Shown: in pieces, positions 1 through 64,000 of the stretch
Layout of the letters: the number at the start of each line of letters is the position of its first letter
How positions within the stretch are numbered: the stretch's first letter is position 1
NCBI GenBank assembly: GCA_016839745.1
Contig: JAEOTS010000004.1
Coordinates: 1-64,000, forward strand
Direction of reading: 5' to 3'
Origin: Promethearchaeota archaeon
GTDB lineage: Archaea > Asgardarchaeota > Lokiarchaeia > Sigyniarchaeales > SOKP01
DNA: 64,000 nt
Notes under the pieces: generated by a model
What the model saw: the letters and a program-made list of their open reading frames with translations, nothing else
Told to the model about the DNA's origin: nothing
Database searches by the model: none
Translations under genes and position numbers: made by a program

Positions 1-530
1 GGCTTATTTGGGCTTGAATCTAAATATTTTAATGCTTTTTGAATGATATTATAATCGGCATCTTTTCCTTCCTCTTGTTCTCGTTTACCGAAATAAAAAG
101 ATTTCCTCAAATAATGATCTCTTGGAAAGGGATTATCTTTTAATAAACCTTCTCTGATAGGAATTCTCCTTGTAACGCTCGATTTTATACTCTTCTTATC
201 AAAAAGGTCGTTTCTCCCAATCCATATAACTTCATAACCATTTTCCTTAAGAAATTTAAATAAATTTTCTTCATATGGTTGTAATAATTGGTAAAGGCTT
301 CTATGGCTATTTGAGTGAACATATTGTCCCGTAAAAGTACAGCATCTAGAAGGTACGCACACGGGATTTACTGTAAAACATTTTGTAAAGGCAGCACCTT
401 CTTTTGCTAATTGGTCAATATTTGGTGTTTTAATAGCCGAATTATGCCTTTTTTCTAGAGATACAGTATCTCCCCTCATTTCATCAGCTACAAAAAGAAC
501 AATGTTCGGGAGCTCTTTATTTTCTGCCAT
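1..530 (-). CDS. Sulfatase family protein, N-terminal part (runs off the left edge)
   Basis: This is the first ~176 residues of a type I sulfatase, a hydrolase of sulfate esters (or, in some relatives, phosphoesters or phosphonates). The N-terminus begins MAENKELPNIVLFVADE, the usual opening beta strand followed by metal-ligand acidic residues. At about residues 57-62 there is a VCVPSR sequence, matching the C-x-P-S-R core whose cysteine becomes formylglycine in active sulfatases. No signal peptide is seen, so it is probably cytoplasmic. The ATG lies 83 bp from the divergent gene at 614, so the two share a promoter region. The substrate cannot be told, and the C-terminal half is outside the window. 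Confidence 0.88.
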   Translation of the reverse strand, partial: MAENKELPNIVLFVADEMRGDTVSLEKRHNSAIKTPNIDQLAKEGAAFTKCFTVNPVCVPSRCCTFTGQYVHSNSHRSLYQLLQPYEENLFKFLKENGYEVIWIGRNDLFDKKSIKSSVTRRIPIREGLLKDNPFPRDHYLRKSFYFGKREQEEGKDADYNIIQKALKYLDSSPNK

Positions 531-613
531 AGTATACTCTTCATTTTTAATGTTTAAAAATTTATTATTAATAGATAATTTTGTTAAACAATATTAAAGA
601 TAAATGAATAATC

Positions 614-1777
614 ATGAATTCGAGAGAAAGAGTAGAAGTTACTTTAAATCATAAAGAACCAGATAAAGTACCAATTGACTTGGGAGGTAATCAATCGAGC
701 ATACATATTAAGGCATACAAAAAATTACTAAATTATCTTGAAATTGAAGATAAAAATATTCAATACGCTGACTTCGTACAGCAAATCGCGCGACCATGCG
801 ATCAAATCTTAGAGCGATTTGGAATCGATATAAGATATGTTCAACCTTTAGGAGGTATGGTTAGAGTTCAAGATATGGAACCTTTATACGAGGGTAAGTA
901 TGTTGGTGTTTACGATCAATTTGGCGTTTTCTGGGGAGATCGTGCTGAAAAAGATTTGGAGGATATCTTATATTACGATCCAGTTATTCACCCATTTGAA
1001 AATTTTACCGATATTAAAGAAGTTAAAAGTTATAATTGGCCTGATGGACGGGATAAAACACCATTTGAAGGATTAAAAGCTTACGCTAAAAAATTGCACA
1101 ACGATACACAATTTGCATTATCAACACCTCCAGTAGGTTGTGTTTACGAATATTGCACTTTCTTATTCGGGTTCACAAAAACGCTAAGATATTTGAGAAC
1201 AAAGCCAGAAATTATAGTCTCAGCTATGGAAGGGCTTCTAAAGTATTGGGTTGATTATGTTACAACTTTTTTAAACGAAGTAGGGAGATATTTAGATGTG
1301 GTATGTATTAATGGTGATCTTGCAGAGCAAGCGGGACCTATAATGAGCATTAGACTTTACGAAAAAATGATTAAACCATTAGAACGGAAACTTTCAGAGA
1401 AAATACATCAATTAGTAGATGCTAAAATAAATTACCATTCTTGTGGTGCTATAGCTCAATTCATTCCTCATTTTGCCGAAATTGGATATGATGTTGTTAA
1501 TCCTGTGCAAATTAGTGCATACGATATGGAACCATGTTCTTTAAAAAAAAGATTTGGGGAAACTATGTCCTTTTGGGGAGGTTTATGTAATTCTCAAAAG
1601 ACATTACCTTTTGGGTCTTCTGAACAAATTAGAGAAGAAGTAAAGAGGAATTTTGAGTGTTTAAAACCAGGAGGAGGTTTTGTTGCTTCCCCCATTCATA
1701 ATGTGACCGCCGAAGTTCCACCTCAAAACATTGTAGCTATGTTCGACGCCGCTCTTGAGTTTAGAAACTATAAATAA
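614..1777 (+). CDS. Uroporphyrinogen decarboxylase-like (UroD/MtaA/CmuA superfamily) methyltransferase-type protein
   Basis: 387 residues with the UroD fold opening MNSRERVEVTLNHKEPD, typical of the MtaA/CmuA branch. That branch moves methyl groups to or from corrinoid proteins rather than decarboxylating porphyrin. A His-x-Cys pair (H275, C277, in YHSCGA) followed by C325 (GGLC) matches the zinc-binding H-x-C-xn-C of corrinoid methyltransferases, so I favour methyl transfer over haem synthesis. No corrinoid protein or reactivase is adjacent, so the methyl donor is unknown. The ATG at 614 lacks a strong ribosome site. Family call sure, function inferred. Confidence 0.8.
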   Translation: MNSRERVEVTLNHKEPDKVPIDLGGNQSSIHIKAYKKLLNYLEIEDKNIQYADFVQQIARPCDQILERFGIDIRYVQPLGGMVRVQDMEPLYEGKYVGVYDQFGVFWGDRAEKDLEDILYYDPVIHPFENFTDIKEVKSYNWPDGRDKTPFEGLKAYAKKLHNDTQFALSTPPVGCVYEYCTFLFGFTKTLRYLRTKPEIIVSAMEGLLKYWVDYVTTFLNEVGRYLDVVCINGDLAEQAGPIMSIRLYEKMIKPLERKLSEKIHQLVDAKINYHSCGAIAQFIPHFAEIGYDVVNPVQISAYDMEPCSLKKRFGETMSFWGGLCNSQKTLPFGSSEQIREEVKRNFECLKPGGGFVASPIHNVTAEVPPQNIVAMFDAALEFRNYK

Positions 1778-1833
1778 AAGAGTTTTAAGGATTTCATTAA
1801 TTTCGATATAATATCTATAGGTGAATTATTGTA

Positions 1834-2691
1834 ATAAACCAAAAATATAGAATTTTCGACGCCCATCTTCACACTTACGGGACTTTCCTTGGAAAGGATC
1901 AGGACATTTTAAGCTATTTGGATAACCACAATGTAGAGAAAGCAATTGTTACAACGGTAAATAGAGCTGCAAGTTCTAAAATCTACACTAACAATAATTT
2001 AAAAGAAAAAAATGAAAATTCTGAAGAAGATCTTGTTAAAAGAGCGTTCGAAAACTTAAGGAAGTTAATGCCCAAGGATCAGCTGGATCACCAAGATGTT
2101 ATTGATCTCTCAAATAGAGCTCCTGAAAGATTTTACAAATTTTTTTGGTTTAACCCTAAAATTAACTCTGAACAAGAAGAGCGCAGTTATAATATTTTAG
2201 AAAATCACTTCAAAAAGGGATTCTGTGGTGTTAAAGTCCATTCAGGGATTCATTTAGTAAAAATTCCTCGAGATATAATGAAACTGGCATCTTTTATACA
2301 AGGGTATAATAAAAGATTTCCATTATTCATCCACTTTACCCCCAAGTTTTCAGCTTTTGGAGGGATAAGTAGTAAAGATATAGCTCAACTGGCAAAAAGC
2401 TTTCCTGAATTACCAATAATAGTAGGACATGCCGGTTTAGCAATGGAATTTGCGATAGACTTTGGATTGAGCCTAAGGCAATTTAAAAATATATATTTTG
2501 AAACTTCTTGTTCCATTCCGTATGCTCTTTTAACGCTAGTCAAAACTGTTGGTCACCAAAGGCTATTATTCGGCTCAGATGCGCCCGTCACCAATCCCTT
2601 AAAGCTTGAAATTGATAAAATTTTAAGTTTACCCATATCGAATGATCAAAAGCAAGATATTTTCTATAACAATATTAACAGCTTAATTTGA
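1834..2691 (+). CDS. Amidohydrolase family (Amidohydrolase_2-type) metal-dependent hydrolase, probable ATA start
   Basis: About 285 residues with a complete amidohydrolase metal site: DAHLHT near residues 9-14 (H-x-H), a Lys/His in VKVHSG, His in IHFT, His in VGHAG and Asp in FGSDAP. It probably hydrolyses or decarboxylates a small carboxylate; the substrate is unknown. The H-x-H strand lies upstream of the first ATG/GTG/TTG in frame (TTG at 1918), so that start would destroy the active site. The frame opens after TGA at 1822-1824. AGGTGA at 1819-1824 is a ribosome site, and the following codons are ATT, ATT, GTA, ATA, AAC. I place the start at ATA 1834 because it gives MNQKYRIFDAHLH, the normal family N-terminus; ATT 1828 or GTA 1831 are possible. 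Confidence 0.78.
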   Translation: MNQKYRIFDAHLHTYGTFLGKDQDILSYLDNHNVEKAIVTTVNRAASSKIYTNNNLKEKNENSEEDLVKRAFENLRKLMPKDQLDHQDVIDLSNRAPERFYKFFWFNPKINSEQEERSYNILENHFKKGFCGVKVHSGIHLVKIPRDIMKLASFIQGYNKRFPLFIHFTPKFSAFGGISSKDIAQLAKSFPELPIIVGHAGLAMEFAIDFGLSLRQFKNIYFETSCSIPYALLTLVKTVGHQRLLFGSDAPVTNPLKLEIDKILSLPISNDQKQDIFYNNINSLI

Positions 2692-2894
2692 ACTAATGAT
2701 TTTTATATTTTCTAGATATTCTTCAAAATCTTCAACTGATAGATTATCACTCTTACTGAATTAATTTTTTATCGACTTCAAATTAGTTGTCGGAAAATTA
2801 ATTTGGAATTAAGTCAATTATTTTTGTTTTAATAATATAATATATAAGGGTAATTGTGTAACTTATAACTATAATTAAGTAAAAAATTAATTGA
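2692..2894. other. AT-rich intergenic region with possible gene remnant on the minus strand
   Basis: On the minus strand about 23 codons (roughly 2757 down to a TAA at 2683-2685) read as an acidic helix-like tail (LSVEDFEEYLENIKIISSN) without a start codon. This resembles the C-terminus of a lost gene. On the plus strand, TATA-like sequence around 2835-2850 probably serves the gene at 2895/2904. Confidence 0.25.
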
Positions 2895-3455
2895 GTGGAT
2901 AGTGTGAAAAATTTAGGGGATGATAAACACTACACAGAAAGCAATAATTATGATGTAGTAGAACTTTCAAAAGTTAACGACAAAATTATTAAAAAGCTTT
3001 TAGATTATCTGAAATATGATATATCGGATAAATTTTTCATTTCTTTTGAAAGTCTATTAAAATTAGGGGATAAAGTACCAGAGGCAACAATTAAAAATAT
3101 TATAAATGAACTAGACCAAACTCATAATTTCAAGAAGGAATTATTTCAATTTATTTTGAACTTTACAAAGGATGATACTGTTGAATATCATTTGTTACCC
3201 CAGATTTATAGCCCAGATTTTATTATAAGGGCACGAGCAATAATGAAGATTAAAGAAAACAATGATGTTCGATATCTTAAGTTCCTACTTCCTCTCTTAG
3301 ATGACCCTGACGATTCTGTTAGATGGAGTGTAATAAAATTCTTATCCCAACATATATATAATCCAATAATCTATAATGAACTGAAAAAACATCAAAATAA
3401 GGAGTTAAATCCTATTATTTCTGAAAATTTGAAAGAAGTATTTGATACGGAATAA
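2895..3455 (+). CDS. HEAT-repeat-like alpha-helical protein
   Basis: Up to 186 residues, almost entirely helical. The C-terminal half shows HEAT/PBS-lyase-like helix pairs (IYSPDFIIRARAIMKI, then LDDPDDSVRWSVIKFL). Such proteins are usually binding scaffolds with no catalysis of their own. GAGTGG at 2893-2898 is a plausible ribosome site, and GTG at 2904 (MKNLGDDK) sits 5 bases after it; GTG 2895 would overlap the site, so 2904 is the likelier start. The partner is unknown; it may be the small GTPase encoded about 200 bp downstream. Confidence 0.7.
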   Translation: MDSVKNLGDDKHYTESNNYDVVELSKVNDKIIKKLLDYLKYDISDKFFISFESLLKLGDKVPEATIKNIINELDQTHNFKKELFQFILNFTKDDTVEYHLLPQIYSPDFIIRARAIMKIKENNDVRYLKFLLPLLDDPDDSVRWSVIKFLSQHIYNPIIYNELKKHQNKELNPIISENLKEVFDTE

Positions 3456-3660
3456 AGACTATTTTTTTATATATCTTATTCTTTTTTAAATTATCCTCTA
3501 TCTAATTTGTTCTTTTATTTTAAATTTTTAATAAAAAGTAAAGAATTAAAAAAGAGAGTTTTAATTATATAAATAGGATTTAAGACCCAATATATAAAAT
3601 TTAAAATAAAATCTAATCAACAAGGTTGAAGGGACAAAAAAAAATAAAAAGGTGTAAAAG

Positions 3661-4191
3661 ATATCGTCGTATGATTATACATTTAAGATTTTACTTCTTG
3701 GTGATGCTTCTGTAGGGAAAACTTCCTTTACTAAGCGATATTGCTATAATGTCTTCAATCCCAGCGAAAGGTTAACAATCGGAGTAGATTTTCATGTAAA
3801 AACCATTGAATTACATGGAGAAAAGATAAAACTCCAGATCTGGGACGTTGGAGGCGAAGAACGCTTCAGATTTTTATTACCTACATACTGTTTAGGAGCA
3901 AATGCTGCATTTTTACTGTATGATGTTACCCGATCTCAAACGCTAGATAATATTAGTGAATGGACAAATATAGTTAACCAAAAAGCCGGAGATATTCCCA
4001 TCATGCTTGTTGGGTCTAAAATCGATCTTGAGGAGGATCAACGCGAAGTTCCTCGAGAGCATGGTATAGATGTAGCAGAAAAGAATAGCATGGCTTCATT
4101 TGGTGAAATTTCAAGTAAAACTGGCCAGAATGTAAATAAAACATTTGAGGTTTTAACCGAACTTACATTAGAAAGAACTCAAAATAGGTGA
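3661..4191 (+). CDS. Rab/Ras-like small GTPase, probable ATA start codon
   Basis: A complete small GTPase of 176 residues. P-loop GDASVGKTS (14-22), switch I with LTIGVDFH, G3 motif WDVGGEE, G4-like GSKID and G5-like SSK near the end. Two deviations: DVGG replaces the usual DTAGQ, and serine replaces asparagine in NKxD, which may alter guanine binding. There is no C-terminal prenylation cysteine. The first in-frame ATG (4003) would remove half the G domain. The frame opens after TAA at 3655-3657. GGTG at 3651-3654 is followed 6 bases later by ATA at 3661, exactly where relatives have ATG (the family N-terminus is typically MSSYDYTFKILLLGD). It is followed 4 bp later by the winged-helix gene at 4196. 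Confidence 0.88.
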   Translation: MSSYDYTFKILLLGDASVGKTSFTKRYCYNVFNPSERLTIGVDFHVKTIELHGEKIKLQIWDVGGEERFRFLLPTYCLGANAAFLLYDVTRSQTLDNISEWTNIVNQKAGDIPIMLVGSKIDLEEDQREVPREHGIDVAEKNSMASFGEISSKTGQNVNKTFEVLTELTLERTQNR

Positions 4192-4195
4192 TTGA

Positions 4196-5158
4196 ATGTC
4201 CGAACGCGAATTTCTAGCTCTCAGCTCTCTATTTGATGCGATAGGAGTTATCGAAAAAGGTATAGAGAAAATATACCACTATTTACTACAACACAAAAGA
4301 ATTGATAACTTAAATGAGGTTAGCACGCAATTTAATCTAACCTTAAAGAGAGGCTATAAAATTTGCGCAGTATTGAACGATTTAGGACTCGTTCAAATAT
4401 ATGACCGACCGATGAAGATTTTAGCAAAAAGTCCACCTATAGCGATTTGGCAGAGAATTATAAATGACCGAATTGAGGCGTTATCACAACTTTTTCAGGA
4501 AAGGAAAGAAAAAGCCGAAAGTGCGTTAGAAGATTTCATACAAAATTATAGTTTTACTGAACAAGTAACTCAAGAATTCGTTGAATTTATCAATTACGAC
4601 TTAAATAACTTCGATGAAACATATATTTCTTTTATGGCAGAAAAGGAATGTAAGATTGCGTTAGGAATTAGATACGAAAACGAACTAAGTTCAGTGATTA
4701 AAAAATATGGGATCTCAAATTTACCAGAAGATTTAAATGATGCTATGAAATCAGGAATGACAAAAATCAGAGAAAATCTATTCAATGTAGACATTCAGGC
4801 TATATTTAGTACTGAGTTAATTAAAGAATTGTTATTAAGCGAGGAATTTAAGCTGGTCTCTAATTATCTTGCTTTATATGACCTAAAATTTAAGAATATT
4901 GATGTCAGGGTCACAGACGAGGATTTTAGTAATTTTAATCTCACTGATAGCGAATTAATCCAACCTAGTTTCGATCCAACGAATAAATTAATTGGAGCTT
5001 ACATTTCTCGAAATGCCAACATATTCCAAATCTTTTACGAGAAATTTAATGAATTATACGAAAAGGGAATTCCCCTAACTCAATTTTTAAAAGAACAAAA
5101 AGAGATTAAAGACGAATCTTATTCTAAAACCCAGTTATTTGGATTATGCTTGTTGTAA
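4196..5158 (+). CDS. Winged-helix (TrmB-like N-terminus) protein co-transcribed with small GTPase
   Basis: 320 residues. The first ~80 look like a TrmB/Lrp-type winged helix (YHYLLQHKRIDNLNEVS, then FNLTLKRGYKICAVLNDLGLV). A long acidic helical stretch with coiled-coil character (about 95-135) and a C-terminal mixed domain follow; no sugar-binding motif was recognised. The ATG lies 4 bp after the GTPase stop, so the pair is almost certainly translated from one mRNA. The link suggests an effector or regulator working with the GTPase; this is inference. It could bind DNA, or the winged helix could serve protein contacts. Confidence 0.72.
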   Translation: MSEREFLALSSLFDAIGVIEKGIEKIYHYLLQHKRIDNLNEVSTQFNLTLKRGYKICAVLNDLGLVQIYDRPMKILAKSPPIAIWQRIINDRIEALSQLFQERKEKAESALEDFIQNYSFTEQVTQEFVEFINYDLNNFDETYISFMAEKECKIALGIRYENELSSVIKKYGISNLPEDLNDAMKSGMTKIRENLFNVDIQAIFSTELIKELLLSEEFKLVSNYLALYDLKFKNIDVRVTDEDFSNFNLTDSELIQPSFDPTNKLIGAYISRNANIFQIFYEKFNELYEKGIPLTQFLKEQKEIKDESYSKTQLFGLCLL

Positions 5159-5217
5159 AATAAAACGAATAGAAATAATACTTTCAAAAATAAAAAAAAA
5201 TAGTGTTTATTTAATTC

Positions 5218-5655
5218 TTAATCATATCTTTTGTATGTGAAGATTAACCAGAGAAATCCGAAAACGCCAACGATTGCAGCAACGATTGTGATATAATTTG
5301 GCCAATATGCAGCGTCAAAAGATCCTGGTGCAGATATCCATCCTATTATTGCAGTAATGCCAACTGCTGCCATTATGCTAAGAACAACCAATCCCATTCC
5401 CATCGCATATTCTTCTTCTCTAAACATGCCTATTCCAGATACTAAGCACCAGAAACCTAACAATAACGAAACTATTCCTTGACCTCCAAAAATGGAGAGT
5501 GCTTCATCAACTCCCGTTCCTGTAAGCCACGCTGGAGTGTAAATACCTGCCCAGGCTAATAATTCCATCACAGCTTTAAAGATAAATAATAAGCCAATTA
5601 TTATCATTAAAAAATTTAGAAGTTCGTTCGAATCTTTCTTCTTTTGTTCACTCAT
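5218..5655 (-). CDS. Small four-helix membrane protein
   Basis: 145 residues with a charged cytoplasmic N-terminus (MSEQKKKDSNE) and four hydrophobic segments at about 13-33, 55-75, 82-102 and 118-140, ending in a basic tail (TYKRYD). No catalytic motif is visible. It converges with the winged-helix gene (59 bp between stops) and diverges from the HEAT-LRR gene at 5857, sharing the AT-rich region 5656-5856. Function unknown. Confidence 0.75.
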   Translation of the reverse strand: MSEQKKKDSNELLNFLMIIIGLLFIFKAVMELLAWAGIYTPAWLTGTGVDEALSIFGGQGIVSLLLGFWCLVSGIGMFREEEYAMGMGLVVLSIMAAVGITAIIGWISAPGSFDAAYWPNYITIVAAIVGVFGFLWLIFTYKRYD

Positions 5656-5856
5656 TTTTTGATAAACCTTTTTATTTTTAATTAAGATTAGATGTTGAGT
5701 ATGAAAATAACTTCCTACATATATAAATTTAATTTATTGAGATTATAAACCCGATAATAAATGTGTCCAAGTTTTGATAGGTATAATTAAGTAAAATTAT
5801 TTAAATTCTAAAGACAAATTAGAGTAAACTACATCGCATTTTAGATTTAATTAAAA

Positions 5857-6843
5857 ATGGAAAAGTTTTTATCACCAGAAACAATATACGCTGGCGTGAA
5901 AAGTAAAGAGATTAGTAAAAATATCGCTGCTGATCAATTAATTTCTTTAATTGAAGGAAGTAATATTCCAAAGATTCGTTCTGAATCAATTTCCATTTTG
6001 AGTAAAATAAATATTCGTGATTCTAGAATTTTCAAAATAATAGAAAACTCTCTTTTATCGGATGAGTCTTCATTTGTAAGAAGTTCCGCTGTGAATCTTA
6101 TTGGGTGCAACTTTTTAAAAGAAGGATTAGATATACTAACATGGGTGGTACGACATGACAAATCACCACAAGTAATAAAAGCCATTTTTGATCTGAATTT
6201 GGATCTTGCTAATACGCATTTAAAGTCATTAAAAAAAGAGTTAGACAATTATTTAGAGAAAATTGCTTTAGCTATTGGGATTGTTCATAATGAGGCGAAG
6301 TTTATTTTAGATTTAGAGGGAAAATTTGCTTGCACAGAAGAAAAATATGAACTCGAGTTAGGATCTTACAAGTTATTTACAAAGCTCAAAGATCAAAAAC
6401 TAGGAGAATTTTGGTTGACAATAAAAAAGAAACACATTGAAGCTTTGAGCTTTAATTATTTTAATTGGAGATATTTGAAACAAAATCCTAGTGTGTTTGA
6501 TTCTATATTTAATTTACAGGATCCCATTGTATACTTAAATCTACTAAGAAAATTTCATTTAAGCCATATAATCGATTTTTTAATACCGGAATCAATGTCT
6601 CTCCTTACAAAACTTAAAAAATTAAATCTAAGCAAAAATAATATTCGATTTTTACCAAAATCAATGTTTTTACTTTCTAATCTTAAATATTTGGATTTAA
6701 GTTATAACATGTTGAGTGAAATACCAGAAGAAATCACGAATTTAAAATTTTTAAATACATTAAGAATTCATAATAATCAAATTAGTGAAATTCCTAAAGC
6801 TTTAAGTGCTTATTTAGATAGACTTAGCAATTATAAGATTTAA
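5857..6843 (+). CDS. HEAT-like plus leucine-rich-repeat protein
   Basis: 328 residues, no signal peptide. The N-terminal ~130 residues form HEAT-like helix pairs (SISILSKINIRDSRIFKII, SSFVRSSAVNLIG). A middle segment of unknown fold (about 150-235) precedes three LRR units near 245-320 (LKKLNLSKNNIRFLPKSM, LKYLDLSYNMLSEIPEEI, LNTLRIHNNQISEIPKAL). Both repeat types are protein-binding scaffolds and are common in Asgard genomes. The gene stands alone, with its own AT-rich promoter region. Confidence 0.75.
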   Translation: MEKFLSPETIYAGVKSKEISKNIAADQLISLIEGSNIPKIRSESISILSKINIRDSRIFKIIENSLLSDESSFVRSSAVNLIGCNFLKEGLDILTWVVRHDKSPQVIKAIFDLNLDLANTHLKSLKKELDNYLEKIALAIGIVHNEAKFILDLEGKFACTEEKYELELGSYKLFTKLKDQKLGEFWLTIKKKHIEALSFNYFNWRYLKQNPSVFDSIFNLQDPIVYLNLLRKFHLSHIIDFLIPESMSLLTKLKKLNLSKNNIRFLPKSMFLLSNLKYLDLSYNMLSEIPEEITNLKFLNTLRIHNNQISEIPKALSAYLDRLSNYKI

Positions 6844-6932
6844 TCTTCTTTACATTTTTGTTAAGGTTAATTATTTAAACAATAAAATCTAATTCTAAAA
6901 TCAATATACCAATTTAAGAAAAAGGTTTTAAA

Positions 6933-8645
6933 ATGAGTGAAGAAAAGAAATTGATTAATGGTGGGGATGTTTTAATTAAATGTTTGCTAAAAGAGAATGT
7001 AAAGTATCTTTTTGGAGTTCCAGGTGGCCAATTCTTAAACATGTATGATGCTATTTACAACTGGGGGCGAGAAGCCGGAATAGAAACAATTTTATTCAGA
7101 CATGAGGCAGCAGCAGCACATGCAGCTGATGCATGGGCGCGAGTAACAAACACCCCGGGAATATGTTTTGGAACTGTAGGTCCTGGGGCAACTAATTTAA
7201 TTTCTGGGGTAGGAGCTGCCTGGGCTGACAATATACCTGTGATTGCAATCGTACCTCAAGTTAATTCTGAGTTCCAAGACTCTTTTACTTTACAGGGTAG
7301 TCTTGATCAAATTACAATGTACAAACCAATTACAAAATATCAAAAAAGTATTCGAAAGCTTAAAGAGATTCCAGATGCTGTCCATAAAGCATTTAGAGAA
7401 TCCTTAAGTGGGCGTCCTCAACCTGTTTTATTAGAAATATTTGAAGATGCTTTTCTTGAAGAGATCGACGAAAACGAAATAGATGTATTAAACAAAGAAA
7501 AATATCGAGCTTTAGGAATGCCAGCTATAAGGGATGAAACAATTGAAAAGGCTTTAGATCTTATAAAAAAGGCTGAAAAACCATTAATAATTTCCGGGGG
7601 AGGTGTTTCTCGAGCAGAAGCTTGGAATGAATTGGAAGAATTTGTTGACTACTTACAGTTACCTCTAATAACATCAAGTAGTGGGATTGGAACATTATCA
7701 AAAAACCCACAATACCTGTTTGGAACAGGAATCGCGGGTATGGGTTTAAAAATAATCCCCGAAGCAGATGTTGTCGTTGCTCTTGGATGTAAGTTTTCTT
7801 GGACTATGGCTCATGGGGAAGAGCCTTTTTGGAAGAACTCTCAAACATTAATCCAAGTAGACATTGACCCTTCAATAATTGGGCGTGCAAAGCCAATTAG
7901 CTTAGGAATTATTGGTGATTGTAAACAATTTTTAGCTCAAATCCTTGAAAAAGTAAAACAGGGTGATAGAGTAGAAACGAGAGAATGGTTGGAAGAATTG
8001 AAAACAACTCGGCAAAATATAATCGAGAAATTAAAAAAGAAATTGGTAAAAGATAAAATACCGATTGCTCCTAAAAGACTAATAAAAGATATATTTGAAG
8101 CTATGGATGAAGATGCTATATTAATTCTTGATGGTGGAGATATATCAGTCTCTGCAGCCGAACAAATATATGACTATAATATCCGAAAACCACTCTCAAC
8201 ACTAGCAGCTACTGGAATGGGGCAATTAGGTACTGCAGTCCCTTACGGAATTGGTGCTAAGTTAGCAAAACCGGACAAACAAGTGGTTGCTATAGCAGGA
8301 GATGGAGCATTTTTGATAAATATTCAAGATTTAGAAACAGCAGTTAGATTACATCTTAAAAATCTCGTATATGTGGTCGCAAATAACGACGCCTGGGGGA
8401 TGATTAAATCAGGACAGAAGTTATTTAAGGGGAAACGCTTTATTGATGTAGACCTTCCCGCATTTGATTTTGCAAAATGTGCAGAAGCTTTTGGTTGCTA
8501 CGGAGAGGTTGTAACTGATCCAAATGAAATTAAACCTGCTTTTGAGAGAGCAAAGAATTCTGGGAAACCAGCAATTCTAGACGTAAAGATTGGATTTCAA
8601 ACTCCTGATACAACCAAACTAATGGGAGCCATGGGAATACTTTAA
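6933..8645 (+). CDS. Thiamine-diphosphate-dependent enzyme of the acetolactate synthase / 2-hydroxyacyl-CoA lyase superfamily
   Basis: 570 residues in the three-domain order of the acetolactate synthase superfamily. The ThDP-activating glutamate is E58 (FRHEAAAAHAADAWAR). The C-terminal cofactor motif runs from GDG (about 456) to ANN about 28 residues later. No regulatory (IlvN) subunit is nearby. The segment LDQITMYKPITKYQ recalls both AHAS and oxalyl-CoA decarboxylase/2-hydroxyacyl-CoA lyase. With an alcohol dehydrogenase 24 bp downstream and acyl-CoA genes beyond, a catabolic carboligase or hydroxyacyl-CoA lyase is as likely as branched amino-acid synthesis. Start ATG 6933 after an AAAGG ribosome site. 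Confidence 0.82.
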   Translation: MSEEKKLINGGDVLIKCLLKENVKYLFGVPGGQFLNMYDAIYNWGREAGIETILFRHEAAAAHAADAWARVTNTPGICFGTVGPGATNLISGVGAAWADNIPVIAIVPQVNSEFQDSFTLQGSLDQITMYKPITKYQKSIRKLKEIPDAVHKAFRESLSGRPQPVLLEIFEDAFLEEIDENEIDVLNKEKYRALGMPAIRDETIEKALDLIKKAEKPLIISGGGVSRAEAWNELEEFVDYLQLPLITSSSGIGTLSKNPQYLFGTGIAGMGLKIIPEADVVVALGCKFSWTMAHGEEPFWKNSQTLIQVDIDPSIIGRAKPISLGIIGDCKQFLAQILEKVKQGDRVETREWLEELKTTRQNIIEKLKKKLVKDKIPIAPKRLIKDIFEAMDEDAILILDGGDISVSAAEQIYDYNIRKPLSTLAATGMGQLGTAVPYGIGAKLAKPDKQVVAIAGDGAFLINIQDLETAVRLHLKNLVYVVANNDAWGMIKSGQKLFKGKRFIDVDLPAFDFAKCAEAFGCYGEVVTDPNEIKPAFERAKNSGKPAILDVKIGFQTPDTTKLMGAMGIL

Positions 8646-8669
8646 TGATTAATAAAAGGTGTTAAAATA

Positions 8670-9680
8670 ATGAGAGGCGCTTATTTTTCAGAAGTTCATA
8701 AAATAGAAATAAAGGATTTACCTAAGCCCGAAATCTCCGCAGATGAGGTTTTGATAAGAGTAAAGATATGTGGCATATGTGGTTCTGATGTTGGATCTTA
8801 CTTGACAGGAGCCATGGAATCACAACAGATAATATTAGGTCATGAATTTTCAGGAGAAATTGCAGAAATTGGTGATAAAGTCAAAAAAATGAAAATCGGG
8901 GACCGTATTACCGTAAATCCTAATGTACCCTGTTTAGATTGTTATTATTGCAGACATGGTTTGGAGAATATGTGTATTTTCCATACAATTGGAGTCACTC
9001 ACGACGGCGCACTATCTGAATACGTGAAAATTAGAGCTGATAGAATACATAAGTTACCAGAATCGGTTTCCTTTGAGGAAGGAGCAATGGTCGAACCGTT
9101 AGCAATCGGAGTGCAAGCGGTTAGGAATTCTGGGTTTAAAGTTGGAGACACTACCGCGGTTTTTGGGGCTGGTCCAATAGGATTAATAACTATTCAAGTA
9201 CTAAATGCAGCAGGAGCAAGTAAAATATATGTAATCGAACCAATTGAAGCTAAACAACAATTAGCATTAAAATTGGGAGCAGATAAAGTTTTTGGTCCAA
9301 AATTGTGGGGTAAAATCACAAAACTAACAAATAAAATAGGACCAGATTATGTGTATGATTGTGTCGGTTTGCCGGAAACAATAATGAATTCGATGCAACT
9401 GGTTAGGAATGGTGGTACAATCATGATGATTGGAACTCACTCGGAACCGTTTGAGATGAATGGTTTCCTCCAATTTATGTCTAAAAATATTACGATGATA
9501 GGCATGTATCTTGTAGATCAAGAATCGGTTAGCACGGCTCTCAATTTGATTGAGCAGAAAAAGGTTAATGTTCTACCTTTGATTACTAAACGAATAAAAC
9601 TTGATGAGGTTCCTAACGCAATTGAAGATTTATCAAAAGGATTACATGACGATATAAAGATCATGGTTGAGATAGAATAA
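8670..9680 (+). CDS. Zinc-dependent medium-chain alcohol/polyol dehydrogenase
   Basis: 336 residues. Catalytic zinc ligands C37 (CGICGSD) and H58-E59 (GHEFSGE); structural zinc cysteines C88, C91, C94 and C102 all present; Rossmann motif GAGPIG near residue 165. This is the sorbitol/threonine/butanediol dehydrogenase branch, which oxidises secondary alcohols with NAD(P). GGTG at 8658-8661, 8 bases before the ATG, is a clear ribosome site. It lies 24 bp after the ThDP enzyme, so the two form an operon. One possible pairing is an acyloin or acetoin made by the first enzyme and reduced by this one; the substrate is not proven. Confidence 0.88.
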   Translation: MRGAYFSEVHKIEIKDLPKPEISADEVLIRVKICGICGSDVGSYLTGAMESQQIILGHEFSGEIAEIGDKVKKMKIGDRITVNPNVPCLDCYYCRHGLENMCIFHTIGVTHDGALSEYVKIRADRIHKLPESVSFEEGAMVEPLAIGVQAVRNSGFKVGDTTAVFGAGPIGLITIQVLNAAGASKIYVIEPIEAKQQLALKLGADKVFGPKLWGKITKLTNKIGPDYVYDCVGLPETIMNSMQLVRNGGTIMMIGTHSEPFEMNGFLQFMSKNITMIGMYLVDQESVSTALNLIEQKKVNVLPLITKRIKLDEVPNAIEDLSKGLHDDIKIMVEIE

Positions 9681-9719
9681 TTCTTTAATTTTTTAACTAT
9701 TTTTTTTCTTTTTTTAATA
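9681..9719 (+). terminator. Oligo-T gene end after the ThDP/ADH operon
   Basis: Several runs of 6-8 T directly follow the TAA at 9680. Archaeal RNA polymerase stops at such T runs without needing a hairpin. Confidence 0.5.
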
Positions 9720-9775
9720 TAATAATTATAACCTAATGCCCTCTTTTCATAGATTTAATTTAATGAATTTAGTAA

Positions 9776-9787
9776 ATATTTATAAAT
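9776..9787 (+). promoter_or_regulatory. TATA-like box for the acyl-CoA synthetase gene
   Basis: ATATTTATAAAT lies 61 bases upstream of the ATG at 9849. A GAGGT ribosome site at 9837-9841 lies between them, as expected for a leadered archaeal transcript. The call rests on sequence alone. Confidence 0.45.
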
Positions 9788-9848
9788 TCATGTAACAATA
9801 AATAAGATATTCACCAAATTTGTGAATAAAAATTAAGAGGTTAATCTA

Positions 9849-11585
9849 ATGGAAATGAAAATGAGTCCATATGATGAGAAAATATGGATAAAATCTTATG
9901 ATAAACATGTTAAACCCAGTTTAGAATATCCCAAAGAAAGTCTTGGTGATTTATTTGATAAAGCTATGGCTAAATACCCAGAACGCGTTGCATGCTATTT
10001 TATGGATATGGCTATGCCTTTTGGAGAGCTTAAAGAATATGTACATAGATTTGCAACCTTCTTACAAATAAATGGCTTGAAGAAAGGAGATCGAGTAGCA
10101 ATAAATTTAGCCAATTGTCCCCAATATTTAGTAGCTCACCTTGCTACTTTATTAGTAGGGGGCGTAGCTTCTGGTTGTTCACCATTAATGAGTCCCACTG
10201 AAATAGCATACCAAATAAATGATAGCGAGGCGAAATTCTTTGTTACTTTGGATGCTTTTTACGAAAAGGTATTAACTAAGGTTCTGGATAAAGTACCAAA
10301 ATTAGAGTGCGTAATTACGACAAATATCTCGGATTACATGGGATTGTCTAAAATTAAGGTTACCTTAGGAAAACTGATAGGAAAAATACCTAAAGGAAAA
10401 GTATTACCCTATCCTGGTAAAAAGGTTCTTGATTTTAATGAAGTGATAAAAACAGATGTTGATTTAAAACACGTTGACATAGACATTAAAAATGATCTTG
10501 CTCTACTTCAATATACTGGCGGAACAACGGGTTTGCCTAAGGGAACAGAACTTACTCACGCTAATATTATTACCAATATAGTGCAAATCTCAACTTGGAT
10601 TGATAGAGCAGCAGAGGAACAAGAAGAGGCTAATAATTTGTCTGCTTTTCCTCTATTCCATCTTGCGGGTTTAGCAATGAGTATGGTAACCCTCTATCTC
10701 TCCGCTTCTCAAATCTTAATCGCAAATCCGAGAGATACAGACCATCTAATTAAGGAAATGATAGATAAAAAGCCTATGATAATGGTAAATGTTCCAACTT
10801 TGTTTTTAGCCATAAAAAACAATGAAAAAGCAAAAAGTATTCCAAGTGAAGTCTTAGAAAAAAATGAAGTTTACATTTCTGGAGCCGCTCCATTCCCGGC
10901 TGAAGCTATTAATGATTTTGAAGATAGTATGCAGGCAAAAAATAAAGTATTGGAAGTTTATGGTATGACCGAAACTTCTCCTATACTCACAATGAATCCC
11001 TATTATGGTACAAAAAAGATTGGCACCGTAGGATTACCCGTTCCTGATACCGAGATTAGACTCGTCGATGTTGATACTGGGGAACAAGTTGAGCTTGGAA
11101 AACCAGGAGAAATTATATGTCGTGGCCCCCAAGTTACGCGGGGCTATTACAATAAGCCTGACGCAAATGCCAAGACGATTATTGATGGGTGGTTTCATAC
11201 TGGTGATGTAGGTACAATGGATGAAGATGGGTATATTAAAATTGTAGATCGTACTAAAGATATGTTAATAGTAAGCGGATTTAAAGTATACAGTGTTCAT
11301 GTAGAAGATGTAATGACAAAACATCCAGACATCGAACTAATTGCAATCATAGGTTTGAAAGATCCAGAACGCCCTGGAAGTGAAATTGTTAAAGCAGTTG
11401 TTCAACTTAAAGAAGGAATCCACCCAACTGAACAAGTCAAAGATAATTTAAAAAAATATGCCGTTGACCATCTATCAAAATATGAAAACCCCAAAGTATG
11501 GGAATTCAGAGATTCTTTACCATTAACCGTAGTAGGAAAGGTTTTAAAAAGATCCCTTCGAGAAGAAGCAACAAAAAATAATTAA
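9849..11585 (+). CDS. AMP-forming acyl-CoA synthetase (FadD-like)
   Basis: 578 residues of the ANL adenylating family: P-loop-like YTGGTTGLPKG (about 221-231), YGMTETSP, GWFHTGDVG and the hinge DRTKDMLIVSGFKVY. The C-terminal catalytic lysine is K564 in VGKVLKRSL. The enzyme activates a carboxylic acid with ATP to acyl-AMP, then to acyl-CoA. The length and motifs suit a medium- or long-chain fatty acid. The neighbouring dehydrogenase and hydratase fit an acyl-CoA oxidation or modification route. ATG 9849 has a good GAGGT site; a second ATG at 9855 is less likely. Confidence 0.9.
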   Translation: MEMKMSPYDEKIWIKSYDKHVKPSLEYPKESLGDLFDKAMAKYPERVACYFMDMAMPFGELKEYVHRFATFLQINGLKKGDRVAINLANCPQYLVAHLATLLVGGVASGCSPLMSPTEIAYQINDSEAKFFVTLDAFYEKVLTKVLDKVPKLECVITTNISDYMGLSKIKVTLGKLIGKIPKGKVLPYPGKKVLDFNEVIKTDVDLKHVDIDIKNDLALLQYTGGTTGLPKGTELTHANIITNIVQISTWIDRAAEEQEEANNLSAFPLFHLAGLAMSMVTLYLSASQILIANPRDTDHLIKEMIDKKPMIMVNVPTLFLAIKNNEKAKSIPSEVLEKNEVYISGAAPFPAEAINDFEDSMQAKNKVLEVYGMTETSPILTMNPYYGTKKIGTVGLPVPDTEIRLVDVDTGEQVELGKPGEIICRGPQVTRGYYNKPDANAKTIIDGWFHTGDVGTMDEDGYIKIVDRTKDMLIVSGFKVYSVHVEDVMTKHPDIELIAIIGLKDPERPGSEIVKAVVQLKEGIHPTEQVKDNLKKYAVDHLSKYENPKVWEFRDSLPLTVVGKVLKRSLREEATKNN

Positions 11586-11587
11586 TC

Positions 11588-11602
11588 AATCTTTTTTTTT
11601 AT
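11588..11602 (+). terminator. Oligo-T gene end
   Basis: A run of nine T follows the acyl-CoA synthetase stop, consistent with archaeal intrinsic termination. Confidence 0.4.
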
Positions 11603-11674
11603 AAAGTTATTTTAAGGTCTCCATCAATATTAATCATAATTATAATTTAGTTCTAAGTCAAAGAGTGGATTATA

Positions 11675-12955
11675 TTGGTTAATAAAAAAGGTAAAGTTCA
11701 ATGTATAAATGATGAAATCTTGGAAAAACTCTCACTAAAAACCCGAAATAAGTTTTTAAATTACAATTTGATGAGTTTTTTAAAACCGAAGCATTTTAAT
11801 TTCCTTAAACAAGCCCAAAAGTTTTTTGTGAAATTTGAAAATGATAATAATATAACCCATAATGAAGATTTCTACGAATGGATACCCGAAATTGGCAAAA
11901 ACGGATATATTACTCGAATGCATAAATTTGATAATTTTGGATTGGATTTTGATCCCTATGGGATGACAACGGAATTCATGAGAGTTTTAGCAATGGATTT
12001 CTTTGATCCACAGCTAGCAATGGGTGCCGGAGCTACAGTTTTAGCAGTGAACCCCTTATTACTTCACCACGAAGATGTTGACATTCGATTGAAAGCTTTA
12101 AAGGAATTAGTAATGGGAGAAAAAATTGGGTGTATATGCATCACAGAGCCAGAGAGAGGATCTGATGCAGTGCATATGTTAACTACATGTGATGAACAAA
12201 ATGATGGAAGTTATATTTTAAATGGGGAAAAAATATATCAAACCAATGGAAGTAAAGCCGATTGGGCAGTTGTTTATGCAGTTACCGAAAAGAATAATGG
12301 TAATACAATGGCTCAGTTTTTAGTTGATGCATCTTGGGATGGTTGGACCACTGAACGGGTTAATATTCCTTGGACTCCAAGAATCCATATAGGGAAGGAA
12401 ACCATGTCAAATTTAAGTGTTCCTTCAGAATGTGTCTTAGGAAAACCAGGCGAAGGGAGGTCACATTTATTCGAAGGGCTCAATCTAGAACGATTAGGAA
12501 TCGTATGTTTAAATCTAGCGGAAGCATGGAACGCTATAACCCACGCTGTAATATATACGAACATGAGAAAGCAGTTCGATAAGGAAATCTTGAAATATCA
12601 AGGAGTAGGATTTCCTCTTTCTGATTTATGGGCTCAAACTGTGAGCATGACATTAGCAAATTTAAATATTTGCCAAATAATTGATGATAAAATGGAAAAA
12701 CTAGGTACGTTACCTAAAGAATTCAATTTAGCTTTAGTAGCTACTGCTTCCCAACTTAAACGTCTTAGTACGCAACTATGCGAACGAGTTGTTTACGAAT
12801 GTGCTAATCTTATGGGAGGAGCAGGAGTTTGTGATAATACATTAATGCATGATCTTCTAGGAATCACTAGAATTCAGGAAATTGGTGGTGGCACAAGGCA
12901 AGTACAGCAATATATTATGAGTTTAACTCTAAGACAGTTATTTAAACTGCTTTAA
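11675..12955 (+). CDS. Acyl-CoA dehydrogenase family flavoprotein
   Basis: 426 residues with acyl-CoA dehydrogenase architecture: ITEPERGSDA at the flavin site, then the C-terminal helices with LMGGAGV. The usual base position (xYEGT) reads IGGGT, glycine at about residue 405. The candidate base is E272 in LNLERLG, the helix-G position used by isovaleryl-CoA dehydrogenase; this is my alignment by eye. That suggests a branched or unusual acyl substrate. The N-terminus has an extra ~60 residues before the usual start of the fold. Translation begins at TTG 11675 after GAGTGG. No ETF genes are in the window. Confidence 0.85.
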   Translation: MVNKKGKVQCINDEILEKLSLKTRNKFLNYNLMSFLKPKHFNFLKQAQKFFVKFENDNNITHNEDFYEWIPEIGKNGYITRMHKFDNFGLDFDPYGMTTEFMRVLAMDFFDPQLAMGAGATVLAVNPLLLHHEDVDIRLKALKELVMGEKIGCICITEPERGSDAVHMLTTCDEQNDGSYILNGEKIYQTNGSKADWAVVYAVTEKNNGNTMAQFLVDASWDGWTTERVNIPWTPRIHIGKETMSNLSVPSECVLGKPGEGRSHLFEGLNLERLGIVCLNLAEAWNAITHAVIYTNMRKQFDKEILKYQGVGFPLSDLWAQTVSMTLANLNICQIIDDKMEKLGTLPKEFNLALVATASQLKRLSTQLCERVVYECANLMGGAGVCDNTLMHDLLGITRIQEIGGGTRQVQQYIMSLTLRQLFKLL

Positions 12956-13034
12956 TGAATATTTTTTTAAATTATCTCAATTTTTTTTATTATTTTATTA
13001 GTAGAAAACAATTATAAGTAAGCAAATCAAACTC

Positions 13035-13045
13035 TATATATATTA
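13035..13045 (+). promoter_or_regulatory. TATA-like box for the crotonase gene
   Basis: TATATATATT lies 26-36 bases before the ATG at 13071. No ribosome site lies between them, which fits a leaderless or nearly leaderless archaeal mRNA. Confidence 0.45.
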
Positions 13046-13070
13046 AAATTAAAGTATTTGAGTTTTAATC

Positions 13071-13892
13071 ATGAATATTGAAGACATTCAAGATATTATT
13101 TATGAGAAGGAAGATAACGGAATCTGTACCATAACTATTAATCAACCCAAAAGGAAAAATGCGTTGTCTTTTCTAACCTTCTTGGAGATAGAAACTGTGT
13201 TAGCTGATATGGAAGCAGACAAAAATGCTCGAGTTCTAATTATTACAGGATGCGAGGAAGCAAATGCGTTTTCATCGGGTGGATATTTTAACATGAATCT
13301 TTATCCTCAGCTCCCTCCAGAAATATTGGAAGAGATTGATTTAACTGATATTGCGGTGAAAAGACTCTGTATGAAATTTTGGTCGTTTTCTAAACCAGTT
13401 ATAGCTGCTATAAACGGATTAGCGGTAGGTGCTGGGTTTACCATGCCTTTAGCAGGAGCGGATTTAATTTATATGGCTGATGACGCGTGGATAGGATTTT
13501 ACTTTATTAGACGGGCAGTTATAGCGGAGTTCAGTTCTCATTTTTTACTTCCTTTTTATCTTGGGTTTCAGAAAGCAAAAGAATTGCTTTATTTTGGTAA
13601 GAAGATAACTGCTCAAGAAGCATATGCTCTTGGATTAGTAAATCAAGTTTTACCCCTCGAAAAATTAATACCCTTTACAAGAGAACAAGCCTTAAAACTA
13701 ATTCCTCCTAAAGGACCTTCTCTATCAATAAAATTGATGAAAAAAACTATACATAACTACTTTACAGAGATTTTATTAAACACTCTAGATCTTGAAAACA
13801 AAGGTCTTAGAAAACTCTTGACCACACACGATTTTAGGGAATCGCTGAAATCCTTAACTACTAAAAAAGATCCAATTTTTAAAGGAAAATGA
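13071..13892 (+). CDS. Enoyl-CoA hydratase/isomerase (crotonase) family protein
   Basis: 273 residues with the crotonase fold: the first oxyanion-hole strand region near NAFSSGGYFNM and the second at INGLAVGAGF. The second catalytic glutamate of hydratases (E164 in rat mitochondrial enoyl-CoA hydratase) may correspond to the E in AKELLYFG. The first (E144) seems absent because that stretch reads GFYFIRRAVIAEF. It may therefore be an isomerase, hydrolase or lyase rather than a hydratase. The acyl-CoA synthetase and dehydrogenase just upstream put it in the same acyl-CoA pathway. Confidence 0.82.
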   Translation: MNIEDIQDIIYEKEDNGICTITINQPKRKNALSFLTFLEIETVLADMEADKNARVLIITGCEEANAFSSGGYFNMNLYPQLPPEILEEIDLTDIAVKRLCMKFWSFSKPVIAAINGLAVGAGFTMPLAGADLIYMADDAWIGFYFIRRAVIAEFSSHFLLPFYLGFQKAKELLYFGKKITAQEAYALGLVNQVLPLEKLIPFTREQALKLIPPKGPSLSIKLMKKTIHNYFTEILLNTLDLENKGLRKLLTTHDFRESLKSLTTKKDPIFKGK

Positions 13893-13935
13893 ACAAAATT
13901 AAAATCGATACAAGTTAAGACAGAGTTTAATTAAA

Positions 13936-15456
13936 ATGGTTGATCAAAAAATCGGATTTGATAATGAAAAATATATAAAAGAACAATCTAAGAGCATTCT
14001 TGATCGAGCAGCTCAATTTGGGAATAAATTATATCTCGAATTTGGCGGAAAGCTTGTGTTCGATTATCACGCTTCACGGGTTCTCCCGGGATTCGATCCA
14101 AATGTGAAAATGAAGCTTCTAAAGGTGCTTAAGGATAAAATAGAAGTAATTATTTGCATTTACTCTGGAGATATAGAAAGAAGGAAGATTCGGGCAGATT
14201 TTGGGATAACCTATGATGTAAATGCATTAAAATTAATCGATGATCTTCGAGATGGAGAAATTAATGTAAGCGGGGTGGTAATTACACGTTACAACGGACA
14301 ACAAATAGTAAAACAATTCATGAATAAACTAGAACGACGTGATATTAAAGTTTATACACACGGGTTGATTAGGGGATATCCAACTAATATTGATTTAATC
14401 ATAAGCGAAGAAGGATACGGTGCTAATCCTTACATCGAAACTTCAAAACCGATAATAATAGTTACTGCACCCGGTCCTGGTAGTGGAAAACTGGCAACAT
14501 GTCTTTCCCAAATATATCATGAACACATAAAGGGGATCGATGCGGGCTATGCTAAATTTGAAACCTTTCCAATTTGGAATTTACCATTGAAGCACCCTGT
14601 AAATATGGCTTATGAATCTGCGACTGCTGACCTTATTGATTTTAATCTAGTGGATCCCTTTCATCTTGAAGCTTATGGTGTAATGGCAGTTAATTATAAC
14701 AGAGATGTAGAGATATTTCCCGTGGTTAAGAAAATAATGCAAAGAATTATGGATAGTAGATTAGTCTATAAATCTCCTACGGATATGGGCGTAAATAGAG
14801 CAGGTTATGCAATATTAAACGACGATCTGGTACAACAAGCTGCTAAACAGGAACTGATTAGAAGATATTTGCGATATAGTTGTGAATATGCGATGGGTGC
14901 GTCAGATAAGAAGACTGTACAAAGAGCTGAATTGTTGATGAAAGAACTGAATCTCACTGTTCTTGACCGAAAAGTCGTAATAGAGGCTCGAAAAGCTTCT
15001 AAATCTGCCAAAAAAAAAGGGAAAGGAAACGAAGGTGTATTTGCTGGAGCAGCATTACAATTGGCTAATGGAAAGATTATAACTGGTAGTAATTCATCGT
15101 TGATGCATGCGGCTTCTAGTTTGATCTTAAATACAATTAAAGAATTGGCAGGTATTCCTGATAATATACACCTTTTATCACCTAACATCCTAGAGTCCAT
15201 TAGTTATTTAAAATCAGAAATTTTCAATAACAAACGATTAAGTCTTAATCTCGAAGAAACTCTGATTGCTTTAAGTATCAGCGCTGATTTCAACCACTCT
15301 GCTAAGGTAGCCATAGATAAACTTAAGGAACTAAGAGGATGTGAAATGCATTCGACTCATATACCCACTCCAGGAGATGAAGCTGGTTTAAGACGATTAG
15401 GTCTTAATATAACATCTGATCCAACTTTTTCATCTAAAAGTCTATTTATAACCTAA
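13936..15456 (+). CDS. UPF0371 / DUF1846 family protein
   Basis: 506 residues, close to the family length. I recognise the family from MVDQKIGFDNEKYIKEQ and the internal TAPGPGSGKLATCLSQ. The latter is P-loop-like, so nucleotide or phosphate binding is likely. The family is known mainly from Firmicutes and other anaerobic bacteria and has no firmly assigned reaction that I know of. The gene starts 43 bp after the crotonase and may be co-transcribed. A bacterial origin by transfer is possible. Confidence 0.78.
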   Translation: MVDQKIGFDNEKYIKEQSKSILDRAAQFGNKLYLEFGGKLVFDYHASRVLPGFDPNVKMKLLKVLKDKIEVIICIYSGDIERRKIRADFGITYDVNALKLIDDLRDGEINVSGVVITRYNGQQIVKQFMNKLERRDIKVYTHGLIRGYPTNIDLIISEEGYGANPYIETSKPIIIVTAPGPGSGKLATCLSQIYHEHIKGIDAGYAKFETFPIWNLPLKHPVNMAYESATADLIDFNLVDPFHLEAYGVMAVNYNRDVEIFPVVKKIMQRIMDSRLVYKSPTDMGVNRAGYAILNDDLVQQAAKQELIRRYLRYSCEYAMGASDKKTVQRAELLMKELNLTVLDRKVVIEARKASKSAKKKGKGNEGVFAGAALQLANGKIITGSNSSLMHAASSLILNTIKELAGIPDNIHLLSPNILESISYLKSEIFNNKRLSLNLEETLIALSISADFNHSAKVAIDKLKELRGCEMHSTHIPTPGDEAGLRRLGLNITSDPTFSSKSLFIT

Positions 15457-15581
15457 TTTTTTTCCCGCAATAACTAGTTTTAAGATTATCTCGAAATTCT
15501 TATTAGCTGTGTTTGATAATTAATATTTTTATAAAGAAATTATAATTATTTTTGATACTATCGGAGAATGGTAATATAAAA

Positions 15582-17282
15582 ATGTCAGATTTAAGTAATG
15601 GTAATACTCGATTTATATTCATTACGGGGGGTGTAATGTCAGCTGTAGGAAAAGGTGTAGCTACAGCAAGTTTAGGAAAAATACTTCAATTTCGGGGATT
15701 TAATATTTCTGTAGTTAAAATTGATCCATACCTCAATGTCGATCCTGGAACGCTTAATCCAATAGAACATGGAGAATGTTTTATAACCGAAGATGTATGG
15801 GACTTTACACCTGTTCATGGATCAGACGAAAGATCGTATAGAATCTCAGAAATTGATCAAGATTTTGGAACATATTCAAGGTTTCTTGGTATTGAGATGC
15901 ACCCTTCCCATAATATCACTTCTGGTCAAATTTATCTCTCAACAATTTTAAGTGAGAGAAAGGGTAAATTCTTAGGTAAAACTGTGCAATTAATTCCTCA
16001 CGTAACTAATATTATAAAAGAACGATTAATGGAAATCTCCAGAAATGAGAAATTAGATGTGCTTTTAATCGAATGTGGAGGAACTGTAGGCGACTTAGAA
16101 TCTAGTATTTTTCTAGAAGCTTTTCGTCAAATTAAATTGGAATATCCTAACCGCACAGCCCTGGTGCACGTTACACTTGTTCCCTATTCCCGCGCAGTTG
16201 GTCAACAAAAGTCCAAACCTACTCAGCACTCTGTTAAAACGCTCCAGAGCATGGGATTACAACCCGACATAATAATAGGAAGAAGTGAAAAACCTCTTAC
16301 AGATGATATTAGATCAAAAATATCGCTTTATTCGAATGTTCCTGAAGTCGCAGTAATTTCAAATCCGGATTTAGATATTGTGTATGAACTACCTCTATTA
16401 TTTGAGGAACAGGGATTAGGCGATTTTCTATGCGAATTAATAGATCTGAAAGCTAAGCTGGTGTCTTATAGTGAAGTTAATAACTATTCAGAATGGCTGA
16501 AAATGGTTGAAATGTATAAGAGAGCAAATAAAATAGTAAAAATAGCAATGCCCGGAAAATATTTCAACATTTCAGATTCATATATTTCGATTAATGACGC
16601 CTTAGAGCACGCTGCGGCTCACCAAGGTTATAAAACTGAATTGAAAATGATAAATATAACCGAAGAGACTAATATTAAAGAAGAATTGAAAGACTGCGAC
16701 GGAATATTATTAACTCCCGGATTTGGAGGGCGGGCAGTAGAAGGTATGATAAAATCTGCTGAGTACGCAATGGAAAATAAGGTTCCATTTCTTGGCATCT
16801 GTTTTGGAGCACAACTATTCTTTGCAGCCTTTTGTAGAAAGTACTTGGGATTAAAGGATGCAAATTCTTCAGAAATTAATCCTGAGACTCCTTTCCCAGT
16901 AGTGGATCTCTTGAAAAGCCAAGAAGATGTTACTGAAAAAGGTGGAACCATGCGTTTAGGTGCTCAGAAAATTATTGTAAATGAAAATACAAAACTTTAC
17001 GAAGCATATAAACAAAAAGAAATTTTCGAGAGATTTAGGCACAGGTACCATATTCAAGAGCGATTTATAGACGAAAAAGCAAAAGAAATTGGGCTTGTTA
17101 TATCAAGTAGAGACGAAACTGGCGAAATAATCAATAGCATCGAGTTAGATAGAGAAGATCATTGGATGATTGGAACGCAGTTTCATCCAGAGTTCAAATC
17201 TAGGCCCTACGCTCCCTCAAAGGTTTATTACAATTTTATAAACGCGTGCGTGTTGTTTAAAAATAAAAGAAAAGGAAATTAG
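15582..17282 (+). CDS. pyrG: CTP synthase (glutamine-hydrolysing), with an insertion in the synthase domain
   Basis: 566 residues, about 30 longer than usual. The synthase domain has ITGGVMSAVGKGVATASLG, KIDPYLNVDPGTLNP and HGECFITED. After that, where most enzymes read a short GAETDLDLGHYERF-like stretch, this one has about 16 extra residues (WDFTPVHGSDERSYRIS). The glutaminase domain has nucleophile C407 (GICFGAQ) and H535/E537 (FHPEF). It converts UTP to CTP using ATP and glutamine. I choose ATG 15582 over the in-frame TTG at 15552 because GGAGAATGG lies just before it and the protein then starts MSDLSNGNTRF. It converges with the cupin gene, overlapping by 4 bp. Confidence 0.9.
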   Translation: MSDLSNGNTRFIFITGGVMSAVGKGVATASLGKILQFRGFNISVVKIDPYLNVDPGTLNPIEHGECFITEDVWDFTPVHGSDERSYRISEIDQDFGTYSRFLGIEMHPSHNITSGQIYLSTILSERKGKFLGKTVQLIPHVTNIIKERLMEISRNEKLDVLLIECGGTVGDLESSIFLEAFRQIKLEYPNRTALVHVTLVPYSRAVGQQKSKPTQHSVKTLQSMGLQPDIIIGRSEKPLTDDIRSKISLYSNVPEVAVISNPDLDIVYELPLLFEEQGLGDFLCELIDLKAKLVSYSEVNNYSEWLKMVEMYKRANKIVKIAMPGKYFNISDSYISINDALEHAAAHQGYKTELKMINITEETNIKEELKDCDGILLTPGFGGRAVEGMIKSAEYAMENKVPFLGICFGAQLFFAAFCRKYLGLKDANSSEINPETPFPVVDLLKSQEDVTEKGGTMRLGAQKIIVNENTKLYEAYKQKEIFERFRHRYHIQERFIDEKAKEIGLVISSRDETGEIINSIELDREDHWMIGTQFHPEFKSRPYAPSKVYYNFINACVLFKNKRKGN

Positions 17283-17587
17283 TCGCGAATAGCTAACACA
17301 ATCAAATCTTCCAAACTTTTCATACCCCTTGATTCGGTATCGCTATAAGTGATGTATTCGTTCTCAGTTAGTTCTACCTCTCCAGAATCAGTAGGAAAAA
17401 CGCCCCTTCCTTTTAATACTAAAAAAACAACTGGATGCGATCCGTGATGAGGTTCGATTTCCAAACCTTTTTTTAAAGAAATTCGCATTACTTTAAATTT
17501 CTCTGAGATATAGATAGGATCTTTTGAAGGTGCGTTTAAATTGAAAGTCTGATTTTCAAAAATATTTTTTGACTCGATAATAATCAC
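17279..17587 (-). CDS. Small cupin-domain protein
   Basis: 102 residues forming a single cupin barrel: EPHHGSHPVVFLVLKGRG, then LTENEYITYSDTES. Motif 1 keeps two adjacent histidines and a third at SHP, but motif 2 lacks the usual histidine, so metal binding is doubtful. It may sense or bind a small molecule. Its stop overlaps the pyrG stop by 4 bp. Confidence 0.75.
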   Translation of the reverse strand: MIIIESKNIFENQTFNLNAPSKDPIYISEKFKVMRISLKKGLEIEPHHGSHPVVFLVLKGRGVFPTDSGEVELTENEYITYSDTESRGMKSLEDLIVLAIRD

Positions 17588-17746
17588 CTTTTATACTTGA
17601 TTTAAATATTTTTTTTATATGTAGTCGCGATTTTAAAACTTATTCTTCAGAATTATAAGATAACAACAAAAACAGTAAGTAGAATTATTGCCAATTAGGT
17701 TTTGATTTAATATTTTAAAAGTAATCCAAAAAAAAGGGGGATAGTG

Positions 17747-19198
17747 TTATTCTGAATCGATTTCAAGAATTTTTTTTACGAGATTCTTTTTTTTATCTAG
17801 ATCTACTTGACGAGAGATCATAATTCTTTGCGCCTGAGGTGAACCCGCCCCATGCATCGATTCTGTTCTGTAGCTCACAGAAGCAACACCCATCGTTAAA
17901 TTCTCAATAAAACGAAGTACTTTATATCTGTCTTCAACGCATATTCCTTCACATGTTGTCAAATATTTCTCGATTAAAGGTCCGATTTCCTTTGACTTGA
18001 GATCTGACTCAGAGGGCATAGTACAGATCATTCCTCCAGCGATATCTTCAGCTAATCTCCCGATCTCGTAAGGAAAGCGCGTGACATTCTGTTTACATAC
18101 ATTTGCTAACAACATGTCCATTTCGTAATTTCCCGCTTCTCTCTTAAAACCTAACGAACTACAAGCCACACCACAACTATAGAGCGTTTCGTTGAGATGA
18201 TTCATCTCCACTATTTTATCTCTTACATGTGAGGCTTTATCAGTTCCATTGTACTCAGAGATTAAAGCTGTTGCTCCAATCAATACATCTCCTACTCCCG
18301 CTTTACATCCTCCATAGGATTGTCTATGATAACCGCCAAATCGGTTAACCAATTCACCAGAGAAATCAATTTCACCATTCATAAAGATATTTTCATTTGG
18401 TACGAACACATTCTCAAACACCACGAATATTTCTTGACCACCAAATTTGAAGTTACCAATATCTAATTCATCAGGCTCAATTTTCCGTGTATCGCACGAC
18501 TGTCTACCATAGATCATAGTTATACCCTTCTCGTTAGTATCAATTCCAAAGCTTACCGCGTATTCTTCTTCTCCAGGTCTCAAAGCGAGCGTAGGCATAA
18601 TTATCGCCCGGTGAGAGTTTAAGTATCCTGTCTGATGCACTTTAGCCCCTCGAACGACTATTCCATCATCTCTAGTTTCAACCACGTGTAGATATGCATC
18701 GGGATTTAGTTGATCCTTTGGTCTTTTACTTCTATCTCCTTTTGTATCTGTCATAGCCCCATCGACCATGAGATCTTCCCTTTGAACTTCTGTCCAATAC
18801 TTCTTAAATCGTGCGTGGTAATCAGTACTATGCTTTTTATCCATTTCATAAGTAACGCTATATAAAGAATTCGCTGCGTCAAAACCCACGCATCTTTGGA
18901 AACAACAGGCTGTATGCTGGCCTAACATCCGCTGCATCTGAACTTTTTTTATTAAATCTTCTGTTGATTGATGGATATGGGTAAATCTATTTATAATTTC
19001 ACCAGTTAAATGAGATTTTGTTGTCATCAAATCCTTAAACTCGTCCATTTGGGCTAATTCATAAATTTTCATAACGGTGTTTATCGAGGGTTTAATGATT
19101 GGATGATTCCAGAACTCTTCTACCTTTTCACCGAACATATACAGATTAACTGGTCGTTGGATGCTTTTCAAATATTCTTCTGGAGTTTTTAACGTCAT
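17747..19198 (-). CDS. abfD: 4-hydroxybutyryl-CoA dehydratase / vinylacetyl-CoA isomerase
   Basis: 483 residues, close to the 490 of the Clostridium enzyme. The [4Fe-4S] ligands are all visible: C99 and C103 in HTACCFQRCVGFD, H291 and C298 in HRQSYGGC, the same C-x3-C and H-x6-C spacing as the characterised dehydratase. This separates it from the FAD-only 4-hydroxyphenylacetate hydroxylase relatives. The enzyme turns 4-hydroxybutyryl-CoA into crotonyl-CoA through a radical mechanism, in aminobutyrate fermentation or in archaeal carbon-fixation cycles. No succinate semialdehyde or CoA-transferase genes are adjacent. The acyl-CoA genes at 9.8-13.9 kb could take up the product. Confidence 0.9.
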   Translation of the reverse strand: MTLKTPEEYLKSIQRPVNLYMFGEKVEEFWNHPIIKPSINTVMKIYELAQMDEFKDLMTTKSHLTGEIINRFTHIHQSTEDLIKKVQMQRMLGQHTACCFQRCVGFDAANSLYSVTYEMDKKHSTDYHARFKKYWTEVQREDLMVDGAMTDTKGDRSKRPKDQLNPDAYLHVVETRDDGIVVRGAKVHQTGYLNSHRAIIMPTLALRPGEEEYAVSFGIDTNEKGITMIYGRQSCDTRKIEPDELDIGNFKFGGQEIFVVFENVFVPNENIFMNGEIDFSGELVNRFGGYHRQSYGGCKAGVGDVLIGATALISEYNGTDKASHVRDKIVEMNHLNETLYSCGVACSSLGFKREAGNYEMDMLLANVCKQNVTRFPYEIGRLAEDIAGGMICTMPSESDLKSKEIGPLIEKYLTTCEGICVEDRYKVLRFIENLTMGVASVSYRTESMHGAGSPQAQRIMISRQVDLDKKKNLVKKILEIDSE

Positions 19199-19291
19199 TT
19201 TTCTGATACTTTCCTATTTATTATATAATTAGATCTATAGCTTATACTTTTTAAAAATAGTTCTAATATTTGTAAACTCTTTTTTCATTTT

Positions 19292-19945
19292 TTATTTTTT
19301 ACCTATTGGACATGACTCAATGCAAATATTACACCAAATCACGGTATTTTTAGATAAGGGTTTTAAATTCTTTAAACAATAATTACAGCATAAATCTTTA
19401 TTATACTTTCCTCCTTCTAAAGCCCCAGCTGGACAAGAATTAACGCAAATATTACAATCTTTACAGTATTCGCTCTCCTGAATAGGTACACCATAAGATA
19501 ATTCTGCGTCAGTTACCAACGACCTTAATCTTACTTGAGAACCAAAAGTTTTTGTGATAAGGAGATTATTTTTTCCAATAGGACCAATTCCTGCTAGAGC
19601 AGCAGCATCTTTTAAATATAGTCCTGGCTTATAAGGGATAATTTTAGATTTGAAACTTTTTTTGGCTAAAAAATTCTTTATTCGATGGCATTGATCTAGT
19701 AAAATTAAATCAGCAAAATGAGAACTTTTTCCTTTATCTTCGTCTTTATTCCAAGCGTCTAAAATAATATCATATAAGTGAAACCCAATTACAATTACAG
19801 TTTTAGAATTACTTAGATATGAATCTGGTCTGTTTTCTTTATTAAATTTACCGAAATTAGTTACATCAGTAAACCCAACAATGTCTATGCCGATTTTGTC
19901 GCAATAAGCAATGAGTTCATCTGTGAGTTCTTTGGTGGTTACCAT
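19292..19945 (-). CDS. QueG-like iron-sulfur protein (epoxyqueuosine reductase-related)
   Basis: 217 residues. The N-terminal half resembles the cobalamin-binding part of epoxyqueuosine reductase-like proteins (VIVIGFHLYD, AAALAGIGPIGKNNLL). The C-terminal half carries two [4Fe-4S] sets: CKDCNICVNSCP and a second made from CCNYC with WCNICIESCP. It is shorter than QueG (~380), so a tRNA role is doubtful. It starts 93 bp upstream of the dehydratase gene and could supply electrons or maturation to it. This is inferred from position only. Confidence 0.7.
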   Translation of the reverse strand: MVTTKELTDELIAYCDKIGIDIVGFTDVTNFGKFNKENRPDSYLSNSKTVIVIGFHLYDIILDAWNKDEDKGKSSHFADLILLDQCHRIKNFLAKKSFKSKIIPYKPGLYLKDAAALAGIGPIGKNNLLITKTFGSQVRLRSLVTDAELSYGVPIQESEYCKDCNICVNSCPAGALEGGKYNKDLCCNYCLKNLKPLSKNTVIWCNICIESCPIGKK

Positions 19946-19954
19946 AATATCGAG

Positions 19955-20977
19955 TTATAATGTATCATTTTTTTTTGAAGATTGGAACATCTCATTCAAG
20001 AATAAATCGGGATTAATGTTGTTAAATTCATTCCACCATATATTTTTATTCTTGAAATCATCATCATAATTTCTCAAGTCGATTATGGTTATAATATTTT
20101 CTTCAATCAAGGTTGAGGGATTTAAAATTGACTTTTCATTTTCTTCTAAGTATTTCAAATTCAATAGCATGCATTCTTGCAAATCGTCATAAAACAGTAA
20201 AGGGATGTATTTTTTTTCTTTTCTCTCTATTCCATTCTTAGTAGTGGTATCTTTAGGCCATTTATAACCGGAATAATCAAATATTTCAATATCAACTAAT
20301 TCTGGATGGTATTGGGTCTCTGTCACTTTTTTGAATTTTTTATAAAATGTACGGTCTTTCTTTTTGTACATCTCAACAGAAGATTGCTCACCGTTCAGTT
20401 CTATTAGAATTCTATTTTGTTCCAACCTTTTTTTACAGATATCTTCTAATAATTGACAGTATTGGATTGCAGCATTCACAAGATCATCCTCTTGAACATA
20501 ACTTTTAACCATTGTATGCAAGTATGCTTTTAAGAACGCAGAGAAATCTTCTTCGAGGCTATAAAGATTGCCATAAAGGAATCTCGTTGCTTCCCACCAC
20601 GATATCACATTTTTACTTGATAAAGATTTAAACAATTGTTCTGAAGAACGTATTTCAGAGAAGTAAACTAAATTTTTTATTCCTCTATGAAGAAAGTGAT
20701 AAGGGTTAATAACAGCAAGTTGTTCTTCTGAAATCTGAAAGGAAACCACTTCCTTAGGACGAATAATTATTGAGCTTTCACCATTAAATACGCGATCGAC
20801 TCGCATTGGAATTGGTACAATTGAATTTTTTTCGATTGTTTTTATAAGAGAAGCAGTATACGGATTTATATAGAGGGAAGTATCAAAAGGATAAATATCA
20901 ATATAAAAGAAAAAAGGGGCGGCGTCAGATTTATAGGATTTAAATTTTGTTAAAGGTTTCTTGTACAATTTTATCAC
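19955..20977 (-). CDS. Hypothetical protein, 340 residues
   Basis: I do not recognise the family. The protein is soluble, with aromatic-rich N-terminal strands (FFFYIDIYPFDTS), a central helical part (about 115-175) and an acidic C-terminus. Translation starts at GTG 20977, just after an AAAAAGTG stretch. It sits 9 bp after the CPBP-like membrane gene and 9 bp before the Fe-S gene, so the three genes 22030-19292 look like one operon. Confidence 0.6.
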   Translation of the reverse strand: MIKLYKKPLTKFKSYKSDAAPFFFYIDIYPFDTSLYINPYTASLIKTIEKNSIVPIPMRVDRVFNGESSIIIRPKEVVSFQISEEQLAVINPYHFLHRGIKNLVYFSEIRSSEQLFKSLSSKNVISWWEATRFLYGNLYSLEEDFSAFLKAYLHTMVKSYVQEDDLVNAAIQYCQLLEDICKKRLEQNRILIELNGEQSSVEMYKKKDRTFYKKFKKVTETQYHPELVDIEIFDYSGYKWPKDTTTKNGIERKEKKYIPLLFYDDLQECMLLNLKYLEENEKSILNPSTLIEENIITIIDLRNYDDDFKNKNIWWNEFNNINPDLFLNEMFQSSKKNDTL

Positions 20978-20986
20978 ACTTTTTAT

Positions 20987-22030
20987 CTAAACGGTAATCA
21001 TCATCCCAAAAAGGAGCAATAATAACGCTAAAAAGATATCAAAAAGAATGCGAAATATCCTGTCTCCTGATGATTCTTCTAACTTAATATCATTTCTTAA
21101 ATAAGATTTTATCATATTTATTCCAATTTGTAAACTCTCTTTAACTCTAGAAAATTGTAATATAAGGAAAATTAAGCTAATTACTAGTAAAGAGCTGTAG
21201 ATAATCATCAAGGGCAGAACCAAATTACCACCTCTTAAAAAATCCCAAACTATTACGCTCGAGAGAATAGAATTAAAAGTTTTTGCAATGATTAGGGGGA
21301 GTAACCATTTTCTTCTTATTAATGTCAAAGAGAATATAAAACCTATTATAAACGATTTAATGAACCAAAGGGCACTAAAATAGGGACTGACTGTAAAAAA
21401 AAGGGGATTTAAAAAAACCTCTACGAAAGAAAAATAGAGAGTTGATATCATTGCTGCTGATACCTTGTTAAAATGTTCACTTCCTCTTTTTGCTATTAAA
21501 CCTCTGAAAACAGTTTCTTCTGAAAATGATATACTTAATTGAATCCCTATTGATAAAAATAAAAAAAGTGTAAAATTATCATTGTTTTCAAAAGCTAATG
21601 AAAAAGCACGGAAGAGCATTGTCTCAGGTAAACCAATTAGAAATACGAATTCAAGAGGGATTAATATTAGGAAGAACAATAAGAGACTATAAAGTAGTTG
21701 ATAGATGTAATTTTTTCTCGTCATTTTAAATAGTTTTAAATAACCCGTATGAGGCGCAAATTCTTTTTTAGTAGACTGTGAATTTTTTGTCTTAAATCTA
21801 TTAGCTACAAATAAAAATAATATTATAACTAAAAAGATCATTAAAGCCCTAATGAGGTAAAAGAGCATTCCAAACAACACGGAACTCTGATTCACTATAA
21901 ATGGTAATAGCATCCACTCTAAGATTAAAAATACAAATATTATTAAGAATATCGGAACAACTTCATAAAAGAGAAATTTCAAGCGTTTTGAAGCTATTTC
22001 TCTTCGATTATTAGATAGTAACCTTCCCAT
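20987..22030 (-). CDS. CPBP/ABI-family intramembrane protein lacking both conserved histidines
   Basis: 347 residues with about eight to nine membrane segments. The first CPBP motif is intact: SEETVFRG (EExxxR). The second motif, normally FxxxH, appears as SFVEVF with glutamate, and the third, normally HxxxN, as IAKTFNS with lysine. CPBP proteases (Rce1-like) use the EE pair and these histidines, so this copy may be inactive or work differently. It heads a minus-strand operon and diverges from carA. Confidence 0.75.
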   Translation of the reverse strand: MGRLLSNNRREIASKRLKFLFYEVVPIFLIIFVFLILEWMLLPFIVNQSSVLFGMLFYLIRALMIFLVIILFLFVANRFKTKNSQSTKKEFAPHTGYLKLFKMTRKNYIYQLLYSLLLFFLILIPLEFVFLIGLPETMLFRAFSLAFENNDNFTLFLFLSIGIQLSISFSEETVFRGLIAKRGSEHFNKVSAAMISTLYFSFVEVFLNPLFFTVSPYFSALWFIKSFIIGFIFSLTLIRRKWLLPLIIAKTFNSILSSVIVWDFLRGGNLVLPLMIIYSSLLVISLIFLILQFSRVKESLQIGINMIKSYLRNDIKLEESSGDRIFRILFDIFLALLLLLFGMMITV

Positions 22031-22201
22031 TAATGTCCATCATTTCAAACATGTAAATTAAATAAAAGAAACGAATATTCCTTAAGAATTTTTATAGCCT
22101 GTGAATTGTTTCAAATTTATCCAGTTAATAAATAAGCTTAAAAAAAGTTATTTGTTATCTATATGTTAAGAATATAAACGAAGATAAATACATTTTTGTC
22201 G

Positions 22202-23335
22202 ATGCTATACAAGAAAGAAAGACCAGCTATTTTAATGCTAAAAGATGGCCGTTATTTTGAAGGGATTGGATTTGGAGCGACTAAAAAAGTATATGGAGAA
22301 ATAGTATTCACAACAATCACCGGTGCGGGATATAATGAAACTCTCACTGATCCTTCCTATAAGGGACAAATAGTAGTTATGACTCATCCTTTAGTTGGAA
22401 ATTACGGAGTTCCTGCTTGGGAAAAGGATGCATACGGAATTCATAAATATTTTGAATCTGATTCGATAAAAGTGAGTGGATTTGTGGTAAATGAATGTTG
22501 CAAAAATCCCAGCCACTACGAAAGCGTAAAAACCTTAAACGAATTTTTATTGGAAGAAAATATTCCCGGGATCGAGTGGATAGATACAAGAGCTATTACA
22601 AAGGTTTTGAGAGAAGAAGGTGTTCAATTAGGCTTACTCGCAGTTTTTAATCCAGAAGAATCTCCTAATATTGAAGATTTAAGAGCTGAAGTCAAGAATG
22701 TGGAGGATCCCAACCTTAGAAACTTGGTTAGTGAGGTGTCTACAAAAGAAGTTAAGATTTTTATCCCTTCAAAACCACGAGGTAAAGTAGTTGTTGTTGA
22801 TTTAGGAGTAAAAAATAACATTTTGAGAAATTTGGTGCAGAGAAATATAGAAGTGATTTCTGTTCCTTTTACCTTTTCGTATGAAGAGATTATGAAGTTT
22901 AAACCTAATGGCGTATTTATCTCCAATGGCCCCGGAGATCCTGCTAGATACAAGGGTGTGATTAGCGTAGCTCGCGAATTAATTAATAATAGCATACCTA
23001 CTATGGGTATATGCTTAGGAAATCAGATAATTGCTTTAGGCGCTGGAGGTTCCTCGTATAAATTGAAATATGGTCATAGAGGTGGAAACAAAACAGTGAT
23101 AAATCCTAAAAGTAAACAGTGTTATATCACTTCTCAAAACCATGGCTTCTGCGTAAAAGATTTTGAACAAGGGGGATTTAGCGAATTTCTCACTAATATC
23201 GATGATAATTCTAATGAGGGATTAATTCACGATACTAAGCCAATTTTTGCAGTTCAATTTCACCCTGAAGCCTCTCCAGGGCCTTTAGACTCTCTCTATT
23301 TGTTTGATAAATTCATCGAGTTTATGGAGCTATGA
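22202..23335 (+). CDS. carA: Carbamoyl-phosphate synthase small (glutaminase) subunit
   Basis: 377 residues from ATG 22202 (an in-frame TTG lies 6 bp earlier). The N-terminal CPSase small domain opens with ILMLKDGRYFEGIGFG. The class I glutaminase has nucleophile Cys near residue 271 (GICLGNQ) and the His/Glu pair in FHPEASPGP. It frees ammonia from glutamine and passes it to CarB. carB begins 4 bp after its stop, so they form one operon. No other arg or pyr genes are in the window except pyrG. Confidence 0.95.
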   Translation: MLYKKERPAILMLKDGRYFEGIGFGATKKVYGEIVFTTITGAGYNETLTDPSYKGQIVVMTHPLVGNYGVPAWEKDAYGIHKYFESDSIKVSGFVVNECCKNPSHYESVKTLNEFLLEENIPGIEWIDTRAITKVLREEGVQLGLLAVFNPEESPNIEDLRAEVKNVEDPNLRNLVSEVSTKEVKIFIPSKPRGKVVVVDLGVKNNILRNLVQRNIEVISVPFTFSYEEIMKFKPNGVFISNGPGDPARYKGVISVARELINNSIPTMGICLGNQIIALGAGGSSYKLKYGHRGGNKTVINPKSKQCYITSQNHGFCVKDFEQGGFSEFLTNIDDNSNEGLIHDTKPIFAVQFHPEASPGPLDSLYLFDKFIEFMEL

Positions 23336-23339
23336 TATT

Positions 23340-26300
23340 ATGCCTGTTGATAAAAATATTAAAAAAGCATTAGTATTAGGTTCTGGAGGAATTCGAATTG
23401 GTCAAGCTGGAGAATTTGATTATTCTGGAAGTCAGGTATTAAAAGCCCTCAAAGAGGAAGGTATTAAAACGATCCTAATCAATCCCAATATTGCCACTAT
23501 CCAGACTGATCCTGAATTGTCAGATCAAGTTTACTTACTTCCGGTTAACGTTAAATATGTTGAGGAAATCATAAAAAAAGAGAAGCCAGACGGTATTCTA
23601 CTCGCGTTTGGAGGTCAAACTGCTTTAAATGTAGGAGTTGAGTTAAAAGAACTTGGTATATTAGAGAAATATAATATTAAAGTTCTTGGAACTCCAATAG
23701 AGGCAATAGAAGCCACGGAAGATCGAGATTTGTTCGTAAAAGCCATGAATAAAGCAAATGCTAAAGTATGCCAAAGTAAAGCTGTTACATCCTATAAGGA
23801 TGCTATCAATGTAGCTCAAGAGTTTGGTTTTCCTTTGATGCTTAGAGTAGCTTACACTTTAGGTGGTAGGGGTTCTGGTATCATCGATAATATGAAAGAT
23901 TTCGAACGGATGGCAAGGAAAGGCTTAGCACAGTCAAGAATTAATCAAATTTTAATCGAAGAATCCGTGTGGGGTTGGAAAGAAGTTGAATACGAGGTTG
24001 TAAGAGATTCCGCCGATAATTGCTTCATAAATTGCAACATGGAAAATTTTGACCCCGTTGGAATTCATACAGGCGAAAGTATAGTTGTAGCACCTAGCCA
24101 AACATTAACTAACGAAGAATATCATATGTTACGGTCTGCTTCAATTCGAGTTATCAGGGGGCTCGGAATCATTGGTGAATGCAACATTCAGTATGCGTTA
24201 AATCCGTTTTCAAAAGAATTCCGAGTTATAGAAGTTAACGCTCGACTTTCAAGATCATCCGCATTAGCTTCAAAGGCTACCGGGTACCCCTTGGCATACA
24301 TTGCTGCTAAATTAGCAATTGGATATACTTTACCTGAGTTGAAAAACAAGATAACGGGGATAACTACTGCATGTTTTGAACCCGCACTTGATTATTTAGT
24401 TCTGAAAATACCTCGATGGGATTTAACTAAATTTCAAAAAGTTGATCGTCGCATTGGAAGTCAAATGAAATCTGTTGGAGAGGTAATGGCAATTGGGAGA
24501 ACTTTTGAAGAGGTTCTACAAAAAGCGATAAGAATGCTGGATATAGGTATGAAAGGATTAGTAGCAAATGATTTAGCATATATTGAAGATGCTAACGAAT
24601 TAAAATATGCTTTAAGAAATCCTACTGACTTAAGACTCTTTAGAATTGCTGAGGCAATCAAAAGAGGAATTTCAATAGATGAAATATATCGTTTATCGAG
24701 AGTAGATAAATGGTTCTTGTATAAATTAAAAAATATTGTAGACCTTAACCGCCAAATTCAAGATATTAAATTGCTTGAATCAGACGATAATGAGAAAAAA
24801 TACTGGCTACAGCGAGCTAAAAGATTTGGTTTTTCTGACGGGCAAATTGCTAAGATAATGGGCGTGGATTCGATTTTTATTCGACAAATGAGAAGAAGAT
24901 TAAACATTCAGCCTTATGTTAAAAGAATCGATACATTAGCAGCGGAATGGCCAGCTGTAACAAATTATCTTTATCTGACTTACAGTGCTTCTGAACACGA
25001 CATTGACTTTGAAAGCGAAAATAGATCCAACCTTAAGAAAATTATTGTATTAGGCTCAGGAACTTATCGTATTGGTGCTTCAGTGGAGTTTGATTGGGGA
25101 TCAGTTAATTGTTTGTGGGGCTTGAAAAAACTTGGAATCGACCAAGCGATAATGATTAACTATAATCCAGAAACAGTATCAACTGATTATGATATATCAG
25201 ATAAACTCTACTTCGAAGAATTATCTGGAGAAAGAGTGTTGGACATTTGTGAGCTTGAAAAAGCAGATGGTATAGTAGTCTCTGCAGGAGGGCAAATAGC
25301 AAATAATTTGGCCGCTAAATTTTCTAAGTATTCGGATTTTTTTAGAAAAGCAAGTATAAAAATTCTTGGTACTCACGGAACGCGCATAGATATGGCGGAA
25401 AATAGAAGCAAATTCAGCACTTTATTGGATCAATTGAATATTAAACAACCTGAATGGAATGCTTTAACAACTAAAGAAGAAGCAGTAGAATTTGCGAAGA
25501 AAGTTGGGTATCCCGTACTCGTAAGACCATCATATGTATTAAGCGGTGCTGCTATGAGAGTTTCGTACGATGTAAAAACTCTAAAAGATACGCTTGATCT
25601 CGCCGCATCTATCTCAAGTGAATATCCAGTAGTTATAACTAAATTTTTTACTAACGCAAGAGAAATTGAGTGTGATGGCGTATGCGATGGTGAAAAAGTG
25701 TTTATCGGAGCTATTGTCGAACATATTGAGAATGCGGGTATTCATAGTGGAGATGCAACAATGGCTATACCGCCTCAAACAGTTTCTAGCGAAGTTATAT
25801 TAAAAATTGAAGACTATACAAAAAAAATCGCCCTAGCATTGAAAATTCAAGGACCATTTAATGTTCAATATCTTGTCAAAAATAGCGAAGTTTTTGTAAT
25901 CGAATGCAACCTACGCTCAAGTCGAAGTATGCCCTATGTTTCCAAAACTCGTGGCATTAATTTGATGAGACTTGCGGCTGAAGTTATTATGGGGGGTAAA
26001 ATTCCAAAAAGGTTAATGAATCTTCCTCTAGGAAACTATGTTTCTATTAAAGCACCTATGTTTTCTTTTATGAGACTTGATAAAGCAGATCCCGTTCTTG
26101 GTGTAGAAATGAGCTCTACAGGAGAAGTAGCATGCATAGGTGAAACCTTTCCTGATGCCCTTATGAAGTCGTTAGAAGCTGCTGATATGAATGTTCCAAT
26201 AGAGGGAGGAAATATATTAATTTCTGTAGGCGGAGAAAAATTGAAAAATGAAGTAATCCCCTTGGCGAAAGAGATTAGTAAACTAGGATTTACTATTTTT

Positions 26301-26651
26301 GCAACAGAAGATACTAAAAATGCTTTGACAAGGAATAATATAAACGCTGTGAAACTTTATAAAGTTCACGAATATGGGTTAGAGCCTAATATTATGCAAT
26401 GTTTACAGGATGGACGTATCGACATGGTAATTAACATCCCATTACCAACGACAGTAGAAGAGAAATTTAAAACAATAATGGAAGACGAATATAAAATTAG
26501 ACGCATGGCAGTAGATTATAACATTCCTGTGATAATTAATTTACAATTAGCTAAAGCAGTTATAGATGCGATCAAAATTACAAGAGAAAAAAAGCTAGAA
26601 ATTAAATCACTTAACGAATATCATCAAATACTGAAAGAAGTTTATTGGTAA
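23340..26651 (+). CDS. carB: Carbamoyl-phosphate synthase large subunit
   Basis: 1103 residues, slightly longer than the ~1070 of bacterial CarB. There are two homologous ATP-grasp halves: the first starts KALVLGSGGIRIGQAGEFDYSG, the second KIIVLGSGTYRIGASVEFDW. They are joined by an oligomerisation segment and followed by an MGS-like allosteric domain (from about 960). It makes carbamoyl phosphate from bicarbonate, ammonia and two ATP, for pyrimidines and arginine. I choose ATG 23340, 4 bp after carA, over a TTG at 23304 that would overlap carA. Confidence 0.95.
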   Translation: MPVDKNIKKALVLGSGGIRIGQAGEFDYSGSQVLKALKEEGIKTILINPNIATIQTDPELSDQVYLLPVNVKYVEEIIKKEKPDGILLAFGGQTALNVGVELKELGILEKYNIKVLGTPIEAIEATEDRDLFVKAMNKANAKVCQSKAVTSYKDAINVAQEFGFPLMLRVAYTLGGRGSGIIDNMKDFERMARKGLAQSRINQILIEESVWGWKEVEYEVVRDSADNCFINCNMENFDPVGIHTGESIVVAPSQTLTNEEYHMLRSASIRVIRGLGIIGECNIQYALNPFSKEFRVIEVNARLSRSSALASKATGYPLAYIAAKLAIGYTLPELKNKITGITTACFEPALDYLVLKIPRWDLTKFQKVDRRIGSQMKSVGEVMAIGRTFEEVLQKAIRMLDIGMKGLVANDLAYIEDANELKYALRNPTDLRLFRIAEAIKRGISIDEIYRLSRVDKWFLYKLKNIVDLNRQIQDIKLLESDDNEKKYWLQRAKRFGFSDGQIAKIMGVDSIFIRQMRRRLNIQPYVKRIDTLAAEWPAVTNYLYLTYSASEHDIDFESENRSNLKKIIVLGSGTYRIGASVEFDWGSVNCLWGLKKLGIDQAIMINYNPETVSTDYDISDKLYFEELSGERVLDICELEKADGIVVSAGGQIANNLAAKFSKYSDFFRKASIKILGTHGTRIDMAENRSKFSTLLDQLNIKQPEWNALTTKEEAVEFAKKVGYPVLVRPSYVLSGAAMRVSYDVKTLKDTLDLAASISSEYPVVITKFFTNAREIECDGVCDGEKVFIGAIVEHIENAGIHSGDATMAIPPQTVSSEVILKIEDYTKKIALALKIQGPFNVQYLVKNSEVFVIECNLRSSRSMPYVSKTRGINLMRLAAEVIMGGKIPKRLMNLPLGNYVSIKAPMFSFMRLDKADPVLGVEMSSTGEVACIGETFPDALMKSLEAADMNVPIEGGNILISVGGEKLKNEVIPLAKEISKLGFTIFATEDTKNALTRNNINAVKLYKVHEYGLEPNIMQCLQDGRIDMVINIPLPTTVEEKFKTIMEDEYKIRRMAVDYNIPVIINLQLAKAVIDAIKITREKKLEIKSLNEYHQILKEVYW

Positions 26652-26685
26652 GAAAGTAGGAAATAAAAAAAAGGAAATTAAATTT

Positions 26686-27642
26686 TTATTTTCGATTAAT
26701 TTTTGTAAAAATCCAGGGTACTAATGTGACGAGTATAAATGAAAGTAGTAGGTATTGCAATAAATCCATAATTGGGGATTCTGGAAATACAGTACTAAGA
26801 ACTAAGTATAGGACTAAGGTAATCACTATTCCAATAACCAAATTTAAGATTCTTTGATTAGTACTTAACTCTCTAGGATCATACTTTATTTTTTCCTTCT
26901 CAAGAGTATATCCTAAGCCTAATCCCATCATCGCACCACTCACTAATCCATAATCACCTAATGGAGCTGGAAATGCATAAATTCCGATTAAGAATAATAT
27001 AATTGGTATTGCGATTGACAATATAAGTTTAATTACAATCGACATCGATGAGAGTGTTTCAGATAACTTTGGTTCTAAGAGAATTACCAGAATTAACCAT
27101 ATAAATCCAAAGGTTAATCCGCCCCAAACATCTTGTATATCATGTACTCCGATTATTATTCTCGAAGCTGCTATGATGTATATTAAAATGGTAAATATCC
27201 AAAAGAATATTTTGCTATTCTTTATGTGTGCTTCATAGGCTAAAAATCCATAAGCTGCAACTCCTTGTTGAGAGTGACCTGAAGGGAATCCATATCCGTC
27301 GGCAACAGGTTCACTATCTCGAATATTAGTATATGGTCTTGGATCTTGAAAAATGTCTTTTATAATTGAATTTATATAATATGAACCTAATACCGAATAG
27401 GCTAGATTTTTAGCAACCTGCTTATCATAAACATACCATACTATTACAATTAGAAAAATATATACCCTTGTATCCCCTAGTTCAGTTATTAACGAAAAAA
27501 GAGCATACATAATGCTATTGTCGTAAAAGAATTCATTAAACCAGATATTTAGCCCAGCGAGGTATAGGATTAACCCAACTACAAATGTAACTCCAGCAAA
27601 GATTAATATATAGATAAAAAATTTCTTCATATCTTCGTTCAA
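26686..27642 (-). CDS. PAP2-superfamily membrane phosphatase
   Basis: 318 residues with about eight membrane spans. All three PAP2 motifs are visible: KDIFQDPRP (KxxxxxxRP), PSGHSQ and SRIIIGVHDIQD (SRxxxxxHxxxD). The active site faces outward in relatives that dephosphorylate lipid or polyprenyl phosphates. The C-terminal ~110 residues add further helices beyond the core. It converges with carB, 34 bp apart. Confidence 0.88.
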   Translation of the reverse strand: MNEDMKKFFIYILIFAGVTFVVGLILYLAGLNIWFNEFFYDNSIMYALFSLITELGDTRVYIFLIVIVWYVYDKQVAKNLAYSVLGSYYINSIIKDIFQDPRPYTNIRDSEPVADGYGFPSGHSQQGVAAYGFLAYEAHIKNSKIFFWIFTILIYIIAASRIIIGVHDIQDVWGGLTFGFIWLILVILLEPKLSETLSSMSIVIKLILSIAIPIILFLIGIYAFPAPLGDYGLVSGAMMGLGLGYTLEKEKIKYDPRELSTNQRILNLVIGIVITLVLYLVLSTVFPESPIMDLLQYLLLSFILVTLVPWIFTKINRK

Positions 27643-27854
27643 TATTTTTCACTTTTTATTTTAGTTTCTAGTAAAAACAATAGATATGATATTATTGTTA
27701 CACACTACTATAAAAGGCTTTCCTCAAAAATTACCGGTAAAAATTTAATTTCACCATTAATAAAAACCATGAAAAAAAATAAATAGTAAATAAATTTTGC
27801 TTTAGATAACTGTTAAAAAGTGAGAAATAACAAAAAATTTCGGGTGTCGAGTAA

Positions 27855-28142
27855 ATTTACTATCGGGGTTACATTTTAGTTCGCTTGAAAATCATCGGAA
27901 CACAGTGGAAGATCGTAGAGAAATTGAAGGACTTAAGACCGGAAGAACAACAAGATTGGAATATAACTTACGCATCACCTACATACGGGGGATGGGATTT
28001 AATTATCGAATGTGCATTTAATAATCTTGAAGATTTAGATAAAATTGTATCTTTCTGTCGGACTGATAATGATTTAAAAGAATGGATCGATGCTACTACG
28101 ACCCTAATTAGCACTAAAAAAAGTTTCAATCTCGAAAATTGA
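27855..28142 (+). CDS. Stand-alone Lrp/AsnC ligand-binding (RAM) domain protein, probable ATT start
   Basis: About 95 residues. From ATT 27855 the protein reads MYYRGYILVRLKIIG, giving the first beta strand of a RAM domain; helix 1 (WKIVEKLKDL), the ASPTYGGWDLIIEC strand and a C-terminal strand follow. A start at the first canonical codon, TTG 27885, would delete that first strand. GGGTG at 27842-27846 lies 8 bases before ATT. Such domains bind amino acids or partner with AsnC regulators; there is no DNA-binding part here. Confidence 0.68.
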   Translation: MYYRGYILVRLKIIGTQWKIVEKLKDLRPEEQQDWNITYASPTYGGWDLIIECAFNNLEDLDKIVSFCRTDNDLKEWIDATTTLISTKKSFNLEN

Positions 28143-28148
28143 TTCCCC

Positions 28149-29147
28149 TTAAATCAGATTATTTATAATTATTTCTGAAATATCTGACGAATATTCACCC
28201 GTTCTCCTTATGCTCTCAATAATAAATCCTATTTCCACGAGATATTCCGAATTTGGGTTAATTTTAATGGCATTACAAGCATCTGTTAATTTTTTTATGG
28301 ATTCAATATTTTCGTTTGCTAAATTTAAGTCTTTTTGTAGCCACGCATCTAAGCTCTTGTTGAGTAATTCAAGAGAAATTTCGCTAGCTTTCATAATGTT
28401 TTCGTATAATTTCTTATCTATTTTTTGATAATCTATCAAGATTACATTTTTAGCGATTTTAACAGCGTGATCGCCTATTCGTTCTAAAAACCTGCTAATA
28501 AATTTAAAATTACTAGCATCTTCTAAAGTAATACCTAACTTTTGACATAAAATAATATCTCGCAACACTATGTGAGCCTGGCGCTCAACTAACCAATTTA
28601 ATCTGTCTATTTCATCGTCAATCTCTATTACTTTTTCCGCAAGCATTTTATCTCCCGTCTCAAGGGCTTTCAATGCATCTTCATGCATACTATTAGCAAT
28701 AATATACATTCTTCTTATTGTTTTTTCAAAAGGCATTTCTGTGGGGTCTACTAAATCTTTTATTTTAATGGTATTTTCTGATTCCTCTTCGATTTCTGTA
28801 CCTATAGTGATATCTCGAAACGCTCTAACAGTATGCTTAATATCTGAGATAAATTTTCGACTAGAAGTCACTTCTATTATATTGTACCCCATGATATAAG
28901 CTCCTATTAACAGTCTGAATAAAAAATCAGAATCCTTAATTTCGTCAACATCAAACTTCTTCTCTATAATCTGTTTTTCTGAACTCATGTATGGAGTAAT
29001 TAATAAATTGCCATCGGGTTGTGAGAGTACTCCAATAGTATCTTTAGCTTTGATACCATGTTTCGTTATCCATTCTTTTGGTAAACTAATAATATATGAA
29101 GATCCTCCTGTTTGTTGCACTTTTCTAGCTTCAATATTGAAAGACAT
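28149..29147 (-). CDS. AbrB-PhoU phosphate-uptake regulator family protein
   Basis: 332 residues. An N-terminal SpoVT/AbrB swapped-hairpin DNA-binding domain (VQQTGGSSYIISLPKEW, 9-25) is fused to a PhoU four-helix domain (about 120-330, with ISRFLERIGDHAVKIAKN). This fusion is typical of archaea, where it is thought to control phosphate transport. No pst genes are in the window. It ends 6 bp from the RAM gene's stop, converging. A TATA-like stretch lies at about 29170-29185 upstream. Confidence 0.88.
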   Translation of the reverse strand: MSFNIEARKVQQTGGSSYIISLPKEWITKHGIKAKDTIGVLSQPDGNLLITPYMSSEKQIIEKKFDVDEIKDSDFLFRLLIGAYIMGYNIIEVTSSRKFISDIKHTVRAFRDITIGTEIEEESENTIKIKDLVDPTEMPFEKTIRRMYIIANSMHEDALKALETGDKMLAEKVIEIDDEIDRLNWLVERQAHIVLRDIILCQKLGITLEDASNFKFISRFLERIGDHAVKIAKNVILIDYQKIDKKLYENIMKASEISLELLNKSLDAWLQKDLNLANENIESIKKLTDACNAIKINPNSEYLVEIGFIIESIRRTGEYSSDISEIIINNLI

Positions 29148-29388
29148 AAGTTTTTCTACTCATTTTTCATCTATATATAATATAATACTAACAAACTACA
29201 TTAAAAACACTTTACTTATACTTAATAAAAGCAATACAAAAAACAAAAATCTTACCTATATATTCTATATAGATATTTAAGATGACATATTACTTTTTTA
29301 AAACCCCTTAAAGCCGAGATTTATACAGATAATTCTGAGATTCCGGACGATCCTTTAGAATTTGTATAATAGTTCTTTGGACTTAGAT

Positions 29389-30996
29389 TTAAAAATTATA
29401 AAATTCATTATATTTCTCCAAAGATTCTAAAAAAGGACGAACCGATTCCGAGATAATGGGACTTGGCCTGTAAAAATTACTAACATCGAAAGCCCTTAAG
29501 GCTTTTAAGTTAGCAACGCATTCAGGAATTTTTTCAATGTAGTTGTTGGGAAACCTAATTACTTCAAGTTGGTCAAGTGAGCATAAAAGTTTTGGAAACA
29601 GCGTTAAATAAGTTGTGTCTGTATGGTGAATATGAAGTTCGATTACACGGCGGTCTCTATTAATCTTGTAATGAAACATCCAGTGCATATCATCTTGATT
29701 CTCGTCAAGGTTAGTGTAGATTTCAGTCTGGATCAAGTCTCTCTTTAATAGAATGCTAAACTGAGCTATTATCCTGGCGTCTTGCAGAACTACTCCTTGA
29801 TTCAAGTAATGATCAATCTTATCAGATGTATCCCATGGATTAACATAATCAGATTGAATTTTCTCTTGATAATCTTTAATACTATAAGGAGAAAGCTCAT
29901 GATCTGGAAAATGAGGATTTGGTTTAATATTGTAAATATTATCTACCACTGGATTCTCCATACTACCTATCTGTGATTTAATAATTGTTAGATTCGAATT
30001 TGAATTAAAATCAGATAGCATTACACAGTATGATATATCTAAGTTTACGAGATTTATTAATTTTTTAATTGAATCAGGGAGCTTTTCCAAATTCTTGCAA
30101 GCATATAGATCAAGTCTTCTAAGATTTTTTAAATTTCCTATACTACTCGGAAGAGAAACCAGCTCTCGGCAACCTTTTAAAGTGATAGTATTAAGGTTTA
30201 TCATTGTTCCAATACTGTCTGGTAGCTCAACTAAGGAATAACAGTAACTTAAATCAAGACATGTAATTAAAAATAGTTTAGAAATACTTTCTGGTATTGA
30301 GGTTATACGACTACATCCGTTAAAATTTAAACCATTAAGTGTTTGCAAGTTTCCAATGTCTTTTGGTAAACCTTCGAGTAAATTACATGACTTTAAACAT
30401 AAAATTCTAAGGTTCGGTAAATCTATTATACTTTCAGGTAGTTTTTTTAAAGATCGACAATTTTCTAAATCCAATACTTGTAGAGATGTTAAATCTCCTA
30501 AATGTGGAGGTAGTGAAGTTAAAGTTTGGCAATTTCGTAGTGTTAAACTTTTTAAATTCTTTAGATTCACCAATGTAGAAGGTAAATCTTTAATGGAGAA
30601 GCAATCTGTAAGATTCAAGTGCTCCAGATTTTTTAAGAAACCTAACTCAACTGGTAAAGTATTCAAGGATCTACAACCTGTACAGTCCAACATGTTCAAA
30701 TTCTTTAGGTTACCAATACTTCTTGGTATTGAGGTTAATTCTCGACAATCAATAAGTCTTAAATCCTTCAAATGCTCTAATCCTCCAATACTTTTAGGTA
30801 ATTCAAGTAAAGGCTTACTCAAAGCACCATGTAGTGTACTAATAATTAAAGAAGAAACACAGTCATTTTCGAAAATAAAGCCAAAATTTTGTTCACTTAT
30901 ATTTTGGAAACTCTTAATTTCATTTAACTCCTGCAATTCCCCACCAAAAGCACACTCAATATCATTGAGAATTAACTTATCTTTCGATTGTTTCAT
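29389..30996 (-). CDS. Leucine-rich-repeat protein with plant-NLR-like repeats
   Basis: 535 residues, no signal peptide. About ten 24-residue repeats of the form LxxLxLxxCxxLxxLPxxIGxLxN cover residues ~65-320, for example LNMLDCTGCRSLNTLPVELG. A spacer of about 130 residues and one or two final LRRs (about 460-510) follow. The C-x2-L spacing closely resembles the LRR type of plant TIR-NBS-LRR receptors. No NBS or TIR part is present, so it is a binding surface only. The partner is unknown. Confidence 0.85.
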   Translation of the reverse strand: MKQSKDKLILNDIECAFGGELQELNEIKSFQNISEQNFGFIFENDCVSSLIISTLHGALSKPLLELPKSIGGLEHLKDLRLIDCRELTSIPRSIGNLKNLNMLDCTGCRSLNTLPVELGFLKNLEHLNLTDCFSIKDLPSTLVNLKNLKSLTLRNCQTLTSLPPHLGDLTSLQVLDLENCRSLKKLPESIIDLPNLRILCLKSCNLLEGLPKDIGNLQTLNGLNFNGCSRITSIPESISKLFLITCLDLSYCYSLVELPDSIGTMINLNTITLKGCRELVSLPSSIGNLKNLRRLDLYACKNLEKLPDSIKKLINLVNLDISYCVMLSDFNSNSNLTIIKSQIGSMENPVVDNIYNIKPNPHFPDHELSPYSIKDYQEKIQSDYVNPWDTSDKIDHYLNQGVVLQDARIIAQFSILLKRDLIQTEIYTNLDENQDDMHWMFHYKINRDRRVIELHIHHTDTTYLTLFPKLLCSLDQLEVIRFPNNYIEKIPECVANLKALRAFDVSNFYRPSPIISESVRPFLESLEKYNEFYNF

Positions 30997-31111
30997 AAGC
31001 TCTTCCTTCAGCTAAAAAACCACCTTCAAGCAATGCCTTATTAAATATAGAAACAATAAACATTTTTAAACTTAAGGAGTCCAAATCTATATATAAAAAT
31101 AAAAAATAACT

Positions 31112-32338
31112 TTAAGCAGGAATGGGAACTCTACCAACCCCTGGAATTATCGCAGGAAGACCTTTCTTAAGCCTTTCAATCATTGATATTATGCCTAGAG
31201 CCAATAAAGAACTCATAACTCCCGCTATGCCGAAAAATGCCGTCATCTGTTTCTGTCCAGTTTCAGTCGGGATATCAGCAGGAATACCCACCCCGACATC
31301 AGACATAGGACCATCTTCTCCAGTCGTTCCCTCACAACCATCACCTTTATATCCAGTGTTTATTAAATAGTTCATCGCGGCAGCTGAATAATATATAGCA
31401 GTATTCAAATTGTGTTCCAATGTATCGAAATATCTGTCCACATCGCCGAACATTGGTCTATTAAGAGCTGTCCAACTTTCAACCAATTGAGTATTACTAG
31501 GCCAAAACTCATCTTTATGATTGTATAACCATGTTCCATCTTCGTATGTAGAGGCAGTAAAAGACATCAAATAGGAATTACCCCACCTTGTATCCAATCC
31601 TGCCCTGTACACAGCCTCTCGAGGTTCATTTATATCTGAAGCGTCAAAATATAAACGAGCTTCGTTTATACTAAAAAAATCCAATCCGGTACGCACGACC
31701 GATTTTGTAAGGAAATGCATCCTATTTAATAATCCCTGATCTGAAACATAGTTATCAAGATGAGGATAATATGTGGCATCGGAAATGAGATGTACCATTG
31801 CACCGAAGTAATAAGCGATTGCTTTATGATCCCTACCATTCAAACTATTGTCAATATATGGTATCAAACGATCTATTTCCCTCTGCAAACCACCATGTCG
31901 TACTAACTCTTTACCATTCCAGTCATGCATCATATGATTTGTCCCTAAAATGTCATTTCTAACTACACCGCAATCAGTAAACAAACTAACTTTATACTGA
32001 TACTTCGTATCGGGAATTTCCGACCCCACCAAATACCAATACTTCAAAGAATCAACATTATTAAACAAATCTTTTACAAACTCATGACTGGACCTTTCTT
32101 CATAAAGTATTTCAAGAGCTGCTTCCGCTAACCAATCATGGGTAGTGTAGTGAAGGTGTCCTCCACTAATATAGTCTGAACCAAAAGCTGCAGGCGTTAT
32201 AGCATTAGAACCGCCCTTACCCGGGGGAGTATTCCTCCATGCTACAGCAACAGGAGTATAACGCATTGCACACGAAAATAAAGACAAACCCAGGAGAACC
32301 AAAATTAAATAGACAAAGTTAATTTTCCTCATTCTCAA
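31112..32338 (-). CDS. Secreted zinc-dependent phospholipase C-like protein with C-terminal membrane anchor
   Basis: 408 residues with an N-terminal hydrophobic signal (about 8-25, ending LFSCAMRY). The zinc site pattern is that of phospholipase C/S1-P1-nuclease-like proteins: HYTTHDWLAEAAL and GAMVHLISDATYYPH. Near the C-terminus (about 365-390) a single membrane helix is followed by a basic tail and IIPGVGRVPIPA. The enzyme domain would face outside. It opens the surface-protein region 31.1-46.1 kb. Confidence 0.78.
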   Translation of the reverse strand: MRMRKINFVYLILVLLGLSLFSCAMRYTPVAVAWRNTPPGKGGSNAITPAAFGSDYISGGHLHYTTHDWLAEAALEILYEERSSHEFVKDLFNNVDSLKYWYLVGSEIPDTKYQYKVSLFTDCGVVRNDILGTNHMMHDWNGKELVRHGGLQREIDRLIPYIDNSLNGRDHKAIAYYFGAMVHLISDATYYPHLDNYVSDQGLLNRMHFLTKSVVRTGLDFFSINEARLYFDASDINEPREAVYRAGLDTRWGNSYLMSFTASTYEDGTWLYNHKDEFWPSNTQLVESWTALNRPMFGDVDRYFDTLEHNLNTAIYYSAAAMNYLINTGYKGDGCEGTTGEDGPMSDVGVGIPADIPTETGQKQMTAFFGIAGVMSSLLALGIISMIERLKKGLPAIIPGVGRVPIPA

Positions 32339-32506
32339 AACCAGAGCTATTAATATTTAATTTATATAATAATAATGAGATATTTAAAGTTTCGGTTTGT
32401 ACACCTACAAACTGTTGAGTCTCGTAATATATATTGGAAAATGTTTAAATACTTTGAATGAATTTTAAGATTAGGATAACTACATAATTAAAATCGCCTT
32501 TGCAGA

Positions 32507-33079
32507 ATGAATATTTTAAATAAGATTAAAGAAATAGAAAAAAAAAAACTGATTAGTTACATTTTAATACTTGGAACAGTTTTATATGGTTTTATCACAT
32601 CGTTGCTTTATCTAACTGTTTCCTCATCGCTATATGATGTGCTTGGAAGTATAAGGGTGCCTGAAGATTATGTCTTGTTTGTACTCGATACCGAAAATCC
32701 AGAGTTTCGCATGTCTTACTCAATAAGCAACACAGGGATTTATGACTTAACTGAGTTTAATATAAAAATATCTGCAGATTTTATTTTTTACAAAAAAAAT
32801 AACAACTCTCAAATACAAGTAAGTGTGTTTTCCGAGAAGGAAAGATTGTCCATCCCTGGATTAACTATTGCTAAAAAAGAGTTTTATGCTGGAAAGGAGG
32901 CTTTTATTACCGGGGCGTTGGAAAATTATTTAGACACAGTTAATGACACTTTAACTACTCGATATTTATTTAGAATAGAAATATTTGGACATTATTTCCT
33001 GAATTTAATACCTTTTTCAATAACGATTAAAGATTTTGAATTAAATGACAGTTGCCCAATTTGTGGGGTGTTTAACTAA
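32507..33079 (+). CDS. Single-pass membrane protein with extracellular beta domain
   Basis: 190 residues. A basic cytoplasmic N-terminus, one membrane helix (about 17-40), then an outside domain rich in beta strands (FRMSYSISNTGIYDLTEFNIKIS), resembling an NEW3/CARDB-like fold by eye. CPICG near the C-terminus may bind metal or form a disulfide. Its stop codon overlaps the probable start of the next gene, so they are co-translated. Confidence 0.65.
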   Translation: MNILNKIKEIEKKKLISYILILGTVLYGFITSLLYLTVSSSLYDVLGSIRVPEDYVLFVLDTENPEFRMSYSISNTGIYDLTEFNIKISADFIFYKKNNNSQIQVSVFSEKERLSIPGLTIAKKEFYAGKEAFITGALENYLDTVNDTLTTRYLFRIEIFGHYFLNLIPFSITIKDFELNDSCPICGVFN

Positions 33080-33756
33080 TTAATTATAGAAAACTTAAAG
33101 CTCTATTCAATCTATTATTGGTTGTAGTAATAAGTGTGATGTTTTCTATTTTATTACCGATATTTATCGGTATTTCAAGTTTAGAAATTTCTAGTTTAAA
33201 TTTAGTTCATATTTTTCTGATGTTGATATTAGGCTTCATCATAACCTTAATAATATTTTTAAGACAACTTATATATGTTTCTGACATCTTTTACCTAAGT
33301 TTAATGATAATTCCCGAGCTTTTATATCTAGTTCAAATCATTATTTTGACGAATATGGATTATATACTAATACATAAAGAAAATCTTTCACTAATAATTG
33401 ATATACGAATTCTATATTTTAGCTTTATTGGACTCCCAATCTTAAATATTATTAGAAATACATTTAAATTTATAACACAATGTAAAGAAAGAAAGTGTAA
33501 GTTAATCGTTTTATCATCCGTTTATGATATTACTACCAGTAAAAAAAAGATTCCTCTCAAAAAACATATCTTAAATTCTTCTCAACTGGACATAGAATTA
33601 AAAAAAGCTGCTATTAAAAATTCTAAACAGATACTAGAAGATTTGAAAAAATCATCTTTAATAAAAAAATCCCAAAATAAATATACTATTACTGATTTAG
33701 GGTTAAATACTCTTTTTCATAAACAGACATTAAAAATTTTAAACAAAATTATGTAA
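33079..33756 (+). CDS. Membrane protein with C-terminal winged helix, probable ATT start
   Basis: About 225 residues from ATT 33079 (MNYRKLKALFNLL). The first ATG/GTG/TTG is TTG 33118 inside the first membrane helix, so it would remove the positively charged N-terminus. GGGGTG at 33065-33070 lies 8 bases before the ATT. There are four membrane segments (about 14-34, 40-60, 70-90, 110-130). A winged helix (about 150-225; IKNSKQILEDLKKSSLIKKSQNKYTITDLG) follows. It is probably a membrane-anchored regulator. The start overlaps the TAA of the previous gene by one base. Confidence 0.68.
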   Translation: MNYRKLKALFNLLLVVVISVMFSILLPIFIGISSLEISSLNLVHIFLMLILGFIITLIIFLRQLIYVSDIFYLSLMIIPELLYLVQIIILTNMDYILIHKENLSLIIDIRILYFSFIGLPILNIIRNTFKFITQCKERKCKLIVLSSVYDITTSKKKIPLKKHILNSSQLDIELKKAAIKNSKQILEDLKKSSLIKKSQNKYTITDLGLNTLFHKQTLKILNKIM

Positions 33757-33780
33757 TTTTAAGGTTGGAGTAAAGAATAA

Positions 33781-34500
33781 ATGAATTTAAAAGCACCCAT
33801 TGAAAGCAAAGACAATTTCTTGAAAAAGCAAGGTTTTCCAGATTTCAAAAGCATTCGTAAAGAAGATTTTGATATCAAATCAAATAAACAATTAATTGGA
33901 TTTATTACAACTAATAATTGGACAGGTAACGGGACTTATGAGAATCCTTTTGTTGTTTTAGATCATGTCTTTGATGACTTCAATATCTTAGGAGTAAATA
34001 ATTATGTGGTATTCAGAAATTGTATTTTTAATATAGTGAATCTCCAAAAATGTAAAAATCTCAAATTTTATAACTGTAAATTTAATAATTTTAATTTAAT
34101 CGTGTGTTCTAACATCAAGATTAACTTATCTCATATCTCAATGTTAAATATGAGGGGTTTGAAGCGCTCTCAATTTATAGAGTGTAAAATAGATTCGGTT
34201 TTTAATGATTTTAGCAAAGCAAATTCTTTTGAGAATTGTGAGTTGGACCAACAGAATAAAGATAATATTAAAAAGAATATACTTGAGAAAACAGACATAA
34301 AATCGATAAGTGTAATTATTCCTTTTACTTTATTACCTGCGATCCCGCTTATCTTATACTTATATTATATTCCGTTTACGCCTCTCTTACTGCCTTTATA
34401 TATAATACTTTTAAGCGGTGTTTCTATTATCTTACTAGCATGTTCAGTGATATGGTATAAATTCTATAATGCAGAGAAACAACCAAATAAAATAATATAA
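33781..34500 (+). CDS. Beta-helix-like protein with two C-terminal membrane helices
   Basis: 239 residues. The middle (about 60-165) has short strand repeats (FRNCIFNIVNLQKC, FYNCKFNNFNLIVC, FENCEL), the pattern of a small right-handed beta helix. Two strongly hydrophobic helices (about 178-200 and 203-225) end the protein. It follows the winged-helix membrane protein by 24 bp and probably forms an operon with the two preceding genes. No catalytic motif is visible. Confidence 0.65.
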   Translation: MNLKAPIESKDNFLKKQGFPDFKSIRKEDFDIKSNKQLIGFITTNNWTGNGTYENPFVVLDHVFDDFNILGVNNYVVFRNCIFNIVNLQKCKNLKFYNCKFNNFNLIVCSNIKINLSHISMLNMRGLKRSQFIECKIDSVFNDFSKANSFENCELDQQNKDNIKKNILEKTDIKSISVIIPFTLLPAIPLILYLYYIPFTPLLLPLYIILLSGVSIILLACSVIWYKFYNAEKQPNKII

Positions 34501-34522
34501 ATTATAAAAAAAAAAAGAAATT

Positions 34523-34843
34523 TTATGAGATAGAAGCAAGAAGCTTTGCCTTACGTAGGACTGTTATCTCGTTTTGAGTTAAAATTTCTTGAAAACTAGA
34601 TTGCGTTATCCTATAACCGTTTTCTGTCAAAAAGATTCTCTTTCTCTTATCGATTGGTACTCTTTTGATAAAACCTTCAGACTCCAACTCGATTAACATA
34701 GTCGAGGTATAACTCTTCTTGATACCAAGTTCCTCTTGAATGTTATGAGAAAAAATTTCAATATTACTCCGATAAAATTTCCTTAAATAAATTAAGATTT
34801 TTTGTTTATTACTAAAAAAATCAGTATATTGATTGATAGCCAT
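34523..34843 (-). CDS. Small MarR/PadR-like winged-helix protein
   Basis: 106 residues: a helix-turn-helix (NIQEELGIKKSYTSTMLIELESEGF, about 34-58) and a basic wing (RVPIDKRKRIFLTENG). A helical tail follows that could dimerise. It starts 16 bp after the stop of the 11-kb surface-protein gene and is probably on the same mRNA, so it may regulate that gene. Confidence 0.78.
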   Translation of the reverse strand: MAINQYTDFFSNKQKILIYLRKFYRSNIEIFSHNIQEELGIKKSYTSTMLIELESEGFIKRVPIDKRKRIFLTENGYRITQSSFQEILTQNEITVLRKAKLLASIS

Positions 34844-34859
34844 TCTTTTTACCTCTATT

Positions 34860-37800
34860 CTATATGAAATCTGCTAATATGAAACCTGCTACAGCACCAG
34901 CAAAAAGCGTCATCCAATAGATCCGCATTGTCCTGATTATTACCTTTTGAGCACTGGAACCGGGATGAAGATGCCTCTGTGCTGATAATGCGAAGGATAC
35001 GACCGCGCTTGACACAATGGTACTTAAGAAAACTGGAAACAAAAGAAGAATATCCGAAATCCCATTAAGTAGAATATATCCCGTTGTTTGTCCAATAGCA
35101 TGCAGAAAATTGCCTGAAACTAAGATTACAGCTTGTAATACCACGAAAACTTCGATGTTACGTCTAAAAACACTTAAAAGTTTATCGAGCTTTATACCAA
35201 CCTTGTAAAACTTACTAAATGAAGTTAATTCCATGAGTCCAACCAAGATGAAGTTAATTAATAAACTCATTGCGAATCCTATAAGCCCTCCTTTATTACC
35301 CGTTGCAACTAAACCGCCAATAGTTAATGCTATTGATAATATTACAGACACAAGACTAATTATACTCCCTACTATTGCAATCGTATCAGCGTGTGCCTTA
35401 GAAGCCATCGAACTTATAATTGTAGCGACAAACAGACCTAAAGTTAATGTCCCTGTTACAAAGAACCCAATATTTCTAAAAATATCGGCATAATCATAAA
35501 AAGCTGAGTCTTCTATAGTAAATTCCTTAATATAGTCCGAAACTAATAAAATACCAGAATCAATTGAATAAGGATCTTCATCGTATTCAAACTCAAAATC
35601 CACTTGCCAAGTACCAGTAGAAAGAGTTTTACAATCGACTTTGAAGTAGTAATTTTTAGTTTTTCCATCAGTTGAAGAACGATAATGAAGCATATCAAAC
35701 TCTTCGGTTGTCTCCCCCTGAGAAAAAATAATAACAGGTTTGCTCGATAATCCATAATTGCTATAATCTGATACCTCCACAATATATACAACTTCAACAT
35801 CTCTTGAAATAATTGAACCCTCTCCATATGTACAGTAGGAATTTACCCCAAAGTTGAGTGTGTCCTGAGACACAGATTTAACATAAGGACCCTCAAAATG
35901 GGTTAGATGATCAGGATCTTCATCATCAGAACTTAAAGTAGATATTATCTCACCTGTACTTGACTCAGCCTCAAAATAATATTTAAATGCTCCAATTGTA
36001 TCATCGTCGTAATTTAGATTATCAAAATTAATGTCTACATAGTATTCTACGGGATCGTCATAATCAGGAGAACTTTCGACTTCAGACATTTCGAATTTTT
36101 GAATTCCAACCGTTTTTGATACTCCGGTTCCTATTGATATCTGCGATGGAACTAAACAGAGATTTATCTCAACAGGGGCGTTTCCGTCTACCGTATTCCA
36201 CCAAGTAACATAGAACCTAAAATCGTCTGTGATCCAACCATTTAAATTTGAGTAGTCGTTAGTATCGTCACTAGTAACACGATGACCCATAAGATAAGTT
36301 GGACCTTCTGATGTGTCTGGTCCAACGAAATAGTCATTGATAGGTTGAGTAACTATCTCAGCAGTGTCTTTATCTTTTGTAGAGAAATAATAGTGCCATA
36401 AACCTTCGTCGTAACTTGATAAGTCCACAGTTTTCGTAAAATTTACTCCGGCAAGAATGGAATAATCAGGGTCTTCTGATTCGACCATATCGTAAGAATT
36501 GAGAGCATTGCCGCTTGAATCAATAAGATGCAGTTTAACTCCATATGATATATCGGGAGCCTTATGGTTTGGATCGTAATAATTTGTCCAAAACTCATAC
36601 GATCCAGCTCCCTTATCGATAAAACCGCAATGGAGAGTCGGAGGGGTATCCTCCGTCGCTGGAAGAGTTGGAACAGTATTTTGCCCTGTACTTTCTAAAG
36701 TCTCGCCAGATAATATGTCCTGACTCTGTTCATACACCACCGTATCACCAGAAATACTCTTATCTACAACCCAAGGAACATAGAGGTCAAAAAACTCCCA
36801 ATACATCCATTCGATCCAGTATTCTGTCCTAATCTTGTTGTTTGGGGAACTCAATTCGATATAACCTGCAAGATGATTCTTCCCATACTCTAATGGAAAA
36901 GAAATACCAAAAGAGGATTCAATATCTCCCAAAAAGCTAAATGCCAAAAATGATACACCAATAGTTAAAACTGTTATAGTAATAAACAGAAATTCTATTG
37001 CCAACATTATCCAAAATAATACATACAACGCAGCTCGAGCAATTAGCCACAATAGGTCTCCCAGCGCAGTTAATATAGCCATGAAAATGTTAGCGGCAAA
37101 ATTAACTAAGTACTGATAAAATGTTCCGCGAGTCATAGCCATTTGGGCGTGAAGCATGATATACAGAATAGGGTTAATTAAGCACATTAACCAAAGGAGC
37201 ATATCTGTAATACCACCCTCTGGTTCTGGCTCGTCCCCCATCGCCGAACTTGTATACGTATTGAACCATGGAATGTAGCCAAGAACGGAATATGGCAAGC
37301 CCATTTCAGATGCCATAGTGCCGTTAATTTTGGTGCTCACGTAGTCGTGAATCTTCTCGTATATAGTATTGTTACTTTCGTCTAAAGTATCGTTTACGCA
37401 ACCCCATAAGATTAATTCTAATACATCCATCGCATCTTCTGGAGAAATACCGAGTCGGGTGAATAAGAAATCGACGTCTGAATTCGCTGTATCTGGGTTC
37501 CCGTCTCTTGCAATTGCGGTGAACTCGAACACGTGCTCATCGGGGTGATAGAGCGGTGTTAGGTCGAGAGTGTCGTTTTCCACGTACCCGTTTAGCTTCG
37601 TGTGAGTAAAAAGCTCGGTAGGCACGACGATTACGTTCATTCCGTGCTCGAATGGAGTTCCTTCTACTGAGTAAGTCAGACCATTATCGCCAATATCGTA
37701 ATTAGCATCCCAAGAATATCCGAAAGCGTCAAAATAGGAGTAAAAAGGGTCACCCGTCGTTGCTATTTTCAGCTTATTAATAGAATCTTCGTCGTTATAA

Positions 37801-40800
37801 AACGGAGCATCGATCACTTTTAGAACGCCATCCACGTACAAATCGAAGCGATAAAGTCCAGCCTCTCCAACTTTGCACTCAAAAAAAAGCTTCATTCGGT
37901 ACCAAGTGTCTGAACTCGCGCTCATTACGTCGTGGTAGCTTCCGTCGTGATATTTTATCTTCCCATCTCTCATAAACAACCGAATTACTTCAGTGTCATC
38001 GTTTTCAAGGTAAAAATACGAAACACCACCACTTATTTTAGAAGTTCGCCACCACCATTCGATCGTTCCATAGGCTTGAGAGGAGGTAAAATTGTGATCA
38101 AAATCTGCGTGATCGTCTAATCCTCCTTGAACGCGCAAAACGTTACTATGACCGTCAATTTCCTCGATGATTTTGACGTAACTCTCCACATCCGAGCAAT
38201 CAAAAGAAACAAAATCAATGTTCGTGCAATTATTACCAATCTCCTCGTTAAGAAAAGATTCAGAACCTAAATAATGTCCTTCGTCAGGAATGGTTAGCTG
38301 GATGAGAGTGTATCGCTGATTTGGATCGTTGTAATGACCGTTAAAAGTGGTATTTGCATTGAAGATTGCAAGCGTGTTAGCTTTTTCGATAGCAACCGTC
38401 TTAACTTTTACCTCTAACTCGTTGAGGTGACCGAAATACCCCGTCTGATTGGCATATACGGTAGTATAGGTTTCACTTGGAGTACCAATGCTATAATCGT
38501 CGTTTCCGTCGATTATTTCGACATCAGACAATCCCCTATGGCGTCTTACGTGCCACATCTGGAGGTGCATGGTTATTGTATTGCTCTGTCTAACTGTGTC
38601 GTCGTCGATGTTAATGTAGTAATGGTCGCCAAAGTAGGCAGTTTGATAATACCCGAACCCGTTTGCGTATTCAGTTCCTTGAGCTACAGGCGTGACGATA
38701 TAATACTCGTTCTCGCCAAAAGTAAACGCAACCGAGATTTGGAGTAGCGCGTGTAAATCTAGGATAGCTAGGTTTCTAAAAATGCCTTTGTAGGGATGAA
38801 TCTCAAGCATGACATCCCTGAGCGGATCTCTATCGTTAGGGTCCCAACTTTCGTCTCCATCGGAGTCAACGCTTACCGGACTAGTTCCTTTAGTAAATAT
38901 CTCGTAATTATCGCTCCAACCATCACCGTCGGTATCTTCCTCGGCGGGATCTGTAACCCAAGCTATGGTATCGTTGAAATCAGCCACTACATAAGTATCA
39001 GTCTCGATCTCAAACTTAGTAAGGTTAAAGACATCGGTAGAAGCCGTGCTGAAGGCTTGAACTCTTAGGTGATACGTACCATAGACTTGTCCACTCGTTA
39101 CGTAAGGGGATAAATCGATCGATTTTTGGTAAGTGAACTGCTCAGAGGAGTCAAACTCTTTGCAATAGGCGAGCAAAACTATATCGGATTTCGTTAAGTT
39201 CATCTCTTCCTTAATAAGCTGAACAAAAACCCTCCCGCTTCCCTCTGTGCTACTATCAGATTTTACCTCTAGGTCAAGTTGACCGTCGGTTACTTTCCCG
39301 ATGTGCGGTATTTCCAGATAATACTCGTCAGGCGCGGTTAGCTCCATTTCTTGAGAATTATTATTATCGCCAATTTCGTAATCAGAATCCCAGGAAAACC
39401 CAATGCCATCAACATACATCCAATAAGCGTTATAAGTCCCCCAACCATATGTAACAAATCTTAGCACTCCAACATCGTCGTCAAAATTGGCGGGCATTTC
39501 CCCCGTGTCAGTCTTTAATACTCCGTCAATCCATATACTAAAAGTATCGGCAGAACAATCAAATTCAAACTTCACGTGATACCATTGGTTATTATTACAA
39601 ACTTGCAATAGATTACCGTTTCCATCGTAGAAATTACCTCCACTTGAATGTAAAGCATGCATTCCAACAGTCATAGAATCGTCTTCGAATATCTGCATAA
39701 ATCGAGATTCAGCAACTCCATCATATCGCAACCACACTTCTATCGTCCCATCATCAACAGGAGTGAATTCGTTATACATACTCGCATAACAGGTTGTGTC
39801 TGCGTAATGATCATACAGTTCTACCACTTTATCGTGTCCATCTAATGACGCGAGAACTTCTACATCGCAATAATCTCCCTCGTAACTAACCCAACCTGCA
39901 GGGAGTCCCCCCACAGTATCGTCTTCGAAACTATACGTTCCAGGATAATGACCGATTTTTGGATCGGAAGGGAGTTGGTTTTCGTAATTCTCTCCTTCCC
40001 AATAAGTCCAATTCCAAGTAAATCCAATAGCGTCAAGATAGGTGTCGTAACCGCTCGAGCCAGAGTCTGTGCCAAACATTAGTTTATCCAGACTCTGACA
40101 ATTATCGTCAAAATCAATATCTTCAGCTTCTAAGGTTCCATCAATAAACCATGTGAACGTTCCTTTAGCGCCATCGCTACAATTAAACGCGATCTTGTGG
40201 TGATACCAAGTATTTTCGTCGTACTTCCCCACATCGTGATAAGTGCCATCATACCAAGCAAATTTACCCGTATCTCTCATGTAAAGCGTTAGCGCAGTCC
40301 CTGTACCGTCGTCGTACAATCGTACTAAACTATCTTGGTCGTCAGCGGTTTGAGCCCACCAGAACTCTATCGTGCCGTTTTGTCTCTCGAACGCGGTATT
40401 GTAGGCGTAGACTTTACCCCCACTATTTTCGTCTGAAAGTTCCAATACCTTATTGTGATATTCGAACTCTTTTACTATCGTAGCTACGCAAGAAGAATCA
40501 ACCGACACGTAATCGATAAAACTTATATTCGCGTTAGTAGTGCCATCAGCTTCCTCTTCGAAAGAATAAGTCGCCGAAAAGTTTCCGATAGCGTTTTGAG
40601 TTAAGTTATTGGAAAGATAATAGTCCTCAAAGTCTATAAGGTCAGTACCTTCGACAAGGACTCCCATCTCTACGCCATCGAGAATACCGTCGTCATCGGA
40701 GTCGGGATCGTTTGGATCTAAATATCGACAGAACTCGAGCTCAAAATAATCTAAGTAGCAGCCTGCTTCCAAAGGATCAACTAAATTATCACCGATATCG

Positions 40801-43800
40801 TAATCAGGATCCCAAGAATATCCGACTGCGTCAAAATTCACCTTGTAATTAGCATGCCATCCTGAAGGTGAAACATAAAAATTATCAAAGTGCGCTTGAG
40901 GACTATATCCTCCTATGCTTCCAGAACTAATTCCGTTTATGATAATTTCAAATTGATGTTGACCTAAACCCATATATCCACCAGTAGAACATTCAAAATG
41001 AATGAGTATATGTTGCCATACATTATCTAATGGAATAGGGACATTAGGGACATCAAAGGATCCACCAGAATAATATTTCCATTTATCATCTTGAGCATTA
41101 AGTAACAATCCTACAGCAGAACCATGTCTTAGAAAAATATAATTTGCATGATTCCAATTTACATTGCTTGACCGAAACCATAATTCTACAGAACCATACT
41201 CTTGATCGTCAAAATTGTTCCAAGTATTCGCTAAATGACCACTTCCTGCTGTTGTAGTAGCAATCTCTACAATTTGGTTATGATTTCCTAAGCTCCCTAA
41301 AACCGAGACTGTGCTTCCAGTACCTTCGTAAACTTCCCAATTATCTGGATCTCCTCCGATAGCATCGTCCTCGAAACTGTATGTGCCTTGATAAGCTCCA
41401 TCCGTTTGATATTTATAATCGTAATTTTCCTCTTCCTTATTGTCACCGATTGCGTAACTGGGGTCCCACGAATATCCAAACGCGTCGTAATGCGCGTAAT
41501 AAGGTCCATCGTATCCGGAGGAGAGCATCCTCAAACGATCACAGCTACCTAAACTGTTCTGATAATTATATGGACCATACTTAGTACCGTCTATGTATAC
41601 ATAAAAGGTATCCGCAGAGAGCCCTTCATAACCTCCTGATCCGCATTCAAAATCGATTCGGACGTGATAAAACTGATTTGCTGTTGCTGAACGTATATTG
41701 TGCCAGCTACCATCATTGTATCTAAAATAATTTAAACCCATTGCCACTACAAGTCCAACAGAGCTCCCAGAATAGAGCAAAACCTGAGAATAATAATACG
41801 GAGTGTTAACGGTCATCCAATACTCGACCGTACCACTGGTTTGAGCGGAATCAAAATAGTTATAAACCGAGACGTAATCTCCACCAGTATCATAACTTTG
41901 ATCTTTTAGTTCTAATACCTTCTTATGTCCCCACTTTTGAGATATGATCTTTGCGTGACAATCAGTACCTTGATGGCATTCGTTGATAAAATCTATATCT
42001 GTTCCTGTTTCCCCATCGTCTTCAGTTGCAAACGAGTACGTACCTTTATACTCGCCTTCTTTTTGTGTGGTTCCGCCAGGCACTCCAATTCCAATCTTGT
42101 AGTCACCCCAATAATCCAAACCTAAACTCTCGTCATTCATAATAGGAGTGACATCTACAACTTGACTAAAGTATCTGGTATTATTCGTTGAGAAATTTGC
42201 AAGTAACACACCATCGTCTTTTTTAGTAATTACTACGTACAGATCTTGCACGTCTTCGTCTGGAACTCCGTAGCTGTCGGTCGCGTTTTGACCATATTCG
42301 CCAAAAGAGATACCAAAACTAATTTGAGCGGCAACAGCTTGCTCGAAATGGTGAGGGAAATGAAGCGAAATGGGAGCAGAGAGGTTAACTTTTTTGTCGA
42401 GGTCGTCAAACCCATCGTCCTGCAATTTTACAAGGTAGTTCTTAATCTCGGCAGAATCGCTTATATGATCGTGGTCTGTATCTGCTTCGAGGGGGTTGGT
42501 AAAGAACCCAATTCCCCACCCATATACCTCTTCTCCATCCTTTAGACCATCTTGATCTGAATCTGTATTATTATAATCAGTTCCTCTAGCTATTTCTTCG
42601 AAATCCGATAGCAAATCATTATCACCATCCCAATTTGCTGGGAAGGGGTCAATATCGTCAGTTAGATCGTCGTTGTCGGTGTCGGCTTGTCGGGGATGAG
42701 ACCCCGCATAGTATTCTTCGTAATCGCTTAGCCCATCATCGTCTGTATCCGATTCTAACGAATCAGATGTAATGTGAAAGTTAGTGGTATTTTCGAAATA
42801 CACCACAGTTATGTTCCATCCAATGTATTCGGTTCCATCTGAGAGGAAATCATCGTCCGTATCCCAATCTAACGGGTCGGTGGAAACTGCTAGTTCTCCT
42901 ACGCTTCCGTTCACCGTTTGCCCGTCCCATAACAAATCACCATCGGTATCTGGGTCTAAGTACGAGGTATTACTCACAGTCATCTCGTAAGTATCAGTTA
43001 ACCCATCACCGTCCGTATCTGTGGGATCGTCGGAGGTTCTAAGCATTTCCTCTGTGTTGTCATCCACTCCATCCAGAGAGGAGTCAATTGTAGAAACGAT
43101 CTGAAAGGTGCAAACTTTTTCATTTCCTTCTGGGTCGCACACTCTCACCTCCCCTTGATAGGTAGTAGTTTCTCTACAGGTAAAGGTGACAGTTGAGTGA
43201 AGTTGATACCTATCGTCCCCAAGTCTAACAACCTTCTTACCGTTACGAATCGTCCAGAAAAAGTATAACTTTTCGGAATCTAATAGCGTATCCATACCAT
43301 AAACTTTTAACTCCAGTTCGCCATCGTTTTCGAACGAATAATCCCCTACAACACCGTGATACATATAGTTCGACATATAAATCTCGGGGGATAAGGAATG
43401 CATGGTCACCACAATTTCTTTTGAACTTCTCATACCCGATGGATCGACAACCTCCAGCGTGTAAGTATAGGTGCCGTCGTCTAAGTTAAAGACCGGTTTT
43501 TGCTCTTGCGACACTAATGTTCCCTTATCGTCGTACCAGAAGTATTCTAATTTTAACTCGTCTTTGTTTGAATCGTAAATTTCCACGTCGAGAACGATGG
43601 AGCTTCCTTCAGAACCTTGAAACGCGAACGGACCAACTATTTCAGGTGCCTTTGAAAGGATGGTTATGTTTTTTTGGTCTCGATGGATGTTTCCATACGG
43701 ATCGGCAATAGCTAAGGTAATGTTATACACTCCCGCATCAAGCCAAGCGTGTTTAGCGTGTTCTGAATAAGCAACGGTTCCATCGCCAAAGTCCCACATG

Positions 43801-46106
43801 AAGACCATCCCTGGAACGTCTTGATCGTTAGTTTTTGAGGTGAACTTCACCCTTTCTCCCTCGTAGGCAGTGCTTGAAAATCCGCCTATCTTTCCAAAAG
43901 GTACCGGAATTGCATTAGATGATATAAGAGGGGTAAGAGGAACATAATCTTGAGTCAACTTAATATCGACCAAAGACTCGAAACCGAAAGTAAGGGTATC
44001 TTCTCCCAAATCGTCGTCTACTGCGTTAGCAATTAGGGTGTTCTCTGCTAAAAGGCAATTTTCTACAGATAGATCGGAGAGTCCTAATCTTCCTTGTAAT
44101 ATGTTATTTATATTAATCAACGGAGCAATGTCGATCTGCACCTCCTCTATAAATGGAAATGTGTGGTTTTCAAACAATTCCGAATAAACATCCTTTCGGG
44201 CGGTAATGTTAGCAAATTGCTTTGAGTCTTGTTCGTACACATCCACAATGTATTCAGTGTCTTGCGTTGTAAAAGCGTCTAAAATTGGTAAGGCATCTAG
44301 ACAGGTTATTTCGAGCAACTTGTTCTCTTGATAGGAAACAGAGTAGTGCACTTCATCTTTTGAAGGATCAAACACCTGAGTAGCAAAAGTCATTGGATAC
44401 TTATAGGAGAAGTTCTGTTCGTCAAAAAATTCCGAACTTAGATCAACCTCCCAAGAACCGTAACTACCTCCCATCATTTGGTCGCTATTCAAAATTAGTT
44501 CCTGTCCATTAATAAAAGTCAGTTTAACTGACGCTTGAAACACTGAATCGGCGGGTAATATTTCGGATGAGTTAATTGCTACTTTCCACTGGTTGTCAAG
44601 ACTGAATGAAGCAGTTAGAGGGTTAGTACTTAGATAGGTTTCACTTGAATTTAAAAACGAAAGAAACTTGGTAGCACTAGTCTTATTATCTTTGAATAAA
44701 ACAAAAGTAAAATTCCCTTCTTTCGTTGTGTCGCTCCGATAGACTTCGAAGCTTACGTTTGAAATGATACTGGCACTAAGTACACCTATTTGAGGTGCTA
44801 CATTCAATGCTTGGACATTAATTGAATCAGAATTGAACTCGTTAGAGGAGTCAATCACACCAACGGTGACATTTCCCTCAAAATCGTCTTCGAAAACATG
44901 TTTATTTTTCCAACCACCTAACTGGTAATTATCTAAACTTAAAGGATCAAATTCGACCGAGTCAAAATTCCAGTAATAAAACAGCTTAAAAATGTCAGGA
45001 TCGTCGTCTCGAGAGCTTGTAGAAAATAAAATCTCTTCTCCCTCGTTAATAATTAAAGAAGAGTTGTATAAATCTCCTACAATAGCAATGTCAGGCTTAA
45101 TATTTTCGATAACTATAATACGAGACATCTGGTCAACGAAGGAGTCGTCGTCTTTAACGATAAGAGTAATATTGTAACTACCCGATTCGTAAAAGGTGTG
45201 CGACACGCTTTTTCCGTAATCCATAAGACCATCTCCATAATCCCAAATATAACGCAGATTATTAATATCTGATAGCGAATCGAAGCTATCCTCTGCTGTA
45301 AGTTCGATTTCTTTCCCAACGGCAACATCGTCTTCATTCATAATCCTAAAAGAAGCCTTGGGACGTCTATTGAGAACGTCAATATACTGGGTTTGCGTGG
45401 ATAACTCTCCTTGGGCCCCTACGACAGTAATAGTCACCGGGTAGGAACCTTTGTTTTTCCAAGCGTGTGTAATAGAGTTATTTTCTATTACAACTTGGCT
45501 ATCTCCGAAGTTAAACTGGTAGGTTAAAGTGTCGTTAGTTGGGTTATTCGTCACATTTATGGTTATGTCTACCTCCTCGTCCTCAAAGGTTTGGAACGGG
45601 GAGGCGCTTGTGCGTAGAACTCCTTTAGGATTCGGTATCTCTCCGTTAAACCCGAAAGAAAAGAGGGGCGCCTCGTTCCGAATATACACATCGAGAACCT
45701 TTTTAAACGTCTCTCCGGGATAATACGCCTTTAATATTGGAGTATATTTACCCTGAAGCGCGTATATGTGGTCAATACTCCCATAAGTCATTCCATTATC
45801 GTTGAAACATTCGCTACTGAGCTCTTCAAAGCTCCCGTCGCCAAAAACTAGTATAAGTTTTTGAGGAGGCCCCATAAGCGACCATGTAAACGGAACTGGT
45901 TTTCCTGTTCTGAAAGCAGAAGCGTCGCTGGACAAACTAAAGTCCTTGAGTTCGTTCGGGTGGAACTGAACTACAGGACTATTAACAAAGAACGCTAAAA
46001 TCGTAATAAAAGTAATCAAAGAACCAAAAGTATATTGTATTCTTCTCTTTTTTGCTTTGGATACCGCCCTGTTATAGGGGGTATCCTTTTTAATGATATA
46101 TTTCAT
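34860..46106 (-). CDS. Giant multidomain cell-surface protein (PKD-like, acidic calcium-type repeats, five LamG-like modules, membrane clusters)
   Basis: 3748 residues in one frame. In order: an N-terminal membrane anchor (about 27-46); several PKD-like beta domains to about 900 (YIWDYGDG, FMWDFGDGTVAY); acidic thrombospondin-3-like calcium repeats at about 1008-1221 (DTDGDGLTD, DTDDDGLSD). Five copies of a ~200-residue LamG/concanavalin-like module follow, starting near 1348, 1568, 1840, 2051 and 2608, each ending in a YSWDxxYxIGDN-like tag. One more acidic repeat lies at about 2388-2430. A hydrophobic cluster sits at 2970-3063, beta domains at ~3100-3500, and about seven membrane helices at the C-terminus. 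It probably binds polysaccharide or neighbouring cells. The MarR-like gene follows on the same strand. Confidence 0.9.
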   Translation of the reverse strand: MKYIIKKDTPYNRAVSKAKKRRIQYTFGSLITFITILAFFVNSPVVQFHPNELKDFSLSSDASAFRTGKPVPFTWSLMGPPQKLILVFGDGSFEELSSECFNDNGMTYGSIDHIYALQGKYTPILKAYYPGETFKKVLDVYIRNEAPLFSFGFNGEIPNPKGVLRTSASPFQTFEDEEVDITINVTNNPTNDTLTYQFNFGDSQVVIENNSITHAWKNKGSYPVTITVVGAQGELSTQTQYIDVLNRRPKASFRIMNEDDVAVGKEIELTAEDSFDSLSDINNLRYIWDYGDGLMDYGKSVSHTFYESGSYNITLIVKDDDSFVDQMSRIIVIENIKPDIAIVGDLYNSSLIINEGEEILFSTSSRDDDPDIFKLFYYWNFDSVEFDPLSLDNYQLGGWKNKHVFEDDFEGNVTVGVIDSSNEFNSDSINVQALNVAPQIGVLSASIISNVSFEVYRSDTTKEGNFTFVLFKDNKTSATKFLSFLNSSETYLSTNPLTASFSLDNQWKVAINSSEILPADSVFQASVKLTFINGQELILNSDQMMGGSYGSWEVDLSSEFFDEQNFSYKYPMTFATQVFDPSKDEVHYSVSYQENKLLEITCLDALPILDAFTTQDTEYIVDVYEQDSKQFANITARKDVYSELFENHTFPFIEEVQIDIAPLININNILQGRLGLSDLSVENCLLAENTLIANAVDDDLGEDTLTFGFESLVDIKLTQDYVPLTPLISSNAIPVPFGKIGGFSSTAYEGERVKFTSKTNDQDVPGMVFMWDFGDGTVAYSEHAKHAWLDAGVYNITLAIADPYGNIHRDQKNITILSKAPEIVGPFAFQGSEGSSIVLDVEIYDSNKDELKLEYFWYDDKGTLVSQEQKPVFNLDDGTYTYTLEVVDPSGMRSSKEIVVTMHSLSPEIYMSNYMYHGVVGDYSFENDGELELKVYGMDTLLDSEKLYFFWTIRNGKKVVRLGDDRYQLHSTVTFTCRETTTYQGEVRVCDPEGNEKVCTFQIVSTIDSSLDGVDDNTEEMLRTSDDPTDTDGDGLTDTYEMTVSNTSYLDPDTDGDLLWDGQTVNGSVGELAVSTDPLDWDTDDDFLSDGTEYIGWNITVVYFENTTNFHITSDSLESDTDDDGLSDYEEYYAGSHPRQADTDNDDLTDDIDPFPANWDGDNDLLSDFEEIARGTDYNNTDSDQDGLKDGEEVYGWGIGFFTNPLEADTDHDHISDSAEIKNYLVKLQDDGFDDLDKKVNLSAPISLHFPHHFEQAVAAQISFGISFGEYGQNATDSYGVPDEDVQDLYVVITKKDDGVLLANFSTNNTRYFSQVVDVTPIMNDESLGLDYWGDYKIGIGVPGGTTQKEGEYKGTYSFATEDDGETGTDIDFINECHQGTDCHAKIISQKWGHKKVLELKDQSYDTGGDYVSVYNYFDSAQTSGTVEYWMTVNTPYYYSQVLLYSGSSVGLVVAMGLNYFRYNDGSWHNIRSATANQFYHVRIDFECGSGGYEGLSADTFYVYIDGTKYGPYNYQNSLGSCDRLRMLSSGYDGPYYAHYDAFGYSWDPSYAIGDNKEEENYDYKYQTDGAYQGTYSFEDDAIGGDPDNWEVYEGTGSTVSVLGSLGNHNQIVEIATTTAGSGHLANTWNNFDDQEYGSVELWFRSSNVNWNHANYIFLRHGSAVGLLLNAQDDKWKYYSGGSFDVPNVPIPLDNVWQHILIHFECSTGGYMGLGQHQFEIIINGISSGSIGGYSPQAHFDNFYVSPSGWHANYKVNFDAVGYSWDPDYDIGDNLVDPLEAGCYLDYFELEFCRYLDPNDPDSDDDGILDGVEMGVLVEGTDLIDFEDYYLSNNLTQNAIGNFSATYSFEEEADGTTNANISFIDYVSVDSSCVATIVKEFEYHNKVLELSDENSGGKVYAYNTAFERQNGTIEFWWAQTADDQDSLVRLYDDGTGTALTLYMRDTGKFAWYDGTYHDVGKYDENTWYHHKIAFNCSDGAKGTFTWFIDGTLEAEDIDFDDNCQSLDKLMFGTDSGSSGYDTYLDAIGFTWNWTYWEGENYENQLPSDPKIGHYPGTYSFEDDTVGGLPAGWVSYEGDYCDVEVLASLDGHDKVVELYDHYADTTCYASMYNEFTPVDDGTIEVWLRYDGVAESRFMQIFEDDSMTVGMHALHSSGGNFYDGNGNLLQVCNNNQWYHVKFEFDCSADTFSIWIDGVLKTDTGEMPANFDDDVGVLRFVTYGWGTYNAYWMYVDGIGFSWDSDYEIGDNNNSQEMELTAPDEYYLEIPHIGKVTDGQLDLEVKSDSSTEGSGRVFVQLIKEEMNLTKSDIVLLAYCKEFDSSEQFTYQKSIDLSPYVTSGQVYGTYHLRVQAFSTASTDVFNLTKFEIETDTYVVADFNDTIAWVTDPAEEDTDGDGWSDNYEIFTKGTSPVSVDSDGDESWDPNDRDPLRDVMLEIHPYKGIFRNLAILDLHALLQISVAFTFGENEYYIVTPVAQGTEYANGFGYYQTAYFGDHYYINIDDDTVRQSNTITMHLQMWHVRRHRGLSDVEIIDGNDDYSIGTPSETYTTVYANQTGYFGHLNELEVKVKTVAIEKANTLAIFNANTTFNGHYNDPNQRYTLIQLTIPDEGHYLGSESFLNEEIGNNCTNIDFVSFDCSDVESYVKIIEEIDGHSNVLRVQGGLDDHADFDHNFTSSQAYGTIEWWWRTSKISGGVSYFYLENDDTEVIRLFMRDGKIKYHDGSYHDVMSASSDTWYRMKLFFECKVGEAGLYRFDLYVDGVLKVIDAPFYNDEDSINKLKIATTGDPFYSYFDAFGYSWDANYDIGDNGLTYSVEGTPFEHGMNVIVVPTELFTHTKLNGYVENDTLDLTPLYHPDEHVFEFTAIARDGNPDTANSDVDFLFTRLGISPEDAMDVLELILWGCVNDTLDESNNTIYEKIHDYVSTKINGTMASEMGLPYSVLGYIPWFNTYTSSAMGDEPEPEGGITDMLLWLMCLINPILYIMLHAQMAMTRGTFYQYLVNFAANIFMAILTALGDLLWLIARAALYVLFWIMLAIEFLFITITVLTIGVSFLAFSFLGDIESSFGISFPLEYGKNHLAGYIELSSPNNKIRTEYWIEWMYWEFFDLYVPWVVDKSISGDTVVYEQSQDILSGETLESTGQNTVPTLPATEDTPPTLHCGFIDKGAGSYEFWTNYYDPNHKAPDISYGVKLHLIDSSGNALNSYDMVESEDPDYSILAGVNFTKTVDLSSYDEGLWHYYFSTKDKDTAEIVTQPINDYFVGPDTSEGPTYLMGHRVTSDDTNDYSNLNGWITDDFRFYVTWWNTVDGNAPVEINLCLVPSQISIGTGVSKTVGIQKFEMSEVESSPDYDDPVEYYVDINFDNLNYDDDTIGAFKYYFEAESSTGEIISTLSSDDEDPDHLTHFEGPYVKSVSQDTLNFGVNSYCTYGEGSIISRDVEVVYIVEVSDYSNYGLSSKPVIIFSQGETTEEFDMLHYRSSTDGKTKNYYFKVDCKTLSTGTWQVDFEFEYDEDPYSIDSGILLVSDYIKEFTIEDSAFYDYADIFRNIGFFVTGTLTLGLFVATIISSMASKAHADTIAIVGSIISLVSVILSIALTIGGLVATGNKGGLIGFAMSLLINFILVGLMELTSFSKFYKVGIKLDKLLSVFRRNIEVFVVLQAVILVSGNFLHAIGQTTGYILLNGISDILLLFPVFLSTIVSSAVVSFALSAQRHLHPGSSAQKVIIRTMRIYWMTLFAGAVAGFILADFI

Positions 46107-46197
46107 TTTTTTTGTTTTGTTTTTTAATTTTTAATATATTTTTTAAAACATTTTTTGGTAGATTTTAATTAAAATTGTACTAATTTAAAGAAAATAA

Positions 46198-46209
46198 ACG
46201 AGTACTCGT
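46198..46209. repeat. Perfect 12-bp palindrome upstream of the giant surface gene
   Basis: ACGAGTACTCGT equals its own reverse complement. It lies about 92 bases before the start codon at 46106, upstream of AT-rich TATA-like sequence at about 46130-46145. It is a candidate operator for a dimeric regulator such as the MarR-like protein. Half of it (TACTCGT) recurs at 47039. Confidence 0.4.
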
Positions 46210-46686
46210 GATAATTCCCCTTAAAGAGAGACCACCATTTTTTTTTCGTTTTTCCTTTTTTCAATTTTCTAAAAAAAAAGTCAAAACTCCTGAGCTATCG
46301 CCACAAAAAAGCGATTGTTTTTGACTTTAATTACAATATTTTGGCTGGAATCTTGAAATTAAATCTGTCAATAATTATTTTGATATCATTATTTATAAAG
46401 ATATTGATTGAATCAATCAAATACTATTGTTGGTTATCCAAGTTTAGTTCTACCCGTTCGTATTATTATTTTAATTAATTTTAACCAAAATAAGCAGCCA
46501 CACCAAAAAAAGATCAAGAAATGATTATAGGTATTCTCAACTCGCTAAGAGTTTTCCCCTAATCTGCGAGTTAGAAGTGCTAGTGCTTAAATGTCTGATA
46601 ATTTTTGTGTGTTAAGAAAAGCAAAAGCACCAGTTTGCTATTTGAATGTTTTGACTGGAGCGTAAAACCGTAATAATGTTGGAGGC

Positions 46687-46860
46687 ATGAAAGTTTGCAA
46701 CAAAATTCACGCCGATCAATGCGGTTATGTTTCAATTTCTCTACAGAAGATTATAAATAGGATTCAAATGGGAATCATAGACCGAGTATTTTTTGTGAAA
46801 ATTCAAAGGTTTGCAATTCTATTAGTAACTACATCGGAAGTCAAGTTAAGGAGAAGTTAG
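46687..46860 (+). CDS. Possible small AbrB-like DNA-binding protein, 57 residues
   Basis: A short frame from ATG 46687 to TAG 46860. The translation has the look of a SpoVT/AbrB hairpin: IHADQCGYVSIS, then a helix (QKIINRIQ), DRVFFVK and FAILLVTT. A GGAGG lies directly before the ATG, closer than usual (1 base), which weakens the start. No neighbour is obviously linked. The match is by eye and could be chance. Confidence 0.4.
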   Translation: MKVCNKIHADQCGYVSISLQKIINRIQMGIIDRVFFVKIQRFAILLVTTSEVKLRRS

Positions 46861-46946
46861 CTACTACTATAAAGCGAAGATTCTAAGGAATCCTCAATAG
46901 AACTCTCGTATAATTTCTTATTAATTTCTCATAGGGCTAAAATTTT

Positions 46947-46967
46947 CGGAGTCTTTCTGAGTCTCCG
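46947..46967. repeat. Imperfect hairpin
   Basis: CGGAG and CTCCG pair around a short loop with one mismatch. It follows the small frame at 46687 and could be an RNA stem or terminator. Confidence 0.3.
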
Positions 46968-47118
46968 GTTCTAATAGAGTTATACAAAAATATAAACTTT
47001 TCATTTAGTTTGTAAACCCAAATTTTTTATTTATAAATACTCGTCCTAAATGTAATCTATGAGACATTCAGTAGATATTGTAGGTCAAAAATTTAATTTG
47101 ATAACAGACTAAGTCACC

Positions 47119-47676
47119 TTGCAAGTGAATGAGGTTTTAAATCAAACTATACGAGATTTAAATGCGATTAAAAGGGAAATCTCTGACAACTCCAGATTGT
47201 TTGTTCAAAATTTAGTTAAGTCGCTAAAGCTAAAAAAACACCAACCATTCTCATCATACAAAGTAGACTTGTCTTTATTTTACTTAAAATATGTTTATGA
47301 AAATATTTTCCCCCAAAAAAAGCATGGTGCAAAATTACTGTCAGATCGCAAAAAAACACATTTAGTGAGTCTTAGAGAGAAATCTGATAAAGTGACAGAA
47401 GCTGTCACTTTTCGAAATGACATTTCCTTAATACATAGAACTCTAATAATAAATTTACTTGAAAGTGTCGAATTTCAGGATAAAATGCCAAGTTTTGTTC
47501 AGCTCATTTCACTCCGCACGATGTTATCTAGAGCAACAATACAAAATCACATTCGAGTTGGAAAAAGCCTTGTTAAAAGTAAAAAGTGGTCAGATTTAGC
47601 TTTAATGTATCGAAATGGAACAATTTCTCATTCTCAAGTTCTTCGCCAAATTGGAATTAGATATTTAAATGAATAA
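47119..47676 (+). CDS. Hypothetical protein, 185 residues
   Basis: A soluble, basic, helical protein of no recognised family. The C-terminal part (about 130-180; LRTMLSRATIQNHIRVGKSLV, then MYRNGTISHSQVLRQIG) resembles two helix-turn-helix segments, so nucleic-acid binding is possible. The start is TTG 47119 or GTG 47125. Its last 12 bases overlap the end of the convergent gene. Confidence 0.6.
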   Translation: MQVNEVLNQTIRDLNAIKREISDNSRLFVQNLVKSLKLKKHQPFSSYKVDLSLFYLKYVYENIFPQKKHGAKLLSDRKKTHLVSLREKSDKVTEAVTFRNDISLIHRTLIINLLESVEFQDKMPSFVQLISLRTMLSRATIQNHIRVGKSLVKSKKWSDLALMYRNGTISHSQVLRQIGIRYLNE

Positions 47677-48402
47677 GGCTGAAAATGCTACTATAATTAC
47701 TATAATTGAAATTGTACACCCATAAATTAAACATTTCCTCATTAGTAATGCTAAACGGCTGTAGTTTCTTTGATATTGATACTGTAGTAATAATGTTTTT
47801 AAATTATTTCTCATTGATGTTGGTCCATCAGCTCCTATTAATTTATTAAACTCTTTGATGTGTTCTGACTTAATATAAGGATAATCCTTCTTATCCATAA
47901 TACTCGAAAAGTGTCGTAGATAAGCGTGGTCAAACTTAATAGTATCATATTTATTCAATACTATTACTAGAAAAGTTACGAGATAACCAAAAAATACTAC
48001 TATCATAGGCCAACCTCTACACAAAATGATATTAGGATTATCTCTGAATAAAGATACATAAATGGCTATGATAGATGTAAAAAAGCCAAGAAAAGTAAAA
48101 TTAAATCCAACATACTTAATTCTTAGATTACCATAATAATGTGTATTCCTCATTGCGTCAGAGATATAACTTAATATTTCAGTATTATCTAAATTTTGCT
48201 TATTCAATTTAATAATTGATATAAGATTATCTTCAATTATCGTAGTATTGTTCTTCTCAATATTTTTTTTTTGCTCTCTCAAGATTTTTAATAATATAGA
48301 GAATAAACAAAAGATCACTATGATGAAAGGTTTTAAAAAAATCCACAATAAATAAAAGATCTTTCTGAAGGACTTAAACTTTTTTTGATCAATTTCATTC
48401 AT
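47665..48402 (-). CDS. Membrane protein, 245 residues
   Basis: Four hydrophobic segments (about 13-40, 103-122, 130-150 and 225-245) surround a helical cytoplasmic part. No motif recognised. Divergent from the HEPN gene 65 bp away and convergent with the 185-residue gene. A membrane protein beside a HEPN protein recalls toxin or abortive-infection pairs, but nothing proves a link. Confidence 0.6.
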   Translation of the reverse strand: MNEIDQKKFKSFRKIFYLLWIFLKPFIIVIFCLFSILLKILREQKKNIEKNNTTIIEDNLISIIKLNKQNLDNTEILSYISDAMRNTHYYGNLRIKYVGFNFTFLGFFTSIIAIYVSLFRDNPNIILCRGWPMIVVFFGYLVTFLVIVLNKYDTIKFDHAYLRHFSSIMDKKDYPYIKSEHIKEFNKLIGADGPTSMRNNLKTLLLQYQYQRNYSRLALLMRKCLIYGCTISIIVIIVAFSALFI

Positions 48403-48467
48403 TGTATCGTTTTTACATAAAAGAATAAAAAAAGATTACTATTCTGTCCTTAATAAGGTAATTGTTT

Positions 48468-49127
48468 ATGAAAGAGAATAAAATAGGTGAGATGTGGAAG
48501 AAACTATACCAATTTAAAATAGTAAAACTCAATAGTATGACCTATAAAAAGGGGCGCTTACACATCAATTTTGTCTCGAATAAGGATATTACAGACGATT
48601 TTGAAACAGTCATCATTGGGTATAACCAGGTGATGTTACTCTACGAAGAGATGCTGAAAAACGAACCGTTTGATGATCTTAAGATAGAGCTTCTAGGACA
48701 GAGTGGATTGGTTCTATTAATTACTACAATAGAATCTTACTTAGAACAGTTATTTTATTCTCTTTGTAAATCGCATACAGTCAAAGATGTCGAAGAGAAC
48801 GTGTTTAAAAAATACTTAAAAGATTTCGATATAAAAATCAAGTATGAATATGTAGAAATAGAAACAATGAGACTTTCAAATTACTTCTCAGAGAAACTTA
48901 ACTTTCAAAATAAAAATCTTTGTAAAAATGCGTTTTCTTTGTTTGGTTTTAAAATCGCAGAGATAGATACAAAACTATGGGAGACAATCTATGCTGGAGA
49001 AAAAAGCTATATACAAATAAGACACGGATTAATTCACGCCGGTCCTGAATACGGTCTCTATAAAATCAATCGAATCAATATCGAGTATTTTGAAGAAATC
49101 ATGCTTGATATCGCCCGATTTTTGTGA
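48468..49127 (+). CDS. HEPN-domain protein (possible RNase)
   Basis: 219 residues, mainly helical. The motif R-x4-H appears as IRHGLIHAG near residue 187, the catalytic signature of HEPN ribonucleases. An upstream polar helix (TTIESYLEQLFYSL) fits the RiboL-PSP/MAE_28990-like subgroup. ATG 48468 follows AAGGTAATTGTTT; a TTG 6 bp earlier is less likely. HEPN proteins are common in defence and toxin systems. The last 99 bases overlap a minus-strand small gene candidate. Confidence 0.65.
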   Translation: MKENKIGEMWKKLYQFKIVKLNSMTYKKGRLHINFVSNKDITDDFETVIIGYNQVMLLYEEMLKNEPFDDLKIELLGQSGLVLLITTIESYLEQLFYSLCKSHTVKDVEENVFKKYLKDFDIKIKYEYVEIETMRLSNYFSEKLNFQNKNLCKNAFSLFGFKIAEIDTKLWETIYAGEKSYIQIRHGLIHAGPEYGLYKINRINIEYFEEIMLDIARFL

Positions 49128-49256
49128 AGGTTTTTCCCACGAGCCGTCTTTCTTTTTTTTGATGAACGTCATAAAGATAGTTGGATTACTCGGCGGACCG
49201 CTAACAAAGAGAAGACCGGTGTTCGCGCCAAAAAAACCTTTTCTGTAACTTGACAT
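49029..49256 (-). CDS. Possible small conserved-looking protein, 75 residues
   Basis: Starts MSSYRKGFFGANTGLLF and continues with PPSNPTIFMTFIKKK and GSWEKPSQ, a pattern of short strands and basic loops that reads as real protein. It overlaps the 3' end of the HEPN gene on the opposite strand by 99 bp, so part of one frame may be a shadow. The first ~40 residues lie outside the overlap. Confidence 0.45.
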   Translation of the reverse strand: MSSYRKGFFGANTGLLFVSGPPSNPTIFMTFIKKKKDGSWEKPSQKSGDIKHDFFKILDIDSIDFIETVFRTGVN

Positions 49257-49410
49257 TTTTAGTTCGCTGTTAATTTTTTTTGTCTCATTAACTTATATGC
49301 AAATTTTCTATTTAATCTTTTAATATGACGAAAAAAAAAGATGTTAAATTTAGGCATTATTATTTAATTATTTAGAAAATATTATTAAGAAATAAATTTT
49401 AGGTTTAAAG

Positions 49411-49884
49411 ATGATCAAGAGAAGAGTGGGGCATTACAGTAGAATAAATCTTATCGTTTTCTCTTTTTTTTTCATTTTATTTTTATTGGGATTGATCGGA
49501 TTTAACATACTATTACAATATTCTATTACGAATTTTTTACTAGCTTTGATAATTGAATTAGCAAAAGAATTCTCGCTTATTATTAATCTTTGGCTCGTTT
49601 TCATGGTATGCATTATCGGTATACCCTTTATTTTAGCGTGGCGGAAATATATTATTTATATGAGTCCAAAAAATAAAATTGTTTACTCAGTTACTGAGAC
49701 AGAAGAGAAAATACTGCAAATTCTAGCCGAAAACAAAGGAAAGTCCCTTAGTCGTCTAGAATTAATCAGAAAAGTAAATTTTCCCGGCTCTTTAGGAGAA
49801 TTTTTCGATATTCTCAAGCAATTATGGAAAGAAGACAAAATAAAGTGCGATAATGAGGATTATCCGCAATATTATGTAGTTTAA
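49411..49884 (+). CDS. Two-helix membrane protein with C-terminal winged helix
   Basis: 157 residues: membrane helices at about 14-34 and 48-80, then a cytoplasmic winged helix (about 97-150; TEEKILQILAENKGKSLSRLELIRKV). Same architecture as the protein at 33079, so probably a second membrane-anchored regulator. Target unknown. Confidence 0.68.
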   Translation: MIKRRVGHYSRINLIVFSFFFILFLLGLIGFNILLQYSITNFLLALIIELAKEFSLIINLWLVFMVCIIGIPFILAWRKYIIYMSPKNKIVYSVTETEEKILQILAENKGKSLSRLELIRKVNFPGSLGEFFDILKQLWKEDKIKCDNEDYPQYYVV

Positions 49885-49936
49885 CGTGTAAGAGTACCTA
49901 TTTAATATATCGATAAGTGGAAAAGGAGGAGTGATA

Positions 49937-49984
49937 ATGGGAACCACTATCGTTCATATTGTTTGGAAAATAAAACCTAAATAA
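49937..49984 (+). CDS. Possible 15-codon ORF with strong ribosome site
   Basis: AGGAGG at 49925-49930 followed by GTGATA and ATG 49937, reading MGTTIVHIVWKIKPK. The ribosome site is among the strongest in the window, which is the only reason to list it. It could be a leader peptide for the membrane ORF at 50024. Confidence 0.3.
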   Translation: MGTTIVHIVWKIKPK

Positions 49985-50023
49985 TTTTTTTTTAATTTAA
50001 AACATTAATGGAGAAATGATAAA

Positions 50024-50134
50024 ATGAAAGAATGGAATTGGAAATGGATTAAGTGGTATTGCTTTTTGTTATTGTTAGTTGGTATAATTGGATTTTTTAT
50101 ATTATTGTTAGATATACTAAGTAAAAGAGGTTGA
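50024..50134 (+). CDS. 36-residue single-pass membrane microprotein
   Basis: From ATG 50024 to TGA 50134: a tryptophan-rich basic start (MKEWNWKWIKW), one clean membrane helix (CFLLLLVGIIGFFILLLDIL), and a basic tail SKRG. GGAGAAATGAT precedes it with acceptable spacing. The composition is not what AT-rich noise would give. Confidence 0.45.
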   Translation: MKEWNWKWIKWYCFLLLLVGIIGFFILLLDILSKRG

Positions 50135-50155
50135 TAGTATGTTAAAAAAAGTAGG

Positions 50156-50202
50156 AAAAAATTTTATTTTTTTATTTTTTTTTTAATTTTTCATTTTTTG
50201 TA
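50156..50202 (+). terminator. Long oligo-T tract
   Basis: Runs of T of 7 and 11, broken by single A bases, after the small ORFs. Consistent with archaeal termination. A 15-codon reading frame through it (50139-50186) is low-complexity and was not called. Confidence 0.45.
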
Positions 50203-50290
50203 TTTATTTGTATTTATATTTTTCTGTAAAGATAAGTAAAGATTTGTGAAGAAAAATTGCGAAAAATGATTAAAGTTATTTGGAAAATTA

Positions 50291-50329
50291 CTAGCCCTAG
50301 TGCAGGGTTTACTAGCGTAAGGTTTACGC
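50291..50329. promoter_or_regulatory. Two adjacent hairpins upstream of the 50372-52915 gene pair
   Basis: First: CCCT (50295-50298) and AGGG (50304-50307) inside flanking CTAG copies. Second: GCGTAA (50315-50320) and TTACGC (50324-50329), a perfect 6-bp stem with a 3-base loop. A TATA-like ATTTAAATA at 50333-50341 follows. They may be an operator or RNA structure controlling the gene at 50372 and the helicase. A 33-codon frame (50266-50367) also crosses them, so coding cannot be excluded. Confidence 0.4.
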
Positions 50330-50371
50330 AACATTTAAATAGGAGAATGATTGTTACTATAATATAAAACC

Positions 50372-50713
50372 ATGTCGAATTTTATTAATTCGATAAAATT
50401 AAGGACAAAAAACTTATTAGACTTTCTTTATAAAGAAATAGATCATCAAAGGTTGAGTAATATAACTGATAAAAACAACGTGGAAATTGTTACTTTCTCA
50501 TACAATTTGTCAGATGGCGGGAGTTACGTAGAGAAGATTTTTTACGAACTTGAAACCGAGGGTGCGGTGATGTTTGGTAGGAATATAGATGATAAAATTC
50601 TTTTTATTCCTAAATCAGCAATTAAAGGTGGATGGTCAAAGGATAAAAAGAAAGCTCAAAACATCAAAATAAATTTTCCACTTGAGCTCTACTGGAAACC
50701 AAGAAAACCTTAA
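50372..50713 (+). CDS. Hypothetical protein, 113 residues, upstream of the helicase
   Basis: Soluble alpha/beta protein of unknown family: a helical start (INSIKLRTKNLLDFLY), strands (VEIVTFSYNLSDGGSY) and a basic C-terminus (KKKAQNIKINFP, WKPRKP). It ends 48 bp before the UvrD-like helicase gene and probably shares its transcript. Confidence 0.6.
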   Translation: MSNFINSIKLRTKNLLDFLYKEIDHQRLSNITDKNNVEIVTFSYNLSDGGSYVEKIFYELETEGAVMFGRNIDDKILFIPKSAIKGGWSKDKKKAQNIKINFPLELYWKPRKP

Positions 50714-50761
50714 TTGATACCAAAAATGATAATAACATAAGAAAATTCAGGAGATTCACCT

Positions 50762-52915
50762 ATGCCACAAAAAAAAGAAAAACCAGAGGAGGAATTCGTC
50801 TTTGAATTTTACGACGAAGACTATGCTGAATCCTTAGATGATGTAGAAGCACCAGAAATAACCGAGGAATATAACGAAGTCGATTTTAAAGCAGACTTAA
50901 ACGAAGAACAACTCGAAATCGTGAATAACATTCAAGGTCCGATGCTGGTTATTGCAGGAGCCGGTTCTGGAAAAACGAGGACTATCGTTTATTCCGTTGC
51001 GAAACTTCTAGTATCAAAAGCAAAACCTAGCGAAATAATGCTTGTTACCTTCACGAACAAAGCCGCTAGCGAAATGATCAAACGAGTAGAAACTTTACTT
51101 GGAAAAAAACCAAAGGGTATATGGGGGGGCACTTTTCACTCAATTGCTAACCGATTTTTGAGGATGTACGCAAAAACGCTTGGACTTAAACCTAATTTTA
51201 CAATTATGGACGAAACTGACGCAAAAGGATTAATGAAGTTATCGATCGATAAAACAGGGGTGAAAGATCTCGAAGAAAGATTTCCTACAGCAGCAATGGT
51301 AAAATCTATTTTATCGTTTTCAATCAACTGCAATAAGAAAATTCGCGAAGTGATCCAATGGAAATACGATCAATTTGATAGCGATGTTGTTGTTGCGAAA
51401 TTACACGAGGTCATCAATATTTATAGGGCCAAAAAAGCAGATGATAGCTTATTGGATTTCGACGATTTATTGGTGTTCTGGAATAGGTTGCTCGATGAAA
51501 GATCTATTGCGAAATTAATTGCTAAGAAGATTAAATATGTGTTAGTTGACGAATATCAAGATACAAACTACATCCAAGACGAGATTATTTATAAAATCGT
51601 ACAACAAAATCCAGAACGTAATGTAATGGCAGTTGGTGACGACGCGCAAAGCATATATGCGTTTCGAGGCGCGAATTTTCAGAATATCTTGAATTTTGAG
51701 AAAAAATATAAAAATTGTAAGAGGTACGCTATTACTTATAATTACCGAAGCGCTCCCCAAATATTAGAACTAGCAAATAACTCGATTGAGCATAACGAAA
51801 ACCAATTTAAAAAATCCATGAGAGCTACGCGCCCAAGTGGAATCAAACCGTTTCAAGTAAATTTAGGAGACGATAAAGACCAAGCTAGGTTTATCGCAAA
51901 TCAAATTCTAAAGTTGCGTCAAGACGGGTATAATTTAGACGAAATGGCTATTCTCGTACGAGCTGGTTTCCATTCGTTAAATATTGAACTTGAGTTAAAA
52001 GCTAAGAACATTCCTTATGAAGTTCGAGCGGGAGTAGCGTTTTTTGAAAAAGCTCACATAAAAGACATGCTTGCCCATCTACGAGTAATTGAAAATCCTT
52101 ATGACGAAATATCGTGGTCGAGGATTTTTACTTTGGTTCCCGGAATAGGTACTGCTTCAGCGTCTAAAGTCTTTGAAGCAATCTCTAAAACTGAAGAACC
52201 AATTAAAAATTTGCTTAGTAAAACATTCGTTTCTGAATCTCTCAAAGGCTCAAGAATTTCGAAGAATGGAATTCAGAACCTAAATTCGCACGTAAAAAAC
52301 TTAAAGGATTTTACAGTTGGAGATATTCCTAGTGAAGTAATCAAGAATTTAATTGGAGCGCTTGAAGATCATACTAAGACTAAATACGAAAATTGGCAGG
52401 ATAGATTAGCTGATTTAGACCAACTCAGCGTATACGCTCAAAATTATCCAACAACTCAAAAATTCTTAGAAAATTTGAGTTTAAACTTATCCGCTTTAGA
52501 ATCTAAAACAGTTCTTGCTGGAGATCAAACTGATGAAGAAAAACCACTTGTACTATCTACAATCCATCGAGCTAAAGGATTAGAGTGGCGCGTGGTTTTT
52601 ATTCCGATGTTGTGCGAAGACTCGTTTCCTTCCAGTAGAGTGGTAGGGGATCCTGATGCTTACGAAGAGGAAAGAAGAGTGTTTTACGTTGCAACAACCA
52701 GAACTAAGGATCAATTGTATCTTATTTCGCCGGCGATTAGAAATACATATAAAGGTCCTCAGACAGTTCGCATATCTCAATTTGTTGACGAATTAAACCC
52801 TAAAGTCTATAAAAGATCAACAGTCCGCTATAAAACTACATTATCGAAAAATAAGGCATCAAAAGAAAATAAAGCATCATTTTTTACAACGGCAGATAAA
52901 CTTGGAAAGAAATAA
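50762..52915 (+). CDS. UvrD/PcrA/Rep-type superfamily 1A DNA helicase
   Basis: 717 residues with all SF1A motifs: Q-motif region LNEEQLEIV, Walker A AGAGSGKTRT, Ia TFTNKAA, II VDEYQDTN, III GDDAQSIYAFRGA, IV NYRS, V STIHRAKGLEW, VI VATTRTKDQL. A 45-residue acidic leader precedes the core. It unwinds 3'-tailed duplex DNA in repair or replication restart. Such helicases are bacterial in type and patchy in archaea, so acquisition by transfer is possible. It converges with the repair operon, 13 bp from the TPR gene. Confidence 0.93.
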   Translation: MPQKKEKPEEEFVFEFYDEDYAESLDDVEAPEITEEYNEVDFKADLNEEQLEIVNNIQGPMLVIAGAGSGKTRTIVYSVAKLLVSKAKPSEIMLVTFTNKAASEMIKRVETLLGKKPKGIWGGTFHSIANRFLRMYAKTLGLKPNFTIMDETDAKGLMKLSIDKTGVKDLEERFPTAAMVKSILSFSINCNKKIREVIQWKYDQFDSDVVVAKLHEVINIYRAKKADDSLLDFDDLLVFWNRLLDERSIAKLIAKKIKYVLVDEYQDTNYIQDEIIYKIVQQNPERNVMAVGDDAQSIYAFRGANFQNILNFEKKYKNCKRYAITYNYRSAPQILELANNSIEHNENQFKKSMRATRPSGIKPFQVNLGDDKDQARFIANQILKLRQDGYNLDEMAILVRAGFHSLNIELELKAKNIPYEVRAGVAFFEKAHIKDMLAHLRVIENPYDEISWSRIFTLVPGIGTASASKVFEAISKTEEPIKNLLSKTFVSESLKGSRISKNGIQNLNSHVKNLKDFTVGDIPSEVIKNLIGALEDHTKTKYENWQDRLADLDQLSVYAQNYPTTQKFLENLSLNLSALESKTVLAGDQTDEEKPLVLSTIHRAKGLEWRVVFIPMLCEDSFPSSRVVGDPDAYEEERRVFYVATTRTKDQLYLISPAIRNTYKGPQTVRISQFVDELNPKVYKRSTVRYKTTLSKNKASKENKASFFTTADKLGKK

Positions 52916-52928
52916 CAATTCTATTCTT

Positions 52929-54389
52929 TTACCGCTTTAAATTATTTATTTTTTCATTAATTTCAGTTAAATGTTGTTGGATATCCTCATCTGAAGAATC
53001 CAAATCTGAAGCCTTTTGATAAGCGTCTTTAGCTTTATCGTATTCATTATTATACTCGTAAGCTAAACCTAAATTATCCCATGTGATTGAATCTTCGGGA
53101 TCAATATTGAGAGCTTTCTGATATAGCGAGATCGCTTCTTTGTAGTTAGTTTTGGACACAAAAGCTAAACCTAAATTATTAATTGTGTCAAGATCTTCGG
53201 GTTCAATTTCTAAAACCTTATTATAATATTCTATTGCTTTATCGTAGTGTTCAATATCGTAATTTAATTCACCCAGACCGAATAGATCATCGATAGTCAA
53301 CTCTTTAGCTTCATATCTCGCTCCAATTTGATAAATACGATGTTCACTAATTCCATTTTTTTCATTTGTGAAGAACGATACATTGTCAACTTCAGTCACT
53401 TTTCCTGTTATATCTTCTCCAATTGGTTGAAGAACCCCACGCTCATCAACAGCATCACCAAAAATAGGAACAATATGCGCATAATGAAAGGTTATGTCTT
53501 TTCTTGTTCCATCTCTTATGTTTCTAAAATTAACTAGATGCTTTCCCTCTTCATAATCAAGATAGTGCGGAATCATACTAACCTCCACTAAGATATCTCC
53601 TATATCTTCGATGGTAAGTTCGGAAATTGTTGTTCCTTTAGTGTATTCTCTTTTATATACTAGCGATTTCGTTCGTTGGATTTGTACTTGATCCTTTTTT
53701 AAGAATTCAAACTTTTTTAAATCAACATTAAAAGGATTAGCAGTAATGTTTAAGTCGTCTTTAACCAATTTTTTTTCGTCCATTTGCTTTGCTACAGCCT
53801 CTTCAATTCTTCTTTGAATCTTCCAGTATTTTTTTTCCAGACTTAATTTATTATAAATTTCTCGTAAGATGTTCAGATAAAACTCTTTTTTCTTGGGGTG
53901 GTATGCCTTAAATTCACTATTATTAGTTATTCCTTCAAGTAAATCTTTTTTTTCTTCAAGAGATTTATCGCGAATCTCGTCTCTAAATCCTCTTATTTCT
54001 TCAATGCTTTCAGAATACCTTCCTCCAATTTGGTAAATCTTGTGTTCAGATACACCATTCTTGACTTTAGTAAAAAAGGAGGTTATATCCACTTTTTCAA
54101 CTTCGTCATTGATCTTATAACCGATTTTTTTACCGGAATCAAAGTCGTATTCAACAAATGCTGTCTTATGTAAGAAAGTAAGGTCGAGTCGTGATGAGTT
54201 AATAATACTTCTGAAATTACCTCCAAAATTTTTAATTTCAAAGGGAGTTGATTCGAATATGACGTGAAATCCAAATCCTTTCTCAATGGTGTAAAGTATA
54301 TGCCCAATTTCTTCTGGTGTAAACTTAGGGACGGTTCCTTCTTCTACATCTTTATATTCGTTTTTATACAATAAGGTTTTGTTTGCCAT
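52929..54389 (-). CDS. TPR protein with duplicated N-terminal domain, last gene of the repair operon
   Basis: 486 residues. A ~120-residue domain occurs twice, at about 1-125 and 240-368. Both copies contain EEIGHIL/EDIGDIL-like helices, a VDITSFFT/VDNVSFFT strand and an ending G(V/I)SEH(K/R)IYQIG(G/A)RY. A helical linker separates them and three TPR units (about 378-480) follow. It lies 39 bp after rad50 on the same strand, so it may be a partner of the Mre11-Rad50 complex; this is inferred from position. Confidence 0.75.
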   Translation of the reverse strand: MANKTLLYKNEYKDVEEGTVPKFTPEEIGHILYTIEKGFGFHVIFESTPFEIKNFGGNFRSIINSSRLDLTFLHKTAFVEYDFDSGKKIGYKINDEVEKVDITSFFTKVKNGVSEHKIYQIGGRYSESIEEIRGFRDEIRDKSLEEKKDLLEGITNNSEFKAYHPKKKEFYLNILREIYNKLSLEKKYWKIQRRIEEAVAKQMDEKKLVKDDLNITANPFNVDLKKFEFLKKDQVQIQRTKSLVYKREYTKGTTISELTIEDIGDILVEVSMIPHYLDYEEGKHLVNFRNIRDGTRKDITFHYAHIVPIFGDAVDERGVLQPIGEDITGKVTEVDNVSFFTNEKNGISEHRIYQIGARYEAKELTIDDLFGLGELNYDIEHYDKAIEYYNKVLEIEPEDLDTINNLGLAFVSKTNYKEAISLYQKALNIDPEDSITWDNLGLAYEYNNEYDKAKDAYQKASDLDSSDEDIQQHLTEINEKINNLKR

Positions 54390-54428
54390 AACTTTTTTTC
54401 ACTTCATCTTACTATTGATGTTGCTAAA

Positions 54429-56510
54429 CTATATTGATTTTCTCTCGACTTTTGTAATGTGATTGCTCTTTTTGAATGTGTATATATCAGTTACAAACGA
54501 GTCTAAGGTCCTTTCATGAGAAATGATAATCGTCTGGGAAGTATTTAGCGAATTAAAAATCTCTTGCATACGATTCACTTGTTGCTGGCTAAAACCGTCT
54601 GTAGGTTCGTCTAAAATCAGTAAATCTTTAGTTTTGACATCTTGATATCTCTCGTTAATGATTTTAGTTAATCCTAACCTGTATGCTAACGATATTGCAC
54701 TTTTTTCTCCTCCTGAAAGATCTTTAAAGGGAGAATCGTAACCGTTCACGTTAATTATCGGCTGAAAATCGTCAGGGCGAATCTCAACTTCTATATTTCC
54801 GCTCTCAACTAAGATGTTAAACCATTCTTTAAAAAATGTATTAAAATCTCGAGCGCTCGAAATTAAAATCTGCCTTTCAATATCTCTTAGTAAAACAGGA
54901 AATTGTTCTTTTACCCAATTTCTAATCTCAGTAGAGTATTCCAGCTTCTCTTTTAGCTTTTTCTTTTCTTCTAATCCAGCTTTTAATTCGTTAACTTCCT
55001 TTTTCAAATACTCTTGAGTTTTTCTTTCAGCGCTTAACTCTATTTCAATGGCATTTTTTTGGGATTTCAATACTTCTATTTTCTCTTCAAAAGAGTCCAA
55101 ATTTTCTTTTATGTCCGACTCTAGTTTTTTTAATTCTGTTATATCAGCGATTTTAAAAGCTTTTAACGTTCCCTCGATTTCTTTTTGTACTATGTTTATT
55201 TTATTTATCATCTCATCTAGTTTCTTCTGATTATCTGCTTCTTGTATTTTGCTCGCTTCTACGAGTTTTTCGTATAACTCTATTTTACTCTTATTTGAGG
55301 TAAATTCTTGTAAATCCTTCAGATTAACTTCTAATTTATCAATATTTTTAGACAATTTTTCTATTTCACTCGAAAAAGAATCAACTTCCCCTAACGCGTC
55401 TTTTAGTTCTCCTTTAAATCGTTTTTCTTCATGGATTTCTTGTCCACACAACGAACATTTCCCTTTTTCCAACAATTCGTCGATGTCTTCAATTTTTTGT
55501 TCGATAACCGCTTTCTTTTTTTCTTTTTCAGAAATTAGTTTTCTACCTTCGGAGATTTGTTCGCATATCTGGGCTTCAGTTAAATCTGTTGACAGCTCAA
55601 TTAATCCAACTTTTTTAGCTTCTTCTTCGTTTGTCTTAATGTTATTCTGGGCAGTTTTAAGATCTTTAGCATATTTTTCTCTTAATTCAGTATATTCTTT
55701 AAAGTTCTTTTCTTTACCATCCAGTTCTATTATTTTTTTTGATACATCTTCTTTTTTTGATTTTATAACGTCACGATCCTTTTGAATAAGATTAACTTCG
55801 GTTTGTTTTAATTCGCTCTCCTTTTCCATGCTACTAATTTTGCTCTCTTGGGCTCGTAGGTCGTTTTCTTTTTGTGGAATCGTATCTTCGATCCCTTCGA
55901 ATTGATCAATTAAAATTTTAGCCTTGCTAATATCGTCTCTTAAAAAATCGATAATAATCTTGATATTTCTTAAAGCAACTTCGTATTTCTCAATACCAAA
56001 TACGTCCTTTAAAATTTCAAAACGCTTCTCTGGATCAGCTTCTAAAATCTCTTTTACTGATTCTTGGGGGGTATATACCGTATATCGAAATAGATCAATT
56101 CTTTGTGCTCGTTCGTACCTTGTAACTGAATAGTTGAGCGTTTCTAAAACTTTTCTACGTAAATCAGTTGCCGCGTATGATGTTTCGCTCTCGTTTATTG
56201 TTAAAGAACCTTTCGTTTGCGAGACCGCTCCAGTTTTATTTTTTGATAGACCCCTCTTTATTACATATCTATCGTTATCAAGTAAAAATGCTAACTCCAC
56301 AGAAGCACTGTTTTCACCTCGCCGTAAAATAGAATCTCCACTTAAATCCCCACTCTTTAGCGTTCCAAACAAAGCGAATTCGATTGCCTTTAGAACTGAA
56401 CTTTTTCCACTACCGATATCTCCATAAAAAAGCATTGTTGTCTGGGGAAAGGTAAGATCCATATTTTTGATACTTCTAATATTCCCTATTTTAATTGATT
56501 CCAAAATCAT
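54429..56510 (-). CDS. rad50: Rad50 DNA double-strand-break repair ATPase
   Basis: 693 residues. Walker A GDIGSGKSS (30-38), long coiled coils on either side of a zinc hook (CSLCG near 352), ABC signature LSGGEKSAISLAYRLG, Walker B LLILDEPTDG. It is shorter than the ~880 of many archaeal Rad50, mainly in the coiled coil. It tethers and clamps DNA ends with Mre11, using ATP. Its start overlaps the mre11 stop by 4 bp. Confidence 0.95.
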   Translation of the reverse strand: MILESIKIGNIRSIKNMDLTFPQTTMLFYGDIGSGKSSVLKAIEFALFGTLKSGDLSGDSILRRGENSASVELAFLLDNDRYVIKRGLSKNKTGAVSQTKGSLTINESETSYAATDLRRKVLETLNYSVTRYERAQRIDLFRYTVYTPQESVKEILEADPEKRFEILKDVFGIEKYEVALRNIKIIIDFLRDDISKAKILIDQFEGIEDTIPQKENDLRAQESKISSMEKESELKQTEVNLIQKDRDVIKSKKEDVSKKIIELDGKEKNFKEYTELREKYAKDLKTAQNNIKTNEEEAKKVGLIELSTDLTEAQICEQISEGRKLISEKEKKKAVIEQKIEDIDELLEKGKCSLCGQEIHEEKRFKGELKDALGEVDSFSSEIEKLSKNIDKLEVNLKDLQEFTSNKSKIELYEKLVEASKIQEADNQKKLDEMINKINIVQKEIEGTLKAFKIADITELKKLESDIKENLDSFEEKIEVLKSQKNAIEIELSAERKTQEYLKKEVNELKAGLEEKKKLKEKLEYSTEIRNWVKEQFPVLLRDIERQILISSARDFNTFFKEWFNILVESGNIEVEIRPDDFQPIINVNGYDSPFKDLSGGEKSAISLAYRLGLTKIINERYQDVKTKDLLILDEPTDGFSQQQVNRMQEIFNSLNTSQTIIISHERTLDSFVTDIYTFKKSNHITKVERKSI

Positions 56511-57817
56511 AGGCTCTCCCCCTTCTTAGTTAGATCAAAAATCTCAAGAAATTGGTTCAGCAGTTCTTCGTTATATTCTCTGACTTGTGTTCCTTCTTCT
56601 CTATCAGTACCTAATACTTCCAAGATTCTATGAATTTTATTTTCCATATCTTTTTTAGATATTTTTTTAATATTAGTCGTTTCAGCATGTTCGTGAATGA
56701 GCGTCTCTTCGATCTCCTCGTTTGTTTTTCCAACAGCAACGCTTATTGGGGCGTACTCTTTTGATGTAAGAGCGTTCTTATTTATTAACGCGTCCAGCGC
56801 TCCCTTATTTCTTAACTGTTCTGCAATTTCGTTTGACTTAATTTCGTACGCTCTACCAGAGGTAAGCGAACCTATAATTCTGACTGTTACGATTTTATCT
56901 TCAGCATTTAACGCTGAAATTTTTTGGTCAATAAGTTCTAGAGAATCTATAACAGTTTTATTAGTACAATCAATTACTAGCGTAAGGATTTCTCTTGGTT
57001 TAATTGGAACAAATTTAACCTTAAGCTCCGAACTTTGAGATTCGCTGTTAACCTCTCCAGAAACGATACAAAAGCCACCATATTGATATTTTTCAAGCTC
57101 TCGAAAATCTGTTGGATAAAGCGAGCCAGGGTAAATAATGCTATTTTTTTGATCGACAATAAGGGTGTTATCTCCTGTTCGTAATTTTTCAGGAACAGTC
57201 TTATGAAGATGACCACCAGCATAATAAGCAAAGTTTTGAGGTAATAACGATTTAGGAGCAGATTCCATATCTTTGAATTCTACTGGTTTTAACTCGCTTA
57301 ACATCGTGTGTAATACAAAAATTTTAATTCCTTCTTCATTCTCTAAATCTTCTCGTAGTAATCGCTTGTAATCTTCAATTTCTAAACTTCTCTTTCGTGC
57401 TCGTAATCCAGTTAGTTTTATACCCGTTTTTGCGTCTTGGATAAAACTTAATTTTAATTTCTTATTATCCGTGAGTTCGCCTTTAGATACGTCAATAAAC
57501 AGTCCTGCCGAAATTAAGGGACGGATCATTGAATTATCAGATGGTGAAAAATCGTGTGAGCCCATTATTCCATAGACAGGTATGTTTTTATCGCGTAATT
57601 TTTTTAACTCTCTTACCGCTAAATCCACAACATCTACTTTTGGATTACTAATGTCGAAAAGATCTCCGCTGAGAATAACAAAATCTACTTCCTCCTCAAT
57701 AATTTTATTAATTGCCTGCTCAAAGGCTTCGTATCCCGTTTGATTTAATATCTCATTTCTCCAAGCACCCAGATGGCAATCAGATAAATGAGCGAATTTT
57801 ACAAACACCTTATTCAC
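56507..57817 (-). CDS. mre11: Mre11 nuclease
   Basis: 436 residues. Phosphodiesterase motifs: DCH (D13, H15, in HLSDCHLG), LSGDLFD, GSHDFS, and GGHLHK. The third motif has serine where GNHD is usual. The C-terminal ~150 residues carry the DNA-capping and Rad50-binding parts. It uses two manganese ions to trim DNA ends. Located between herA (28 bp) and rad50 (4-bp overlap). Confidence 0.94.
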   Translation of the reverse strand: MNKVFVKFAHLSDCHLGAWRNEILNQTGYEAFEQAINKIIEEEVDFVILSGDLFDISNPKVDVVDLAVRELKKLRDKNIPVYGIMGSHDFSPSDNSMIRPLISAGLFIDVSKGELTDNKKLKLSFIQDAKTGIKLTGLRARKRSLEIEDYKRLLREDLENEEGIKIFVLHTMLSELKPVEFKDMESAPKSLLPQNFAYYAGGHLHKTVPEKLRTGDNTLIVDQKNSIIYPGSLYPTDFRELEKYQYGGFCIVSGEVNSESQSSELKVKFVPIKPREILTLVIDCTNKTVIDSLELIDQKISALNAEDKIVTVRIIGSLTSGRAYEIKSNEIAEQLRNKGALDALINKNALTSKEYAPISVAVGKTNEEIEETLIHEHAETTNIKKISKKDMENKIHRILEVLGTDREEGTQVREYNEELLNQFLEIFDLTKKGESL

Positions 57818-57845
57818 ATCTTCTAATTTTTTAATTAATTAAGTT

Positions 57846-59435
57846 TCAAGAAAATCCTGGTGATTTTATTTTAGTTTTTGAATTTTGTTTTTGTCTACCT
57901 TCCTTAATAAAATCTTCAAATAAAGGAATGTTAATTGGAACTGCAAATTTAGTAAAGGTAGACGTAACAATAGCCTCTCCTTTATCAAGACTTCCGATCG
58001 TTTGATAATCGTCCGATAAGTCTTGAGCAGCACTATCAATTAAAGCTCTGCGTTCTGGACCCATTTCATTACCAAGAATAATTTTTGTATTCATATTTGC
58101 CAATATTTCACGGTCGATTATACTTGGAAGCTGTGTAATTGCAATAAGACCTATTTGAAATTTCCTTCCTTCTCGTGCGATTTTTCCAAAGACATTATCA
58201 ATTGATTCTAACACTTTTTTTCCTATAACTCGCGGAGCCTCTTCGATTACGATAGAGATAACAGGTCTTTCTTGTAATTTATCTTCAAACTTAAGCTTTT
58301 TATATTCCTTAAAAACGCCTTCTACGATAATTGAAGCGATAAATATTTCTTCTGCGCCTTCTAATAAGGACGTATCGATTATTATTGTTTTACCTTTTGA
58401 TAATGAATCTATTATAGCGTGTGTAGTTTGTTCGTAGCCACTCGATGTATAAATTCCTTTTTCGCTTAGAGTTCCATCGTCTTCAAGATAAAGGTTTAAT
58501 AATAGCCCAAGCTTCCTCCTTAGAACTTCGATAGTTTGAGGTTGAACTCCTATTTTTTTTAGTTCTTCTGGAGTATGATCTTCATATATTTTTTGAATCC
58601 ATTTTTTTCTATCAGATCGATAAAACACTACAATAGCTTGTTTTTGAGCGTCTGTAAGACTTATACTCCCGATAATATGAGCCGGATTAATAAGATTCAT
58701 GTTAAATTTCAAATCGTTAGCTCCTGAAGTGCCTCTAATAGTATAATATTCTAAGAATTCAGGGCTCTTTGGATGATCTCTCAAACCTTTTTGAGTAATA
58801 GATCCATAATATTCGTTGTGAGGGTCAAATACTAATTTCCCACACTTTTCGTTGTCCAGCAGACCGTAGAGTATTGTTTTTACTAAATTTGATTTACCTC
58901 TTCCCGTTGCAGCGGGTATTAATACATGATGTTTTAATACCTCAGCGGCGTTAACCATTACATCTATGTCTAAGACTTTAGAACCGGAACGCACTTTACC
59001 AAGGTTTAACGGTGTCTCGATCTCTTCTTCTTTAAAGAATTGAAGATGAGATTCCTCTAATTCGAAAATATCTGAAAAGAATGCGGGTAATTTTTTGGGA
59101 ATTGTAAGCTCGTACTTTTCTGAGACCGTGTTTTTTCTAATAGATATCAATTCTCTTGCGTGTGCAAGCACATAATTCCTTAGCTCGGGCTCGTAAATTT
59201 TGAGATTTGACCGATCTCTTTCCAATCCATAACCTGCCATTAACTCCAAAGAACTATCAGGAATTTGGCTTCCATAAAATAGATCTTTAATCTGGAAGAT
59301 CGAATATTCGTCCATACTATTTCCAGCGACAATCAATTCTCCAATCTCAAATTCTTTGTCTGATTTTTGCCTTAAAATTAATTTTACAAAAGATCCTGAC
59401 ACGAAACTTCCTATTTTATTTCCTAATTCTGTCAT
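57846..59435 (-). CDS. herA: HerA DNA translocase/helicase
   Basis: 529 residues: a small N-terminal beta-barrel (HAS-barrel), then the FtsK/VirB4-like ATPase with Walker [12 protein letters not shown] near 183, [11 protein letters not shown], a Walker-B-like strand IVIEEAPR and IAITQLPS. Hexameric HerA pumps DNA to the NurA nuclease during end resection. nurA lies 53 bp upstream, mre11 28 bp downstream. Confidence 0.94.
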
Positions 59436-59488
59436 TTTTTACTACATTCGTAATTTTATAATTTTAATTTAATTATTCTCTTTCTTTT

Positions 59489-60622
59489 CTAGTTTTTTCT
59501 TATTGCGTTTAATAAATCATGTGCATCGATAGAGCGAATGCGTGGTAAAATATAGTTTGCATACAATTCCGAATCGAATTCAGACATCAACTGAATTTTT
59601 TGAGGGCCAATTTCTCTAGCAGCTACTCTCGATAATTGATCTACTTTGATCAAGCCATAGGGATAACCTGGAAACGATAAATCGGTTGAATTTCTTGCTA
59701 AATTTGAGATTATAACTTCTTTTTCCTGTTGATCTAACTTTTCTGATTGGTCTAGATAAATATCAAACCTAAACGGCGAACGGGCAAATTTATGGAGTTT
59801 CACGAAATAGATGTCTGCTAAATTATCCGCCTTAGTTATTCTATAAATTGGATGATAATACCAAGTCTCTTCTGGATATTTTTTACTTGCCATCATATCA
59901 ACCAAAGATATTAAGGAATCTCCGCTTTTTGTAATCAACCTACATGTCTTCGAGAGTCCCGTAATATAAACGCTTTTCTCCTTGGCCGTCGAGTGTAGCT
60001 CTCTCACTAACAAGATTTCGTCTTTATATCCTGTTTGAAGCGATCCGTCTCGAATAAATATATCTCCCTTATCCAGTTCATACTCGATAAGTTTGGTGGC
60101 GTATGTCCATTCTGCAAACCTCATTGCAACTCCACCGAAAATCTCAATTCTCGGCATAAATCGAAATCCAATTAATTCCCTTACTTCATTCAAAGGTATA
60201 ATAATTTCCTCGTCTGGCAAGAATTCTTTAAATCTTGGCTCTCTCGGAAACAGTTGGATATTGTATGCCATTTTTCCATCTGTTAAAGGTTCTAGGATCG
60301 TTGCAGTATAAAATTCTATAACCTCGGGAGTTTTCTTGGATGATTTAATTTTATTTCCTTCAAATAACACTCCTGCAACTCTATTTAAACTGATATTAAA
60401 ATCCGCTGCGCTCAAGATTGATGCAGTTCCCCCATCCACGAAGGCTAATTTTCTCGACTCATCACAGACCGGAATTGGAAAAATTCTCTCTTTAGCAATA
60501 TCATAACTTATTTCATTCTCTCCTTCGGTAAAGGGTGAATCTTTAATATTAATTTCTCGTTTGCGCTGTTGAATAAAATCGATACACTCTTTTAACACAG
60601 AGGGGTTGTTATTGTCGTTCAT
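59489..60622 (-). CDS. nurA: NurA 5'-3' nuclease
   Basis: 377 residues with the NurA domain: FVDGGTASIL near residue 50 provides the first metal aspartate, and IFIRDGSLQTGY another acidic site. It degrades the 5' strand of DNA ends together with HerA. It is the first gene of the nurA-herA-mre11-rad50-TPR operon; AT-rich promoter sequence lies at about 60640-60690. Confidence 0.92.
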   Translation of the reverse strand: MNDNNNPSVLKECIDFIQQRKREINIKDSPFTEGENEISYDIAKERIFPIPVCDESRKLAFVDGGTASILSAADFNISLNRVAGVLFEGNKIKSSKKTPEVIEFYTATILEPLTDGKMAYNIQLFPREPRFKEFLPDEEIIIPLNEVRELIGFRFMPRIEIFGGVAMRFAEWTYATKLIEYELDKGDIFIRDGSLQTGYKDEILLVRELHSTAKEKSVYITGLSKTCRLITKSGDSLISLVDMMASKKYPEETWYYHPIYRITKADNLADIYFVKLHKFARSPFRFDIYLDQSEKLDQQEKEVIISNLARNSTDLSFPGYPYGLIKVDQLSRVAAREIGPQKIQLMSEFDSELYANYILPRIRSIDAHDLLNAIRKN

Positions 60623-60755
60623 CTATATTCATTTATTTTGCCTTTAATATATTATTATAAGGTGTGATATTTATATATTTAAATTTAAAGTTCTTGTCTA
60701 AAACTCATCTTCAATTAAAAAACTAAAATTCACCAGTCAATCCAAACTTAAAATA

Positions 60756-62726
60756 TTATAAAGTATAGATATTTTGAATAATTTCTTCAATAATAGTAAT
60801 TTTCTTACCGTCTAAATAGCATTTTTCTATAAAATCTTCCATAACTTTATAATTCTTTTTACAATCTTTTACTTTCGTGAATTCATAAATTTCTTTTAGT
60901 TTATTAAGTTCCTTATTGTAATAATCTTCCTCGACACTAGATTTTATTATAGTTGACATATTTGGATTTAATGAAGCCCAATTTCTTTCAACTTTTTGTT
61001 CATATGGATCCTTGATATCTTTATCACCCATGATTTTCCTTAAAACGGTATTAGTCTTCTTATGATTCTCAAGGTCATCACCTTTCTTATTACTATCAGT
61101 ATCAAAAATTACATATGTTGGAATCTCAAATTCTCTAAAAATTAATGCTAAACGGTCTAAATTTCTTTTACCTAAACTAGGTATAACTGTAATTCCGCAT
61201 TCATCAAAATTCTTTTCACTTAATTTTTGATCAAGAGCTAAAAAAATAGCTTTATCTTCTAGCCCTTCTACAAATACTACTTTATCTGCGAAAAAACCCT
61301 CTGATATTTCAAGTGTCATAATAGATATCAATCGACTTATTAATGTTGTCGCATCACATTTTTTTTCCTCAGGGAATTCCCACATCTCTTTAATTTTTTG
61401 GGCAATATCATGAAGTTCAATTTCTTTTGCAGAAACAAAATAGTGATCATTTTTTTTTATTTTCCTTAAAATCCGTATGTTTTCGACACTCTGTATATCT
61501 ATTAAATAAGGAGAATGACTACTGCATATTATTTGAAATTTAAATCCTGAATCTTTATTATAAGTTATTATCTCATTAAATAATTTCTTGATTAATTTAA
61601 TTCTATTAGGGTGTTGGTACAATTCAGGTTCTTCAATAATTAGTAAGATTAAGTTTTCATTCTGATCAGAATTATCTTCATCTCGATCTATCCCCTTGCT
61701 TTCTTTCTCTATAAACCGCTGTTCCCCTAAATATTGCAAAAGAGTGAAGAAAAAAGTTCTCTGTACTCCATGACCTAAAGACGATATAGGTCCTTTGAAT
61801 TCATACTCCTTTAATTCTGTCCCATAGCTTGTTCCTTTAAACAAAACATCTCCGGGAAAAAAATTAATATATACTTCACAATCTGGTGCATATTGATTTA
61901 ATCTATCACTTAACTCTTTATTTAGAAAAGAAATTCTAGAAATATTATCTTTATCTGTAAATTCTTGATATTTCTTTAATGTGATCTCTTTAAATTCATT
62001 TAACTCCCTTGATTCCTCAATTGTATTTTTAATAGTCAAGTTCACTAATTCATTTAAATAAGTTGATCGTTCTTCTTTTTCTTCTTCACTATATTCATGA
62101 ACTGCAGGAATAAAAAAGAATTCCATATATTTTCCTAATTTCCCTGTTCCTACTCCTCTCCAACCGAAAAACTGACCTTTATCCATGGTAAGTTCTAGAT
62201 CAGCAGGATGATCATTTTCCCATTCAGTTAAAAATACTTCAATAACATCCGCTGATTGTCTCCCAATTTCTGGTAAAGAAGTGTATTTTTCCATTGTTTT
62301 GAGTTCTTTATATAATTTTTTTTTCTCAGTTTTACTTTCAGTTTCCCTAATTTCATTAAATTGACGATATAATTTTCTTTGACCATGATATTTTTGAGAT
62401 TTGTTAGGATTGTTATTTTCTTCATCACCTTTAGCTATTTTTATTACTCGTAATATGTTATTTTGGATATAAGGATGAAATTCTTGCTCTTCGTCTTTTG
62501 TTAAACCCGTAAATGCTATGCTTACTTCTATCTGATTTTTCAAATCTTTATTGTAAAAATCCTCTACTTTTAATCTATATTTAGGTTCTTTGAAAAAATT
62601 TAAAGCATGTAAAATTGAAGATTTTCCAACACCATTTTTTCCAATTAAAATGGTAAAATTACTTAATTTTAATGTTAAATCTTTGATCCCTCTAAAATTT
62701 TTAATATTAACTTCTTTAATTTTCAT
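60756..62726 (-). CDS. OLD-family ATP-dependent nuclease (ABC ATPase plus TOPRIM)
   Basis: 656 residues from ATG 62726. The N-terminal ABC ATPase has Walker A IGKNGVGKSS (28-37), a signature-like LGHGVQRTFFF and Walker B LLIIEEPELYQHP. The C-terminal TOPRIM has VVFVEGLEDKAIF and FDTDSNKK, the glutamate and DxD metal site. OLD proteins cleave DNA and serve in phage defence, alone or with a partner (as in Gabija). A TTG 12 bp upstream could also start it. The closest gene, divergent across 160 bp, is a WYL domain. No helicase is adjacent. Confidence 0.88.
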   Translation of the reverse strand: MKIKEVNIKNFRGIKDLTLKLSNFTILIGKNGVGKSSILHALNFFKEPKYRLKVEDFYNKDLKNQIEVSIAFTGLTKDEEQEFHPYIQNNILRVIKIAKGDEENNNPNKSQKYHGQRKLYRQFNEIRETESKTEKKKLYKELKTMEKYTSLPEIGRQSADVIEVFLTEWENDHPADLELTMDKGQFFGWRGVGTGKLGKYMEFFFIPAVHEYSEEEKEERSTYLNELVNLTIKNTIEESRELNEFKEITLKKYQEFTDKDNISRISFLNKELSDRLNQYAPDCEVYINFFPGDVLFKGTSYGTELKEYEFKGPISSLGHGVQRTFFFTLLQYLGEQRFIEKESKGIDRDEDNSDQNENLILLIIEEPELYQHPNRIKLIKKLFNEIITYNKDSGFKFQIICSSHSPYLIDIQSVENIRILRKIKKNDHYFVSAKEIELHDIAQKIKEMWEFPEEKKCDATTLISRLISIMTLEISEGFFADKVVFVEGLEDKAIFLALDQKLSEKNFDECGITVIPSLGKRNLDRLALIFREFEIPTYVIFDTDSNKKGDDLENHKKTNTVLRKIMGDKDIKDPYEQKVERNWASLNPNMSTIIKSSVEEDYYNKELNKLKEIYEFTKVKDCKKNYKVMEDFIEKCYLDGKKITIIEEIIQNIYTL

Positions 62727-62886
62727 AACTAAAACCAATTTTTAGAATTGAATTGAAACATAAGGAATTTTGTCGGTAATATTTATTAATTAATAGATAT
62801 TACTCATTTCTGTAATATAAATTATACATAGTAATTAATAAATGTTATAAAATGTATAAATAAATAAAAAGAATTAAGCGGTTCAT

Positions 62887-63195
62887 TTGAAAAGGATAAT
62901 ATGTGAAGCTATCAAAGGTAAGAAGGTTCTTACATTTTATTATGATGGAGGAAATCGTAGAACTGAGCCATATTGCTACGGTCGTGGGAAAAAAGGTAAT
63001 GATTTTCTAAGAGCATACCAAATTAGTGGATATAGTAGATCAGGTAACCCACAAGGATGGAAACTCTTTATTATGTCTAAATTATCAAGTATAATAATAA
63101 CGGATGAGACTTTTAATAAAATTAGACCGAAATATAATCCCAAAGATCCTCAAATGTCTACGATATATTGTAAAATAGAAAAAACTTCTGTTTAG
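62887..63195 (+). CDS. Stand-alone WYL-like domain protein
   Basis: 102 residues starting at TTG 62887. The sequence follows a WYL (PAFF) domain: ICEAIKGKKVLTFYYDGG, RRTEPYCYGRGKKG and FLRAYQISGYS. No winged helix is attached. WYL domains sense nucleotides or nucleic-acid fragments and regulate many defence systems. Being divergent from the OLD gene, it may control it through the shared 62727-62886 region. Confidence 0.75.
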   Translation: MKRIICEAIKGKKVLTFYYDGGNRRTEPYCYGRGKKGNDFLRAYQISGYSRSGNPQGWKLFIMSKLSSIIITDETFNKIRPKYNPKDPQMSTIYCKIEKTSV

Positions 63196-63227
63196 ATTCC
63201 AGTTCTTTTTATCCCCAATAAGATATT

Positions 63228-63241
63228 GGTGTTTAAACACC
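63228..63241. repeat. Perfect 14-bp palindrome
   Basis: GGTGTTTAAACACC equals its own reverse complement. It lies between the WYL gene and a coding-like stretch that seems to lack its start. It may be an operator or a junction. Confidence 0.45.
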
Positions 63242-63244
63242 AAG

Positions 63245-63562
63245 CACTTCAGTTACGAGGAACTTTACTTCCTAAAGGAAAAGAGTAACCTCGCCATCTA
63301 CCAAGCTTTGTTACCAAAAGTTTTTAGGATGCCAGGAGTCAGAGAAAAATACGACAGAGAGCCTGGAGCGTTTGAAGAGATGTTGTCGGGAAACATTGGT
63401 GCTCGTTCCTTTGCTCCGTTTGTTAGAATTACATCCGATTTCCTCTCCGTTGACGTTATATTTTCCGGCATACTTAATATAAAACCGAAGAATATAGCAC
63501 CGAACCTTAAAGGATTTGACTACATTAACATGGAAGTGCGAGAAACATATTTTAACTATTAA
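63245..63562 (+). pseudogene. Coding-like stretch without a proper start, possibly 5'-truncated gene
   Basis: From about 63245 to TAA 63562 one frame reads as good protein of about 105 residues (KHFSYEELYFLKEKSNLAIYQ, then LPKVFRMPGVREKYDREPG). Codon use is more G/C-rich than the genes before it. The open frame continues upstream to 63179 but that part looks non-coding. Possible starts are TTG 63308 and ATG 63329, both inside the convincing region. I suspect the 5' end was lost near the palindrome at 63228. Family not recognised. Confidence 0.45.
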
Positions 63563-63679
63563 ATGTTTAAAACCTTCTTTTTTTATTTTTTATTAAAAAA
63601 TGTTAATCTAAAGACCCAAGAACCTTTTTATACACGGCTAAAAAACATTTTTTAAACAATTAACTTGAGAGAATGATAA

Positions 63680-63745
63680 ATGCCAATTTTGACATTCTAT
63701 GCGTTAGTAATTGCACTTTTAACAGGAATAGATACTAACGATTAA
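63680..63745 (+). CDS. Possible 21-codon hydrophobic ORF
   Basis: ATG 63680 to TAA 63745, reading MPILTFYALVIALLTG and a short polar end. GAGAGAATGATAA precedes it. Very short; listed because the 63563-63826 gap holds nothing else that I can recognise. Confidence 0.25.
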   Translation: MPILTFYALVIALLTGIDTND

Positions 63746-63826
63746 GTTTTTTTCTCTAACTTAAGGTTAAATTATAATGATTAAGCCCTCTTAGGATTTA
63801 AATCAGATAATTGAATTTTTTATATA

Positions 63827-64000
63827 ATGAAAAATAGGATTCACACTAAGGAACAAGCTCGAGCGTTTCTCGTACAAAACGCGTTAAACGAGATAATCGA
63901 AATAAGTGATTCTTCTAAATTTTATACGAAGGTGTTTTGTGTCTTTGCGAAGTATGGGCTCCTGTTAGACGCAAGGGGAGAGGATTTTTTCTCCGGAGAC
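63827..64000 (+). CDS. Start of a gene running off the right edge, function unknown
   Basis: 58 codons from ATG 63827 without a stop (MKNRIHTKEQARAFLVQN, then helical NALNEIIEISDSSKFY and KVFCVFAKYGLLLD). Codon use is similar to the stretch at 63245. Not recognised. Confidence 0.6.
   Translation, partial: MKNRIHTKEQARAFLVQNALNEIIEISDSSKFYTKVFCVFAKYGLLLDARGEDFFSGD

What the first reader, a model, noticed from the sequence alone, without database searches (positions are those of the whole stretch)
60756..63195. OLD nuclease divergent from a lone WYL domain: candidate defence pair
OLD ATPase-TOPRIM proteins and WYL regulators are both recurrent in antiphage systems. Here they share one promoter region, with no helicase partner adjacent. 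A WYL-controlled single-gene OLD system in an Asgard archaeon would be new to me.
Basis: partly seen in the sequence, partly recalled or inferred. Interest (0 to 1): 0.6.

Follow-up and report, generated by a model that had tools for sequence, protein, structure and literature searches.

The report
OLD nuclease with small WYL partner
An Asgard archaeon carries a mobile two-gene cassette, an OLD-type antiviral nuclease and a tiny WYL protein of the fold known to bind single-stranded DNA, and the same small WYL protein turns up again and again beside OLD and similar antiviral ATPases in unrelated archaea and bacteria, which suggests a sensor for these enzymes that has not been described.

Summary
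OLD is 60756-62726 (-, 656 aa, ATG at 62726), with intact ATPase and Toprim motifs. The divergent 102-aa protein (62887-63195, +) fails Pfam's WYL model, but its AlphaFold model (pLDDT 90.7) best matches the WYL domains of ssDNA-bound DriD and of PafBC. It has no HTH. The refutation test ("no repeated linkage") failed. A second lokiarchaeal genus has the same divergent pair (OLD 60%, WYL 54% identity), and DNA similarity stops at the two outer stop codons, so this is a cassette. A third has tandem copies. OLD-WYL pairs also occur in Deinococcus and Rhodococcus plasmids, a pseudomonadote, a haloarchaeon and two genomes of one halobacteriotal order. Six of 15 OLD genes in 31 WYL-bearing genomes lie beside the WYL gene, against 0.02 expected. 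Other copies of the lone WYL adjoin PDC-S46, PDC-S06 or Lamassu-like Rad50/Mre11 genes. The pair is not obligatory: 10 of 48 WYL loci have OLD, and most OLDs lack WYL. A promoter-binding WYL regulator is unlikely (no HTH, orientation varies). I favour a stand-alone nucleic-acid (probably ssDNA) sensor subunit acting on OLD and related ABC-ATPase effectors. That mechanism is inferred. New variant of a known kind.

The parts
60756..62726 (-). OLD-family nuclease: N-terminal ABC ATPase + C-terminal Toprim, 656 aa; Walker A GKNGVGKS, EEP Walker B, H-loop, Toprim E487 / D542 / D544 conserved
   Evidence: AlphaFold model nearest T. scotoductus OLD 6p74
62887..63195 (+). stand-alone WYL-domain protein, 102 aa, N-terminal helix then Sm/SH3-like barrel, no HTH; TTG start
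   Evidence: AlphaFold pLDDT 90.7, Foldseek best hits DriD-ssDNA 7tzv/8tp8 and PafBC 6sj9; family alignment
62727..62886 (.). AT-rich divergent intergenic region
62814..62846 (+). 33-bp block 41-73 nt upstream of the WYL start, 26/33 identical to the same place in the G119 cassette; possible promoter or operator
   Evidence: 6 of 1000 randomised pairs score as high; weak
60769..63177 (.). extent of nucleotide similarity (68%) to the OLD-WYL cassette of another lokiarchaeal genus; ends near the OLD stop and the WYL stop
63226..63243 (.). 18-nt perfect palindrome just after the WYL stop, terminator-like
   Evidence: number found equals chance expectation

Best explanation
The two genes form a small horizontally moving (probably antiviral) cassette. 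OLD is the effector: an ABC-ATPase with a Toprim nuclease that cuts DNA. The 102-aa WYL protein is a free-standing sensor subunit, not a transcription factor: its Sm-like barrel binds a nucleic-acid ligand, most likely short ssDNA released or exposed when foreign DNA is replicated, resected or cut, and by binding or leaving OLD (or delivering ssDNA to it) it sets OLD's nuclease activity. The same sensor is re-used by other ABC-ATPase effectors (PDC-S46, PDC-S06, Lamassu-like Rad50/Mre11). Shown: the genes, their motifs, the predicted fold, the repeated linkage, the cassette boundaries. Inferred: ssDNA as ligand, physical contact with OLD, control of activity, antiviral role.
For: Linkage: the same divergent pair in G119; tandem OLD-WYL in two contigs of G095; in the host family all three OLDs at least 50% identical to this one have the WYL gene beside them, none of the more distant ones do. 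Pairs also in Deinococcus pDrdII (4-nt overlap), Rhodococcus pdjl-6-4 (divergent), G464 and G1257 (WYL 32 and 9 nt upstream of OLD), G1128 (via DUF2130), Haloplanus. 6 of 15 OLDs adjacent against 0.023 expected; P about 2e-13, 1e-5 if defence genes cluster 20-fold. Follow-up in one order: all four WYL genes (G464 seen before, three new) adjoin OLD (2) or PDC-S46 (2). Fold: DriD/PafBC WYL; WYL domains of PafBC bind ssDNA through conserved Arg/Tyr (PMC11804915). Here Y19, R24, G32, G48 are invariant and Q45 nearly so. Without HTH and with orientation variable, a direct protein-level role fits better. Precedent: RspWYL1 contacts Cas13d and boosts it (PMC6547453).
Against: No ligand, interaction or phage assay. 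Only 10 of 48 WYL loci have OLD and 28 have no recognised ATPase partner. Most OLDs lack WYL, including an 82%-identical Rhodococcus sibling and seven more plasmid homologues. The WYL copies vary much. I did not align individual ssDNA-binding residues with PafB or DriD. Single-barrel WYL proteins could bind RNA or nucleotides instead.
Confidence: 0.45

Rival explanations
1. The WYL protein controls transcription of OLD (and itself) from the shared promoter region, alone or with a separate HTH protein, like BrxR or CapW.
For: Divergent arrangement in the window and G119 with a conserved 33-bp intergenic block; WYL factors regulate defence operons (PMC9122601, PMC9122588).
Against: No HTH or other DNA-binding domain in the protein or in the aligned homologues; in G095, Deinococcus, G464 and G1257 the genes are tandem/operonic; the block is short and the region AT-rich.
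Confidence: 0.2
2. The two genes are independent passengers of defence islands that sit together because such genes accumulate.
For: Both are sporadic; the WYL gene also lies beside many other defence-type genes (R-M, McrBC, DUF2130, AbiEii fusion); most OLDs lack WYL.
Against: Adjacency exceeds chance even with 20-fold clustering; exact two-gene cassette; overlap or 9-32 nt spacing in several genomes; WYL-linked OLDs cluster in the OLD tree (4 of 500 shuffles as low).
Confidence: 0.25
3. OLD belongs with the adjacent HerA-NurA-Mre11-Rad50 repair operon as a housekeeping end-processing enzyme; WYL is a DNA-damage sensor for the set.
For: OLD is directly upstream of NurA on the same strand, 133 bp away; haloarchaeal WYL genes are divergent from a second Mre11-Rad50-like pair.
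Against: Congeners keep NurA-HerA but have other genes upstream of NurA; the close OLD relative in G119 lies elsewhere, in an R-M-like neighbourhood; in the genera searched only the host of the window carries this OLD within its genus.
Confidence: 0.08

Closest known systems
Class 1 OLD nucleases (T. scotoductus OLD, P2 Old)
   Same: ABC ATPase + Toprim in one chain; T. scotoductus OLD is the nearest solved structure by sequence and fold
   Different: Class 1 is described as a single gene without partners (PMC10568477); here a WYL gene is paired with it
Gabija (GajA-GajB, class 2 OLD)
   Same: GajA-type ATPase-Toprim effector
   Different: no UvrD-like GajB next to it
Retron-Eco8 (class 3 OLD) and PARIS
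   Same: OLD/ABC-ATPase effector that waits for a trigger
   Different: no reverse transcriptase gene or known ncRNA beside it; Toprim is in the same chain, unlike AriA/AriB
ssDNA-sensing WYL regulators DriD and PafBC; RspWYL1
   Same: WYL barrel fold (for DriD and PafBC)
   Different: these carry an HTH (or RHH) and a further C-terminal domain; the present protein is the bare barrel
WYL associations predicted by Makarova et al. 2014 (PMC4012209)
   Same: WYL as ligand-binding regulator in defence loci, including fusions to AbiGII-like nucleotidyltransferases
   Different: the passages read name no pairing of a lone WYL protein with OLD or PDC-type ATPases

Membership tests
OLD family | N-terminal ABC ATPase plus C-terminal Toprim with catalytic E...DxD | tested here: met
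Class 1 OLD | stands as a single gene without partner | tested here: not met
   recurrent WYL partner; no helicase, RT or AriB next to it
Gabija | UvrD/PcrA/Rep-like GajB immediately adjacent | tested here: not met
   neighbours are NurA and WYL; UvrD about 8 kb away
Retron (class 3 OLD) | reverse transcriptase and ncRNA next to OLD | tested here: not met
   adjacent genes are NurA and WYL; no Rfam match in the window
PARIS | AriA ATPase with separate AriB Toprim nuclease | tested here: not met
   Toprim fused in one chain; the AriA profile hit covers residues 4-412 only, the AAA_15 part
WYL domain superfamily | WYL Sm-like SH3 barrel | tested here: met
   (predicted fold); 15 of 24 relatives match Pfam WYL weakly (best 1e-4), the window protein does not
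WYL transcription factors (DriD, PafBC, BrxR, CapW) | DNA-binding HTH fused to WYL | tested here: not met
   protein is 102 aa, one helix and then the barrel from residue 13
ssDNA-binding WYL | binds ssDNA via conserved Arg/Tyr | not testable with these tools
   fold match only
Antiphage defence system | protects against phage | not testable with these tools
   genomic context only

The most novel reading that the evidence does not exclude
A single-domain WYL protein is a general plug-in sensor of defence ABC-ATPases across archaea and bacteria: one small ssDNA-binding subunit licenses OLD, PDC-S46, PDC-S06 and Lamassu-like Rad50/Mre11 effectors, and some phages carry lone WYL domains that could act as decoys.
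Probability: 0.25. Interest if true: 0.8.

Novelty: new variant of a known kind. Interest (0 to 1): 0.55.

Why it matters
How class 1 OLD nucleases are triggered, and whether they defend alone, is an open question stated in a 2023 review of the family (PMC10568477). A recurrent small partner with the fold of known ssDNA sensors offers a directly testable answer, and would tie OLD, PDC-S46, PDC-S06 and Lamassu-like effectors to one input. It would also add a two-gene system in Asgard archaea.

Tried and rejected
Pfam and NCBIfam on the small protein: nothing. Sequence profile against PDB: nothing; the fold search was needed. Single-protein scans of the viral and genome collections with the window protein found no relatives and alignments A1 and A2 were too diverse; A4 worked. 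Gabija, retron and PARIS filings rejected (see membership). Reverse test, OLD to WYL, in plasmids: 8 further OLD loci, no WYL, so obligatory pairing is rejected. The empty site beside NurA could not be drawn cleanly: one congener contig begins 28 bp upstream of NurA and the others carry different genes there. Promoter and terminator scans gave no more than chance. Literature: no held paper joins OLD nucleases with WYL apart from a BREX survey in which WYL occurs only in the reference list.

Full report
WHAT IS THERE. The window carries an OLD gene on the minus strand and a 102-codon gene on the plus strand, start to start. OLD has AAA_15 and OLD-like Toprim domains, scores best against PADLOC Old, keeps Walker A, the EEP Walker B region, the H-loop and the Toprim residues E487, D542 and D544 (numbering from the ATG at 62726), and its closest solved relatives are T. 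scotoductus OLD and GajA; an AlphaFold model (mean pLDDT 74.7) finds the same first. The small protein is invisible to Pfam and marginal for the PADLOC WYL models (E 0.03), but relatives score better (15 of 24 relatives match Pfam WYL weakly). Its AlphaFold model (pLDDT 90.7, pTM 0.83) is one helix followed by a barrel, and Foldseek puts the WYL domains of DriD (several entries bound to ssDNA) and PafBC first, then Sm/Lsm/Hfq proteins. There is no HTH.

IS THE PAIR REAL. Among 228 genomes of the phylum, 7 carry this WYL family. G119, another genus of the same family, has WYL and OLD divergent as here, OLD 60% and WYL 54% identical, in a neighbourhood that looks like type I restriction-modification (by eye). 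DNA similarity between the two genomes covers 60769-63177 and nothing outside it in the stretch compared, so the unit is OLD + intergenic + WYL. G095 has two more copies, both tandem (OLD then WYL) and both damaged or mis-assembled. In 61 genomes of the family the three OLDs at least 50% identical to the window's all have WYL beside them; the distant ones (33% or less over long matches) that I could scan do not. G154 and G033 have the WYL gene without OLD.

BEYOND ASGARD. Plasmids: Deinococcus pDrdII has WYL overlapping OLD by 4 nt; Rhodococcus pdjl-6-4 has an OLD divergent from an unannotated WYL frame. Genomes: G464 WYL-OLD, G1128 WYL divergent from DUF2130-OLD, Haloplanus WYL with OLD about 580 bp away and Mre11/Rad50-like genes on the other side. 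In 31 WYL-bearing genomes there are 15 OLD-Toprim genes; 6 lie within about 2.5 kb of a WYL gene, expected 0.023 by random placement, P about 2e-13, or 1e-5 if defence genes cluster 20-fold; without the window 5 observed, P about 4e-11 and 9e-5. As a later test I searched the order of G464 (232 genomes): besides G464, three new WYL loci, one 9 nt upstream of an OLD (G1257) and two next to a PDC-S46 ATPase. An OLD tree puts the WYL-linked OLDs in two groups, one holding the window, G119, Rhodococcus and G1128, the other Deinococcus, G464 and Haloplanus with one OLD that has no WYL; deep branches are long and uncertain.

WHAT ELSE THE WYL GENE SITS BESIDE. PDC-S46 in Lewinella, G1292 and G1295, PDC-S06 and an SbcDC pair with LmuB-like score in Aliarcobacter, a second Mre11 + Rad50-like pair (best PADLOC match LmuB of Lamassu, 6.6e-36) in five haloarchaea that are close copies of each other, DUF2130, probable McrBC genes (by eye), a fusion with an AbiEii nucleotidyltransferase. 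Of 48 loci tallied by hand, 10 have OLD, 8 another defence-type ABC ATPase, 2 DUF2130 alone, 28 no recognised ATPase partner. Several of the 28 are GC-rich genomes where my ORF picking is crude, so that count is soft. The common denominator of the identified partners is an ABC/Rad50-type ATPase with a nuclease or effector part.

MECHANISM. A WYL barrel without a DNA-binding domain cannot by itself act like BrxR, CapW or DriD. The arrangement is divergent in some genomes, tandem in others, so co-presence rather than a shared promoter is the constant. WYL barrels of PafBC bind ssDNA through conserved Arg and Tyr (PMC11804915), ssDNA is the allosteric ligand of DriD (PMC12340889), and RspWYL1 binds ssRNA and contacts Cas13d (PMC6547453). 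I therefore favour a ligand-binding partner acting at protein level: ssDNA arising from foreign DNA would change WYL-OLD contact and thereby OLD's nuclease. Every step after 'fold and linkage' is inference; whether WYL activates or restrains OLD cannot be told.

CLASS. OLD family yes; class 1 as defined (single gene) not strictly, because of the partner; Gabija, retron and PARIS no. WYL superfamily yes; WYL transcription factor no. Best description: an OLD system with a WYL accessory, a new variant of a known kind. I found no description of it in the papers held, which does not cover most subscription journals.

LIMITS. No assay. The linkage is partial in both directions: 8 plasmid OLDs of the same broader group have no WYL, including one 82% identical to the Rhodococcus OLD. 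Many of the genomes are draft MAGs. The intergenic conserved block is short and only modestly above chance.

Noticed in passing
window 54429-60622: Complete NurA-HerA-Mre11-Rad50 operon directly downstream of OLD; the stretch upstream of NurA is variable between congeners.
   Followed up: partly
window 34860-46106: Single 3748-aa ORF with PKD domains in a GC-rich stretch (0.40-0.43 against about 0.32 elsewhere), likely a giant surface protein.
   Followed up: no
window 50762-52915: UvrD/Rep-type helicase about 8 kb from OLD, on the other side of the NurA-HerA-Mre11-Rad50 operon.
   Followed up: no
window 63308-63562: 84-aa frame with no Pfam, PADLOC or NCBIfam match between WYL and the next genes; possibly a gene remnant.
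   Followed up: no
L135-L155 (IMG/VR contigs): Viral contigs, several of them apparently tailed phages, encode WYL-like domains of this family, some as 200-270 aa proteins.
   Followed up: partly
L044, L045, L049, L050, L052: Haloarchaeal Mre11 + Rad50-like (LmuB-like) pair divergent from the same lone WYL gene, in different right-hand contexts: a probable defence cassette of its own.
   Followed up: partly
L181, L182, L059: PDC-S46 ATPase next to lone WYL in two archaea of one halobacteriotal order and in Lewinella.
   Followed up: yes
L048, L102, L013: DUF2130 protein adjacent to lone WYL, in L102 together with OLD; in a Citrobacter plasmid DUF2130 follows OLD without WYL.
   Followed up: partly
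L039:331-1716: AbiEii nucleotidyltransferase fused to a C-terminal WYL-like domain in a lokiarchaeon.
   Followed up: no
L157:3480-8887: Paracoccus versutus plasmid OLD followed by SbcD-like and SbcC/AAA-like genes (by eye), an OLD + Mre11/Rad50-like set without WYL.
   Followed up: no
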